The notes beneath the pieces are model-generated. The model was not told where the DNA came from, did not search any database, and was given only the letters and a program-made list of their open reading frames with translations. From IMG/VR virus record IMGVR_UViG_3300042538_000004, positions 1 to 38,324 of that record: a stretch of 38,324 nt of DNA. One strand, 5' to 3'. Both the position numbers and the translations under genes were made by a program. The stretch comes from a virus. Positions 1 through 38,324 of this stretch are shown here, one piece after another; within the stretch, counting starts at the first letter, position 1, and the number at the start of each line of letters is the position of its first letter.

Positions 1-543
1 TCACGGCTGCGGCTCCCAAGGGTCGCGTGACGAAGGCCGGTCCGCTTCGGGCTGCCAAGCACTGTCAGAGGGGACAACGCTCGCGGCAACATGCGTCGCC
101 GGCTTGGGCGCAGCAGCCGGGGTCGCAGGAACCGCCGGCGCGGCGGGTCCGGCGGTCAGGTCTGAGACTGCCGATCCTGCGGGGCCTTCAGCCTTCGCCA
201 CGCTACGGAAGCTGAGGCCGGCCTTCACCGCCGCCACGAGCTGCCCCGCCCTGATGATTTGCTCAAATGAGGGAGCGACCAGGTAGAGGAGCCGGTCGAT
301 AAGCCCGTAGAGCAGGATCAGCCGTGCCAGCTCATGAAGGAATTTGATGGCGATGACGCTGCCGGACAGGGCCGCTTCCGCAAGCACCCAGAGGATGTAG
401 GCGAGGGCAGCAGTCCGCGCGACCTCGCCGGCGAGAACAAGGATGCGGCGCCAGGTCCAGTTGCTCTCGGGCAGCGGATCCTGCGGATCGGCAGCCGGTG
501 GAGGCCCGGCGCTCACGCCCTGTCTGTCGGCACTCCCGTCCAT
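1..543 (-). CDS. membrane protein at the end of the tail operon
   Basis: Last gene of the leftward late operon; family not recognised. I place the start at the ATG at 543 (180 aa) because GGAGG lies 11 bases upstream; a GTG at 585 would give 194 aa but has no clear ribosome site. Two hydrophobic stretches, around ILVLAGEVARTAALAYILWV and LARLILLYGLIDRLLYLVAP, predict two membrane helices. The C-terminal third is Ala/Pro-rich and probably disordered. Its position after the tail genes would suit a holin or another lysis accessory, but nothing in the sequence proves this. The stop codon is the first base triplet of the window, so genes further downstream cannot be seen. Confidence 0.6.
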   Translation of the reverse strand: MDGSADRQGVSAGPPPAADPQDPLPESNWTWRRILVLAGEVARTAALAYILWVLAEAALSGSVIAIKFLHELARLILLYGLIDRLLYLVAPSFEQIIRAGQLVAAVKAGLSFRSVAKAEGPAGSAVSDLTAGPAAPAVPATPAAAPKPATHVAASVVPSDSAWQPEADRPSSRDPWEPQP

Positions 544-622
544 CAGCTTGATCGCCTCCACCGACCGTGAAGGCGGTTGTCCCACGCGCGCGAGACGACG
601 CTTCGCTTACGCCTGCGGAAGG

Positions 623-1411
623 TCAGACCCATTGCGTCACCGACAGCGCCCAGCGGTGCTTGCCAGGGTCACCTCGCTCGTAGGCCTCGAAGCGGTCGAA
701 GGTGCAGTAGTGGAGGCGCTCGTTCAGTCCCGTCGTTGCGTCGGGATCCTCCACGACCACGATCGGCTTCCGCTCGCCGACCCTGAGACCGAGGTCGTAG
801 ATCGCCTCGATCTCCGCATCTGAGAGATCTCCCCAGGTCCAGCGAAAGCCCGCCTTGGTCGTGCCGTGCCCGGTCCCGAAGCCCCCGTCCTGCCTGCTCT
901 CTTTCGAGCCGGTGTCGATGATCGAACGTCCGCCGCCCTTCTCGCGGTTGTAGGTGGTCTGAAGCGCCTTGCCGATCGCGACGACGCCGATCGTCATCTC
1001 GTTATTCGTATTCGAATTGACCCTCACGCTGACGCGGCGGACGTTTTGCAGCGCAGGGAACTTAACGAAGGCGTGACGACGCTTCGGCGCCGCCGACGAG
1101 CTCGGCGAGTAGAGCGGCCGAATTCCGGAGAGCTCACGCTCCTCCGGAGAGTTCGTGCCTCCCATGACATAGAAGAATGCATCGGCCGCCGCGCCTCGGG
1201 TGAAGCCAATGAAGACGCAGTCGACGTCGCGGAGGCTTCCAAAATCGATGTCGATATGGCGCCAGCTGCCGCCGCCATTGTCGGTGTAGACCTCCTTAGG
1301 TTCTGGCGAGAGGAGGTTCTGCGCGCCCGAGCCGATGCCGGGGCCGCCGGGAATGGTGCTGGTGCTGAGCGCCACCGGCGTCATCGGTTCGAACAGGATC
1401 ATCCGGCTCAT
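623..1411 (-). CDS. tail protein, possible galactose-binding-like fold
   Basis: A 262-aa protein in the tail-tip part of the late operon. Residues about 35-150 alternate short beta strands with the pattern WRHIDIDFGSLRDVDCVFIG, which resembles discoidin/F5-8-type jelly-roll domains that bind sugars; this is a visual impression, not a search result. The C-terminal part (WTWGDLSDAEIEAIYDLGLR and the final strands) may form a second small domain. The ATG overlaps the stop of the next upstream gene as ATGA, so translation is probably coupled. A role in the distal tail or a receptor-binding structure is inferred from position after the tape measure and tail-tip genes. Confidence 0.6.
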   Translation of the reverse strand: MSRMILFEPMTPVALSTSTIPGGPGIGSGAQNLLSPEPKEVYTDNGGGSWRHIDIDFGSLRDVDCVFIGFTRGAAADAFFYVMGGTNSPEERELSGIRPLYSPSSSAAPKRRHAFVKFPALQNVRRVSVRVNSNTNNEMTIGVVAIGKALQTTYNREKGGGRSIIDTGSKESRQDGGFGTGHGTTKAGFRWTWGDLSDAEIEAIYDLGLRVGERKPIVVVEDPDATTGLNERLHYCTFDRFEAYERGDPGKHRWALSVTQWV

Positions 1412-1806
1412 GCGAGCTTCCTCAAGACGACAAGGGTGGTCTGCTCGATGTCGTCATGCTCCTGGTAGGCGATGACGAAGGCGGTCTTCCCGACCTCGTA
1501 GCCGAGCTGCCGGACGGCACTTGCGGCCTCGCCATCGGGCGGATTTGCCTTCAGCGTGATCGCCTGGCCGAGCAGATCCCGGCGAAGGCCGGAAACGATT
1601 GCGACGTCCTCCACCAGCGGGCCGCCCAGGAAAGCGACCTGGCGCACGGCTTCGGCGTCGGCGCCGGCGGCCAGCGCCAATGGGCTGCGGATCTCGGTGG
1701 TGCGAGCGATCGCACCGAAGGCTGCCACAACGCCCGCATTGTCGGCCGACGTCCAGAGGGCTCCCTCCTTCAGCCAGCGGGCGAGCTCGAGATCGACGAA
1801 GCTCAT
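1408..1806 (-). CDS. small tail-module protein
   Basis: A 132-aa protein with no family I can name. It is a compact soluble protein with no signal peptide or membrane helix. Its ATG overlaps the stop of the upstream 174-aa gene and its own stop overlaps the downstream start, so it is translationally coupled on both sides. It lies between the fibre/chaperone-like gene and the putative carbohydrate-binding tail protein, which makes a tail-tip structural or assembly role the simplest guess. Confidence 0.55.
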   Translation of the reverse strand: MSFVDLELARWLKEGALWTSADNAGVVAAFGAIARTTEIRSPLALAAGADAEAVRQVAFLGGPLVEDVAIVSGLRRDLLGQAITLKANPPDGEAASAVRQLGYEVGKTAFVIAYQEHDDIEQTTLVVLRKLA

Positions 1807-2327
1807 GGTAGCTGGGCCTCCCAGTCGACGGCCGCGGCGGCCTCTTTGGCCTCACGGGTCGAGGCGGCCGTCACGGCGCGCTTGGCACCGATGCGCAGAC
1901 CTTCGATGGCGCTGCCGATCCCGGCCCAGGCGTCCGCCGCGGCGACGATCTCAGCAGCGGCCGCGCCTGGCTCCACCCCGGTCGCCGCAGCCTCCGCGGC
2001 GATGAAGGGATAGTCGGCGATCTCCGGCGCCTCGGCCGCCAGCCAGGCGCGCGCCTCGCGCTCCTTTCGATCGTAGGTCAGCTGCTGCCCGGCCACGTCG
2101 GTGATGAAGCGGCACCGCACCTCCCCGGCAGCTCGGTCGATGCGGGCATGCAGCGCGCTGTCGATCGCCACGGTGTCGAGCACGATCTCGCCGTCGACGA
2201 CGCGCTCGAACTCATCTGGCGCGCGGGCGATCGGCGTCGCCTCCCATTGGTCCAGGTCGATGCCGCCGAGCCCGGCGACGATCTGCTCCTCGGCCGTGTC
2301 GACGTGGCGGATGAAGTGCCAGTCCAT
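1803..2327 (-). CDS. tail fibre-associated or assembly protein
   Basis: A 174-aa protein. The open frame extends upstream, but the ATG at 2327 (MDWHFIRH) shares one base with the upstream TGA (TGATG), so I choose that start. The N-terminus is a short beta-rich segment (VDTAEEQIVAGLGGIDLDQW), followed by an alpha-helical region with YDRKEREARAWLAAEAPEIA and the Ala-rich segment AAAEIVAAADAWAGIGSAIE. This layout resembles small proteins next to tail fibres in many alphaproteobacterial phages (DUF4376-type), an attribution from memory. It lies directly after the large tail-tip protein, which fits an assembly partner or chaperone. Confidence 0.55.
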   Translation of the reverse strand: MDWHFIRHVDTAEEQIVAGLGGIDLDQWEATPIARAPDEFERVVDGEIVLDTVAIDSALHARIDRAAGEVRCRFITDVAGQQLTYDRKEREARAWLAAEAPEIADYPFIAAEAAATGVEPGAAAAEIVAAADAWAGIGSAIEGLRIGAKRAVTAASTREAKEAAAAVDWEAQLP

Positions 2328-4504
2328 CACGCCCCCTGGATCCCGAACGTGCCGGTGAAATAGAGGGTCGTGCCGACGCTGTTGTTCCGCAGGCAAAGCC
2401 GGAAGTGGTAGGTTGTGGCTCCGGACGTATCGAGGCCGGTCTTCTGCGCCTCGATGTTGAGCACGCCGTCCTGCTGGACAGGAAGCCCCTCCGCGTCGTC
2501 GTAGCTAGTCCAGGGCTGCTGAGAGAGCGTCTCCGCCTCCACGTCCGACCAGCTGGAGCCATCGGTCGAGAACTGCACCTTGCCCCAGCCGTGCCGGTTG
2601 GCGTTGACGCTGGCGCCGAAGGTTAGCGAGGCGGTGATGTTGACGACGCCACCGGAGCCCGACTTGCAGGTGATCGGCCCCGCCGACGCGGTGCCGGGAT
2701 AGCTGGTGACCCCGTTGACGTGATTGACGGATGCGGAGTTGCCGGTGCCGGTGCCGCCGGTGCCGCCGCCGGCGCCGCTGGACCCGGGCGGCGGATCCTT
2801 TTCCTTCCTGAAGAGCACTTCCAGCGTGCGCACCGTCCCCGCATAGGTCGCCTTGAAGGTGCTCCGGCTCTCGTCGGTTTCAAACGAGAAAAGTGGCTCG
2901 TTCAACACTCCGTTAACAACGAAGGCGTTCGCATTGTAGAAGGTCGGGCCGGCGTCCGCGTTGTTTCGCTTTCCGCTCGTAATCTGCGTCGACCAGGATA
3001 CGCCGGCAGTCACCACGACGCCGTTGCGAACCAGCTTGAAAGGGAACGTGGCGTTGAGCTCTCCCGCCTTGGGAGTGCCGAGATGGTCGCATTTGACCGT
3101 GATCGTCTTGGGGCCATCAATCTGGCTGGTCACGTCGGCGCCGTTCTCGACGCCGATATGTGTGCCTTGGGTAACGTCGTTGGCCACCCGCTCCCAGCTG
3201 TCGCCGTCCCACGCCTTCAGCACGCGCGGATTGTCGGAGGGCCTGATCCAGGTGTCGCCGATGCGGTCTGCGGTCGGCACGTCATCCTGGAAGAAGGTGG
3301 CGCTCTTCGCATCCAGCTCGCCCTGCAGGCCATCGACGTCCTCGATCAGCAGAACGGCGGCGATCTCGCCGTCGCTATGGATGCGGTGCGCCCGTTGGTA
3401 GCCGAGGCGCCTGGTCTCCACGGGGGGAAAGCTGCGCCGGCGCGACACCGAGCGCGCGATCACCGTCTCCACCGGCGCGCCGAACGTCCATTCGCGCAGG
3501 CGGATCGACCCCGTGGCCTCCAGGACCCAGAGCAGCGAGACGCCGCCTAAAAGCCGATCGAGAGCCTCCGCGGCAGTCTCGTTCTCGTCGCCGATGTGGA
3601 GCCCCGCGGCGCCGGCCCGCAGCGCTGCCATCGTGCCGGCGTTCGCAAAGCCCGGCCCGCCCGCGACGGTGCTAATCCTCGCCGCGATCTCCGGCGCCGT
3701 CTCGACATAGCCGGTGCCGATCTCGCCACGGACGTCGGCCGTGAGCGGACCCGCCGGCTGCGTCCACCACTTGGCGCAGGCGATCGACGGGGCGACAACC
3801 CCGGAGCCCTGCGCCGGCGCCGACGCCTTGAGAGCGGTGAGCGTCGCGGCGACCGAGCCCTGCCAGGCAAGCACGGCCGGCGCCGGTGCCGCGGCACGGC
3901 CCTTGTCGCGAAGCACGTCCCATTGCTGCCAGGGAAAGGCCGGATCGCCGAACTCGAATACATTGTTTGCCTTGTCGAGGATCCTGCCCTCGATGTTGAA
4001 GACTCGGCCCCAGCTGCGCCGCTTCACGCGCCCCTTTGCCTCGCCGCCGCCCTCGGCGCCGCCGGTACCGGCGAAGCGGGCGGTGACGACCGGCTTGTCG
4101 AGCGCCTTGGAGAGGTCGGCGAGCTCGATCACCAGGGCGCCGTCGACGACGGCGACCGAGGCGACGGTCCCGGTGAGCTCCACCGCGACCGCACCGCCCT
4201 CGAGGCCGGTTTCCACCGTGATCGGCGCATCCATCCAGTAGAGCGCGGCGAGCTCATCGGCGAGGCTCGGCTGCCCTGGCTTGAAGATGATGTTCCCGGT
4301 CTGCGGCACGGTGCCGCCGGTCCAGCCATTCTCGTCAAAGCCGAGCTGCGCCCGATAGCGCGGCAAAGTGACGATGCCGGCCCGATAGTGGTTGCCGCCC
4401 CGGTAATAGGGAGCGACGTCGCCGCCTCCTGCCAGGCGCACCGTCGTGGCGGCTCCGGTCGCCGCGACTCGCGGCGTGGCGGTTACCCAGGCCACCCGGC
4501 TCAA
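2327..4504 (-). CDS. large tail-tip / host-specificity protein
   Basis: A 725-aa protein encoded straight after the tape measure gene, the usual place for the central tail-tip protein of siphophages. It starts at a TTG that overlaps the tape-measure stop (TTGA); AGGTG lies about nine bases upstream. The N-terminal half is mixed alpha/beta. Around residues 400-440 it has a segment ending in the pattern GDTWIRPSDNPRVLKAWDGD, typical of fibre and host-specificity proteins. A Gly/Ser-rich linker near residues 575-600 leads to a final beta-rich domain of about 125 residues that looks immunoglobulin- or fibronectin-like. The likely role is receptor contact at the tail tip. The family assignment rests on position and style. 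Confidence 0.7.
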   Translation of the reverse strand: MSRVAWVTATPRVAATGAATTVRLAGGGDVAPYYRGGNHYRAGIVTLPRYRAQLGFDENGWTGGTVPQTGNIIFKPGQPSLADELAALYWMDAPITVETGLEGGAVAVELTGTVASVAVVDGALVIELADLSKALDKPVVTARFAGTGGAEGGGEAKGRVKRRSWGRVFNIEGRILDKANNVFEFGDPAFPWQQWDVLRDKGRAAAPAPAVLAWQGSVAATLTALKASAPAQGSGVVAPSIACAKWWTQPAGPLTADVRGEIGTGYVETAPEIAARISTVAGGPGFANAGTMAALRAGAAGLHIGDENETAAEALDRLLGGVSLLWVLEATGSIRLREWTFGAPVETVIARSVSRRRSFPPVETRRLGYQRAHRIHSDGEIAAVLLIEDVDGLQGELDAKSATFFQDDVPTADRIGDTWIRPSDNPRVLKAWDGDSWERVANDVTQGTHIGVENGADVTSQIDGPKTITVKCDHLGTPKAGELNATFPFKLVRNGVVVTAGVSWSTQITSGKRNNADAGPTFYNANAFVVNGVLNEPLFSFETDESRSTFKATYAGTVRTLEVLFRKEKDPPPGSSGAGGGTGGTGTGNSASVNHVNGVTSYPGTASAGPITCKSGSGGVVNITASLTFGASVNANRHGWGKVQFSTDGSSWSDVEAETLSQQPWTSYDDAEGLPVQQDGVLNIEAQKTGLDTSGATTYHFRLCLRNNSVGTTLYFTGTFGIQGA

Positions 4505-7500
4505 AATTGCACCTGGCGGGCTGTGTTGAGGGCGAACCGGGCGACGGCGCCGTTGCCGCCGCCGACGCCGATCGCGGCGAGGCTGCGTAGGATCGCATTG
4601 GTTTCAGCCAAGAGGTCGTTGGTCTCGTTGGCGAGATTGTTAGCGGTGTCGAGCTTCTGGTTCGTACCGATCGCCGCGTCCTGCGCCGCCTTCACCCGCT
4701 CATTCTCGATGCGGATGATCTCCTCGGCCGCGCTTCGCGCTGCCGACCGGTCCGCCGCGAACTCACCGCCGGCGGTGCCAAAAGCGTCGCGGCTGAGGTC
4801 GATCAAGCGGCGATTGAGGTCGGCGAGCTTGTCCGCTGCCCCGTCGACGCCGGCGGCCGCGTCCGCCCTCACCTTGGAAATCTCGACCAGCAGCTTATCA
4901 CGCTGCTCGACGAGCGAACCCTCGAAGAGGTCGCCAAAGTCGAGATCTTCGAGCAGGTCGCGAAGCGAGCCGATCCGGCTGCCGAGGATGTCCTCGAACA
5001 TCTTCGACCGCTCTTTGGCGTTGAGCTCCTCGAGCTTCACCAGGTCGAAGCCATATTGGCGCGCGATCCGGACGCGCTCGGCCGCTTGGCGCTCGAAGTC
5101 TCGGAATTCCTTCTGAAGCGTGCCACCGAGACCCTGCAGCAGTGTCTCGACCTCGTCGACCTTCAGCGCCTCGCGGAGCGCTTTGTCGATATCGCTGCTC
5201 GAGCGAAGCGCCTGCTGGACCGCAGCCGACAGCCCGGTGACGCCGCCGTCGCGGATCGCGTCGGCGATCGCGGCGGAGATGAGCGCCGCCTCGTCCTTAC
5301 CGAAATCGATCGCGCCCTTCTTGGTCTTGGTGACGCCGCGACCGGTGGGATCGAGGCGGAGATTGCCGTCGCGCACGCCGACCGAGAGGTTGAAGTCGCC
5401 GACACCGCCGCCCAGCTGCTCCGCTATCTGGCCGAGGGCACCCTGCACGTTCTTGGCCAGCCCTGAGGCGGCCGACTTAAACTGGCTGTTGTTTCCGCGG
5501 CTCGAAATGCCGCTGTCGATGCCGGTGATGGTGGCACTGCCCCGCTGGGCACCCTTGATCAGCCCGCCGACGGCACTGCCAAGGATACCGCCGACGATCG
5601 AGCCGATCGGCCCGGCAGCCGAACCCAGCGCCTGGCCGAACACGGCCGTCATGGCCGGCGCTAGTGCTTTGCCGGCAATGTTGCCGATCGCGCCGCCGAT
5701 CGCCGCGCCCGTGTCGCTTTGACGGCCGCCGAAGACGGAGCCGGCAACGCCTCCCGCGATCTGCCCCACCAGGGCTCCTTGCAGGCCGTCGCCGACTACC
5801 TTGCCGATCGCTTTGGAGGCGCGTTCGCCGAGGATGCCGCCGGCGAGCTTCTCGACGACGTAGCCGAAGAAGCCGGCTGGGTCGCGGGGCACCCTCGATC
5901 CAGTGACGACGATCTCGCCATCTGTGGAGCCGGCAGCATCCTGCTGGGCGGTAGAGGCAACCCCGGTCGCGGCGCTCTCTGCAGCATCGCCGAGCTTCGC
6001 GATCGACGCGGCCGCCTTGTCGACGGCTTCAGCCATGCGATCGGCCGCGTCAGTGGCGACGCTGGCGCCGGTGATTTGATCCTCGATCTTACGAAACGTG
6101 TCGCCAAACAGGCTCTCGACCAGGACCTCGGCGGTGAGCCGCTTGAACGAGGCGAGCAGCTGCCCCGGCAGATCCTCCAACCCGCGAACGCCGTCGGCGA
6201 TCGTGTCGGTGATGATTGCCCTCACGTCGCCAAGAGCGCGGAGGTATGTCTCCTGCTTCTGCCGGATGATGTCGAGCTGGCGCTCCTCTGCGCGGAGAGC
6301 CTCTACGGTGGCAAGCACCGCCTCCTTCCGCGCCGGGGTTAGCGCCCCCATCTTCTCCTCGAGTGCGACGATGACCTGCATCGCCGCCGCCTCAGCCTCA
6401 CGGCCACTCTTCAACAATCGGATATTATCGATCGCCTGTAGCTGCTGCTCGACGTAGTCTTGGTAGGGCCGATTTACGCCTTCCTGGATCGCCGTGCGCG
6501 CCTTGCCAGCGTCATCCAGCAGCTGCTGGAGGTTAGGCGGCTTCTTTCGATTTATGTCGTCGACGATGTCGTCGAGCTGCCGCATCGCCGCGGCCGCCTG
6601 CTCGATGAGCTTCGGCTGACCGGCGAAGCGGCCGGTAATGCCGGCGATGCGGCTGGCAGCGTCCTCGCCGAACTCCTCGAGCCGTTCGGCCGCTGCGGTG
6701 CCGTCGCGGGGCTTGCGCTGTCTGCCCTTCGGCGGATCGCGGCGGAGGGCCTCCGCTAGCCGGCCCTGGTCCAGCGACTGATCGATCAGCCGCGCCGTCT
6801 CCTCCTTGTAGGCTGCCGAGACGGTGTCGATGAGCGCCTGCTGAAACTCCTTTCGGCTCACCTCGAGCCCGTCGAAGTTCATACCCTCGGAGCGCTTCAG
6901 CCCTTCCTCGATGCTGATCCGCTTCTCGAGGACGTCACGGTAGAGGCGATCCTGCGCACCGCCGCGGGCGCCCATCACATCGCCGGTGTAGCGATTGAAA
7001 ATTCCCGCGACCTGCCCCAGCGCGTTGACGTCGCCGGCATTGGCAAACGTGTCGCGGGCCGACGCCCGCTGGCTCTGGGCTTCCGCCCTTAGGTTGATCG
7101 CCATCAGCCGTGCATTCAGCACGAGCAACTGGTTCTGCTTCTCGATCTTCCCCGATACCAGGTCGAAGATCCCGCCGAGTGCGCTCTGCGCGTCGGACAG
7201 CCCGTCCGCGCCCGCCTCGGCAAGCTTCGATGCTTCCTCGTTTTGGAGCAGCGACATGGTCAGCATGCCGACGATAGTCACGGCCGCCGTGGCGGCGGCG
7301 CCGAATGGTCCAGCCAGCACTGCGCCGACCGCGCCAGCTCTTCCCCCCATCAGTGCGAGCGCTCCGGCTGCCTGGTTCGCTTGCTGACCGAACGCGAGGA
7401 AGAATGGTGTGCCGAGCGCGAGCTGCTGGGTGAAGTCGCCGAACTGCATGCCCAGCTGCTGCATGCCGGCCTGCTGTTGCCGCAGTGAAGAGGTGCCGAC

Positions 7501-7713
7501 CTGCACCGCCTGCGCCGCGGCGCGCGCCTGCGTCGCCGTCCGCGCCTGGGCATTGCCGAGCGCCGTCGTCGCGGTCTCTAGCTGCTTGGCCGCGCCAGCA
7601 GCGCCGGTCTGCGCCACCTTCAGCTGGTCGACCTGGTCCTTGCTGAGTTTGAGCTGGCCGACCAAGCCGGAGCCGTCGGCGTTGAGCCGGACGGAAAGGA
7701 CTAGATCCGTCAT
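4501..7713 (-). CDS. tail tape measure protein
   Basis: A 1070-aa protein, the longest in the window, directly downstream of the two-frame tail chaperone gene as in lambda-type phages. The first 95 residues are Ala/Gln-rich coiled coil. Residues about 97-155 are hydrophobic (ALALMGGRAGAVGAVLAGPF). Residues 160-600 are charged and helical, residues about 657-731 are a long Gly/Ala-rich hydrophobic tract, and the C-terminal part returns to coiled coil. These hydrophobic tracts are typical of tape measures, which set tail length and enter the cell envelope during DNA delivery. The ATG overlaps the upstream stop. The length predicts a tail of roughly 150 nm if the usual 0.15 nm per residue holds. 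Confidence 0.9.
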   Translation of the reverse strand: MTDLVLSVRLNADGSGLVGQLKLSKDQVDQLKVAQTGAAGAAKQLETATTALGNAQARTATQARAAAQAVQVGTSSLRQQQAGMQQLGMQFGDFTQQLALGTPFFLAFGQQANQAAGALALMGGRAGAVGAVLAGPFGAAATAAVTIVGMLTMSLLQNEEASKLAEAGADGLSDAQSALGGIFDLVSGKIEKQNQLLVLNARLMAINLRAEAQSQRASARDTFANAGDVNALGQVAGIFNRYTGDVMGARGGAQDRLYRDVLEKRISIEEGLKRSEGMNFDGLEVSRKEFQQALIDTVSAAYKEETARLIDQSLDQGRLAEALRRDPPKGRQRKPRDGTAAAERLEEFGEDAASRIAGITGRFAGQPKLIEQAAAAMRQLDDIVDDINRKKPPNLQQLLDDAGKARTAIQEGVNRPYQDYVEQQLQAIDNIRLLKSGREAEAAAMQVIVALEEKMGALTPARKEAVLATVEALRAEERQLDIIRQKQETYLRALGDVRAIITDTIADGVRGLEDLPGQLLASFKRLTAEVLVESLFGDTFRKIEDQITGASVATDAADRMAEAVDKAAASIAKLGDAAESAATGVASTAQQDAAGSTDGEIVVTGSRVPRDPAGFFGYVVEKLAGGILGERASKAIGKVVGDGLQGALVGQIAGGVAGSVFGGRQSDTGAAIGGAIGNIAGKALAPAMTAVFGQALGSAAGPIGSIVGGILGSAVGGLIKGAQRGSATITGIDSGISSRGNNSQFKSAASGLAKNVQGALGQIAEQLGGGVGDFNLSVGVRDGNLRLDPTGRGVTKTKKGAIDFGKDEAALISAAIADAIRDGGVTGLSAAVQQALRSSSDIDKALREALKVDEVETLLQGLGGTLQKEFRDFERQAAERVRIARQYGFDLVKLEELNAKERSKMFEDILGSRIGSLRDLLEDLDFGDLFEGSLVEQRDKLLVEISKVRADAAAGVDGAADKLADLNRRLIDLSRDAFGTAGGEFAADRSAARSAAEEIIRIENERVKAAQDAAIGTNQKLDTANNLANETNDLLAETNAILRSLAAIGVGGGNGAVARFALNTARQVQF

Positions 7714-8084
7714 GCCCGCTCCGCCAGCACCTCGAGCGCGGCGGACTCCATGATCCTGAGCCTCGGCAGCAGCTGCGGCGTCACGTCGATCTCCAGCATC
7801 TGCGCGGTCGGACCGATCGCCGCATAATCAATCCCGAGCCGCACCCCGGTCATCGGATGGCGCCGCCACTGCGTGTCCAGGGCGAAGAAGAGGCCGACGA
7901 CGGCAGCGTCTTCGCCCGGAAGCTCAATCTCCTCGTCGCTACTCGGCAGCCGGTGCCGAGGAAGCGGCGCCGAGGCCGTCAGCGCGTCGCCGGCCGGGAC
8001 GTCCGGTCCGCCACGCCCGCCGGCCCAGCGGCGCGCGGCGGCCTTCAGTTTCCCGCCCGGATGTCCTTCTCGCCGAGCCGGCAC
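7710..8084 (-). CDS. tail assembly chaperone, frameshifted part (gpT-like, DUF1799)
   Basis: The frame is open from an ATG at 8084, giving 124 aa, but this start is probably not used. The frame overlaps the end of the upstream chaperone gene and is entered by a -1 slip at GGGAAAC (8048-8054), after which it reads LKAAARRWAGG onward. The product would be a fusion of about 259 aa, close to the lambda gpGT length. The part unique to this frame contains ALDTQWRRHPMTGVRLGIDY and the ending LLPRLRIMESAALEVL, which I recognise as DUF1799. The fusion is expected to bind the tape measure protein and guide tail tube assembly. The stop overlaps the tape-measure ATG. Confidence 0.8.
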   Translation of the reverse strand: MPARREGHPGGKLKAAARRWAGGRGGPDVPAGDALTASAPLPRHRLPSSDEEIELPGEDAAVVGLFFALDTQWRRHPMTGVRLGIDYAAIGPTAQMLEIDVTPQLLPRLRIMESAALEVLAERA

Positions 8085-8488
8085 TGCCCGTAGGCCGCCA
8101 CCGTCGCCTTGAAGGCGCCCGGCATGTTCATCAGCTGGCGGATGTGCTCGAGATCGAATTTGAGCGGGTCGCCATTCTCCGCCTCGACCTTGCGCCAGTC
8201 GATCGACAGGCGCTGGACGAACTCGGCATAGAGGGTGGACAGGATCGTCCGCTTGCGCTCGGCACGCTCATCGTCGCTGAGACTGGCATCCGCCCGCTCC
8301 AGCTCCTCGAACCTTGCCTGGGCGCGTTCCGGCAATCGCCCCGCCTCGGCGATGATCTCGGCATGCTCGTCCTCGCTGTGGAGGAGGAAGCGCATATCAA
8401 AGCCGTTCTCGACGACCTCGCCATCTTCGGTGACGCCCTTGAAGGTGACCGGCCACCAGGCCCGCGGCTGCGCGACAATCTTGACCAT
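8045..8488 (-). CDS. tail assembly chaperone (gpG-like)
   Basis: A 147-aa mostly helical, acidic protein between the tail tube gene and the tape measure, the standard position of the lambda gpG type chaperone. The N-terminus carries short strands (WWPVTFKGVTEDGEVVENG); the rest is helical with a charged middle (RADASLSDDERAERKRTILS). It ends at TGA immediately after a slippery heptamer, so most ribosomes should stop here and a minority produce the longer fusion. No sequence signature was used beyond length, position, overlap and the frameshift site. Confidence 0.85.
   Translation of the reverse strand: MVKIVAQPRAWWPVTFKGVTEDGEVVENGFDMRFLLHSEDEHAEIIAEAGRLPERAQARFEELERADASLSDDERAERKRTILSTLYAEFVQRLSIDWRKVEAENGDPLKFDLEHIRQLMNMPGAFKATVAAYGQCRLGEKDIRAGN
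8048..8054 (-). promoter_or_regulatory. -1 ribosomal frameshift slippery heptamer GGGAAAC
   Basis: On the minus strand the last sense codons of the 147-aa chaperone read GCG GGA AAC TGA. This places G_GGA_AAC in the canonical X_XXY_YYZ phase directly before the stop codon. A -1 slip leads to GGG AAA CTG AAG, which continues in the DUF1799 frame. Lambda uses GGGAAAG for the same purpose between genes G and T. Confidence 0.88.
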
Positions 8489-8492
8489 CGCC

Positions 8493-9431
8493 CTACTTCG
8501 CGCGGATCAGCAGGTCGTCGGACCCACTGTTGATGTTGAGGCCGAAGCCGATGTCGACGAACAGCTCGTCATTCTCCTCGGCGCGGTCGATGTTGGTGAT
8601 CTGGAGATAGTCGCTCTCGAGCTCGAGGATGTTGCCGGCCTCGGTGCCGTGGACCAGGCTGAGCGGAACCTCGTCGCCGATGTCGAGCGCCGTGTAGAAG
8701 TTCTTGGAGCCAAGGGCGGGCGCCTTGCCGCGGATCCGCCCGGTAAGGGCGTGGTTGCCGCGGCTGACGTAATTTTCGCCGACCAGGGCGGTGTAGGCGA
8801 GGTTGGCGCCGTCCTCGAGCGTGAAGCTCTGCAGCGCCAGGGCAAACCCGTCGAGCAGGAACTCGGTGTTTGCGGTGCTGACTTCGACCGGCTCCAGCCA
8901 GCGCGCGTAATCGGCCGCGGCGCCCGGCGCCGTGGCGTCCACGACGGGCGACGCCGGCAGCAGACCGATGCCGTTGAAGGTCATGAACGGATAGCGGCTG
9001 ACGGTGAAGTTGAGGCCGAAGCTGCCGCGAACGCCGAAGGCCCGCGCCCGCTCCACCCCGGTCCAGTGATAGGCGCTGAGCGAAGAGAGAGCAGCGCCGA
9101 CCGCGGCGAACTTCTGCTCGGCATGGGTGTCGGCGAGAAGCGTCGGCGCGGCCATGCCGCAGGCCTGGAGGATCTCCATGAAGGGCGCGGCGGTGCCGGC
9201 GTCACCAGAGCCGGCGAGGTCGAGCTCGAAGCCGAACGTGGCGCGACGGCCGGTGTTGGCGCTCCTGGTGCGGCCGCGGCTCGGCAAGTCGAGCTCGCGG
9301 GCGAGGGTGTCGACCTCGATCGGCTTGGCCGTGAAGCCGCGCGTCACTACGGCGTTCGCTGCCGGCGTCGGCACGGCGTCGGTGCCGTAGACGGCTTCCT
9401 TCTTGAGGAGGATTGTCTTCGGAACGGCCAT
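8493..9431 (-). CDS. major tail tube protein
   Basis: A 312-aa soluble protein beginning MAVPKTILLKKEAVYGTDAV, a typical start for tail tube proteins of B3/D3112-like siphophages. The body is beta-rich with repeated strand patterns such as LTGRIRGKAPALGSKNFYTA, and there is no signal peptide or membrane segment. It sits between the tail terminator and the tail chaperones, exactly where a tube protein is expected. Its ATG overlaps the TAA of the small 63-aa gene. It would polymerise around the tape measure to form the non-contractile tail. Confidence 0.85.
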   Translation of the reverse strand: MAVPKTILLKKEAVYGTDAVPTPAANAVVTRGFTAKPIEVDTLARELDLPSRGRTRSANTGRRATFGFELDLAGSGDAGTAAPFMEILQACGMAAPTLLADTHAEQKFAAVGAALSSLSAYHWTGVERARAFGVRGSFGLNFTVSRYPFMTFNGIGLLPASPVVDATAPGAAADYARWLEPVEVSTANTEFLLDGFALALQSFTLEDGANLAYTALVGENYVSRGNHALTGRIRGKAPALGSKNFYTALDIGDEVPLSLVHGTEAGNILELESDYLQITNIDRAEENDELFVDIGFGLNINSGSDDLLIRAK

Positions 9432-9622
9432 TATTCAGTTCCCTCTTTCGCGGCAGTCTTGGCAGCGGGCGGCGGCGGGGCGAGGGCCGGATCCGGCTTG
9501 CCGGCCAGCGCTCGGATGCGGGCCGGCCCGGAAAGCGGCAGGCCGTGCTTGTCCAGCTCGCGGCCGGCGCCGTCGCGCTTGCGCGGCTGGGTCGGCTCGT
9601 CCTGTGTGACCGTCTTCGTCAT
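9431..9622 (-). CDS. small hypothetical protein in the tail operon
   Basis: A 63-aa Pro/Ala/Lys-rich protein, probably disordered (ends ALAPPPPAAKTAAKEGTE). I accept it because its ATG overlaps the tail terminator stop and its TAA overlaps the tail tube ATG, leaving no other explanation for this 190-base interval. Function unknown. It may be a small scaffold or simply couple translation of the tube gene. Confidence 0.6.
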   Translation of the reverse strand: MTKTVTQDEPTQPRKRDGAGRELDKHGLPLSGPARIRALAGKPDPALAPPPPAAKTAAKEGTE

Positions 9623-10035
9623 TCTGCTGCCTTTCGGATGCGCCGGGCTGTCCTAAACCGGACGCCCCAGCTGACTGTGCTTCCGCCAACGGAAAGGAGG
9701 CGCGCGCCGGCAAAGTCGCACGCGCGCGAGGCTTCGGCCGGCGTCCAGCCTGCCAGCGCATCGATCAGCAGCTGCTCCTGGTCGGCGATGCCTTCGGAGA
9801 CGGAATCCTCCCGCCTGGCTGCGCCGTCGATCATTGCCACCACCATGAAGGTGGAGGTCACCAGCTGCGCATGGATCCCGGTGCTGTCGTTCGGTGAGGC
9901 GTCGCTTCCTTCAGGCACGACGAAATATTGAGGCAGGCTCCCCGGCTGCTTCTCCAGGCCGGCGAGTTCTAGCGCGCCATAAACCCGCCTCAGCCCCGCG
10001 CCCTTCAGGCGCTCGACGATCGGTGAGAGCTTCAT
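9619..10035 (-). CDS. tail terminator-like protein (Mu gp37 position)
   Basis: A 138-aa protein with the start pattern KLSPIVERLKGAGLRRVYGA and the ending GGSTVSWGVRFRTARRIRKA. I recognise this from gp37-like tail terminator proteins in Mu-related siphophages. Terminators form a hexameric ring that stops tube growth and joins the tail to the head. It lies between gpG and the tail tube gene, consistent with that role. Stop/start overlaps occur on both sides. Confidence 0.75.
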   Translation of the reverse strand: MKLSPIVERLKGAGLRRVYGALELAGLEKQPGSLPQYFVVPEGSDASPNDSTGIHAQLVTSTFMVVAMIDGAARREDSVSEGIADQEQLLIDALAGWTPAEASRACDFAGARLLSVGGSTVSWGVRFRTARRIRKAAE

Positions 10036-10538
10036 GCGCCGCGGCCTCCCAGTGCGTCACCGAGATGCTCGCGAAGGATCTCGACGATCGTGCGGCGGTT
10101 CACCTCGTCGAAGCCGAGATACTCGCGCGCCGGGATCGTCACACTGGCAACGATGCGGCCGCCGAAGCTCAGCGCCTTCTTCACCTTCGGCCGGATCGTG
10201 CCGCCGAGCTGGTGTATCGCGGCATAAATGGCGGCACCGCCGGACGCCTCGGGACCGGCGGCCGCATAGTCGCGATCCCAGTCCGGGCGGATCGAGTTCT
10301 TGAGGTCGCCGGAGAGCTGCAGCGTCTTCTCGCCGGGATTATCAAGCACCCGCTTCGAAGGCTTCCAAGGCTTCCCGTCGGGCCCTCGCTCATCCTCGAA
10401 GCGCTTGCTCGTCGTCAGAGCGAGGTGGTTGGCGATGTCCTGCATCGCCGGCGTCAGGTCGGCGCCGGCAGCGATCGTGCGGCCAAGCGCGGCCGAGATG
10501 TTCTCCTCGAGCTCGAGCGAGATGACCAGGCCAGCCAT
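10032..10538 (-). CDS. G: virion morphogenesis protein (Mu gpG type)
   Basis: A 168-aa protein with the hallmark segment RFEDERGPDGKPWKPSKRVL followed by LQLSGDLKNSIR and a late IPAREYLGFDE motif. These are typical of the phage virion morphogenesis family (PF05069), to which Mu gpG belongs; it is thought to act in head-tail joining or tail completion. In Mu gpG lies next to MuF, but here it follows gp36 in the other late operon. The ATG overlaps the upstream TAA (TAATG). Confidence 0.88.
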   Translation of the reverse strand: MAGLVISLELEENISAALGRTIAAGADLTPAMQDIANHLALTTSKRFEDERGPDGKPWKPSKRVLDNPGEKTLQLSGDLKNSIRPDWDRDYAAAGPEASGGAAIYAAIHQLGGTIRPKVKKALSFGGRIVASVTIPAREYLGFDEVNRRTIVEILREHLGDALGGRGA

Positions 10539-11260
10539 TAGTAGCTGTCCAGCTCGCCGGCGCCGTAGCGCCGCTGCCCCGGGTTGAGCAGGATCGGCGT
10601 GGTCGACGGCGCCGGCGCGGCCGGGCTGAGCGTCGGCAGTGTCAGCCTTCCGTCGGCCAGGCGTTCCAGGATCCTGAGGCCCGCCTTGCCCTGCTCCGCC
10701 ACGCCCTCCGGCGCCCCTCGCGGGTAAAGCCTGGCGCGGACCATGTCGGCGATCGCCGTCTTCACCACCTCCGGCACCTCGGCCAGCGGCACCGCGAAGC
10801 GACCCGCGAGATAGGCATCGGCGACCGACTGGACGGCGGCGAGCGCGCTCACCAGGAACTGGCGATCGATCCGGCCGGAGCCGTCCTGGTCCGTCATCCG
10901 GACTGCCTCCTCAAGGCCAAAGCGGTCGACGAACTCGCCGATCGAGAGGTAAGCGGCGCCGCCGTCCGGCATCGCCCACTCGCGGTCGAGGACGGCGACT
11001 TCCATCTCACCCTCGCGCTCCTCGCCGGCCGCCGTGGTGACCCGTGCGGTGACGAGGTAGCGCTCGCCGTCCGTGCCGCCCTCGATCGTCACGAACAGCA
11101 TGCCCGCGGTGAGCGTGCCGGCGACCACCAGGGCGGCGCTGCCGGCGACGAGCTCGCGCGCTGCGGACGACACCTCGATGATCGCGGCGATCGCGCCGCC
11201 GCCGACGAACGGGAGCTCGCGCTTCAATGCCTCTGAAGGCTGCTTGATCAGGACTTGCAT
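10538..11260 (-). CDS. Mu gp36-like protein (DUF1320) with an extra N-terminal domain
   Basis: The ATG at 11260 (MQVLIKQPSE) gives 240 aa; the longer open frame upstream begins inside the small membrane gene and is a poor start. The C-terminal half, from YLSIGEFVDRFGLEEAVRMT through the helices ending near ILERLADGRLTLP, is DUF1320 (Mu gp36), a head-completion or connector protein. The first 105 residues form a separate beta-rich region (ALVVAGTLTAGMLFVTIEGG), and Mu gp36 itself corresponds only to the C-terminal part. The extra domain could be a fused structural or decoration element. A Pro-rich tail follows the DUF. Confidence 0.8.
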   Translation of the reverse strand: MQVLIKQPSEALKRELPFVGGGAIAAIIEVSSAARELVAGSAALVVAGTLTAGMLFVTIEGGTDGERYLVTARVTTAAGEEREGEMEVAVLDREWAMPDGGAAYLSIGEFVDRFGLEEAVRMTDQDGSGRIDRQFLVSALAAVQSVADAYLAGRFAVPLAEVPEVVKTAIADMVRARLYPRGAPEGVAEQGKAGLRILERLADGRLTLPTLSPAAPAPSTTPILLNPGQRRYGAGELDSY

Positions 11261-11267
11261 GTCGGTT

Positions 11268-11438
11268 TCATCCCAGGAGCGAGGAGGCGATGGCGAAGGT
11301 CCAGGCGAGCACGGCCGAGGCGGTGAGGCCGGCCGAGACACCCTCGCCGAAGTAGAGGCCGCGGGCGGTCCCGGGCATGAAGTCGGTCTGCCAGCTGATC
11401 GCAGCCAGTGAGGTGAGAAGGGCGGCCAGCTGGATCAT
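11268..11438 (-). CDS. 56-aa membrane protein
   Basis: A short gene starting with the ATG at 11438, which overlaps the TGA of the upstream hydrolase-like gene (ATGA), and ending at TGA 11268-11270, seven bases before the gp36 start. It begins MIQLAALLTSLAAISW and has a second hydrophobic stretch, LTASAVLAWTFAIASSLL, suggesting two membrane helices in a hairpin joined by a short loop. Function unknown. Two-helix proteins of this size can be holins, but a position inside the head/tail operon is unusual for one. Perfect coupling and high third-position G+C support it as real. Confidence 0.65.
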   Translation of the reverse strand: MIQLAALLTSLAAISWQTDFMPGTARGLYFGEGVSAGLTASAVLAWTFAIASSLLG

Positions 11439-13213
11439 GCGACCTCAAACATCCGCGCCCGATCGGTCGCGAACCAGGGATCGTTGAGATCGGCCAGGTT
11501 GGCGCCGGCCTGGACGTTGGCTGCAGGTCCCTGCATCCAAAGGAAGGGCGCCACACCGTTGATGACGCCGCCATATTCATGGAAGCGCGGCATTCCGGTC
11601 ACGCTGTCGCGGACTCCGTCGATCACGATATCGCTCGAGATGTCGAGATCGCCTTCGGCCAGCCACATGGCAACGAAGTCCTTGGAGTAGCCGGTGCCGG
11701 AATAATCCTCGGTGTTCTGGGCGGCTTGGGCCTGCAGCAGGGTATGAAGCGTCGTCGCCCCTGTCGGACAGATCATCAACGCTTCATCGTCGGCGGCGAG
11801 CAGCGCCGCGTTGCTCTGCAGCGCGAGCTTATCGACGCGCGATTGCTGGACCTTGCTCCCGGCGGTCGTCCGCGCCTTGAACGCCATGCAGCGGACGTTG
11901 GCGTTGCTGGTGAGGATCTGCTGGTTGCCGTCCAGGTTAACGATGTTCGTCGTGTTGCCGGCGTTGCGGATGAGGAACTCGGAGACGTTGGTAGTCTTCA
12001 GGTTGAGCCGCAGCCCCGCCGTGTTGCCGAGATTGACCATGCCCTTGGTGACGGCGCCGTCCTGGGTCAGCTTCCGCATGAAGATGAACCCGGTGAACAC
12101 CCTGGAGGCGTTGGTGACCAGCGCCAGCGGCCCTTCCTTCACCAGGTAATCGGCGGCGCCACACCTCACCTTTCGCGGCGTCGGATTGGCAGTGTCGATC
12201 GGATAGCCGCGTATCCTGGAGACGGCATAGAGGCCGCCCTTCTCGACGCGGATCGGCAGATCGTAATAGCCGTAGATCAGCGGATTGACGGAGGCGCGCC
12301 GCACCTTGAGCGCGCCGCCTTCGATCGCGACGCTGAAATCCGGATCCGCCGGGACCAGGCTGACCGTGCAGTCCGCCAGGCCGCCGGCGCTCGAGGGATG
12401 GTGCGGAACGTCCAGCACCAAGGCGCCATTGGTGATACGAGCTCCGGCGCCGGTATTTTGTGCGAGCTTCTGGTCGCAGACGAGGGGCAGGATGCCCTGC
12501 AGCGCGGCCGCGAAGCGCCGGCGCACCTTGCCGAGTTCGATGTTCCCGAGATTGTTGCAGTGGGCCGCGTCGATCTGCAGCGATGCCGGAACCTCGTCAA
12601 TCACCTGGTTGGCGATGTCGGTGGGATCGAGTGTCGCATAGAAGCGGAACGTCAGCCCCATATCCCAGACCTTGCCCGGGTAGAGGCCGGCCAGCTTCCG
12701 GTTCGTCGCTTTGATCCTGGTGTTGTCGAACGAGCCCGAATGAGCGTTTTCGTCATTGTGCTTGTTGCAGAACAGCACGTTGGCATGGCCGAGATAGCCG
12801 AGAATGACGGCCGCATTGGCAGCGATCGTGTTCTCGGGATTGATAACGCCGGCCTCGTAATGGCCGGCGAGCTGCAGCACGGTCGGCGCAGCCTTCACCC
12901 TGGCGCTGGCGGCGTTGACGATCGCCGCGACGCCGGTCGAGTTCTGGCCGCCGGATCCGCCATTGTAGATGATGACCCCGCCGACGCCGGGAGGGGCGCC
13001 GCTGGTGGCGGGCCAATAAGTTCCGCCCGTGGTCAGGCTGTTCGCCAGGTGCTTCGATGGCGCATCGGTTCCCGAAGCTCCGGCCTCGGTGCTCGATCCG
13101 AAGTGGCCCATGTCGGTTGTGACCGCGAAGATGCCGAGCTCGACCGCGGCCGGCAGCGCATCTGCTGTTCGCCGTCTGACGGCGAAGCTTACGGAAAAGC
13201 CGAAGGCCCGCAC
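11435..13213 (-). CDS. SGNH-hydrolase-like virion protein
   Basis: A 592-aa protein with a GTG start. Residues 39-45 (GSSTEAG) resemble SGNH block I with the nucleophile Ser, 83-89 (NGGSGGQ) fit block II, 152-155 (HNDE) resembles the block III Asn-Asp, and DAAH at 215-218 fits the block V Asp-x-x-His pair. This is a weak but ordered match to the GDSL/SGNH esterase fold. Residues after about 240 are beta-rich (GGALKVRRASVNPLIYGYYD and later strands) and may be a lectin-type domain. The gene lies between capsid-type genes and gp36, so the product may decorate the head or act on surface polysaccharide. Alternatively, it could be a purely structural fibre with a dead hydrolase fold. Confidence 0.6.
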   Translation of the reverse strand: MRAFGFSVSFAVRRRTADALPAAVELGIFAVTTDMGHFGSSTEAGASGTDAPSKHLANSLTTGGTYWPATSGAPPGVGGVIIYNGGSGGQNSTGVAAIVNAASARVKAAPTVLQLAGHYEAGVINPENTIAANAAVILGYLGHANVLFCNKHNDENAHSGSFDNTRIKATNRKLAGLYPGKVWDMGLTFRFYATLDPTDIANQVIDEVPASLQIDAAHCNNLGNIELGKVRRRFAAALQGILPLVCDQKLAQNTGAGARITNGALVLDVPHHPSSAGGLADCTVSLVPADPDFSVAIEGGALKVRRASVNPLIYGYYDLPIRVEKGGLYAVSRIRGYPIDTANPTPRKVRCGAADYLVKEGPLALVTNASRVFTGFIFMRKLTQDGAVTKGMVNLGNTAGLRLNLKTTNVSEFLIRNAGNTTNIVNLDGNQQILTSNANVRCMAFKARTTAGSKVQQSRVDKLALQSNAALLAADDEALMICPTGATTLHTLLQAQAAQNTEDYSGTGYSKDFVAMWLAEGDLDISSDIVIDGVRDSVTGMPRFHEYGGVINGVAPFLWMQGPAANVQAGANLADLNDPWFATDRARMFEVA

Positions 13214-13217
13214 CGGA

Positions 13218-13547
13218 TCAGGCGGAAACCGCCGCGATCACCGCGATCTTCTCGCCAGCGGCGATGCCGATGACGTGCTCGCCCTTGTCGAAGAACTCCG
13301 ACTTATTGTCGGAGCCGTCTGCGACCGCGACCGTGTTGTCCGTTCCCTCCGGCGGCGCGTAGACCAGGATCCTGCAGCTCGCCGACAGGGTGAGGCGCGC
13401 GTAGCGGGACTTCAGCGGCGCAGCATTCGATCGGGCGGCCGCGCCGATCGCGACCGACTGGACCCCCAGCGGCGGACGCTTGAACACATCGACAGGGCCG
13501 TCGGCATCGCCGTAGCGCTCATCGAAGAAGGAGATCTCGGCTGCCAT
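13218..13547 (-). CDS. small head-module protein
   Basis: I choose the ATG at 13547 (109 aa, MAAEISFFDERYGDADG) because GAGGA sits at the correct distance; the longer frame overlaps the upstream gene without a ribosome site. The protein is soluble and beta-rich (SRYARLTLSASCRILVYAPP), ending in short strands (HVIGIAAGEKIAVIAAV). Family not recognised. Size, fold style and position after the capsid genes suit a decoration or head-fibre base protein. Confidence 0.6.
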   Translation of the reverse strand: MAAEISFFDERYGDADGPVDVFKRPPLGVQSVAIGAAARSNAAPLKSRYARLTLSASCRILVYAPPEGTDNTVAVADGSDNKSEFFDKGEHVIGIAAGEKIAVIAAVSA

Positions 13548-13548
13548 G

Positions 13549-13821
13549 CTAGTTCCTCGATCGGCGGTGACGCCGGCGGGTGCGCCGGCTGATGTGGAGG
13601 CGGTTCGCCCGGAGCTGGCGACGATCGGGTGGGTTCTTTGAGCGGCGGTACCGCGGAGCCGCCTGAGCAAGCGACAACCTGCGCCGACCAATACGCTGCG
13701 GTCGCACGTCCAGAGCCCCGCCCATGGCCGGCAGCCCAGGCATCGCAGCGAGCACCGCAGCGGGCGCCACGAACAGCACCGATGCTGCCAGCATCAATCC
13801 GCGGTTGAAGAAGCCCCTCAT
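13549..13821 (-). CDS. small secreted Arg-rich protein
   Basis: A 90-aa protein with a clear signal peptide: positive start MRGFFNR, hydrophobic core LMLAASVLFVAPAAVLAA, then a mature part rich in arginine ending RRTRRRHRRSRN. No lipobox cysteine is present, which argues against an Rz1-type lipoprotein. Its ATG overlaps the stop of the next upstream gene. A basic exported peptide inside a head operon is odd; envelope interaction or a lysis helper role is a guess. The basic tail could also be a chance translation of G+C-rich DNA, so reality is moderately supported. Confidence 0.45.
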   Translation of the reverse strand: MRGFFNRGLMLAASVLFVAPAAVLAAMPGLPAMGGALDVRPQRIGRRRLSLAQAAPRYRRSKNPPDRRQLRANRLHISRRTRRRHRRSRN

Positions 13822-14147
13822 ATCGAGTTGTCCTCCAGCACGGCCGGCGCGGGCGGCGCGGCGGCGGCCTCGGCGGCCTCGATGTAGCTGGCGAGATCCT
13901 GCTGGCCGATCTGGTAGGAGGAACAGATCGCCGCCACCGCCGGCTTGTGTGCCTCGGGCAGCTTAGCGAAGAGCGCTGCGGCCTTCGCCGGCTCCTCGTC
14001 CTGCAGCTGCTCGAGGAAGCCGATGCGGCAGATGCCGATGGCCTGGGCGAAGTCGATCGCCGGCGCCATCGCTGGCGTCTCAATCGGCGTGGCAGCCGGC
14101 CCGATCGCCAGCAGCGCGACGGTTGCGGCAAGCTTTCCCCCCAGCAT
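13818..14147 (-). CDS. small secreted helical protein
   Basis: A 109-aa protein with an N-terminal signal-like segment (KLAATVALLAIGPAATP) and a helical mature part containing ICRIGFLEQLQDEEPAKAAA and a second Cys in VAAICSSYQIGQQDLASYIE. The two cysteines could form a disulphide after export. Family unknown. The start is four bases after the stop of the gp35-like gene, and its stop overlaps the next ATG, so three genes are chained. A periplasmic function during lysis or superinfection control is possible but unproven. Confidence 0.55.
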   Translation of the reverse strand: MLGGKLAATVALLAIGPAATPIETPAMAPAIDFAQAIGICRIGFLEQLQDEEPAKAAALFAKLPEAHKPAVAAICSSYQIGQQDLASYIEAAEAAAAPPAPAVLEDNSI

Positions 14148-14150
14148 AGG

Positions 14151-14522
14151 TCAGCCCTCCGCCTTCTCGGCCGCGGCCTTCTCGATCGCGCCGATCAGCT
14201 TCTCCGGGGTCTTGAGCAGCGCCCAACCCTTGATCTTCGCAGCCTTGGCCGTGGCCTGCAGCTCCTCGAGCGACTGCTCGGCGAGCGGCTTCGGCTCGCT
14301 GGCCGACGGCGGCGGCGGTGGAGGAGGCGGCGGCGGTGGAGGAGGCGGCGGCGGTGGAGGCGGCGGCGGAGCTGGGCGCCGGGCGGGAGCCTCAGCCTTG
14401 GCGAGCGCGTCGATCGCCACCAGGGCGTCACCCTCGGCCTTGCTCAGCTCGATCGTTTCGCCGGGCGCGACCAGCTCGTCGCCGCCCTGGTCGAGCGGCG
14501 TGATGACCTTGTAAAATGGCAT
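14151..14522 (-). CDS. Mu gp35-like protein with a polyproline tract
   Basis: I choose the ATG at 14522 (MPFYKVITPLDQGG, 123 aa); GGAG lies eight bases upstream. An N-terminal beta-rich region (ELVAPGETIELSKAEGDALV) resembles FluMu N-terminal domains. About 21 consecutive prolines follow, encoded by near-repeats of an 18-base unit. The C-terminus, LEELQATAKAAKIKGWALLK onward, looks like a HeH/Rho-N-like helix-extended-loop-helix. The position directly after the major capsid gene is that of Mu gp35. The proline run should need elongation factor P for efficient translation and may hold the two domains apart. Repeat slippage could vary its length between relatives. Confidence 0.65.
   Translation of the reverse strand: MPFYKVITPLDQGGDELVAPGETIELSKAEGDALVAIDALAKAEAPARRPAPPPPPPPPPPPPPPPPPPPPPSASEPKPLAEQSLEELQATAKAAKIKGWALLKTPEKLIGAIEKAAAEKAEG
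14274..14366 (-). repeat. CGG/TGG/AGG triplet repeat encoding polyproline
   Basis: On the plus strand the segment is built of GGC, GGT and GGA triplets arranged in about three copies of an 18-base unit (three or four CGG, then TGG, then two AGG). It encodes the proline run of the gp35-like protein on the minus strand. Unequal exchange or slippage in such a tract could change protein length in frame. Confidence 0.7.
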
Positions 14523-14554
14523 GGCAGGATCTCCGGAGAGAGGCTGGAGAACTA

Positions 14555-14584
14555 CCGGGCGGAGCGGGATGATGCTCCGCCCGG
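14555..14584 (-). promoter_or_regulatory. 11-bp perfect hairpin downstream of the capsid gene
   Basis: The arms CCGGGCGGAGC (14555-14565) and GCTCCGCCCGG (14574-14584) are perfectly complementary with an 8-base loop. The hairpin lies in the gap between the major capsid stop and the gp35-like start. No T-run follows on the minus strand, so an RNA-stabilising or processing element is more likely than a simple terminator. Confidence 0.7.
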
Positions 14585-14604
14585 CTCCCAGGCGGCGATG
14601 GGAC

Positions 14605-15534
14605 TTAGACTGCGGCCTGGAACAGGAAGCCAGCGTCGGCGCCGACGATCTCCGGCGACCATTCGTCGAAGACGTCGTTGAGCCAGCTGCGCACGCCCTT
14701 CTCGTAATAGGCGGGCTCGACGAACGGGTGGCCCAGCAGGCGATAGGTGTAGCCGAAGGCCGGAACGCGCATGCCCTCGGTTCCCTTGCCGGGAACGAAG
14801 GCAAGGATCGCGTCGTCCCCCCAAACGTCGAAGGAGACGTTCTGGTCGTCGTCATAGATCATGTCGCCGACCAGGACGCGGGCGACATTGAAATACTGGG
14901 CCAGCATCTCGTCGGAGATCGTGTCCGACTTGGTGTGCTTGAAGCGGTCGACGATCGTGGGGTGGAGGCGCAGCGCGGCCGCTACGGTCGCGCCCAGCGC
15001 CAGCGTGTTCGGCCGGCGGCCGGTCCGCTTGCGAATGACCTCCTTGGCGTCCTCGACGGCCTTGCCGGGATTGGAGGCCGGGTCCGACCACTTGGCCGCG
15101 CCGGCCAGCGCCACCTTATTGGTGTTGGCATAGGTGGCGGCGTTGCGGGCGGCCGTGGCCTGGCTGATCTCGCGGTCGAGGCCGATCACGTTCAGCACCG
15201 TGTTGACGCCCTCGGTAAGGAGGTCAATGCCGGGGACCTCGGCGGCCTCCTGCATGTGCTCGACCGGCGTGGTGGCGCCGAGCGCGCGCTGGATGAGCGC
15301 CACCGGCTTGCCGTCATAGCCGACACTGATGCGCGCGATCGCAGTGCCGGGCGCACGGATGATCTTGGGCCGCTTGAAGGCGGTGCGATCGAACTCGATC
15401 CGCTTCGCCTGCCGGGTCGGCATGTTGACGATCGGCAGCAGCAGATCGCCGATATAGCCATCCTGCGTGTAGCCGCGGGCGTGGTTGGTGAGGATCGGGT
15501 CGACGACCCGCGCCTGGGAGGTGCTCATGTTCAT
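14605..15534 (-). CDS. major capsid protein
   Basis: A 309-aa protein with the capsid-type pattern VDPILTNHARGYTQDGYIGD at the N-terminus, DREISQATAARNAATYANTN near the middle and FGYTYRLLGHPFVEPAYYEK near the end. I recognise this from major capsid proteins of Mu-related phages; the HK97 fold is inferred. The gene is flanked by strong RNA hairpins on both sides, separating it from its operon neighbours, unlike the overlapping genes elsewhere. The order protease/scaffold, cement, capsid matches a classic head module. A nearby Met at residue 3 is an alternative start. Confidence 0.88.
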   Translation of the reverse strand: MNMSTSQARVVDPILTNHARGYTQDGYIGDLLLPIVNMPTRQAKRIEFDRTAFKRPKIIRAPGTAIARISVGYDGKPVALIQRALGATTPVEHMQEAAEVPGIDLLTEGVNTVLNVIGLDREISQATAARNAATYANTNKVALAGAAKWSDPASNPGKAVEDAKEVIRKRTGRRPNTLALGATVAAALRLHPTIVDRFKHTKSDTISDEMLAQYFNVARVLVGDMIYDDDQNVSFDVWGDDAILAFVPGKGTEGMRVPAFGYTYRLLGHPFVEPAYYEKGVRSWLNDVFDEWSPEIVGADAGFLFQAAV

Positions 15535-15560
15535 GGTCGTCTTTGCCCTTCGCTCTTGAA

Positions 15561-15600
15561 CGGTTCCGGAAGAGGTCGGTGTCGGCCGCTTCCGGAACCG
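15561..15600 (-). promoter_or_regulatory. 12-bp perfect hairpin upstream of the capsid gene
   Basis: The arms CGGTTCCGGAAG (15561-15572) and CTTCCGGAACCG (15589-15600) pair perfectly around a 16-base loop, between the cement gene stop and the major capsid ATG. Together with the adjacent hairpin at 15600-15620 it forms a tandem structure that the capsid mRNA would carry in its leader. Confidence 0.75.
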
Positions 15601-15620
15601 GCGGGAGACGAGCTCCCGCC
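15600..15620 (-). promoter_or_regulatory. 8-bp hairpin after the cement gene
   Basis: GGCGGGAG (15600-15607) and CTCCCGCC (15613-15620) pair around a 5-base loop. No U-tract follows, so it is not an obvious rho-independent terminator; attenuation or mRNA stability is the likelier use. Confidence 0.65.
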
Positions 15621-15643
15621 AGCATGGCCAAGGTGAGCCGGCG

Positions 15644-15991
15644 CTAAGGCGTCAGCAGCACCTCGATGATCTGTCCGTCGCCTGCGGCCGCCTGGAGCGC
15701 GTAGCCGGCGATCTCGCCGACGCCGCCCTGGGCGATCGCCTTGCCGTTAGCGTCGGTCTTGACCGGGGTGAGACCCTTGGCGCCCAGCGCGATCGCGGCG
15801 CCGGCCTCGATCTTGGTGGTGCCAAGCACATCGACGGGGAAGGCCTCCCCGATCGCGGCGGCGTTGACGGAGACGCCCATCGGCTTGGCGCCGGCGACGT
15901 CACACTGGGTGCCGTCGAAGTCCACGAAGCGGGCCGTCGCGACGGCCGCCGCTGCGACGCGGGTTAGGGTGAGGATGGTGATCTTCTGCAT
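15644..15991 (-). CDS. capsid cement protein (DUF2190-like)
   Basis: A 115-aa protein of short beta strands (KITILTLTRVAAAAVATARF, AGAAIALGAKGLTPVKTDAN, GEIAGYALQAAAGDGQIIEV). The pattern and the position just before the major capsid gene match DUF2190 proteins, which act as cement or decoration on phage heads. No membrane segment is present. It is followed and preceded by non-coding gaps of about 100 bases that hold hairpins. Confidence in the family is good by pattern but was not searched. Confidence 0.75.
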   Translation of the reverse strand: MQKITILTLTRVAAAAVATARFVDFDGTQCDVAGAKPMGVSVNAAAIGEAFPVDVLGTTKIEAGAAIALGAKGLTPVKTDANGKAIAQGGVGEIAGYALQAAAGDGQIIEVLLTP

Positions 15992-16058
15992 CGTTGGTCC
16001 TTCCAGCTCGGGCCATTCAGTTCACGAAGCGGTCAGCTCGCGGCCGCTTTGGGAACCG

Positions 16059-16077
16059 GCGGGGCATGAAGCCCCGC
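16059..16077 (-). promoter_or_regulatory. 7-bp hairpin between scaffold and cement genes
   Basis: GCGGGGC (16059-16065) and GCCCCGC (16071-16077) pair around ATGAA. It is another member of the hairpin series that punctuates the head genes. Confidence 0.55.
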
Positions 16078-16091
16078 ACGGACCTTGGAGA

Positions 16092-16607
16092 TCAGCCTCC
16101 CGCCTGCTTGACCGCGTCGATGTAGGAGAGGCCTGCGGTTCCCCGCTGCAGCTCGAGCGCTTTGGCGTGGATCTCGAGCGCCTTCGGATCGACCGTGTAA
16201 CCGGGCGGCGCCGCGAAGCTGACCTGGTCGTCGCCCTCGTCCTCGTCGTCGGGGCCGGCGGCCTCGCCGAAGGAGACGACCGGCTTCGCGCCATCGAACA
16301 GCTTCCGGAACGCAGCGACGGGCGTCATCTCGCCGTTGGCCTCGCCGAAGCTGACCGTCGCGGTCGCCTCGAGCTCGTCCATCACGCCGACGACCAGGTC
16401 CTTGCCGGCCGGCGCCAGTTTGCCTGCAGCGATCAGCTGCTCGGCGAAGGCGACATTGCCGGCGTGAAGCGAGGACTTGATCGTTGCGGCGGCGGTGCGC
16501 TCGCGCTCGTCGGCTGCAGCGAGGCGATCGGCCGCCTCCTGCTCGCGGCGGGTGAGCTCGGCCTCGCGCTCGGCGAAGTCGACGGTGTCGGTGGTGGTCT
16601 TGGTCAT
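16092..16607 (-). CDS. Z: nested scaffold protein from an internal start (Mu gpZ type)
   Basis: In-frame internal ATG at 16607 (MTKTTTDTVDFAE, residue 158 of the protease), preceded by GGAG (16614-16617) with six bases between, giving a 171-aa protein. It covers the acidic coiled-coil part and the C-terminal helix only. Mu makes a separate scaffold protein Z from the 3' half of gene I in the same way. The ribosome site here is better than that of the full-length gene, so the short form may be the abundant one. Confidence 0.72.
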   Translation of the reverse strand: MTKTTTDTVDFAEREAELTRREQEAADRLAAADERERTAAATIKSSLHAGNVAFAEQLIAAGKLAPAGKDLVVGVMDELEATATVSFGEANGEMTPVAAFRKLFDGAKPVVSFGEAAGPDDEDEGDDQVSFAAPPGYTVDPKALEIHAKALELQRGTAGLSYIDAVKQAGG

Positions 16608-17078
16608 AATGGTCTCCGGGGTGGTTTCGATCGTGACGGCGCCCCCGCGCTCATCTTCGCTCTCGGCGAACGATACGGTGCCGAGGCCCTTCACCGCCGG
16701 CGCCGCGGCGCCGAGGAAGCCGATATGCTTCAGGTAGAGGGAGCCCGGCTTTGGATTGCCGCGGCCGTCGGGCAGATAGAATCGGCCCGAGACCTTCGAG
16801 TAGCGGCCGGCGCGGACCGCCTCGGCGAACGCCGGCTCGAGCTTGTCCATGTCGGGTTCGGCGACCAGGTGGCCGTCCTCGAACGCGAGGCTCTTCGCCC
16901 AGCCATAGGCGGGAGCGTCCAGCTTTGGGTGACCGACGACCAGCGGCGCCGGATCGGTGGAGGCATCATAGGCCTCGGCCGCCTGGCGCAGTGCTTCCTC
17001 GCTGAAGTCGACGACTGTCCCCTCCACCGAAGTGAAGCGGCCAGGAGGCATGATCTTGATGCGCGGCGTCTGTCCCAT
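16092..17078 (-). CDS. I: prohead protease with scaffold (Mu gpI type)
   Basis: A 328-aa protein, first gene of the leftward late operon. The N-terminal half (PPGRFTSVEGTVVDFSEEAL, PLVVGHPKLDAPAYGWAKSL, AGRYSKVSGRFYLPDGRGNP) matches Mu-like I protease (PF10123). From residue 158 on it is an acidic coiled-coil scaffold (REAELTRREQEAADRLAAAD). An internal ATG with a strong ribosome site would make the scaffold alone, as in Mu gpI/gpZ. The protease trims the scaffold and itself during head maturation. The ATG at 17078 has no clear Shine-Dalgarno, which suggests a start context typical of a leader-proximal gene. Confidence 0.85.
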   Translation of the reverse strand: MGQTPRIKIMPPGRFTSVEGTVVDFSEEALRQAAEAYDASTDPAPLVVGHPKLDAPAYGWAKSLAFEDGHLVAEPDMDKLEPAFAEAVRAGRYSKVSGRFYLPDGRGNPKPGSLYLKHIGFLGAAAPAVKGLGTVSFAESEDERGGAVTIETTPETIMTKTTTDTVDFAEREAELTRREQEAADRLAAADERERTAAATIKSSLHAGNVAFAEQLIAAGKLAPAGKDLVVGVMDELEATATVSFGEANGEMTPVAAFRKLFDGAKPVVSFGEAAGPDDEDEGDDQVSFAAPPGYTVDPKALEIHAKALELQRGTAGLSYIDAVKQAGG

Positions 17079-17159
17079 GCCGCGGAGATAGATCGGGAAA
17101 AGGTGGGACGTGTCCTTGCGCCAGCAGAAGGGGCGCAGCGGCCTGGAGCCGCGCTCTTC

Positions 17160-17205
17160 ATGATAGCTCGCCGACGAGAGTGCAACAGGAATGCTGGAAA
17201 TTGCA
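17160..17205 (-). promoter_or_regulatory. candidate activated late promoter for the head/tail operon
   Basis: On the minus strand, TATCAT (17160-17165) can serve as a -10 box upstream of the protease gene. There is no good -35 box, but a dyad TGCAA-N15-TTGCA (17181-17205) lies where an activator would bind, centred about 40 bases before the predicted start. The Mor-like protein of this phage is the obvious candidate. This reading is speculative; it is one of several possible A+T-richer stretches in the 178-base divergent gap. Confidence 0.3.
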
Positions 17206-17256
17206 GACTAGCCGAAATCCCTATGGCGCAAGTGCTGGATTCCTATATCTGAATCG

Positions 17257-18201
17257 ATGACCCGCCACATTCGCACCACTATCCGATACGACGGACCGGC
17301 CCTCGCCGGTCATGAGATGGACGTGCAGGATCTGGCGCCCGCGCTTCTGGCCCTCGCCGACATCATCCAGATCGCAAACCGCCACTTCAATGGCGATGCA
17401 GCGGCGATGCGCGTGCTGGTCAACGCCGATGTCGAGCAGCGGTGCTTCCAGATCGATATCAGCCTGGTCCAGTCACTGCTTGAGCAGGCGAAGACCTTCT
17501 TCAGCCAGCCCGAGGTCGCGACGGCGAAGGAGATCGCGGAGTGGATCGGCATTATCGGAGGCGCCGGCGGCGGGCTCTTCGCGATCCTCAAGCTGTTTGC
17601 GGGCCGAACGCCAGACGCTCGCACATCCATCCAGGTGACGCAGGAGAGCGGCTCGACTACAATCAACATAACAGGCGACGGCAACACGATCAGCGTTCCA
17701 TCGCAATCCTACGACCTCGTCCGACAGCCGGCGATCGTCGATCGAGCAAAGGCAGTCCTGCGGCCGCTGCAGCGTGAGGGCTACGAAAGCCTCGCCTTCC
17801 TCGAGGATAACCGGCCCTCCTTTGAGGTGGACAAGCCACAGGCGGAAGCGATCATCCAAGCGCCGCCGCTCGATCTGGAGACGCCTCCCACCCAGAGCGT
17901 ATCGCGGATTGAGGGCGTCGTGCGCATCAAGGCGCCGCAATACGAAGGCGCGGCCAAATGGGCGCTGCTGTGGAACGGCCGCGCCATCGACGCGGACATG
18001 GCCGACCAGTCATTCGTCGAAGGCTTTCAGTCGAACCGCATACACGCTCCGCCGAACACCTCGCTCCAGGTGGTAATGACGGAGACTGCCCGGCTCACTT
18101 TGGAAGGTCGGGCAATCGGCCGGCCGACCTACATCGTCGAGAAGGTCCTCGACGTTATGCCGCCGCCTCAGCAGCTCGCGCTGGGTACGCCGGTGCAATA
18201 G
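17257..18201 (+). CDS. membrane-anchored protein of unknown function
   Basis: A 314-aa protein with the N-terminal segment IRYDGPALAGHEMDVQDLAP, which resembles a family of uncharacterised proteins I have seen in many bacteria, but I cannot name it. One predicted membrane helix lies near residues 93-115 (IIGGAGGGLFAILKLFAG), separating a mainly helical N-terminal domain (residues 1-90) from a larger C-terminal region rich in short strands (RIEGVVRIKAPQYEGAAKWA). It starts the rightward side of the divergent gap and has no clear ribosome site (TATATC lies seven bases upstream, so a leaderless message is conceivable). As a single unlinked gene beside the immunity region it fits a lysogenic-conversion or exclusion gene. 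Confidence 0.6.
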   Translation: MTRHIRTTIRYDGPALAGHEMDVQDLAPALLALADIIQIANRHFNGDAAAMRVLVNADVEQRCFQIDISLVQSLLEQAKTFFSQPEVATAKEIAEWIGIIGGAGGGLFAILKLFAGRTPDARTSIQVTQESGSTTINITGDGNTISVPSQSYDLVRQPAIVDRAKAVLRPLQREGYESLAFLEDNRPSFEVDKPQAEAIIQAPPLDLETPPTQSVSRIEGVVRIKAPQYEGAAKWALLWNGRAIDADMADQSFVEGFQSNRIHAPPNTSLQVVMTETARLTLEGRAIGRPTYIVEKVLDVMPPPQQLALGTPVQ

Positions 18202-18277
18202 CTAGGCGGGTGGCCATCAGGAGCCCGTGGGCAGCCTGTACATGCATGTCGCCGCGATTTTAGGTGTCTGGGTAGCG

Positions 18278-18298
18278 GAAGGGCGCTCCTGCGCCTTC
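18278..18298. terminator. possible bidirectional terminator
   Basis: GAAGGGCGC (18278-18286) and GCGCCTTC (18291-18298) pair with one bulged G around TCCT, between two convergent genes. A second stem, GGCCG/CGGCC (18302-18316), sits beside it. T-runs are short, so this is moderate evidence only. Confidence 0.4.
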
Positions 18299-18315
18299 TG
18301 GGGCCGTTTCTCGGC

Positions 18316-18618
18316 CTATCCCCTCCGCCGACGGAACTGGGCCTTCAGGTCCGCCTTAGTCGGCGCCGGCGGCGGGATCTCCGGCGGACGCTCGATCGGC
18401 GTCATGTCGACGCGAGCGTTCCTGGCGCCGCAGCCCTCACACCGGAAGCGGCGGGCAACCATCTCCCAGGCCTGGTTCCAGGCCCTGCTCTGGAAATAGG
18501 CGACGACGTCCTGTGTGCGGTAGGTGCCCGATCGGCCGCAGGAGAGGCAGGTCACCTTCAGGTTCGCATTCCAACGGTGGAGGTCGGAGAGGCATTTGGG
18601 TCGGTGATTGAATGCCAC
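18316..18618 (-). CDS. small zinc-binding protein
   Basis: A 100-aa protein with a GTG start and two CxxC knuckles: CLSCG near residue 24 and CEGCG near residue 60, the usual layout of a single zinc ribbon. The tail is Pro-rich and basic (PPPAPTKADLKAQFRRRRG). It lies on the minus strand between the membrane protein and a secreted protein and is probably an accessory gene. The first knuckle is preceded by NANLKVTCLSCG, the second by VARRFRCEGCG. A nucleic-acid or protein contact role is likely, but no target can be named. Confidence 0.6.
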   Translation of the reverse strand: MAFNHRPKCLSDLHRWNANLKVTCLSCGRSGTYRTQDVVAYFQSRAWNQAWEMVARRFRCEGCGARNARVDMTPIERPPEIPPPAPTKADLKAQFRRRRG

Positions 18619-18656
18619 CGGCCCAGTGAACGAAGCAGGAACGATTCGGCAAGAGG

Positions 18657-19142
18657 TCAGAGTGGCGGCTTACCGCAGACCCTCAAGACCTCGTTGAACT
18701 TGGCCCTAGCCCCCGCGATCGCGAACGAGGCGTCGACCGGCTGGCCATCGAACGCCATGGCCCTAACGGTCAGCTGCTTCGCATCGGCGATCGCTGTGGC
18801 GATCCGAACGACGTCCTGCCAATCCCGCTCATAGGCGCCTTTAAGCACCGTCTCCCAGTAGGTCGAAATCGGCGAAGCCTTGTCCGGCCGCACGATGACT
18901 TCGACCTCGCGGCTACCAAGGTAGCGGCCTGGCAGATACTGGAGTGACACGACCTGTTCGTCAGCTGCGCTGCAGACCAACAGGAACTGAGCCTTCCCGT
19001 TTTCATCCGACACCCAGGCGCTAGCCGAGCCCAAGTCCGTGATAGGATCGACGCGCTCCCTGAAGCTCCACCCATCTGGACTAGGCGCAGCTTCCACCTG
19101 AGCAGATGCAGCGATCAACATGGAAATGGTAGCGGCGATCAA
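18657..19142 (-). CDS. exported protein of unknown function
   Basis: A 161-aa protein that starts with TTG, because GAGGAA sits about seven bases upstream of that codon; an in-frame ATG at 19121 lacks such a site. The N-terminus is a signal peptide (IAATISMLIAASAQVEAAP). The mature part has the pattern SPDGWSFRERVDPITDLGSA, a Cys at LLVCSAAD and another at RVCGKPP, which could be disulphide-bonded in the periplasm. A secreted single gene near the repressor is a typical prophage cargo gene; a role in envelope modification or exclusion of other phages is possible but cannot be shown. Confidence 0.6.
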   Translation of the reverse strand: MIAATISMLIAASAQVEAAPSPDGWSFRERVDPITDLGSASAWVSDENGKAQFLLVCSAADEQVVSLQYLPGRYLGSREVEVIVRPDKASPISTYWETVLKGAYERDWQDVVRIATAIADAKQLTVRAMAFDGQPVDASFAIAGARAKFNEVLRVCGKPPL

Positions 19143-19259
19143 GGTCGTTCCTCTCAGCTAGATTTTTGCACGACTTCAGCAGCTTCGTCGAGTCGAGCCC
19201 TTTCCTACCGGGCCTAAAACTGGAACGAAAGGCGAACAACGAATCGCAGGAGCTCAGTG

Positions 19260-19535
19260 ATGAGAACACAGCGCGCTGCTGGCCCCGACCCATATCGTTT
19301 CTCTTATTCGCGCCAGATGCCACGCCGAACCCACGAGGAGCTGGAGCTGCGACGTAGGTATGAAGCACGGAAGCGGTATCGTTTCATGCTCCTCGAGCGC
19401 CCCCTCGGACCCTGGCGTGAAAGCCGGACGGACGCTTATGCAGACGGCATCAAGGCGTGCGAGGCGACGGTCGATCGTCATACTGGCAACGTCTATCTGA
19501 ATGTCTTCAGCTGGGTCTGGGAGGCCGAAATTTAG
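19260..19535 (+). CDS. small hypothetical protein
   Basis: A 91-aa protein. The ATG at 19260 is preceded by AGGAG (19248-19252) with seven bases between, better than the GTG three bases upstream. It is basic and helical at the start (RRTHEELELRRRYEARKRYR) and ends with GNVYLNVFSWVWEAEI. Its stop overlaps the last codons of the convergent repressor gene by four bases. Family not recognised. It faces the repressor and is divergent from the exported protein, so it likely has its own promoter in the 117-base gap upstream. Confidence 0.55.
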   Translation: MRTQRAAGPDPYRFSYSRQMPRRTHEELELRRRYEARKRYRFMLLERPLGPWRESRTDAYADGIKACEATVDRHTGNVYLNVFSWVWEAEI

Positions 19536-20245
19536 GCTTCCGGATGGACGTGATTGCTCCACACCACCCGACCCATGATCTGAAAGTCGAGCGCCTGATT
19601 CTCAGGATCGATAGGAACCGGGCGATAGGCCTGATTGTCGCTCACTAGGTCAAGCCGCCTTCCGAGACGCTGGAGTCGCTTCACATAGAGCTCGTCATCT
19701 AGCCGAACGGCGAAGATGCCGTCCTGGGGCGCGGTCCGGGAGGTGTCCACCATCACCCAGTCATTAGGGTGAAGCGTCGGCACCATACTGTCTCCCTTCA
19801 CTGCGAGCATGTGAAGCCCATCAATGCGGCCGAAAGACCGCCTCAGCCAGTCTCTGGGGAAGACCCAGCCAGCCTGCTTTCCGGCGCCCGCAGCCAACGA
19901 GCCTGACCCGGCGGAAAGCGTAACGTCGAGCATCGGGATGCTCACCAAATCCTCTGGCGGCGGCTCTGCACTAGTAGCACTCGCGCCTCTCCCGGCGAGA
20001 AGCCAGTCAAGCGTCAGGCCCAGCGCCTGCGCAATGCGCTCGGCGTTGTCTGCACGTGTGATCCCCGACCGAACGTAATCTCGGAGTGTATTAAGCGGAA
20101 TCCCCGCCTTTTCGTGCAGCCAAACGAGATCTCGGTCACCCAAGGCGTCCAAGATGCGATTTCCGACCGGATTTTCGGTTTTCGGGCGTTGACTGCGCCT
20201 CTGGGGTGGATTATCCGAAGTTTCGTTACGAGATTTCGGATTCAT
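19532..20245 (-). CDS. c: phage repressor with S24 autoprotease domain
   Basis: A 237-aa protein. Residues about 28-85 form a helix-turn-helix (DALGDRDLVWLHEKAGIPLN, NAERIAQALGLTLDWLLAGR). Residues about 110-235 match the LexA/CI type S24 peptidase: Ser153 in VKGDSMVPTL and Lys189 in YVKRLQR are the expected catalytic pair, 36 residues apart as in LexA. The region AAGAGKQAGW may hold the cleavage bond. It should hold the prophage silent and be inactivated by RecA-stimulated self-cleavage, so induction by DNA damage is expected. Mu c lacks this domain; D3112-type relatives differ too. It is divergent from the Ner-like gene with essentially no spacer. Confidence 0.9.
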   Translation of the reverse strand: MNPKSRNETSDNPPQRRSQRPKTENPVGNRILDALGDRDLVWLHEKAGIPLNTLRDYVRSGITRADNAERIAQALGLTLDWLLAGRGASATSAEPPPEDLVSIPMLDVTLSAGSGSLAAGAGKQAGWVFPRDWLRRSFGRIDGLHMLAVKGDSMVPTLHPNDWVMVDTSRTAPQDGIFAVRLDDELYVKRLQRLGRRLDLVSDNQAYRPVPIDPENQALDFQIMGRVVWSNHVHPEA

Positions 20246-20247
20246 GG

Positions 20248-20463
20248 ATGTTTGGATCGATGCACAGAGAAGACGTTAAGGCGGAACTGCGGAAGCGGTT
20301 CGGCAGCGTCGCGGCCTTCGAACGGTCACGCAACTTGCCCGCCAAGTCCGTGAACGAAATCCTGCGCGGCAGAAAAAGCGCTCGAGTTGCCGATGCGATC
20401 GACGATGCCCTCAATGAACCAATCCCTGAAGCATGCCTCACCGGCGCAGGATCTGGCCGGTGA
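20248..20463 (+). CDS. ner: Ner-like transcriptional regulator
   Basis: A 71-aa protein (or 67 aa from the ATG at 20260, MHREDVKAELRKRFG). The segment HREDVKAELRKRFGSVAAFE with NLPAKSVNEILRGR forms the Ner/Nlp type helix-turn-helix (PF13693-like). Mu Ner turns down the early promoter and the repressor promoter after infection. The start lies two to fourteen bases from the divergent repressor start, so both promoters must sit inside the opposite coding regions. No strong ribosome site is visible for either start, which may itself keep expression low. Confidence 0.75.
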   Translation: MFGSMHREDVKAELRKRFGSVAAFERSRNLPAKSVNEILRGRKSARVADAIDDALNEPIPEACLTGAGSGR

Positions 20464-20547
20464 GCGAGCGGTATCAAACTCGAGCAGCGAAGTCTCGCCC
20501 TAACCTGAAGCTTACTGGGACGGAAATTCGCCAGTCTAACCTCCGCT

Positions 20548-20581
20548 CCTCTGAGAGAGGTGCTGCTGCCCCGAGAGGGGC
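20548..20581 (+). promoter_or_regulatory. tandem hairpins covering the transposase ribosome site
   Basis: CCTCT/AGAGG (20548-20560) is followed by GCCCC-GAGA-GGGGC (20568-20581). The second stem has a GNRA-type tetraloop and contains the GAGGGG that serves as the Shine-Dalgarno four bases before the transposase ATG. Sequestering this site would limit transposase translation. Confidence 0.45.
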
Positions 20582-20584
20582 TCG

Positions 20585-22399
20585 ATGACGGCGCCGCACA
20601 CTCACATGAGCGCGGCCGAACTCGCGTCGCTTCAGCTTCCTGGCCTCCCCTCAACCGAGAGCGGCATCATCCGCCGAGCCAAGGGCGATGGCTGGCCGTT
20701 CGTCGACCGGATCGGCCGAGGCGGCGGCCGGCTATACGCCGTCGCCGACCTGCCGGCCGAGGCGCGCGCCGCCGTTCAAGCGCGCGCCACTGCCCGAGTT
20801 CCCGCTAACCTCCGTCCGGTCGGTCGCCCCAAGGGCAGCGACTATTTCAGCCGCAACATAGAGGTCGCCGATGCGGTCGAGGCAATCCTAGCCGATCGGC
20901 AGCTGTCCGCCGCCCGCATACTTGAGCTGCTGGCTCGGCGCTTCCCGCCGGCAACGCTGCCGCCCCGTCGCACCCTCGCCCGCTTCATCCAGAAGCTCGA
21001 GAGCGACAAGCCGGCCCTGCTCGCCGCCACTCGCAATCCCGATCTCTATAAGGGCCAGTATAAGCTGGCGCTCGGCCGCGCCGACGGCGGCGTCACCCAC
21101 GCCCACCAGGTCTGGGAGATCGACACGACCAAGGCGGACGTCCTCACCAAGGGCGGCCGCAAGATGATCCTCGGGCTGATCGACCGCTGGTCGCGCCGCG
21201 CCCGCTTCATGGTGGCGCCATCAGAAAGCGGCCAGGCCGTTCGCCGCCTGCTGATCGAGGCGATCCGCGAGTGGGGCGTCGTCCCCGAGACGGTGAAGAC
21301 CGACAACGGCTCCGGCTACATCAACGCTTCGATCGTCTCCGCCCTCGATACGCTCGGCATCGTCCACGAGCGCTGCCTTCCCGGCACCCCCGAGGACAAG
21401 CCATATGTCGAGCGGCTGTTTGGCACCTTCACCCGCGAGCGGGCCGAGCTGCTCGGCGGCTATTCCGGCCACAACGTCGCCCAGGCGCAGGCGCTCCGCT
21501 CCAAGGCGAAGAAGGAGACCGGCCGCGCAATCGTGCTGCCCGAAATGGAGCCGGAGGAGCTGCAGGCAGTCCTGAATGCCTGGGTCGACGGCGTCTACCA
21601 TCAGCGCGTCCACAGCGGCATCAACACGACGCCGATGCGGCGGTGGCTCTCGTCGCCGGTCCCGGCCCGCCGAGCACCCAGCGAGGACACGCTCAAGATC
21701 GCGCTCTCCCGCTTCGAGCGTGTCGCCACCGTCGGCAAGCGCGGTGTCGTCTGGAAGGGCGGCCGCTATTGGGCAGCCGCCCTGGTCCCATTCGTCGGCC
21801 GCGCCGTTCAGGTTCGCCGCGACGAAGAGGATCTCGGCGCCCTCTTCATCTTCGACGAAGACGGCCACTTCATCGACACGGCAGTCAATGCGGAGCGCGC
21901 CGGTCTGTCCGAGCAGCAATTCGCCCAAGCAGCCGCCCGCCAGCAGGCCGAGTGGCTGTCCGGCGCGAAGGCCGAGCTCCGCGAGAAGAAGCGCCGCTTC
22001 CGCTTCGAGGAAGCCCGCGACCAGCTGCTCCGCGACGACGCCGAGCGTGCCGGCAAGCTTACCTACTTCCCGACGCCGACGGTCGAGCGGTCGACGCCGC
22101 AGCTCGACAGCATCGCAGTTCGGCCGGAACCTCCGATGCCGAGCCAAGCGCGGATCGAAGAGGCGGTCCGCAAGATGGAGCCGCGCCGGGCGGCGCCGAC
22201 GCTCTCGATCGCCGAGAAGGTCGCCGCTGCGGATCGCATCATCGGCGCTGCGGAGCGCGGCGTCGAGGTCGACCCTGACGAGCTGAAGCGCGCCCGCCTG
22301 TTCGCCACCACGACGGCCTACCGCGCCGAAAAGACGATCATCGCCCACTTCGGTGGCGCTCAGACACCCGCCGCAAACGACAGGAGGCACAGCGCGTGA
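20585..22399 (+). CDS. A: transposase, MuA-like DDE recombinase
   Basis: A 604-aa protein. The N-terminal part (SAAELASLQLPGLPSTESGI and GWPFVDRIGRGGGRLYAVAD) matches the Mu transposase DNA-binding winged helix (PF02316 type). The catalytic core has Asp180 in EIDTTKAD, Asp240 in VKTDNGSGY and Glu276 in PYVERLFGTF, with 35 residues between the second Asp and the Glu, the classic DD35E spacing. A C-terminal helical region (REKKRRFRFEEARDQLLRDD) and a final Ala/Arg-rich tail probably contact the ATPase. It cuts and joins the phage ends for replicative transposition. It is followed by its ATPase partner with a GTGA overlap. Confidence 0.97.
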   Translation: MTAPHTHMSAAELASLQLPGLPSTESGIIRRAKGDGWPFVDRIGRGGGRLYAVADLPAEARAAVQARATARVPANLRPVGRPKGSDYFSRNIEVADAVEAILADRQLSAARILELLARRFPPATLPPRRTLARFIQKLESDKPALLAATRNPDLYKGQYKLALGRADGGVTHAHQVWEIDTTKADVLTKGGRKMILGLIDRWSRRARFMVAPSESGQAVRRLLIEAIREWGVVPETVKTDNGSGYINASIVSALDTLGIVHERCLPGTPEDKPYVERLFGTFTRERAELLGGYSGHNVAQAQALRSKAKKETGRAIVLPEMEPEELQAVLNAWVDGVYHQRVHSGINTTPMRRWLSSPVPARRAPSEDTLKIALSRFERVATVGKRGVVWKGGRYWAAALVPFVGRAVQVRRDEEDLGALFIFDEDGHFIDTAVNAERAGLSEQQFAQAAARQQAEWLSGAKAELREKKRRFRFEEARDQLLRDDAERAGKLTYFPTPTVERSTPQLDSIAVRPEPPMPSQARIEEAVRKMEPRRAAPTLSIAEKVAAADRIIGAAERGVEVDPDELKRARLFATTTAYRAEKTIIAHFGGAQTPAANDRRHSA

Positions 22400-23166
22400 A
22401 CGATCTATCCTTCCAGGCACGCCTGGACTTTGGGGACCATCTGCCTCCGGGGCCGGCCCAGCTCACCAACATGAACTTGGCCCTGCGCACCTATTATGAC
22501 TGCGCCCAAGCGGCGGCCGGTCTACCTCGGATCGGCGTCATGTATGGCCCCTCGGGCTACGGCAAGACGGTGGCGATGGGCTTCACCGCCCAGCGCTCCG
22601 ACGCCGCCTATCTCGAAGCCAAGTCGATCTGGACCCAGCGCTCGCTGCTCGAGGCGATCGCCGAGGAGATCGGCATCCGCTCGCTCGAGCGAAGCGGCCC
22701 GCGGATCCTCGAGCAGATCATCGACCAACTCAACCGCGAGCCCCGCGGGCTTATCATCGATGAGATGGACCACTTGGTCCGCAAGCAGCATGTCGAGATC
22801 ATCCGCGACATCCACGACGCGACCCGGATCCCGATCCTGCTCGTCGGCGAGGAGGCCCTGCCGTCGAAGCTGAAGGCTTGGGAGCGCTTCCACAACCGCA
22901 TCCTGGTCGCCACGGCCGCGCAGCCGGCGACGGATGACGACGCCCGCAAGCTCCGCGATCATTACTGCCCGCGGGTCGCGATGGCGGACGACTTGGTGGA
23001 GCGGATCGTCCGCGCCTGCCGCCATGTCACCCGCCGCATCGTCGTGTGCCTGAAGGAGGCGGAGCGCATCGCGGCCGAGGAGGGCGTGGACTCGATCGAC
23101 CTCGCCTGGTGGGGCACCCGTCCCTTCGCCACTGGCGAGGTTCCGGTCCGGAGGCTCGCCGCCTGA
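22396..23166 (+). CDS. B: transposition target-choice ATPase, MuB-like AAA
   Basis: A 256-aa protein that starts with GTG, eight bases after AGGAGG, overlapping the transposase stop. Walker A is GPSGYGKT (residues 51-58) and Walker B is LIIDEMDHL with Asp122-Glu123. The MuB-type AAA ATPase binds target DNA, brings the transposase to it and protects the phage from self-insertion. The C-terminal end, which in MuB carries an extra domain, is short here (SIDLAWWGTRPFATGEVPVR). A single TGATG overlap joins it to the next gene. Confidence 0.95.
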   Translation: MNDLSFQARLDFGDHLPPGPAQLTNMNLALRTYYDCAQAAAGLPRIGVMYGPSGYGKTVAMGFTAQRSDAAYLEAKSIWTQRSLLEAIAEEIGIRSLERSGPRILEQIIDQLNREPRGLIIDEMDHLVRKQHVEIIRDIHDATRIPILLVGEEALPSKLKAWERFHNRILVATAAQPATDDDARKLRDHYCPRVAMADDLVERIVRACRHVTRRIVVCLKEAERIAAEEGVDSIDLAWWGTRPFATGEVPVRRLAA

Positions 23167-24014
23167 TGGCCGACTACGCCGCCCATAGCGCCACTGGCGA
23201 ATGCAGCGAGCCGCTGTGGGCTGCCCTTAAGGCGGCGGCGGCGCCGGCGTCGATCGACGAGCTGCACGGCGCCAGCCGCGCCCATCCGCAGGCAATTCGC
23301 ACCCGGCTGCGCCGCTGGGCGCAGTGCGGCTTCGTCACCATCGAGGAAGGCCTGCCGCCTCGCTATCAGATCGCCGCTGACGCCGCTCACCTGGTCGAGC
23401 CGCCCTATCCTGGCGAGATCGCCGGCGCCGCCTGGTCCGCGCTCCGCCGGATCGGCCGGCCGGCAACCTTCGACGAGCTGCTCGCCGCCACCGGCGCCGC
23501 CGATCGCGCGCTCTACTGCCGCCTCTGGCGCTGGGCCGAGCAGGGCTTCCTGCGGGTCCTGCCCGCGGAGCCGCGCCGCTTCTCACTCACCCAGTCCGCG
23601 CCCGACGCGCCGGTTCCGCCGAAGGTCAACGATCGCGGCCAGGTCCTGCCGCCGCGCCGCAGCGCCCGCTCCCGGATCTGGAAGGTGATGCGCGTCCTCA
23701 AAACCTTCGACGTCCCGACGCTGATGATAGCGGCCGAGGTCAAGCGCCGCGCCTGCGACGACTTCCTCAACCTGCTCGTCCGAGCCGGTTACGTCCGGAT
23801 GAACGGCTACAACTTCAAGCGTCTCGGCAGCGGTGCCGTCCGCGACTGGTCGACCTACACCCTGCTCCGGAACACCGGACCGCGCCACCCCACCATCAGT
23901 GCCTATCGCGGCAAAGCCGAGCCTCAGCGCCTCACCGATCACAATACCGGCGCCTCAGTCGAGCTCGCCTTCCACGTGCCGCGCCAGCGCCGCGGAGGTA
24001 ACCATGATTGTTAA
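23166..24014 (+). CDS. protein with about three winged-helix segments
   Basis: A 282-aa protein starting at the ATG that overlaps the ATPase stop. I see three winged-helix-like units: residues about 20-75 (AHPQAIRTRLRRWAQCGFVT), 85-140 (TFDELLAATGAADRALYCRL) and 165-215 (VPTLMIAAEVKRRACDDFLN, LLVRAGYVRMNG). Each has the order helix, helix, recognition helix, wing. Such genes follow the transposition genes in several alphaproteobacterial Mu-like phages; the function is not known to me. DNA binding in replication or early regulation is the obvious inference. Confidence 0.65.
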   Translation: MADYAAHSATGECSEPLWAALKAAAAPASIDELHGASRAHPQAIRTRLRRWAQCGFVTIEEGLPPRYQIAADAAHLVEPPYPGEIAGAAWSALRRIGRPATFDELLAATGAADRALYCRLWRWAEQGFLRVLPAEPRRFSLTQSAPDAPVPPKVNDRGQVLPPRRSARSRIWKVMRVLKTFDVPTLMIAAEVKRRACDDFLNLLVRAGYVRMNGYNFKRLGSGAVRDWSTYTLLRNTGPRHPTISAYRGKAEPQRLTDHNTGASVELAFHVPRQRRGGNHDC

Positions 24015-24408
24015 CCACGCCTTCGCATCTGCGGCCACCAACGTCGCCAAGGCCGAGGCCGCCTGGGGCGCCACGATCCCCGGCTGGGTGCGGCTCCTGG
24101 CCAGCGCCAGCGATGCCGGTGGCCAGCGCCGCGTCGCCGAGCGCCTCGGCAAGTCGTCCGCGTATGTCAGCCGGCTGATCAACCGCTCCTACGGCGGCAG
24201 CTACGAGGAGGCGGAGACGCTCGTCCGCGCCGCCTACGGCAATGAGGACGTGGTCTGCCCGATCTGGGGCTCGATCCCGCTCGCCAGCTGCATCCGCAAT
24301 CGCCGCCGAAAGGGGCTGCCCCGCAACCAGGTCCACCACCTGCACGCGCGCCACTGCCCGGCCTGCCCGAACAACACCGACCGTCCGTCAGCGTCAGAGG
24401 AGGAGTGA
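24004..24408 (+). CDS. small DNA-binding protein (HTH-like) of the early operon
   Basis: A 134-aa protein. The ATG at 24004 is preceded by GGAGGT with four bases between, an excellent site, so the longer upstream frame is ignored. The segment ASDAGGQRRVAERLGKSSAY with VSRLINRSYGG looks like a helix-turn-helix. The C-terminal half contains four Cys/His candidates (VCPIWGS, SCIRN, LHARHCPACP), which may form a zinc site. Both units suggest DNA binding. It overlaps the previous gene by 11 bases and is the third in a chain of early genes. Confidence 0.65.
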   Translation: MIVNHAFASAATNVAKAEAAWGATIPGWVRLLASASDAGGQRRVAERLGKSSAYVSRLINRSYGGSYEEAETLVRAAYGNEDVVCPIWGSIPLASCIRNRRRKGLPRNQVHHLHARHCPACPNNTDRPSASEEE

Positions 24409-24669
24409 ATGAGCGTTTCTAGTCGATTGCAGTGCCTGATCAGCCGGATTGCAACCACCGGCGGAATTGACCGCGACGAGCTGCTCGACGAGCTCGCCGG
24501 CATCCGCGACCACGCCACACAGGCGGACCTCCGCGCCACCCGCGACCGCATGTGCTTCGCCGAGCTGATTGACGGGATCGAGAGCAAAGTCCTCGACCAG
24601 CAGGGGTTGGTTGATCGCGCCCGCCGCCGCCACTCCCGCACGGCTTCCAAGCTGCAGGCGGTCGGCTGA
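24409..24669 (+). CDS. small helical early protein
   Basis: An 86-aa all-helical charged protein (ATTGGIDRDELLDELAGIRD, GLVDRARRRHSRTASKL). A GGAGGAG ribosome site precedes the ATG, which lies directly after the previous stop. The family is not recognised. It may act as a small adaptor or anti-host factor of the early region. Confidence 0.6.
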   Translation: MSVSSRLQCLISRIATTGGIDRDELLDELAGIRDHATQADLRATRDRMCFAELIDGIESKVLDQQGLVDRARRRHSRTASKLQAVG

Positions 24670-24983
24670 TGGAACCGGGCACCTATCTTCGCCTCCGGCG
24701 CGAAGCGGCCGGCGTGGCGATCGCAGACGTCGCCGAACTTCAGGAGAGCCTGGAGGACATCGAGACGGGCGGCGCTCCGATCACCGTCCACGATGCCACC
24801 CGGCTGCGCGAGCTGTTCCCGTTCGACCCAGACGTCCTGGCCGCGCTCTGCAGGGGCCAGGAGGAGCCGATCTGCCGGGTCTGTGGCTGCAGCCAATATG
24901 ATCCCTGCGCAGAGGGCCTGACCCACTGTGCCTGGGCTGAGGATGACCTCTGCACCGCCTGCCGCATCCCGGTGCCGGCATGA
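24669..24983 (+). CDS. HTH protein with a Cys-rich zinc tail
   Basis: A 104-aa protein. The first half (EPGTYLRLRREAAGVAIADV and SLEDIETGGAPITVHDATRL) has the style of an XRE helix-turn-helix. The second half has CRVCGCSQYDPC followed by HCAWAEDDLCTAC, at least six Cys and one His, a likely zinc-binding module. This pairing is common in sphingomonad phages. Transcription or replication control is likely; the target is unknown. The start overlaps the previous stop (TGATG). Confidence 0.65.
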   Translation: MEPGTYLRLRREAAGVAIADVAELQESLEDIETGGAPITVHDATRLRELFPFDPDVLAALCRGQEEPICRVCGCSQYDPCAEGLTHCAWAEDDLCTACRIPVPA

Positions 24984-25198
24984 TTGACGGTCCGCCCATC
25001 CACCTCAGCGCCGACGACATGGTCGACGAGCCGCAGCCCCGCGGCCTGGCCGTCCTCTATCGCCGCGACGTCGCGACCTACTGCCCCGGCTGCGGTCGCT
25101 CCAACTGGCTCGTTGGCCGCACCTCGGCCGAGTGCGCCTTCTGCTCCACCGCCATCCCGATCCACCCCGCGGCCGCCCGGCCGCCTGTGAAAGCGTAG
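24980..25198 (+). CDS. small zinc-ribbon protein
   Basis: A 72-aa protein with CPGCG near residue 35 and CAFCS near residue 52, a four-cysteine zinc ribbon. The ATG overlaps the previous stop (ATGA). It sits between another Cys-rich protein and Gam, so it belongs to the early operon. It may bind RNA, DNA or a host protein; no function can be assigned. Confidence 0.6.
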   Translation: MIDGPPIHLSADDMVDEPQPRGLAVLYRRDVATYCPGCGRSNWLVGRTSAECAFCSTAIPIHPAAARPPVKA

Positions 25199-25209
25199 AA
25201 AGGAAGTCC

Positions 25210-25875
25210 ATGGGCGCCACCCGCCGCAAGGCCGTTCGCCAGCAAGCCCCGCAAACCCTCGAGGAGGCGATCGGGGAGCTCGCCGAATATGCCGACATCC
25301 TCACCGGCATCGAGGAGCTCGAGGCCGACGCCGTCGCGTCGATCGCCGCGATCAAGGCCGAGCGCGACCGCATGGTCGCGCCGCTCGAGCAGCGCCTGAA
25401 GGAGATCTTCCTTCGGCTTCGCGCCTGGTGGGCCGTCGCCGGAGCCGAGCTGACTGAGGGCAAGCGCAAGAGCCACGAGCTCGCCGGCTGCGTCCTCGGG
25501 GAGCGCACCACGCCGCCGAGCCTCAAGATGCCGGCCAAGGCAGAAGAGGCGGCACTGCTCCTGGTCAACGTCGGCCTGGCCGAGCTCTGCCGACACAAGG
25601 TCGAGGTCGATAAGCCGGCGGTGCTGAAGACGCTCGCCCGATGGGAAGAGCTCCAGGAGAAGGCCAACCTTGCGAGTGTCAGCGGCCCGGAGGCTTGGCG
25701 CCACCTCATCGATACTGTGGACGATGAGGAGCTGATCGCTCTCGCCAAGCAGATCCTGCCGATCGTGACGCTTAGGGATCTCGGCTTCACCGCCGTCCAG
25801 AAGGAGGAGTTCTTCATCGACCGCGCCGGGGAGAAACCTGCGGCCGTGGAAATCGTCCAAGAGGCGGCGGAATGA
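25210..25875 (+). CDS. gam: host-nuclease inhibitor Gam
   Basis: A 221-aa protein. I choose the ATG at 25210 (MGATRRKAVRQQ) because AAGGAAG precedes it at the right distance; the open frame extends further back into the upstream gene. The region LEEAIGELAEYADILTGIEE through KAERDRMVAPLEQRLKEIFL, a long coiled coil, followed by LRAWWAVAGAELTEGKRKSH, is the Mu Gam family (PF07352). Gam is a Ku-like dimer that binds double-strand DNA ends and blocks exonucleases, which protects the infecting linear phage DNA. Confidence 0.92.
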   Translation: MGATRRKAVRQQAPQTLEEAIGELAEYADILTGIEELEADAVASIAAIKAERDRMVAPLEQRLKEIFLRLRAWWAVAGAELTEGKRKSHELAGCVLGERTTPPSLKMPAKAEEAALLLVNVGLAELCRHKVEVDKPAVLKTLARWEELQEKANLASVSGPEAWRHLIDTVDDEELIALAKQILPIVTLRDLGFTAVQKEEFFIDRAGEKPAAVEIVQEAAE

Positions 25876-26150
25876 GCGGGCAGATCGTCACGGCGATCGC
25901 TGGCCTCACTTGCCTGGTGATCGAGCCGCGCCCGATCGCCGGCGAGGACGACAAGTTCGGCGTCGGCGTCAGCGCCACCGAAGTCGACGGCAAGCCTGTG
26001 GCCACCATCTCCATCCGGCACAAGGACGGCCGGATGCTGCTCGCCGTGCTGCCTCCCGCCCTCCTCGGTCAGTTTGCGGAGATGGTCTCGATGACCTCGA
26101 AGAACATGCCGATGCTTGATGACCGGGCGTCGCCGCCGGAGTTCCAATGA
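25872..26150 (+). CDS. small hypothetical early protein
   Basis: A 92-aa soluble beta/alpha protein (VTAIAGLTCLVIEPRPIAGE, KPVATISIRHKDGRMLLAVL). Family not recognised. The ATG overlaps the Gam stop. The position between Gam and the small basic gene suggests a host-takeover function, not demonstrable here. Confidence 0.6.
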   Translation: MSGQIVTAIAGLTCLVIEPRPIAGEDDKFGVGVSATEVDGKPVATISIRHKDGRMLLAVLPPALLGQFAEMVSMTSKNMPMLDDRASPPEFQ

Positions 26151-26342
26151 GTGCCTCGCTCGCGCGCCCCGATCGCGCTGCGCAGACTTCGCCGGCACCG
26201 GCAGGCGATGGAGCTGGCCATGGCGGAGCAGCTGCCCCTCCAGGAGGCGCGCTGGCGCCTGTTCCACCGCGGCTCCTTCGCCACCTCGCCGGACTCAAGC
26301 GAGCCGGAGCTTCCGCCCGAGCCCTACTGGAAGAGCCTGTGA
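26151..26342 (+). CDS. small basic protein, short frame chosen over a longer one
   Basis: A 63-aa protein with a GTG start directly after the previous stop. The other frame from ATG 26147 would run to 26755 (202 aa), but over 26147-26338 its third codon positions are often A or T, whereas this frame is almost wholly G/C-ending. This frame also reads as a sensible basic helix (RRLRRHRQAMELAMAEQLPL). Its TGA overlaps the GTG of the next gene (GTGA). Function unknown. Confidence 0.6.
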   Translation: MPRSRAPIALRRLRRHRQAMELAMAEQLPLQEARWRLFHRGSFATSPDSSEPELPPEPYWKSL

Positions 26343-26755
26343 CTTGTCCCGGCTGCGCCGCCCTCGAGGCCCGCATCCTCGACATCGAGGCGCGGCTCGC
26401 CGGCCTCACGCCGATCGAGCGCTCCCTTCTCACGAAGCCGACGATCGCGGCGATCGTCGCCGACGCCAGCACGATCCTGGGCTATCCGGCCGCGGACATT
26501 CTCGCTCGCGGACGCGTGAAGGAGCTTGGCGATGCGCGGCGCGCCGTCGCCTGGGCTGCTCGCCACGGCACTCGCTATCCGCTCGCTCGCATCGGCGAGG
26601 CCCTCGGCGATCGCGACCACACCACCATTCGCGCGCTCGTCGCCTGCGCCGATCGCCGCCGCCGCGAGGACGGCCCGTTCAAGCTGCTCAGCGATCTACT
26701 GCTCAACAACGCCCGCGATCGCCGCTCGGCCGAATTAATCGGGATCAGTCGATGA
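26339..26755 (+). CDS. DnaA domain-IV-like protein
   Basis: A 138-aa protein. GGAAG lies five bases before the GTG at 26339, which overlaps the previous stop. After a CPGC start and a coiled segment (ALEARILDIEARLAGLTPIE), residues about 50-115 match the DnaA C-terminal DNA-binding domain: ADILARGRVKELGDARRAVA, then YPLARIGEALGDRDHTTIRA. The GDRDHTT motif is the DnaA signature that reads GGRDHTT in the bacterial protein and contacts DnaA-box DNA. The ATPase domains are absent. It could recruit or block host initiation, or bind boxes in phage DNA. Confidence 0.75.
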   Translation: MTCPGCAALEARILDIEARLAGLTPIERSLLTKPTIAAIVADASTILGYPAADILARGRVKELGDARRAVAWAARHGTRYPLARIGEALGDRDHTTIRALVACADRRRREDGPFKLLSDLLLNNARDRRSAELIGISR

Positions 26756-27024
26756 CGCCGGAGCAGAAGCAGACCTTCGAAGCCGTGAAGGGGTTCATCC
26801 AGGAGCGCGGCTTCTCGCCGAGCTTCACCGAGATTGGCGAGCTGCTGGGCGGGAAGGCTAAGTCCGCCGTGAAGCGACGGGTAGACGGCCTGGTCGCCCT
26901 CGGCCTCATCCGCACCCGTCCCGGCCGCAACCGCTCGATTGAGCTGGTGGAACATGACCTCGCCCGAGTGCCGACATCGGCGCTCTGGGCCGAGCTCGAG
27001 CGCCGCGGAGCTGCCCATGGCTAA
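26752..27024 (+). CDS. LexA-DNA-binding-domain-like protein
   Basis: A 90-aa protein with the layout of a LexA N-terminal winged helix: TPEQKQTFEAVKGFIQERGF, SPSFTEIGELLGGKAKSAVK and RRVDGLVALGLIRTRPGRNR. No peptidase domain follows. The match is to PF01726 by pattern. Such a lone domain could bind SOS boxes and compete with host LexA or regulate phage promoters. The ATG overlaps the previous stop. Confidence 0.7.
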   Translation: MTPEQKQTFEAVKGFIQERGFSPSFTEIGELLGGKAKSAVKRRVDGLVALGLIRTRPGRNRSIELVEHDLARVPTSALWAELERRGAAHG

Positions 27025-27730
27025 GGCCTTCGGCGCCACCGCCGCCCGCGCCATCCGCACTGCCAGCGGCAAGGCCGACAGTCGGTCGAAGATGATCGGC
27101 GCCGTCCGCATGGCCGCGAAGCGCGTCGGCATGAACGACGACGATCGCCGCGCCCTGCAGCAGGAGCTCACTGGCAAGATCTCGCTCGGCGACATGTCGC
27201 TCGCCGAGATCGGCCAAGTGCTCGACCGCCTCAACAAGGACTGGAAAGGGCCGATGGGCCACCGCGCCCACGCCGGCAAGATCCGCGCGCTGTGGTGGAC
27301 CCTCTACTGGCTGGGCGCGATCGAGGATCCCGCCGATCGGCCGCTCGACGCCTTCGTGAAGCGCCAGGCCGGCGTTTCCTCCCTGCGCTTCCTCGACAGC
27401 CGCAAGGCCCACAGCGTCATTGAGGCGCTGAAGGCCTGGGCAGCGCGCGAGGGCGTCTCCTGGCCAGGTCCGGAGCGCTTGGCCGAGGTCACCGTCACTC
27501 AGCCTGGTGTCGATGCCGGGAAGCTCGATCGCCACGCCGTCCTGGCAGCGATCGGCGTGAAGCTGCGCGACGTCGGCGCCCTCAACAGCAGCCACCTCAG
27601 CTACTGCGAGAAGGCCCTCGGCCTCGGCTGCAACCACTGGAGCTGGACGCCGCACGAGCTCGACGCGGCGATCAAGCTTCTCGGCAAGCGGCTTCGTCAC
27701 GTCACCGGTCGGAAGGATGCTGCGCGATGA
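27017..27730 (+). CDS. gemA: GemA/Gp16-like regulatory protein
   Basis: A 237-aa protein starting at the ATG at 27017 (MAKAFGATAARAIR), which overlaps the previous gene by eight bases. The segments MAAKRVGMNDDDRRALQQEL, GDMSLAEIGQVLDRLNKDWK and GKIRALWWTLYWLGAIEDPA match the Mu GemA (Gp16) family (PF06252). In Mu GemA affects host gene expression and DNA topology. The C-terminal quarter (CEKALGLGCNHWSWTPHELD) looks like a helical add-on. Confidence 0.88.
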   Translation: MAKAFGATAARAIRTASGKADSRSKMIGAVRMAAKRVGMNDDDRRALQQELTGKISLGDMSLAEIGQVLDRLNKDWKGPMGHRAHAGKIRALWWTLYWLGAIEDPADRPLDAFVKRQAGVSSLRFLDSRKAHSVIEALKAWAAREGVSWPGPERLAEVTVTQPGVDAGKLDRHAVLAAIGVKLRDVGALNSSHLSYCEKALGLGCNHWSWTPHELDAAIKLLGKRLRHVTGRKDAAR

Positions 27731-28215
27731 GCAGCATCGGGCACAACTTCCCGCCTCCCGATCAGCTGCCGATCCCCCAAGACGTCCGGCCGGACCGATT
27801 CTGGACCGAGCAGATGCTCGAGATGGCCGAGCATATCGGCGCCTATTGCACCCTGCTGATCGTCGACCGTTATGGCGGCGAGCAGCTCTACATCCCGGTC
27901 GACCCATCGAAGAGCAAGCTTAGGGACCTCATCGGCGCCGAAGCGGCCGCTACGATGAGCCACGTCTACGGCCGTGAGGTGCTGCAGATCCCGACGGCCA
28001 AGCATGCGCTCGCCCGAGCCCGCCGGCAGGCCATCATTGCGTCCGTCAAAGCGGGTGATATGAGTGGCGGCGACGCGGCGCGGATCCTCCGCACCTCGCG
28101 CTCCTATCTGGCCTTCCTCGTCAACCAGTCTGACGAGGCCGCCGAGGGCGAGGATCGCCGGCCATCGCGCGGCCACCCTGGCCAGCTCCACCTCTTCGGC
28201 GACGAAGACGGCTGA
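27727..28215 (+). CDS. mor: Mor-like middle/late transcription activator
   Basis: A 162-aa protein. The middle has AEHIGAYCTLLIVDRYGGEQ with LYIPVDPSKSKLRDLIGAEA, the dimerisation part of the Mor/C family (PF08765). It is followed by the helix-turn-helix AGDMSGGDAARILRTSRSYL. The disordered tail holds basic and acidic residues. Mor activates the middle promoter and its relative C the late promoters of Mu; only one such gene is seen here, so it may do both. The gene after it begins past an 81-base gap that probably holds a promoter. Confidence 0.75.
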   Translation: MSSIGHNFPPPDQLPIPQDVRPDRFWTEQMLEMAEHIGAYCTLLIVDRYGGEQLYIPVDPSKSKLRDLIGAEAAATMSHVYGREVLQIPTAKHALARARRQAIIASVKAGDMSGGDAARILRTSRSYLAFLVNQSDEAAEGEDRRPSRGHPGQLHLFGDEDG

Positions 28216-28296
28216 CCTTCCGCCGACGCAAGCACATCGCAGCCGCCCGCAACCGCCATGAAAGCCCTGTTTCCATGAGCTTGAAGGGTGCGTGTC

Positions 28297-28656
28297 GTGA
28301 GCTGGCTTCTAGAGCTGATACGTACCCTCTGGCCCGTTGCCATCGTCGTGATGCCGCTGGTCACCGGCGCCGGCTTCCTCTGGCTCAAGACCCAATTCCC
28401 CTCAAAGACGGACTTCGACACGATCCAGCAGAGGCTGGCCGAGGGATCCCGCAAGCTCTCTGACCTCGATAAGCGCGTCGCCCTGGTCGAGGACGACTGC
28501 GAGAGTTCTCCCTCGAAGCAGGATCTGAGCAACCTCTACGCCGCGCTCGCCGGCCGGACTTCGGGCGTCGAGACGGCGCTGCGCGGCCTCGAGAAGGCGC
28601 TCAACACCCAGAACGACTACGTCCACACCCTCATCGAGAAGGCGATCAAGGGATGA
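28297..28656 (+). CDS. DUF2730-like membrane-anchored protein
   Basis: About 119 aa from the GTG at 28297 (or 122 aa from the GTG at 28288, which has no room for a ribosome site). An N-terminal membrane helix (LLELIRTLWPVAIVVMPLVT) leads to a coiled coil (RKLSDLDKRVALVEDDCESS and LSNLYAALAGRTSGVETALR). This layout matches DUF2730 (PF10805), a small protein found next to the lysis and terminase region of Mu-like phages. It may be a lysis accessory. It starts the later rightward operon. Confidence 0.65.
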   Translation: MSWLLELIRTLWPVAIVVMPLVTGAGFLWLKTQFPSKTDFDTIQQRLAEGSRKLSDLDKRVALVEDDCESSPSKQDLSNLYAALAGRTSGVETALRGLEKALNTQNDYVHTLIEKAIKG

Positions 28657-28946
28657 TCGCCTCAGTCATCCTCCCGGTCGTCCGCCGCGCCATCATCGAC
28701 CTGCTCTTCGACATCGGCGGCGAGCAGAATGACGACGTCCTCACCCAGCTGCTCAACGGGCTCGGCCACCGCGTCGCGCGTCGCGACGTCGCCGAGCAAC
28801 TCGCCTGGCTGGCGAATGAGGCCAAGCTGATCCGGCTTGAGGATCTCGGCCCCTACAAGGTTGCTCGGATCCTCGCCGACGGCCGCGACGTCGCCGAGGG
28901 GCGGCTCCTGGTCGAGGGCATCTACCGCTTCAAGACGGGCGACTGA
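28653..28946 (+). CDS. winged-helix protein of the Mu-like late region
   Basis: A 97-aa protein whose pattern VVRRAIIDLLFDIGGEQNDD, LLNGLGHRVARRDVAEQLAW and RDVAEGRLLVEGIYRF is that of the small winged-helix protein (VpaChn25_0724 family in my memory) next to DUF3486 in Mu-like phages. It starts with ATG overlapping the previous stop. It is probably a DNA-binding partner of the packaging genes. The wing is formed by LIRLEDLGPYKVARILADG. Confidence 0.65.
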   Translation: MIASVILPVVRRAIIDLLFDIGGEQNDDVLTQLLNGLGHRVARRDVAEQLAWLANEAKLIRLEDLGPYKVARILADGRDVAEGRLLVEGIYRFKTGD

Positions 28947-28948
28947 GC

Positions 28949-29512
28949 ATGGCGCAACGCTCGTCCATCGACCGCCTGCCCCCTGAGGTGCGGGAGCGGG
29001 TCGACGCCGCCATCAAGAACGGCGCCACGATCGACGAGATCGTCGGCGTCCTGCTCGACCTGCACGACGCGGGCGAGCTGTCCGAGCCCGTCTCCCGCTC
29101 CGCCGTCGGCCGCTACTCGAAGAACTACCGGCAGCTCGCCGAGCGGCAGCGCGAGCTGCAGTCGGTTGCCAAGGCCTTCGGCCAGGAGTTCGGCCAGGAG
29201 GGGGACAATCAGGGGCGGCTGATGAACCAGCTGCTCACCAGCCTGATCACGCGCGTCACCATGCCGGTGGTCACCGGCGACGACGAGGATCTTCCCGACT
29301 TCAAGGATCTCCATTTCCTCGCCCGCGCGGTGAAGGACGCCGCCTCCGCCGCCAAGACCGACGTCGATCGCGAGGCAAAGGTCCGCGACGAGACCTTCAA
29401 GCGCGCCAAGCAGGCCGCGGCCGAGGCCGCCGCCATCAGCGCCAGGGGCGCCGGCGCCTCCGAGGAAACCATCCGCACTGTCCGTGCTGCAATCCTGGGG
29501 ATCGAGCCATGA
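28949..29512 (+). CDS. DUF3486, probable small terminase subunit (Mu gp27)
   Basis: A 187-aa protein. It begins SSIDRLPPEVRERVDAAIKN, then ATIDEIVGVLLDLHDAGELS with SRSAVGRYSKNYRQLAERQR, matching DUF3486 (Mu gp27). The N-terminus is a helix-turn-helix that binds DNA ends and the rest is helical, ending in an Ala-rich coil. It sits three genes before the large terminase, the expected position for the small subunit, which recognises the packaging site at the phage left end. Confidence 0.8.
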   Translation: MAQRSSIDRLPPEVRERVDAAIKNGATIDEIVGVLLDLHDAGELSEPVSRSAVGRYSKNYRQLAERQRELQSVAKAFGQEFGQEGDNQGRLMNQLLTSLITRVTMPVVTGDDEDLPDFKDLHFLARAVKDAASAAKTDVDREAKVRDETFKRAKQAAAEAAAISARGAGASEETIRTVRAAILGIEP

Positions 29513-30477
29513 ACCAGCTTACCGCTCAGCAGCGGTCGTTTTACGAATGCCTCCTCGCCAACCGTGCCCGCGGCATGGCCATCGCGCGCAGCACGCGCCT
29601 ACCCTCGCAGATGAGCCGGGTGGTCAACAACCTGCGCCGGCTCGGCCTGGTAGAGCCGGAGACCTACCGTCCAATCGCGCTTCCAGCGCCGATCGCCGCC
29701 GTAGAGGCCCGGAAAGCGCCCGTAGAAGGCAAGGCCGCCCAGCCTAAGGGTCTGTGGCCAGCCGACCGCTGCGAGCGCTTCCTGGGCGAGCTGGCGCGGA
29801 CTGGCGAAGTGAATGCAGCCGTGCGGGCGCTCGGCCTCACCGGCAAAGCTGGTCTTTATGGGATGCGGAAGGCCTCGCCGGCCTTCGCCGCCCGCTGGGA
29901 CGCAGCCCTGGCGCGCTTCGCAGCAGGGGAGGTGGCGGACACCGCGAGCCGCCCTTTCGCCTCCAGTGACGGACTGGCGGAAGCACGACGGCCGAGCGAT
30001 GCCGGTTCCGCCGGAAACGATGGTGCGGATCCGCTACCGGAACAGGACCGAGAAGGGGCCGCTGCAGGCGAAGAGCCGGAACTGGCAGTGGTCGAAGCAG
30101 GCGCCGAGCGACTGGGACATCGTGAGCTGGGTGCTGGCGCCGAGCTCGAGCTGAAGCCGGAGACTGTCGCCGACCGCATCCGCCGGCTCGGTAAGGAGAT
30201 GAGCGGCGGCGCGCCTGCCATGCCCGCCAGCGCCCGCCTCAGCCTCGGCATAGCGACACCCACCACCCCGGTGCGGAGGGTCAGCTACATTGAGGGATAT
30301 ATCCAGCGCCTCGAGAAGGCGAAGGCCTACCTCAGGGGCCTCAGCTGCTCCGTCGTTCAAGCCTCGCGCGACGCGGTGATCCCGAGCTGGCATGTCTCCG
30401 GCTACACCGGCGCATTCTCCAACGAGCAGCTGATCCAGCTCGCCATCAGTCGCGGCATGGAACCGCTCGCGGCATGA
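29509..30477 (+). CDS. HTH protein with a suspect middle frame
   Basis: The continuous frame encodes 322 aa. Residues 1-145 have an N-terminal winged helix (MNQLTAQQRSFYECLLANRA) and a second HTH-like unit (RCERFLGELARTGEVNAAVR, GLTGKAGLYGMRKASPAFAA). Residues about 225-322 form another conserved-looking part (VSYIEGYIQRLEKAKAYLRG, PSWHVSGYTGAFSNEQLIQL). Between them (29950-30150) codon third positions lose their G/C bias and the sequence becomes Glu/Ala/Gly-rich, while another frame looks coding. The protein could be one chain with a low-complexity linker, two proteins, or carry a shift. Function unknown. Confidence 0.55.
   Translation: MNQLTAQQRSFYECLLANRARGMAIARSTRLPSQMSRVVNNLRRLGLVEPETYRPIALPAPIAAVEARKAPVEGKAAQPKGLWPADRCERFLGELARTGEVNAAVRALGLTGKAGLYGMRKASPAFAARWDAALARFAAGEVADTASRPFASSDGLAEARRPSDAGSAGNDGADPLPEQDREGAAAGEEPELAVVEAGAERLGHRELGAGAELELKPETVADRIRRLGKEMSGGAPAMPASARLSLGIATPTTPVRRVSYIEGYIQRLEKAKAYLRGLSCSVVQASRDAVIPSWHVSGYTGAFSNEQLIQLAISRGMEPLAA
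29966..30154 (+). CDS. small Trp-rich protein in an overlapping frame
   Basis: A 62-aa frame from the GTG at 29966 (VTDWRKHDGRAMPVPPETMV). It contains three spaced Trp residues in RNWQWSKQAPSDWDIVSWVL and nearly every codon ends in G or C. The style VPPETMVRIRYRN matches small phage proteins I have seen elsewhere. It overlaps the 322-aa frame completely, and no ribosome site was found. It may be a real overlapping gene, or a segment joined to the upstream gene by a frameshift. Its stop TGA touches the start of the third, conserved-looking part of the other frame. Confidence 0.45.
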   Translation: MTDWRKHDGRAMPVPPETMVRIRYRNRTEKGPLQAKSRNWQWSKQAPSDWDIVSWVLAPSSS

Positions 30478-30857
30478 GCCAGGTCTGCACCCGCGTCCTC
30501 GCCGGCTCGGCGGAATTCGCGCCGCCGCCTGGCGCGATCGGCGCCCTCGCCTGGGAGCTCGCCAACCATGCGCGGCGCGTTGGCCTCGCCGTCGTCCGCC
30601 TCCGCTGCAGTCGGATCCGTGGCTCGCACACGAAACACATCATCCTGCGCGACGACCGCAATCGCCACTGGCACATCCGCCTCTCCGATCACCCTCCGCC
30701 GCGCCGCACCGGCCACGAGCGCCCGCACTTCGACTTGGTGAGCCGCGACGGCACCGCCGGCTTCGAACTGGCGATCGGCTTCGTGGGCCGCGTCGGCCGC
30801 GGGGAGGAGGCGTGGGCGCCCGCGGAAATGAGCCCCAAGCGGAAGGGCCAGCGATGA
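30474..30857 (+). CDS. small hypothetical protein before the terminase
   Basis: A 127-aa basic protein with HIRLSDHPPPRRTGHERPHF and DLVSRDGTAGFELAIGFVGR. Family not recognised, though this motif appears in proteins next to the terminase of other phages. The ATG overlaps the previous stop, and its stop overlaps the terminase start. A packaging accessory role is possible. Confidence 0.6.
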   Translation: MSQVCTRVLAGSAEFAPPPGAIGALAWELANHARRVGLAVVRLRCSRIRGSHTKHIILRDDRNRHWHIRLSDHPPPRRTGHERPHFDLVSRDGTAGFELAIGFVGRVGRGEEAWAPAEMSPKRKGQR

Positions 30858-32386
30858 CCGACGTCCCGGCCGTCCTTCTGCCCTACCAGCAGGAGGCGCT
30901 TCAGCTCAGCCACGCTCACGCGCTCTACGTCTGCGAGAAGTCGCGCCGCACCGGCCTCACCTACGGCTTCGCGGCCGACGCCGTCCTCACCGTCGCGCCG
31001 GCGCGCGGCGGCATGGACTTCTTCTACATCGCCTACAATCTCGACATGACCCGCGAGTTCATCGACTATTGCGGGGCGTTCCTGAAGGCGTTCAACGAGG
31101 TCGCCAGCGCGCCCTCCGAGTTCCTGTTCGACGATGGGTCGGAGGCCGGCATCAAGGCCTTCCGCATCGACTTCCCGTCCGGACATTCGATCGTCGCGCT
31201 CTCATCCAAGCCGCGCTCGCTGCGCGGAAAGCAGGGCGTGGTCCTGATCGACGAGGCGGCCTTCCACGACCAGCTGGAGGAACTGCTCAAGGCCGCCCTG
31301 GCGCTGCTTATGTGGGGCGGCCGCGTCGTCGTCATCTCAACCCATGATGGCGCCGACAACCCGTTCAACTCGCTGATCGAGGACATCCGCGCCGGCAAAC
31401 GCAAGGGCGTCGTCCAGCGCATCACCCTCAAGGAGGCGCTCGTTCAGGGCCTCTACAGGCGCATATGCCTCCGAACCGGCAAGACCTGGTCGCCGGAGGC
31501 CGAAGCGGCCTGGGAGGCGGATCTGCGCGCCTTCTACGGCGAAGCCGCCGAGGAGGAGCTGGACGTCATCCCCGCCCGCGGCTCCGGCACCTATCTCGCC
31601 CGCGCCACGATCGAGCGCGCCATGTCGGCCGAGCTGCCGGTCATCTACCTGCGCTGCCCTGACGGCTTCGAGCGCGAGAGCGACCACTATCGCCAAGACT
31701 TCGTCCGCGAATTCCTGGAAGAGGAGGTCGCTCCCTACCTAAAGGACTTCGACCGCACCCGCCGCTCTTTCATGGGCCAGGACTTCGCCCGCACCGGCGA
31801 CGTCTCTCCCGTCGCCGTCGGCCAGCACGACGCCCACATGCGCCTGGTCGCCCGCTTCATCCTCGAGATGCGCAACGTGCCCTTCCGGGAGCAGGAGTTC
31901 GTCCTGAACTGGATCGTCGAGCGGCTGCCGCTCTTCGCCCATGGCAAAATGGACGCTCGCGGCAACGGCTCCGCCCTCGCCGAGGCGATGCAGCAGCGCT
32001 GGGGCTTCGACCGCATCGAGGCCGTGATGGCGTCCGACAAGACCTACCTCGCCTTCATGCCGAAGCTGCGCGCGGGCATCGAGGACGGCACCTTCATCAT
32101 TCCCAAGGACGAGGGCACGCTCGAGGATCTGCGGATGATCAAGCTCGTCCGCGGCGTGCCGAAGATCCCGGACCGCTCCGTCGTCTCGAAGGCGGACGGC
32201 TCCAAGGGCAAGCGCCACGGGGACAATGCCGTCGCCCTGATGCACCTCCGCGCCGCCGCCGACGAGGATCCGGGCGAGTTCTTCTTCGCCTCCACCGGCG
32301 CCCGCAGCTCGGCCGCCGCCGAGACGATCGTCACCACCCGCGGCTTCGGGTCGATCACCCGCCGCGCCTCAGGATTGGACTGGTAA
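30854..32386 (+). CDS. large terminase subunit (Mu gp28 type)
   Basis: A 510-aa protein starting at ATG 30854, which overlaps the previous stop (ATGA). The ATPase has EKSRRTGLT (residues 28-36) as an unusual Walker A, typical of Mu gp28, and VVLIDEAAF with Asp133-Glu134 as Walker B. GQDFARTGDVSP with Asp310 opens the RNase-H-like nuclease that cuts DNA at packaging. The protein pumps DNA into the head and works with the portal encoded next. It matches the Mu terminase in order and size. Confidence 0.92.
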   Translation: MTDVPAVLLPYQQEALQLSHAHALYVCEKSRRTGLTYGFAADAVLTVAPARGGMDFFYIAYNLDMTREFIDYCGAFLKAFNEVASAPSEFLFDDGSEAGIKAFRIDFPSGHSIVALSSKPRSLRGKQGVVLIDEAAFHDQLEELLKAALALLMWGGRVVVISTHDGADNPFNSLIEDIRAGKRKGVVQRITLKEALVQGLYRRICLRTGKTWSPEAEAAWEADLRAFYGEAAEEELDVIPARGSGTYLARATIERAMSAELPVIYLRCPDGFERESDHYRQDFVREFLEEEVAPYLKDFDRTRRSFMGQDFARTGDVSPVAVGQHDAHMRLVARFILEMRNVPFREQEFVLNWIVERLPLFAHGKMDARGNGSALAEAMQQRWGFDRIEAVMASDKTYLAFMPKLRAGIEDGTFIIPKDEGTLEDLRMIKLVRGVPKIPDRSVVSKADGSKGKRHGDNAVALMHLRAAADEDPGEFFFASTGARSSAAAETIVTTRGFGSITRRASGLDW

Positions 32387-32387
32387 C

Positions 32388-33992
32388 ATGGCCCAGCGCC
32401 CCAAGCCCTACAGCTCCGCCGTGCGCCGCAGCCCCGGCCGCACCTCGATGCCGGCCGAGCTCAACCAGGTCATCGCGACGACGCACGACGGCCGCGACAT
32501 CACCAAGCCCTATGTCGGCGAGCTCCACGAGTTCAACGATCGCCGGCTCCTCGGCGCCGTCGACTGGGGCGAATATGACCGCATCCTGCTCGACGACCAG
32601 GTGAAGTCCTGCCTCACCCAGCGCATCGGCGCCGTCGTCAGCCGCGAATGGGACGTGCTGCCCGGCGATGCGGAGGATCCGCGTTCGGTTGCTGCCGGCG
32701 ACGCTCTCAAGGCGAACCTCGAGGATATCGGGTGGGACCGCGTCACCGAGAAGATGCTCTACACGCCCTTCTATGGGTTCGGCGTCGCCGAGCTGATGTG
32801 GGGCCTGCGTCCCGACGGCCTCATCGGCTTCGTGCCGGCCGGGCGGACGCGGGCGATCCACGTCCGGCACGCTCGGCGCTTTCGCCAGGACAAGGACGGA
32901 CGGCTGCGGCTGATCACCACCACGAACATGACCGGCGAGATCTTGCCCGAGCGCAAGTTCTGGGAGGTGACGGTCGGCGCCACCGACGACGACCAGCCCT
33001 ACGGCCGCGGCCTGGCCGAGTGGCTCTACTGGCCGTGCCTGTTCAAGCGCAACGGCATCCGCTTCTGGAACACGTTCCTGGACAAGTTCAGCGTGCCGAC
33101 CGCCAAGGGCACCTATCGGCCTGGCACGCCCGAGCAGGACATCCAGCGCCTCCTTTCGGCGCTCTCCTCGATCGCCAACGACACCGGCTTCGTCATCCCA
33201 GAAGGTATGGCCGTGGAGCTGCTCCACGTCGCCACGACCGGCATCGACTTCGAGAAGCTCCCCGCCTTCATGGACGCGGCGATCGCCAAGATCATCCTCG
33301 GCCAGACCATGACCAACACCGCCGGCCCGACCGGCCTCGGCTCCGGCCTCGCCGACGTCCAGGCCGGCGTGAAGCTCGAGGTCATCACCTCCGACGCGGA
33401 CCTCCTCACTGACAGCTTCAGCTCCGGCCCGGCGCGCTGGTGGACCGACCTCAACTTCGGCGCCGACGTCGCCGCGCCGCGAGTCGTCCGCCTGGTCGAG
33501 GAGGAAGAGGACACCAAGACGATCGCCGAGGCCGACAAGGCGATCATGAGCCTCGGCTACGTCCGCACCGACGAGAGCTTCCGCGACACCTATGGCGACG
33601 GGTTCGAGCGCAAGCCGGTGGAAAAAGCGCCCTCCTCCGGCAGTGCCGACGAGGAGGGCGATGCGGCCGGAGAGGTGCGCCGCCAAAACGAGGGTAACAT
33701 CATCCCGCTTCGGCGCGAAGCTAGCTTCGCGGAGGCGCCGATCGGCGGCGACATCGTCGACGAGGCGGTCGCTCAGATCATGGCCGACGAAGGCTGGCGC
33801 ACCGGCGTTTTGGAGCCCTTCGCCGGGTCGCTGCTTGCCGAGCTCGCGCGCGCCGGCAGCGAGGAAGAGGTCCAGGCGATCCTCGCCCGCGCCGCCGAGC
33901 TGGATGACGAAGGCACGCTCGTCACCAGCCTCGAGCGCGCCGGCTTCGCCGTGCGCTTGGCCGCCACCGCCGGGCAGGATGGCGCCGAATGA
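32388..33992 (+). CDS. portal protein, DUF935 (Mu gp29)
   Basis: A 534-aa protein one base after the terminase stop. VKSCLTQRIGAVVSREWDVL, FYGFGVAELMWGLRPDGLIG and VPTAKGTYRPGTPEQDIQRL match the DUF935 portal family (PF06074). The C-terminal 110 residues are acidic and helical (EEVQAILARAAELDDEGTLV). The dodecameric ring is the DNA gate of the head and the starting point of assembly. Its stop overlaps the methyltransferase start. Confidence 0.92.
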   Translation: MAQRPKPYSSAVRRSPGRTSMPAELNQVIATTHDGRDITKPYVGELHEFNDRRLLGAVDWGEYDRILLDDQVKSCLTQRIGAVVSREWDVLPGDAEDPRSVAAGDALKANLEDIGWDRVTEKMLYTPFYGFGVAELMWGLRPDGLIGFVPAGRTRAIHVRHARRFRQDKDGRLRLITTTNMTGEILPERKFWEVTVGATDDDQPYGRGLAEWLYWPCLFKRNGIRFWNTFLDKFSVPTAKGTYRPGTPEQDIQRLLSALSSIANDTGFVIPEGMAVELLHVATTGIDFEKLPAFMDAAIAKIILGQTMTNTAGPTGLGSGLADVQAGVKLEVITSDADLLTDSFSSGPARWWTDLNFGADVAAPRVVRLVEEEEDTKTIAEADKAIMSLGYVRTDESFRDTYGDGFERKPVEKAPSSGSADEEGDAAGEVRRQNEGNIIPLRREASFAEAPIGGDIVDEAVAQIMADEGWRTGVLEPFAGSLLAELARAGSEEEVQAILARAAELDDEGTLVTSLERAGFAVRLAATAGQDGAE

Positions 33993-34558
33993 CCTGGCCG
34001 TTCGGTCACCTGATTCCGCTCCGCTACGGGGCGATCATCGCGGATCCGCCGTGGCGCTTCGAGAACTACTCGGCGGCGGGCGAGGCTAAGAACCCGGTCG
34101 CCCACTATTCCTGCATGAGGACGGCCGACATCGCGGCTCTGCCGGTGAGCCAGCTCGCCGCACCCGATTGCGCCCTGTTCATGTGGGCGACGGCGCCGAT
34201 GCTGCCGGACGCGATCGAGCTGATGTGCCGCTGGGGCTTCACCTTCAAGAGCGCCGGTGCCTGGGCGAAGCAGTCTTCGACCGGAGAGAAGTGGGCATTC
34301 GGCACCGGCTACTGCTTCCGCTCGGCAGCCGAATTCTACCTGCTCGGCACGATCGGCAAGCCGCAGGTCCGATCACATTCGGTTCGCAACCTGATCGCCG
34401 CCCCAGTCCGTGAGCACAGCCGCAAGCCTGACGATCTGCATCGCGACGTCGAGGCGCTCTACGCCGGTCCCTATTGCGAGCTATTCGGCCGCGAGAGCCG
34501 GCCTGGCTGGGAAGTCTGGGGCAACGACGTGACTCGCTTTGACCAGGTGGCAGCATGA
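33989..34558 (+). CDS. MT-A70-type DNA N6-adenine methyltransferase
   Basis: A 189-aa protein with DPPW at residues 19-22 (ADPPWRFENY), the catalytic motif of MT-A70 enzymes. It also has CALFMWATAPMLPDAIELMC and the ending HRDVEALYAGPYCELFGRES. It should add a methyl group to adenine in DNA using S-adenosylmethionine. It is inserted between the portal and MuF genes, which are adjacent in Mu (gp29/gp30). A protective role against host restriction is likely, comparable in purpose to Mu Mom. Confidence 0.85.
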   Translation: MTWPFGHLIPLRYGAIIADPPWRFENYSAAGEAKNPVAHYSCMRTADIAALPVSQLAAPDCALFMWATAPMLPDAIELMCRWGFTFKSAGAWAKQSSTGEKWAFGTGYCFRSAAEFYLLGTIGKPQVRSHSVRNLIAAPVREHSRKPDDLHRDVEALYAGPYCELFGRESRPGWEVWGNDVTRFDQVAA

Positions 34559-34803
34559 TCGTCGTTCCGATCCTCCTCTATGCCGCCGTTCAGGGCGGCG
34601 TTCACAACCTGGGCACGCTCGTGATCGACAACATCGGCGGCACCCGGACCCGCGGCGACTATCGGGTCCGCGTCTACGCCAAGGGCGCCGATTTCGCGAC
34701 CGCCAAGCCCATTCGGGAGGGCCGGGTCCTCGCCCATCGCCGGCTCGCTGAGCCAGTCGGCAATCTCATCGCAAAGGCACTGAAGGAGACAGGATATGGA
34801 TGA
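34555..34803 (+). CDS. small hypothetical protein
   Basis: An 82-aa protein with strands at VVPILLYAAVQGGVHNLGTL and TRGDYRVRVYAKGADFATAK. It starts in ATGA overlap with the methyltransferase stop and itself overlaps the next gene by eight bases. Function unknown; it seems to travel with sphingomonad Mu-like late genes. Confidence 0.6.
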   Translation: MIVVPILLYAAVQGGVHNLGTLVIDNIGGTRTRGDYRVRVYAKGADFATAKPIREGRVLAHRRLAEPVGNLIAKALKETGYG

Positions 34804-35155
34804 CGCTGCGCTGCCCGCCGGCGAATATGCAATCGTGGAGGTCCTCGGTCACCGGACCATCGTGGGACGGGTCGAGGAGGTCGAGCGGTTCGGCACGAAG
34901 CTCATGTCGATCGAGCCGCTGTTCGGCGGCAAGCTGCTCCCTGCCGTGCTGATCGGCGGCAGCTCGATTTACCAGTTCACGCCGTGCTCGGTCGAGATCG
35001 CTGCGGCGCGCCAGCCAAAGCAGGACTGGCAGCTTCCGACCAGCATCCGGGCCGCGCTCCCGCCCGAGCTGCTCTCGGCGCCGCCCGTTGCCGAGGAGGA
35101 GGAAGGGGACGACGAGCCCGAGTTCGCCCCTTCCTTCCTGCAGGACGACGACTGA
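34796..35155 (+). CDS. small conserved-style phage protein
   Basis: A 119-aa protein with AIVEVLGHRTIVGRVEEVER and LIGGSSIYQFTPCSVEIAAA. This pattern is widespread in phages as a hypothetical protein. The tail is acidic (EEEEGDDEPEFAPSFLQDDD). A GGAGACAGGAT ribosome context precedes the ATG inside the previous gene. No function is known to me. Confidence 0.6.
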   Translation: MDDAALPAGEYAIVEVLGHRTIVGRVEEVERFGTKLMSIEPLFGGKLLPAVLIGGSSIYQFTPCSVEIAAARQPKQDWQLPTSIRAALPPELLSAPPVAEEEEGDDEPEFAPSFLQDDD

Positions 35156-35162
35156 GGATCGC

Positions 35163-35450
35163 ATGGCTAACATGATCGGCAGTCCCCGCGGCGTGCGGCG
35201 AGCCTGGAAACGCTTTGCTCTGGACCTTTCCAAAGCCGGCGCGATTCTCCGCGACGCGGGTTTCGTCGCTTGTGACGAAGATCCGGCGGAAGCGGCCGCC
35301 TGGCTCGAGGCGGGGCAGGTCCGACGCATCGAAGCCACCTTTTCGGGTGGGTGGAGTGCCAGCCTGAGGGTGGATCGCCGCGGTGCTGGCGTGCTCGTCC
35401 AATGCTTCAGCTCTAGTTTCAGGCTTCAGAAGAGTGCTGCCAGTGGCTGA
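35163..35450 (+). CDS. small hypothetical protein
   Basis: A 95-aa protein. The ATG at 35163 follows GAGG at the right distance; the longer open frame begins inside the previous gene. The basic start (GVRRAWKRFALDLSKAGAIL) and the mixed end (ATFSGGWSASLRVDRRGAGV) give no family. It lies directly before MuF, which starts within its last codons. Confidence 0.55.
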   Translation: MANMIGSPRGVRRAWKRFALDLSKAGAILRDAGFVACDEDPAEAAAWLEAGQVRRIEATFSGGWSASLRVDRRGAGVLVQCFSSSFRLQKSAASG

Positions 35451-36657
35451 AGTTCCGATCCGCACCGTCATCACCCTCCCGCCGGAGGACACCGTCCGCG
35501 CCTTCGACGCGCGCGAGGAGCTGCGTACCACCGTCAAGTGGAGCGAGATGCTCCATGACGAGCACAGCCGCGCCTTCACCGTCGCCAAGGTCGCCAAGCT
35601 CGATTTGCTCGAGGACATCCGCACCAGCCTCGCCGACGTCGTCCACAATGGCGGCACCTTCGAGCAGTGGCAGGCGAACCTCATCCCGACACTCGAGAAG
35701 GCCGGCTGGTGGGGCCGCGTCGAGGACCGCGAGCTCACCGGCACCAGCCAGCCAATCGTCGTCGGCGCTCGCCGCCTGAGGACTATCTACGACACCAATC
35801 TCCGCATGAGCCGCGCCGCTGGCCAGTGGGCGCGCATCCAGGAGAGCAAGGCCCGCTCGCCCTATCTTCGCTACTCGGCCGTCATGGACACCCGCACGCG
35901 GCCGCTCCACCGCCAATGGCATGGCACGATCCTGCGGGTCGATGATCCTTGGTGGGACGATCACTACCCGCCGTGCGGCTGGAATTGTCGCTGCACCGTC
36001 CAGCAGCTTTCCGATCGCGACCTCCGCAGCTTCGGCTGGGAGGTGTCGAAGGCGCCGCCGCCCTCCGGGCCCGGCAGGCCTTTCTGGCCGGCCGGCGCCG
36101 ACAAGCCTGTCCTCGTGCCCGCCGGCATCGATCCGGGCTTTGCCTACAATCCTGGCAAGGCGAGCATGGCGCCGATCGCCGAGAAGGCGATCCGCAGCCT
36201 CGAGCGCGCCGCGGGCCAGGACGTCAGCGCCGCCCGCGCGGTGCTGCGCGACCTGGTCGATTCGCCGGCCTTCCCCCACTTCCTCGCCCAGCCCGAGGGC
36301 GCCTTCCCGGTGGCAATCCTCTCGGCCGACGACCAGGCGCGCCTTGCGGCGCCGGCCCGCGTCGTCGTCCTGCCGGTCGGCGTCTACAGAAAGCAGCTCG
36401 CGCATCACCCGGAGATCGGCGTTGCCGAATATCGGGGGCTGCCTGACCTCGTCCACGACGCGCTCGTAGTCATTGCGCTGGGCGAGGAGCGGCTGATCTA
36501 CTTCCGCGATCGTGCTGGGCGCATGCTGAAGGCGATCGTCCGCGTAGACTCGGGCGAGCCGAACCCCGCGGTGGTCACCTACCACGTTGTCCAGGAGCGC
36601 GAGATCCGCCGCGAGCTGCGCCGCGGCACCTTGCTGCTCGACCGGAGGGGCGAATGA
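35443..36657 (+). CDS. F: MuF head-morphogenesis protein with a probable nuclease-type toxin domain
   Basis: A 404-aa protein from the GTG at 35443 (MAEVPIRTVITLPP), which overlaps the previous stop. Residues about 60-190 are the MuF core: SPYLRYSAVMDTRTRPLHRQ, His156 and the CGWNCRC cluster (178-184). Residues about 281-393 form a separate domain with HPEIGVAEYRGLPDLVHDAL, EERLIYFRDRAGRMLKAIVR and VTYHVVQEREIRRELRR. This resembles PBECR-type (barnase-EndoU-ColicinE5/D-RelE-like) nucleases fused to MuF proteins. MuF is a minor capsid protein likely to enter the cell with DNA, so a fused toxin would be delivered. The domain call is tentative. Confidence 0.75.
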   Translation: MAEVPIRTVITLPPEDTVRAFDAREELRTTVKWSEMLHDEHSRAFTVAKVAKLDLLEDIRTSLADVVHNGGTFEQWQANLIPTLEKAGWWGRVEDRELTGTSQPIVVGARRLRTIYDTNLRMSRAAGQWARIQESKARSPYLRYSAVMDTRTRPLHRQWHGTILRVDDPWWDDHYPPCGWNCRCTVQQLSDRDLRSFGWEVSKAPPPSGPGRPFWPAGADKPVLVPAGIDPGFAYNPGKASMAPIAEKAIRSLERAAGQDVSAARAVLRDLVDSPAFPHFLAQPEGAFPVAILSADDQARLAAPARVVVLPVGVYRKQLAHHPEIGVAEYRGLPDLVHDALVVIALGEERLIYFRDRAGRMLKAIVRVDSGEPNPAVVTYHVVQEREIRRELRRGTLLLDRRGE

Positions 36658-36676
36658 GGAGAGGGTGCGACGCACG

Positions 36677-36781
36677 GTGGGGACTGCCGGTCCCCCACGA
36701 AGCCGTCAAAGGCCAGAAGCCTCGAGCTACGGTGGGCAGCTTTACCGCGTCGCGTGCGCCGCTCCGCCGATATAGCGGAGC
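36677..36781 (+). promoter_or_regulatory. hairpins after the MuF gene
   Basis: GTGGGGAC and GTCCCCCAC (36677-36698) pair with one extra C. GCTCCGC and GCGGAGC (36761-36781) pair perfectly around CGATATA. Both lie in the gap after MuF and before the convergent small gene. Neither has a T-run, so their role as terminators is uncertain. Confidence 0.4.
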
Positions 36782-36806
36782 CGGGTTCGAGGTTCAACGA
36801 AGGCGG

Positions 36807-37004
36807 TCAGTCCTCCACATCGAGCTTCTCCCACACGTCGTTGATGCCCGCATCGACGACAATGTCCTCGGTTCGGCCGATAACTCGAATAATCGTGCCT
36901 CCCTCTTGGCGCTCGATGATCGCTCCTACCGTCCGAGGGTTAACGCCGACTGCGCCACCACCTCCAAACTTAAGCTTGAAGTGCACGAGCTTCAGACGTG
37001 CCAT
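36807..37004 (-). CDS. FlbD-like small protein on the opposite strand
   Basis: A 65-aa protein with a strong ribosome site: AGGAGG eight bases before the ATG at 37004. The order VHFKLKFGGGGAVGVNPRTV, then GAIIERQEGGTIIRVIGRTE with IVVDAGINDVWEKLDV, looks like the small beta-alpha proteins of the FlbD type. Codon third positions are less G/C-biased than in the neighbours and it faces against the operon, so it is probably a recently acquired cargo gene with its own promoter. Confidence 0.7.
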   Translation of the reverse strand: MARLKLVHFKLKFGGGGAVGVNPRTVGAIIERQEGGTIIRVIGRTEDIVVDAGINDVWEKLDVED

Positions 37005-37143
37005 ACCTACTTCCTCCTTTCCATCGCCGCGAGGCGGTGGCCGGGGCGCGCCAACGCCCCTAGCCGGCGGTCACTACCCGCCATGATCCGGCCGATCTAT
37101 GCCGGAATCACCCCGCCACTCGCGCACGAGCGGGCGGAACGTA

Positions 37144-37419
37144 GTGAGAACAGACGTGGAGTCGAGTCCAACCGGAGGAGCTGCCAGAGCTCACGGCGGG
37201 CCGGCGCTGGCGAAGACGAGCTACCGCTGCGCGAGCTGCGGCGCACTTCTCTTCAAAGCGGCGCCGGCTGCTATTTCAGGAGTAATCGAGATCAAGTGCC
37301 GCCGGTGCGGCACCTTCAATTCCATGAGGCCATCGAGCCCTCCCACGACCGCCGATCGAGCGGCTGCGAGGAACCTGCCTTGTGGACATACCTGCCCCCT
37401 TCAGCCCGGAGCCAAGTGA
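37144..37419 (+). CDS. com: Com-like zinc-finger translational regulator
   Basis: An open frame runs from the ATG at 37099 (106 aa); the GTG at 37144 gives 91 aa and a ribosome-like GGA five bases upstream. The start is uncertain because Mu Com begins just before its first Cys. The core YRCASCGALLFKAAPAAISG and IEIKCRRCGTFNSMRP matches the Com family (PF10122): two CxxC pairs bind zinc. Mu Com binds mom mRNA and opens its hidden start. Here the stop lies 38 bases inside the downstream DNA methyltransferase gene, the same overlap logic. The C-terminal end is rich in Pro and Arg and has no known role. Confidence 0.8.
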   Translation: MRTDVESSPTGGAARAHGGPALAKTSYRCASCGALLFKAAPAAISGVIEIKCRRCGTFNSMRPSSPPTTADRAAARNLPCGHTCPLQPGAK

Positions 37420-38314
37420 CTTCCGGGGAATCTCCCTCTGCGCCGGATACGGAGGTCTCGACCTCGGTCTCCACATCGCCGAGCCCAGCTACCGAACTGT
37501 GGCTTTCGTCGAGCGGGAAAGCCATGCGGCGGCCGCTCTCGTGGCCCGGATGGAAGACAAGGCCTTGGCTGAGGCGCTTGTCTGGGACGACCTTAGAGCC
37601 TTCGACGGCCGCCCTTGGTGCGGCCGCGTTCATCTCGTCTCTGCCGGCTATCCATGCCAGCCCTTCAGCCAGGCCGGCAAACGGAGAGGGGCATCGGATC
37701 CCCGCCACCTCTGGCCGGACGTTGCGCGGATCGTCGGAGAGGTCGAGCCTGAGTGGGTCTTCTGCGAAAATGTCGAGGGGCACATGTCCCTGGGCTTTGC
37801 CGAAGTCGCCGCGAGCCTTCGAGGGCTGGGCTACACGACAAAGGCGGGCCTGTTCACGGCGAGAGAGGCGGGCGGTAGCCACCGGCGTCGCCGCCTCTTC
37901 CTCCTGGCCCACGCCGACCGCTTCGGACGCAGGCTACTTCCCGGATCTGATTCTGCAGGAGGGATCGATCAGGTCGGTGTCTCCGATCGACATCTCGGAG
38001 GGCAGCGGCGGCCAATATCCCCTTCGCGAAGCGGCCAGGACTTGGACGGTGCTATGGCTCATCCTGCGGGCTCTCGGATGGCGGGCGGCGACGGCGGGGC
38101 ACCCCTCTTCGCTCCCGGTCCGGGTGAGCTTCAAGCATGGGAAGAGCTCCTTCATCGGCACCCTGACGCCCAACCCGCAATTCTACGAGCTGATCATGGG
38201 ATGGCCGATCGGATGGACCGCACCAGAGGAGCAGGTAACGGCGTTTTCAGCATGGTTGCAGCGGTCGCGTGGGCAGTTCTCAAATCTGCTTTCCACGTTC
38301 ATCGCAGAGCCTGA
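37382..38314 (+). CDS. C5-cytosine DNA methyltransferase (Dcm type), possibly frameshifted
   Basis: A 310-aa frame from the GTG at 37382, with GAGGA upstream. Motif I is ISLCAGYGGLDLGL, motif IV GYPCQPFS with the catalytic Cys, motif VI ENVEGH, and motif VIII HRRRRLFLLAH. The frame also ends with a motif-X-like GAGNGVFSMVAAVAWAVL and LFAPGPGELQAWEELL before it. However, after about 37915 its codon bias falls (roughly 54% G/C at third positions by hand, against about 76% before), and the frame that carries the bias is the one ending at 38324. The enzyme modifies phage DNA against restriction. Whether its end is read in this frame needs proof. Confidence 0.75.
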   Translation: MDIPAPFSPEPSDFRGISLCAGYGGLDLGLHIAEPSYRTVAFVERESHAAAALVARMEDKALAEALVWDDLRAFDGRPWCGRVHLVSAGYPCQPFSQAGKRRGASDPRHLWPDVARIVGEVEPEWVFCENVEGHMSLGFAEVAASLRGLGYTTKAGLFTAREAGGSHRRRRLFLLAHADRFGRRLLPGSDSAGGIDQVGVSDRHLGGQRRPISPSRSGQDLDGAMAHPAGSRMAGGDGGAPLFAPGPGELQAWEELLHRHPDAQPAILRADHGMADRMDRTRGAGNGVFSMVAAVAWAVLKSAFHVHRRA

Positions 38315-38324
38315 GGAGGGTTAG
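37770..38324 (+). CDS. overlapping frame with methyltransferase-type C-terminal motifs
   Basis: This frame is open through the window end. The first candidate start inside the methyltransferase gene is the ATG at 37770 (184 aa), without a clear ribosome site. From about 37895 it reads SSSWPTPTASDAGYFPDLIL, and later TLTPNPQFYELIMGWPIGWT with VTAFSAWLQRSRG, sequences typical of the C-terminal part of many phage cytosine methyltransferases. Third positions are about 76% G/C by hand, as in the first part of the methyltransferase. It is therefore either the true end of that enzyme reached by a +1 shift, or a separate overprinted gene. Its TAG is the last triplet of the window. Confidence 0.6.
   Translation: MSRGTCPWALPKSPRAFEGWATRQRRACSRRERRAVATGVAASSSWPTPTASDAGYFPDLILQEGSIRSVSPIDISEGSGGQYPLREAARTWTVLWLILRALGWRAATAGHPSSLPVRVSFKHGKSSFIGTLTPNPQFYELIMGWPIGWTAPEEQVTAFSAWLQRSRGQFSNLLSTFIAEPEEG

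Follow-up and report, generated by a model that had tools for sequence, protein, structure and literature searches.

The window, i.e., the whole stretch of viral DNA that was analyzed, is 38,324 nucleotides long and spans IMG/VR virus record IMGVR_UViG_3300042538_000004 from position 1 onward. It contains an early operon with the order transposase, MuB, two small regulator-like genes, Gam, two small frames, DnaA domain, LexA-type helix-turn-helix (HTH) protein, GemA, and Mor-like protein (Table 1). The Mu-like order of transposase, MuB, Gam, GemA, and Mor is thus present, with Mor assigned by phrog_836. The sequence-only reading had placed the DnaA domain beside Gam and a LexA-type domain in the early operon. 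The operon and the overlapping LexA-type gene downstream were found as described, but Gam is separated from the domain by two small frames of 92 and 63 aa. The GemA and Mor-like genes, which that reading had not mentioned, follow closely downstream. The GTG at 26339 is the likeliest start, because it overlaps the stop of the 63-aa frame and because several relatives have a start codon immediately before the equivalent of the N-terminal helix, and the gene boundaries proposed earlier could therefore be retained. Judged from the sequence, an alternative ATG at 26147 is less likely; it would lead to a 202-aa form that overlaps the 63-aa frame. A search for sigma-70-like promoters between 24900 and 28400 yielded none versus 0.1 expected, which says little at a G+C content of 67%. 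According to a 2025 preprint (PMC12407980), the Mu gem operon is molecularly uncharacterized.

Several further features of the window were noticed. The MuB-like protein covers only positions 311-529 of the 626-long phrog_296, and a separate HTH gene (24004-24408) weakly matches positions 242-280 of the same family (E 0.01). Positions 1-17078 contain large minus-strand frames that appear capsid/tail-like by eye, and positions 20585-36657 contain early and terminase/portal-like frames on the plus strand; a minus-strand left arm together with a plus-strand right arm is unusual for a Mu-like phage. Also by eye, an MT-A70-like adenine methyltransferase is encoded at 33989-34558 and a cytosine-5 DNA methyltransferase at 37382-38314.

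Table 1. Features of the early operon and of the DnaA domain IV protein (positions in the window).
Feature	Position	Strand	Evidence
MuA-like transposase	20585..22399	+	PF00665, PF09299, PF02316, phrog_310
MuB-like ATPase, bait for relatives	22396..23166	+	phrog_296, 188 bits
Mu Gam-like end-protection protein	25132..25875	+	PF07352, 54 bits; phrog_491, 74 bits
92-aa frame	25872..26150	+	neither Pfam nor PHROG matched at E 0.1
63-aa frame, stop overlapping the GTG start of the domain IV gene as GTGA	26151..26342	+	open frame
138-aa stand-alone DnaA domain IV protein starting with GTG	26339..26755	+	open frame, Pfam/NCBIfam profiles, AlphaFold model
N-terminal helix, residues 4-21; heptad pattern LEARILDIEARLAGL (residues 9-23)	26348..26401	+	AlphaFold, heptad search
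DnaA domain IV fold, residues 34-127	26438..26719	+	VIA-align of the predicted model to 1j1v
Arg59, corresponding to the contact residue R399 of E. coli DnaA	26513..26515	+	alignment; contact reported in PMC5043019
GDRDHTT recognition motif, residues 90-96, with R432, D433, H434, T435, T436 equivalents	26606..26626	+	alignment
LexA-type DNA-binding protein, 90 aa, overlapping the stop of the domain IV gene as ATGA	26752..27024	+	PF01726, 38.8 bits; TIGR00498 partial, below cut-off
GemA-like protein	27017..27730	+	PF06252, 84 bits
Mor-like activator	27727..28215	+	phrog_836 (late transcriptional activator), 71 bits; Pfam Mor, 21.7 bits, below cut-off

A DnaA domain IV without the ATPase

The profile Bac_DnaA_C (PF08299, cut-off 31.5 bits) matched the 138-aa form with 37.5 bits, the 202-aa frame with 36.3 bits, and the DNA itself with 38.5 bits. 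By these profile scores, the assignment of the 138-aa protein is far above chance. The NCBIfam DnaA profile was aligned through its C-terminal part alone (positions 344-427 of 437). A phmmer search of PDB sequences retrieved 1j1v, the domain IV of E. coli DnaA, with an E value of 5.2e-5, a profile of 26 relatives recovered the E. coli domain with an E value of 5.3e-30, and Bac_DnaA_C was found in all 26 members of the alignment at E 0.01. No match to the AAA+ ATPase was obtained with Pfam or NCBIfam, and the frame is also too short for it. The 202-aa frame had no Pfam match besides Bac_DnaA_C at E 0.1.

The structural model was in line with the profiles. AlphaFold2, based on the 26-sequence alignment, predicted a helix of residues 4-21 followed by a DnaA-like bundle, with a mean pLDDT of 94 and a pTM of 0.81. 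VIA-align superimposed the model on all 94 residues of 1j1v (Z 15.7, rmsd 1.4 Å), and the first row that was not a DnaA reached a Z of 5.5 only. The top Foldseek matches were the DNA-bound DnaA domains 3pvp and 1j1v. The protein thus shares with DnaA domain IV the fold, the recognition motif, and the equivalents of R399 and R432-T436, but it differs from the full initiator in that it has no AAA+ ATPase domain and, instead of domains I-III, carries a short helix. As the sequence-only reading had proposed from the motif and the flanking helices, it is a genuine DnaA domain IV that lacks the ATPase. It belongs to a family that recurs in phages, and its likeliest role is that of a DNA-binding regulator (see below).

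The base contacts of E. coli DnaA are reported to be made by residues 399, 423, 432-435, and 438-439 (PMC5043019). According to the alignment, the protein has equivalents of R399, R407, R432, D433, H434, T435, and T436. Five of the eight base-contact positions are kept (R399 and R432-T435); of the other three, 423 is occupied by Ala and 438-439 by Arg-Ala. A recognition helix devoid of the DNA contacts, which had been named beforehand as a finding that would speak against the sequence-only reading, was therefore not observed, and the contacts are largely present. The comparison was extended to 25 stand-alone (orphan) domains of Mu-like and other loci; this set includes L131 and leaves out the duplicates L001, L002, L051, and L130 as well as both pieces of the broken L155. 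R432 was kept in 100% of them, H434 in 92%, R399 and D433 in 84% each, T435 in 64%, and P423 and H439 in 40% each, with the placement of residue 399 being uncertain in L159, L162, and L163. Among the positions that are invariant in DnaA (at least 90% in 26 DnaA rows), the seven base-contacting ones had a mean retention of 0.72 in the orphans versus 0.41 for the 25 others (permutation p 0.017). A narrower set, R399 and R432-T435, had a mean of 0.85 (p 0.003), but it was picked after its conservation had been noticed. The DnaA-invariant residues P406, Q408, and F429 were retained in merely 4-8% of the 25 orphans. Some relatives have an altered motif, i.e., GRHHTS in L045, GGRNHAT in L055, and GNRNHAT in L161. 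The conserved reading head of the protein suggests that it should bind a specific DNA site.

The N-terminal helix of the window protein is hydrophobic at all five heptad a/d positions. Five of five hydrophobic a/d positions were seen in seven of the 21 proteins tested (window, L007, L049, L050, L052, L163, L194), four in another five (L045, L053, L152, L153, L198), and fewer than four in the remaining nine; in L045 and L198 the best heptad stretch differs from the helix that aligns with that of the window. In several relatives among the 21, e.g., L003, L054, L055, L195, and L161, the heptad helix was not seen. The helix may form a coiled coil and serve as a dimer helix, but the heptad score of the window, taken alone, was equalled by 37 of 1000 shuffles, and therefore the dimer is something that we infer from model and sequence.

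Occurrence in other phages

A search with the MuB-like protein yielded the relatives, from which 38 bacterial loci and, of 117 viral ones, the best 80 were taken for analysis. Within the fetched stretches, the domain IV gene was present in one of the 38 bacterial loci (L007). It was also present in eight of the best 80 of 117 viral relatives, and all eight belong to the 12 closest ones (L045-L056). In all eight the domain is encoded on the same strand, between a phrog_2119-like gene and GemA, and in L049, L050, L051, L052, and L055 a Gam match lies just upstream. The domain is absent in the other four of the 12 closest viral loci (L046, L047, L048, L056; best 80 of 117), which still have GemA and Mor, and therefore the domain IV gene is an accessory gene.

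Of 119 genomes in the family to which the L007-bearing Sphingomonas genome belongs, 13 had an additional Bac_DnaA_C frame (153-399 aa), either besides DnaA or without a DnaA match (G001); G013, the sole match of which is split in two, was excluded. Six of these 13 frames are accompanied by GemA or other Mu-like genes (L130, L152, L153, L159, L161, L163). Ten more stretches were fetched from among the matches listed in a search of 397 genomes. With the window's own probes, L194, L195, and L198-L202 were Mu-like, and no Mu gene was matched in L196 or L197; L203 overlaps L152. The L049 protein as query retrieved 26 viral loci including its own contig, some of them Mu-like with GemA and others not, and the L007 and L052 proteins retrieved one locus each, in the latter case its own contig. 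The orphan genes of L007 and L194 have a dN/dS of about 0.16 over 133 codons (dS 1.2), and purifying selection thus acts on the domain IV gene in this one pair of relatives.

Small proteins with a domain IV match that are annotated as DnaA-like are also encoded in other phages, with different neighbours. Microcystis phage Mae-JY35 XAI96573.1 aligns with 57% of the window protein at 38% identity, and Rhizobium phage RHph_TM3_3_3 QIG67322.1 and Myoviridae sp. ctOK67 UOF79249.1 have 41% and 38% identity, respectively, over 49% of the L007 protein. The stand-alone DnaA domain IV is therefore a real and recurrent phage gene, it occurs also in other kinds of phages, and its kind is not new. Among the open-literature matches listed, judged by title and the start of the abstract, no paper had as its subject a Mu-like phage that encodes DnaA domain IV on its own.

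A tree of the domain (80 rows, 84 columns) was poorly resolved. The window fell outside the cluster of host DnaA rows and was paired with L163 (86/89, not starred); in the tree labels L003 was counted as DnaA and the E. coli row as "other", so that the group counts are slightly off. A descent from the host dnaA gene was set aside on the basis of this weakly resolved placement.

Some additional observations were made on the relatives. In genomes of the same family, L154, L156, L157, L196, and L197 carry stand-alone domain IV genes near other phage-like genes and had no Mu gene match; their neighbours include Dam-like and DUF1064-like genes by eye, HTH_36 and DUF6551 by Pfam, and VRR_NUC slightly below the cut-off. 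In L155 (G092) the relative is split by an in-frame stop. Genome G168 carries three Mu-like early regions with the domain (L198, L199, L200), and two of the domain proteins are nearly identical.

DnaA boxes and candidate target sites

Sites with at most one mismatch to the DnaA box TTATCCACA were absent from the 38,324 bases of the window versus 1.28 expected, a depletion that is not significant. With TTWTNCACA and one mismatch, three sites were found versus 7.3 expected. The longest words shared by the first and last 600 bases were nine bases (inverted) and 10 bases (direct), which does not identify the window ends as phage ends. The earlier suggestion of boxes near the phage ends thus found no counterpart in the window; by sequence, the result argues against such boxes and leaves host sites or a diverged site.

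In five related carriers, box-like sites were found shortly before the transposase gene. L007 and L194 have an exact TTATCCACA, and L052, L049, and L050 have sites with one or two mismatches; depending on the placement of the gene start, the distance to the transposase is 68-74 bases (L007, L052, L049, L050) or 91-97 bases (all five). The core TCCACA/TGTGGA was present upstream of the transposase in 5 of 23 carriers versus 1 of 65 loci without the domain. Box sites with at most one mismatch were present in 4 of 23 versus 2 of 65, and with at most two mismatches in 7 of 23 versus 10 of 65. Excluded from this comparison were 22 loci in which the transposase start could not be placed, including the carriers L152, L203, L003, and L207, identical regions, and regions shorter than 150 bases. 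A short open reading frame is located between a ner-like gene and the transposase, and all five sites (L007:7092, L194, L052:7101, L049, L050) overlap its Ile-His or Phe-His codons in frame. An operator before the transposase was therefore set aside, because the sites coincide with codons, because two of the five loci (L007 and L194) are almost identical, and because the window has no such site. In L054, by our own reading, a box match sits in the ner-like coding frame.

Pooled counts of TTATCCACA with one mismatch were 6 versus 9.1 expected in 15 hand-picked carriers and 20 versus 13.5 in 12 non-carriers, likewise hand-picked. For TGATCCACA with one mismatch the trend was opposite (44 versus 33.1 in carriers, 30 versus 32.5 in non-carriers). 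A box depletion in carriers is suggestive at most, because the non-carrier set contains several loci of lower G+C content and other host groups.

Possible functions of the protein

GafY and GafA, the characterized stand-alone domain IV proteins from prophage-like elements of alphaproteobacteria, are reported to be transcription activators (PMC9632790, PMC11150451, PMC6363796, PMC9638019). GafY (Caulobacter CCNA_01111, formerly HdaB), a DnaA domain IV homologue, is reported to bind GTA promoters, to contact RpoD, and to require IHF, and it is held not to control oriC via DnaA (PMC9632790, PMC11150451). The N-terminus of GafA from Rhodobacter is reported to resemble DnaA domain IV (PMC6363796, PMC9638019). 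In these cases a stand-alone or fused domain IV-like module is used by a prophage-like element, and the window protein is a stand-alone module of a phage. The precedents argue for transcription rather than origin control, and a GafY-like transcription regulator, possibly dimeric, is tentatively favoured over a competitor at the host origin, with a probability of roughly 0.48. The fold, the retained base-contact residues, the heptad helix, the constraint in the L007/L194 pair, and the shared gene position in the eight viral carriers are in accord with such a regulator. The protein would then be an ATP-independent, sequence-specific DNA binder of the early operon, in which domain IV follows a short helix; this helix may bring two copies together. 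Its targets would be DnaA-box-like sites, or sites derived from them, in phage or host promoters, bound early in lytic growth, and there it would recruit or block RNA polymerase.

Some observations do not fit easily. GafY works with GafZ (DUF6456), but no match to DUF6456 (PF20057) was found in the 38,324-base window at E 1, with a positive Caulobacter control, and by sequence this speaks against a strict GafY system. A GafY-like domain IV next to a DUF6456 (GafZ-like) protein was found at L131:1312-2237, in the Aureimonas genome of L044, and counts in favour of the regulator, but its motif is RDRTT versus RDHTT in the window protein, and therefore the two need not share a target site; in the domain tree, which is weak and has long branches, they were not grouped. 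In addition, no operator was found for a regulator, and the phage already encodes other regulators (a repressor-like frame, the Mor-like protein, the LexA-type HTH protein, and phrog_2030). Domain IV has likewise been reused in REP-associated transposases of subclass 2.1, which are reported to have a C-terminal Bac_DnaA_C-like domain; there, it is fused to an HuH transposase, and the flanking repeats are described as unlike DnaA boxes (PMC6006769).

Alternatively, the protein could occupy DnaA boxes at oriC and at DnaA-regulated promoters without supplying the origin-opening ATPase, so that host initiation would be stopped or delayed and the replisome freed for phage transposition. The retained base-contact residues are in accord with this, as is the location of the gene between Gam and GemA, with relatives near GemA in many Mu-like loci. 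The RDHTT head, as opposed to RDRTT in L131, and the lack of boxes with up to one mismatch point in the same direction without being decisive; since the window has no box, canonical targets would be in the host. A precedent for prophage control of initiation is YfdR, a cryptic prophage protein that is reported to act through DnaA itself: it is a DnaA-binding protein, and initiation is inhibited when its gene cluster is overexpressed (PMC4776307). However, GafY/HdaB was once read likewise as a replication regulator and later reassigned to control of GTA transcription (PMC9632790), the scarcity of boxes is not significant, and key residues are changed in L045, L055, and L161, so that occupation of the host origin appears unlikely. 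Still less likely is its wider form, in which transposable phages would have a DnaA-box-binding protein of their own, a stripped-down and perhaps dimeric DnaA, for competition with host DnaA at oriC and at promoters under DnaA control; the phage DNA itself would be free of boxes, and the protein, together with Gam and GemA, would hand the replisome to the phage.

It is improbable that the protein marks phage DNA, at the ends or at an internal site, for replication proteins. The window has no box, and the box-like sites before the transposase gene of the five carriers, which would otherwise suit such a role, may be coding. In addition, DnaA needs its domains I-III for helicase recruitment, and these are absent here; moreover, Mu replication is not known to depend on DnaA. 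In other kinds of phages, orphans can lie near replication-type genes, e.g., beside a "putative replisome organizer" (MW202613) and a DUF1376 gene (RHph_TM3_3_3). Least probable of all is a drifting or redundant gene, i.e., an old domain IV fragment without a strong role that hitch-hikes in a dense operon. Its absence from four of the 12 closest viral loci, the very divergent sequences, and the in-frame stop in the G092 relative would be compatible with drift, but the constraint in the L007/L194 pair, the conservation of contact residues among divergent copies, and the recurrence in many phages are against it.

Among the stand-alone domain IV phage proteins found in the open literature, a tested role exists for the GTA versions only. 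The Mu-like protein retains the full R-D-H-T-T reading head, which may have been reused at promoters, as in the favoured regulator, or may be aimed at the host origin. In the latter case, the protein would be a phage anti-initiator that acts by occupying sites and not by binding DnaA.

Follow-up and report, generated by a model that had tools for sequence, protein, structure and literature searches.

A phage cytosine methyltransferase gene overprinted along its whole length by a second frame that probably encodes its partner subunit

In single-chain C5 cytosine DNA methyltransferases, such as M.HhaI and the enzyme of Streptococcus phage Javan308, the catalytic core with motifs I–VIII is followed by the recognition domain, motif IX and motif X, all in one frame. 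M.EcoHK31I (YGGCCR) and M.AquI (CYCGRG) are two-polypeptide enzymes, and the beta gene of M.EcoHK31I lies within the alpha gene in another frame. The large subunit of M.EcoHK31I carries motifs I–VIII and X, the small polypeptide carrying motif IX only; in M.AquI the N-terminal subunit carries motifs I–VIII and a small separate polypeptide carries motifs IX–X (PMC3404938).

The window analysed here is a whole virus record of 38,324 bases with Mu-like features, which include a transposase-like ORF (20585-22399) and, towards the right end, a Com-like gene. The same end also holds a methyltransferase gene, frame a, together with a second open frame, b. A preliminary description of this DNA had noted that both frames are open over the end of the methyltransferase gene; this was found to be so, and the overlap is wider than noted, as b spans the whole gene. 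From sequence comparison, structural modelling and analogy, it is likely that a and b are the two subunits of one heterodimeric C5 DNA methyltransferase of the M.EcoHK31I/M.AquI kind.

The two frames and their starts

Frame a (37382..38314, + strand) has a GTG start and encodes a C5 cytosine DNA methyltransferase of 310 aa, the alpha-like member of the pair. Motifs I (about 37427-37474), IV (GYPCQPFS, containing PCQ, 37646-37669), VI (ENV, 37766-37774), VIII (37880-37900) and X (GNGV, 38234-38245) are all present on the + strand, and PCQPFS, ENV and GNGV are invariant in 20 relatives. The frame matches phrog_363 over nearly the full length (E 2.6e-50), and with PF00145 (E 1.4e-29) only positions 1-162 of the 324 in the profile are covered. 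A survey of ten bacterial genomes gave the same picture: the PF00145 match to enzymes of the frame-a type stops at about 165-180, whereas in canonical enzymes it reaches 322. Canonical motif IX was found in 0 of 56 frame-a proteins with a simple pattern that misses some canonical enzymes as well; the scan of canonical enzymes was too strict and is a weak control. A single-chain phage enzyme, unlike the frame-a proteins, has motif IX (KLTPRECWRLQGFPDW) in frame.

Frame b (37380..38324, + strand) is in the +1 frame and encodes a beta-like protein of 314 aa, from a TTG start to a TAG stop at 38322-38324. Its coding part, 37380-38321, overprints the whole methyltransferase gene, and the frame is open from 36654 to 38324, where the record ends. 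The protein begins M-W-T-Y-L-P, and in its close class the N-terminus is M-W-[ILT]-[YF]. The strings quoted in the preliminary description were recovered in their frames, GMADRMDRTRGAGNGVFSMV in a and WPTPTASD and TPNPQFYELIMGWPIGWTAP in b. Frame b matches phrog_1008 (E 6.7e-11), which is annotated as a DNA methyltransferase, as well as phrog_35493, phrog_27243 and phrog_26627; the annotations seen for these four families mention neither overlap with a DCM frame nor dependence on one. No match to the window's own b tail was obtained by tblastn against 50,697 phage records or by a DNA similarity search, and 82 records were found when the distant homologue P0005 was used as query.

The last base of the record is the end of the frame b stop codon (38322-38324), and two further contigs (L002 and L010) stop there too, which suggests that the end of the virus was set by trimming to a gene call in which frame b was chosen over frame a. 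A few kb upstream of the pair, the ORF at 33989-34558 resembles MT-A70-like adenine methyltransferases (IIADPPWRF motif, by eye only) and may be another DNA modification gene of this phage.

The starts of the two frames are interlocked in the hexamer TTGTGG (37380..37385, + strand), in which the TTG of b at 37380 and the GTG of a at 37382 are two bases apart, with a purine-rich GAGGA about 10 nt upstream. Two forms of this arrangement recur. In KTGTGG, the TTG or GTG of b is followed two bases on by the GTG of a, behind one purine-rich stretch; in ATGAATGNNTGG (ATGAATG), the ATG of a is followed four bases on by the ATG of b. Among 203 scored loci, duplicates included, there were 99 with KTGTGG, 61 with ATGAATGNNTGG and 6 with a close variant. 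Because the two starts overlap, translation of frame b is probably independent and not via frameshifting.

The start region is shared with a third gene, a Mu Com-like zinc-ribbon gene for a probable translational regulator (37099..37419, + strand), which matches PF10122 (E 2.3e-8) and phrog_6417 (E 9.1e-9), annotated as translational regulator. Its 3' end overlaps both methyltransferase starts, and about 40 bases (37380-37419) are coding in all three forward frames; TTGTGG is read as Cys-Gly in com, as start-Trp in b and as the start in a. In a cysteine-pattern scan of 80 unique loci, a Com-like ORF ended near the start in 47 and overlapped it in 39. In phage Mu, Com controls mom, and Mu Com acts on RNA. 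Here too a modification gene is preceded by a zinc-ribbon Com domain, and by analogy the a/b pair may be under Com-like control. When the start region was searched for conserved RNA structure, the window z-score was -0.45 and no pairs were found in 22 relatives.

Selection on both frames

The coding status of frame b was assessed from its stop codons, substitutions and codon choice. Upstream of 37904, 23 related loci have 0 stops in frame b against 44.5 ± 5.7 expected (minimum 29 in 500) from synonymous codon resampling, a procedure that ignores the relatedness of the loci, and the +2 frame of the same loci has 83 stops over the same stretch. For this genome alone the figures are 0 stops against 2.9 expected (p about 0.05), so that chance is excluded only via the comparison among loci. 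No avoidance of +1 stops was seen in 19 other genes of the window (167 observed, 155 expected) or in ten methyltransferases taken as canonical controls (137 observed, 149 expected).

Substitutions were compared by codon position in nine close relatives and in 56 non-redundant loci. Over residues 16-165 of frame a the phase is a-like, with the third position the most variable, as in an ordinary gene. From about 37904 it is b-like: the order inverts, the first position of a (the wobble position of b) becoming the most variable and the third position of a (the second of b) the least, and the segment 37905..38162 is in the phase of frame b (p1>p2>p3). The selected frame changes at 37904, right behind motif VIII. 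The earlier remark that codon bias favours the second frame was borne out by base composition, since from 37904 GC peaks at the third position of b, which is position 1 of a (0.79-0.90 up to 38191); in control genes the peak is at position 3 (0.86-0.91).

Codon choice in frame a is also frozen at particular sites. V54 of a is GTG in 55 of 55 loci, giving W55 of b, and both P265 (CCC) and G273 (GGG) are fixed in 56/56. Over residues 1-10 and 261-280 of a, synonymous difference amounts to 0.24-0.29 of that expected, compared with 0.76-0.89 over residues 101-140. As the relatives share ancestry, these codon counts are not independent events; the phase inversion is unaffected by the neglect of relatedness in the resampling. 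On these comparisons it is close to certain that frame b is coding, and both frames are under selection.

Synonymous sites at a residues 41-90 (37502-37651) are tightly constrained as well, and in the N-terminal half of b they correspond to conserved positions rich in Trp and Ser. These conserved islands are not folded by AlphaFold.

Two explanations that would make frame b an artefact were considered. Other genes of this GC-rich genome have +1 open stretches of up to 236 codons, and b might be a spurious frame that seems conserved through the conserved, GC-rich frame a. This is hardly credible and is ruled out by the phase inversion, the synonymous freezing and the stop avoidance with its clean controls; b moreover persists where the GC of a locus falls to 0.47. 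An error of sequencing or assembly that split one gene, which the preliminary description had named as a possible refutation, would account for the change of frame and for nothing else. Such an error is vanishingly improbable and was rejected, the same overlap being present in more than 100 independent contigs, complete phage genomes and bacterial loci.

A further possibility is programmed ribosomal frameshifting from a to b near 37905, which would produce one fused methyltransferase with the C-terminus of b. Frameshifting is common among phages, and the selected frame changes at 37904, exactly past motif VIII. In a programmed frameshift, however, the downstream frame is needed only past the slip site, and b is selected upstream of 37904, as seen in the missing stops and in the codons of a that are frozen over residues 41-90 and 1-10. 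In addition, motif X remains in frame a and no obvious slippery sequence was seen on inspection of the junction by eye. Such a fusion is quite unlikely because b is selected and stop-free ahead of the junction and has its own conserved start, with the MW[LIT][YF] N-terminus behind it. The preliminary description had offered three readings of the overlap, of which the overprinted gene is strongly supported and an origin by change of frame is plausible; a simple +1 shift product is unlikely, b being stop-free and selected upstream.

Division of the conserved segments between the two proteins

AlphaFold models of the two proteins differ over the shared DNA. In frame a, residues 180-250 are disordered, with confidence mostly under 45, whereas in frame b residues 180-314 form a confident domain (about 70-90) and residues 1-178 are mostly of low confidence. 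The same DNA is thus read as a flexible linker in frame a and as a folded domain in frame b. The segment of b that begins WPTPTASD (37905..38162, + strand) is a putative target-recognition region on the basis of the phase switches and this contrast; read in frame a, these bases give a linker that is not conserved (a residues about 180-250). Because of the phase and folding data, it is in b that the recognition region would be located.

The next block of b, LTPNPQFYELIMGWPIGWT (38163..38219, + strand), is motif-IX-like by register and frozen codons and overlaps DHGMADRMDR of frame a. Within it, the 20-mer ATGGGATGGCCGATCGGATG (38196-38215) does read MADRMD in frame a and MGWPIGW in frame b, as previously reported. 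The counterpart in other loci, LNPxWVEWLMGWPIGWT, lies directly ahead of the motif X DNA. In a profile–profile comparison with canonical DCM C-termini the LTPNPQFYELIMGWPIGWT block falls on motif IX (RRLTPQECARLMGF), and the match, in two separate b sets, has single-comparison P values of 0.023 and 0.075 with a probability of about 2% or less. The assignment of motif IX to b, from register and position, is therefore a weak one.

No structural match to the b model was found with Foldseek against the PDB and BFVD or with VIA-align, and the b profile gave no DCM match among PDB sequences, only chance matches to coat proteins. That b resembles none of the known DCM recognition domains in structure, and that its N-terminal half has conserved islands, might be taken to mean that b, a protein of its own, has an unrelated role, for example in anti-restriction or regulation, and overprints the methyltransferase by happenstance. 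This seems unlikely: b is +1 of a DCM in nearly all loci found, the recognition and motif IX region is absent from a, the motif-IX-like sequence stands directly ahead of motif X and, in Gordonia phage Float294, motif X itself is carried in b.

In the heterodimer that is preferred here, frame a would give the SAM-binding and catalytic large domain (motifs I–VIII and X), with disorder in the place usually taken by the recognition domain. Frame b, with its mostly disordered N-terminal half, would supply target recognition and motif IX in trans from the folded C-terminal domain, and the two proteins would form a complex with b as the recognition/motif-IX subunit. Methylation by such an enzyme would shield phage DNA from host restriction. 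The pair probably originated from a single-chain enzyme whose recognition/motif-IX segment was shifted into +1 by compensating frameshifts on either side, which fits the order of motifs along the DNA. This origin is plausible because motif IX, which in canonical enzymes lies in the main frame, is here in +1 just before motif X.

Spread of the pair and relation to known systems

Relatives were retrieved with frame a and with frame b separately. Both parts were detected in 124 fetched loci, and in all 124 frame b is exactly +1 of the methyltransferase; the set includes the window itself and repeat fetches of some contigs and so is not of all distinct loci. The start of b was resolved in 80 distinct viral loci. 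The arrangement is also found in 77 of 80 loci from bacterial genomes, and those without a standard +1 pair (L173, L188 and L204) are frameshifted or decayed fragments. The genome loci are mainly from Pseudomonas, Acinetobacter and Chromobacterium, with others from MAGs of Verrucomicrobiota, Planctomycetes, Spirochaetia and Omnitrophota and from one archaeal MAG. The coupling of the starts and the split of conserved segments between the frames are kept across loci.

Some loci depart from the common layout. In Paenibacillus phage Bloom (L043) the b start is inside a, and both proteins are annotated as cytosine methyltransferase. In Gordonia phage Float294 (L046, 1107-2340) frame a goes no further than motif VIII, and repeated LPTP modules, a motif-IX-like sequence and motif X (LGNGVVP) are found in the +1 frame; both halves are annotated as DNA methylase. 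In four further loci (L103, L105, L107 and L109) frame a stops in the linker between motif VIII and the motif X stretch and frame b is open; in the first three b is about 490-510 aa long with repeated WPTP modules. These could be cases of inactivation or a three-piece arrangement, and given these loci motif X may not always be made together with a.

The chances are somewhat better than even that these loci represent a phage- and prophage-borne class, spread over several bacterial phyla, in which catalysis and recognition are two obligate subunits encoded in two frames with interlocked starts and one ribosome-binding site. The expandable recognition modules would have to stay readable in both frames, and the start region of Mu-like phages would be read in a third frame as well, as the end of the Com-like gene. 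The two-subunit kind of enzyme is known; the breadth, the full-length overlap and the shared start appear undescribed, as no account of such an overlap in phages was found in a search mainly of openly accessible literature.

Such pairs are annotated as a single methyltransferase or a single hypothetical protein, and rarely as both. Many phage methyltransferases in databases may be entered as half an enzyme and, if so, testing cloned frame a by itself for activity would fail or mislead. As a case of full-length overprinting the pair is unusually deep and countable, with both products apparently serving one enzyme, and it offers a natural test of how two frames split selection along a gene. Interlocked starts with one ribosome-binding site would be a simple means to fix the subunit ratio.

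The start region resembles com-mom of phage Mu in having a Com-like zinc ribbon directly ahead of, and overlapping, the start of a DNA modification gene near the phage end. It differs in that Mom is an unrelated modification enzyme, whereas the target here would be an alpha/beta pair. Single-chain C5 enzymes share the catalytic core and the order of motifs, but match PF00145 to position 322 and are without +1 stop avoidance.

Among two-polypeptide enzymes, M.AquI is similar in having motifs I–VIII on the N-terminal subunit and motif IX on the C-terminal one. It carries motif X on its small subunit, however, and in the window GNGV is in frame a; Float294, with motif X on the second subunit, looks M.AquI-like. 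The motif layout is like that of M.EcoHK31I: a has motifs I–VIII and X, and motif IX, statistically weak and placed by register and position, is on the second polypeptide b. The second gene is always +1 here, and in M.EcoHK31I too the subunit genes overlap. M.EcoHK31I is part of a restriction-modification system and its TRD is predicted in the large subunit, whereas the pair in the window belongs to a Mu-like phage, has its conserved recognition segment in b, and is distinguished by a frame b that covers all of a and by starts that interlock.
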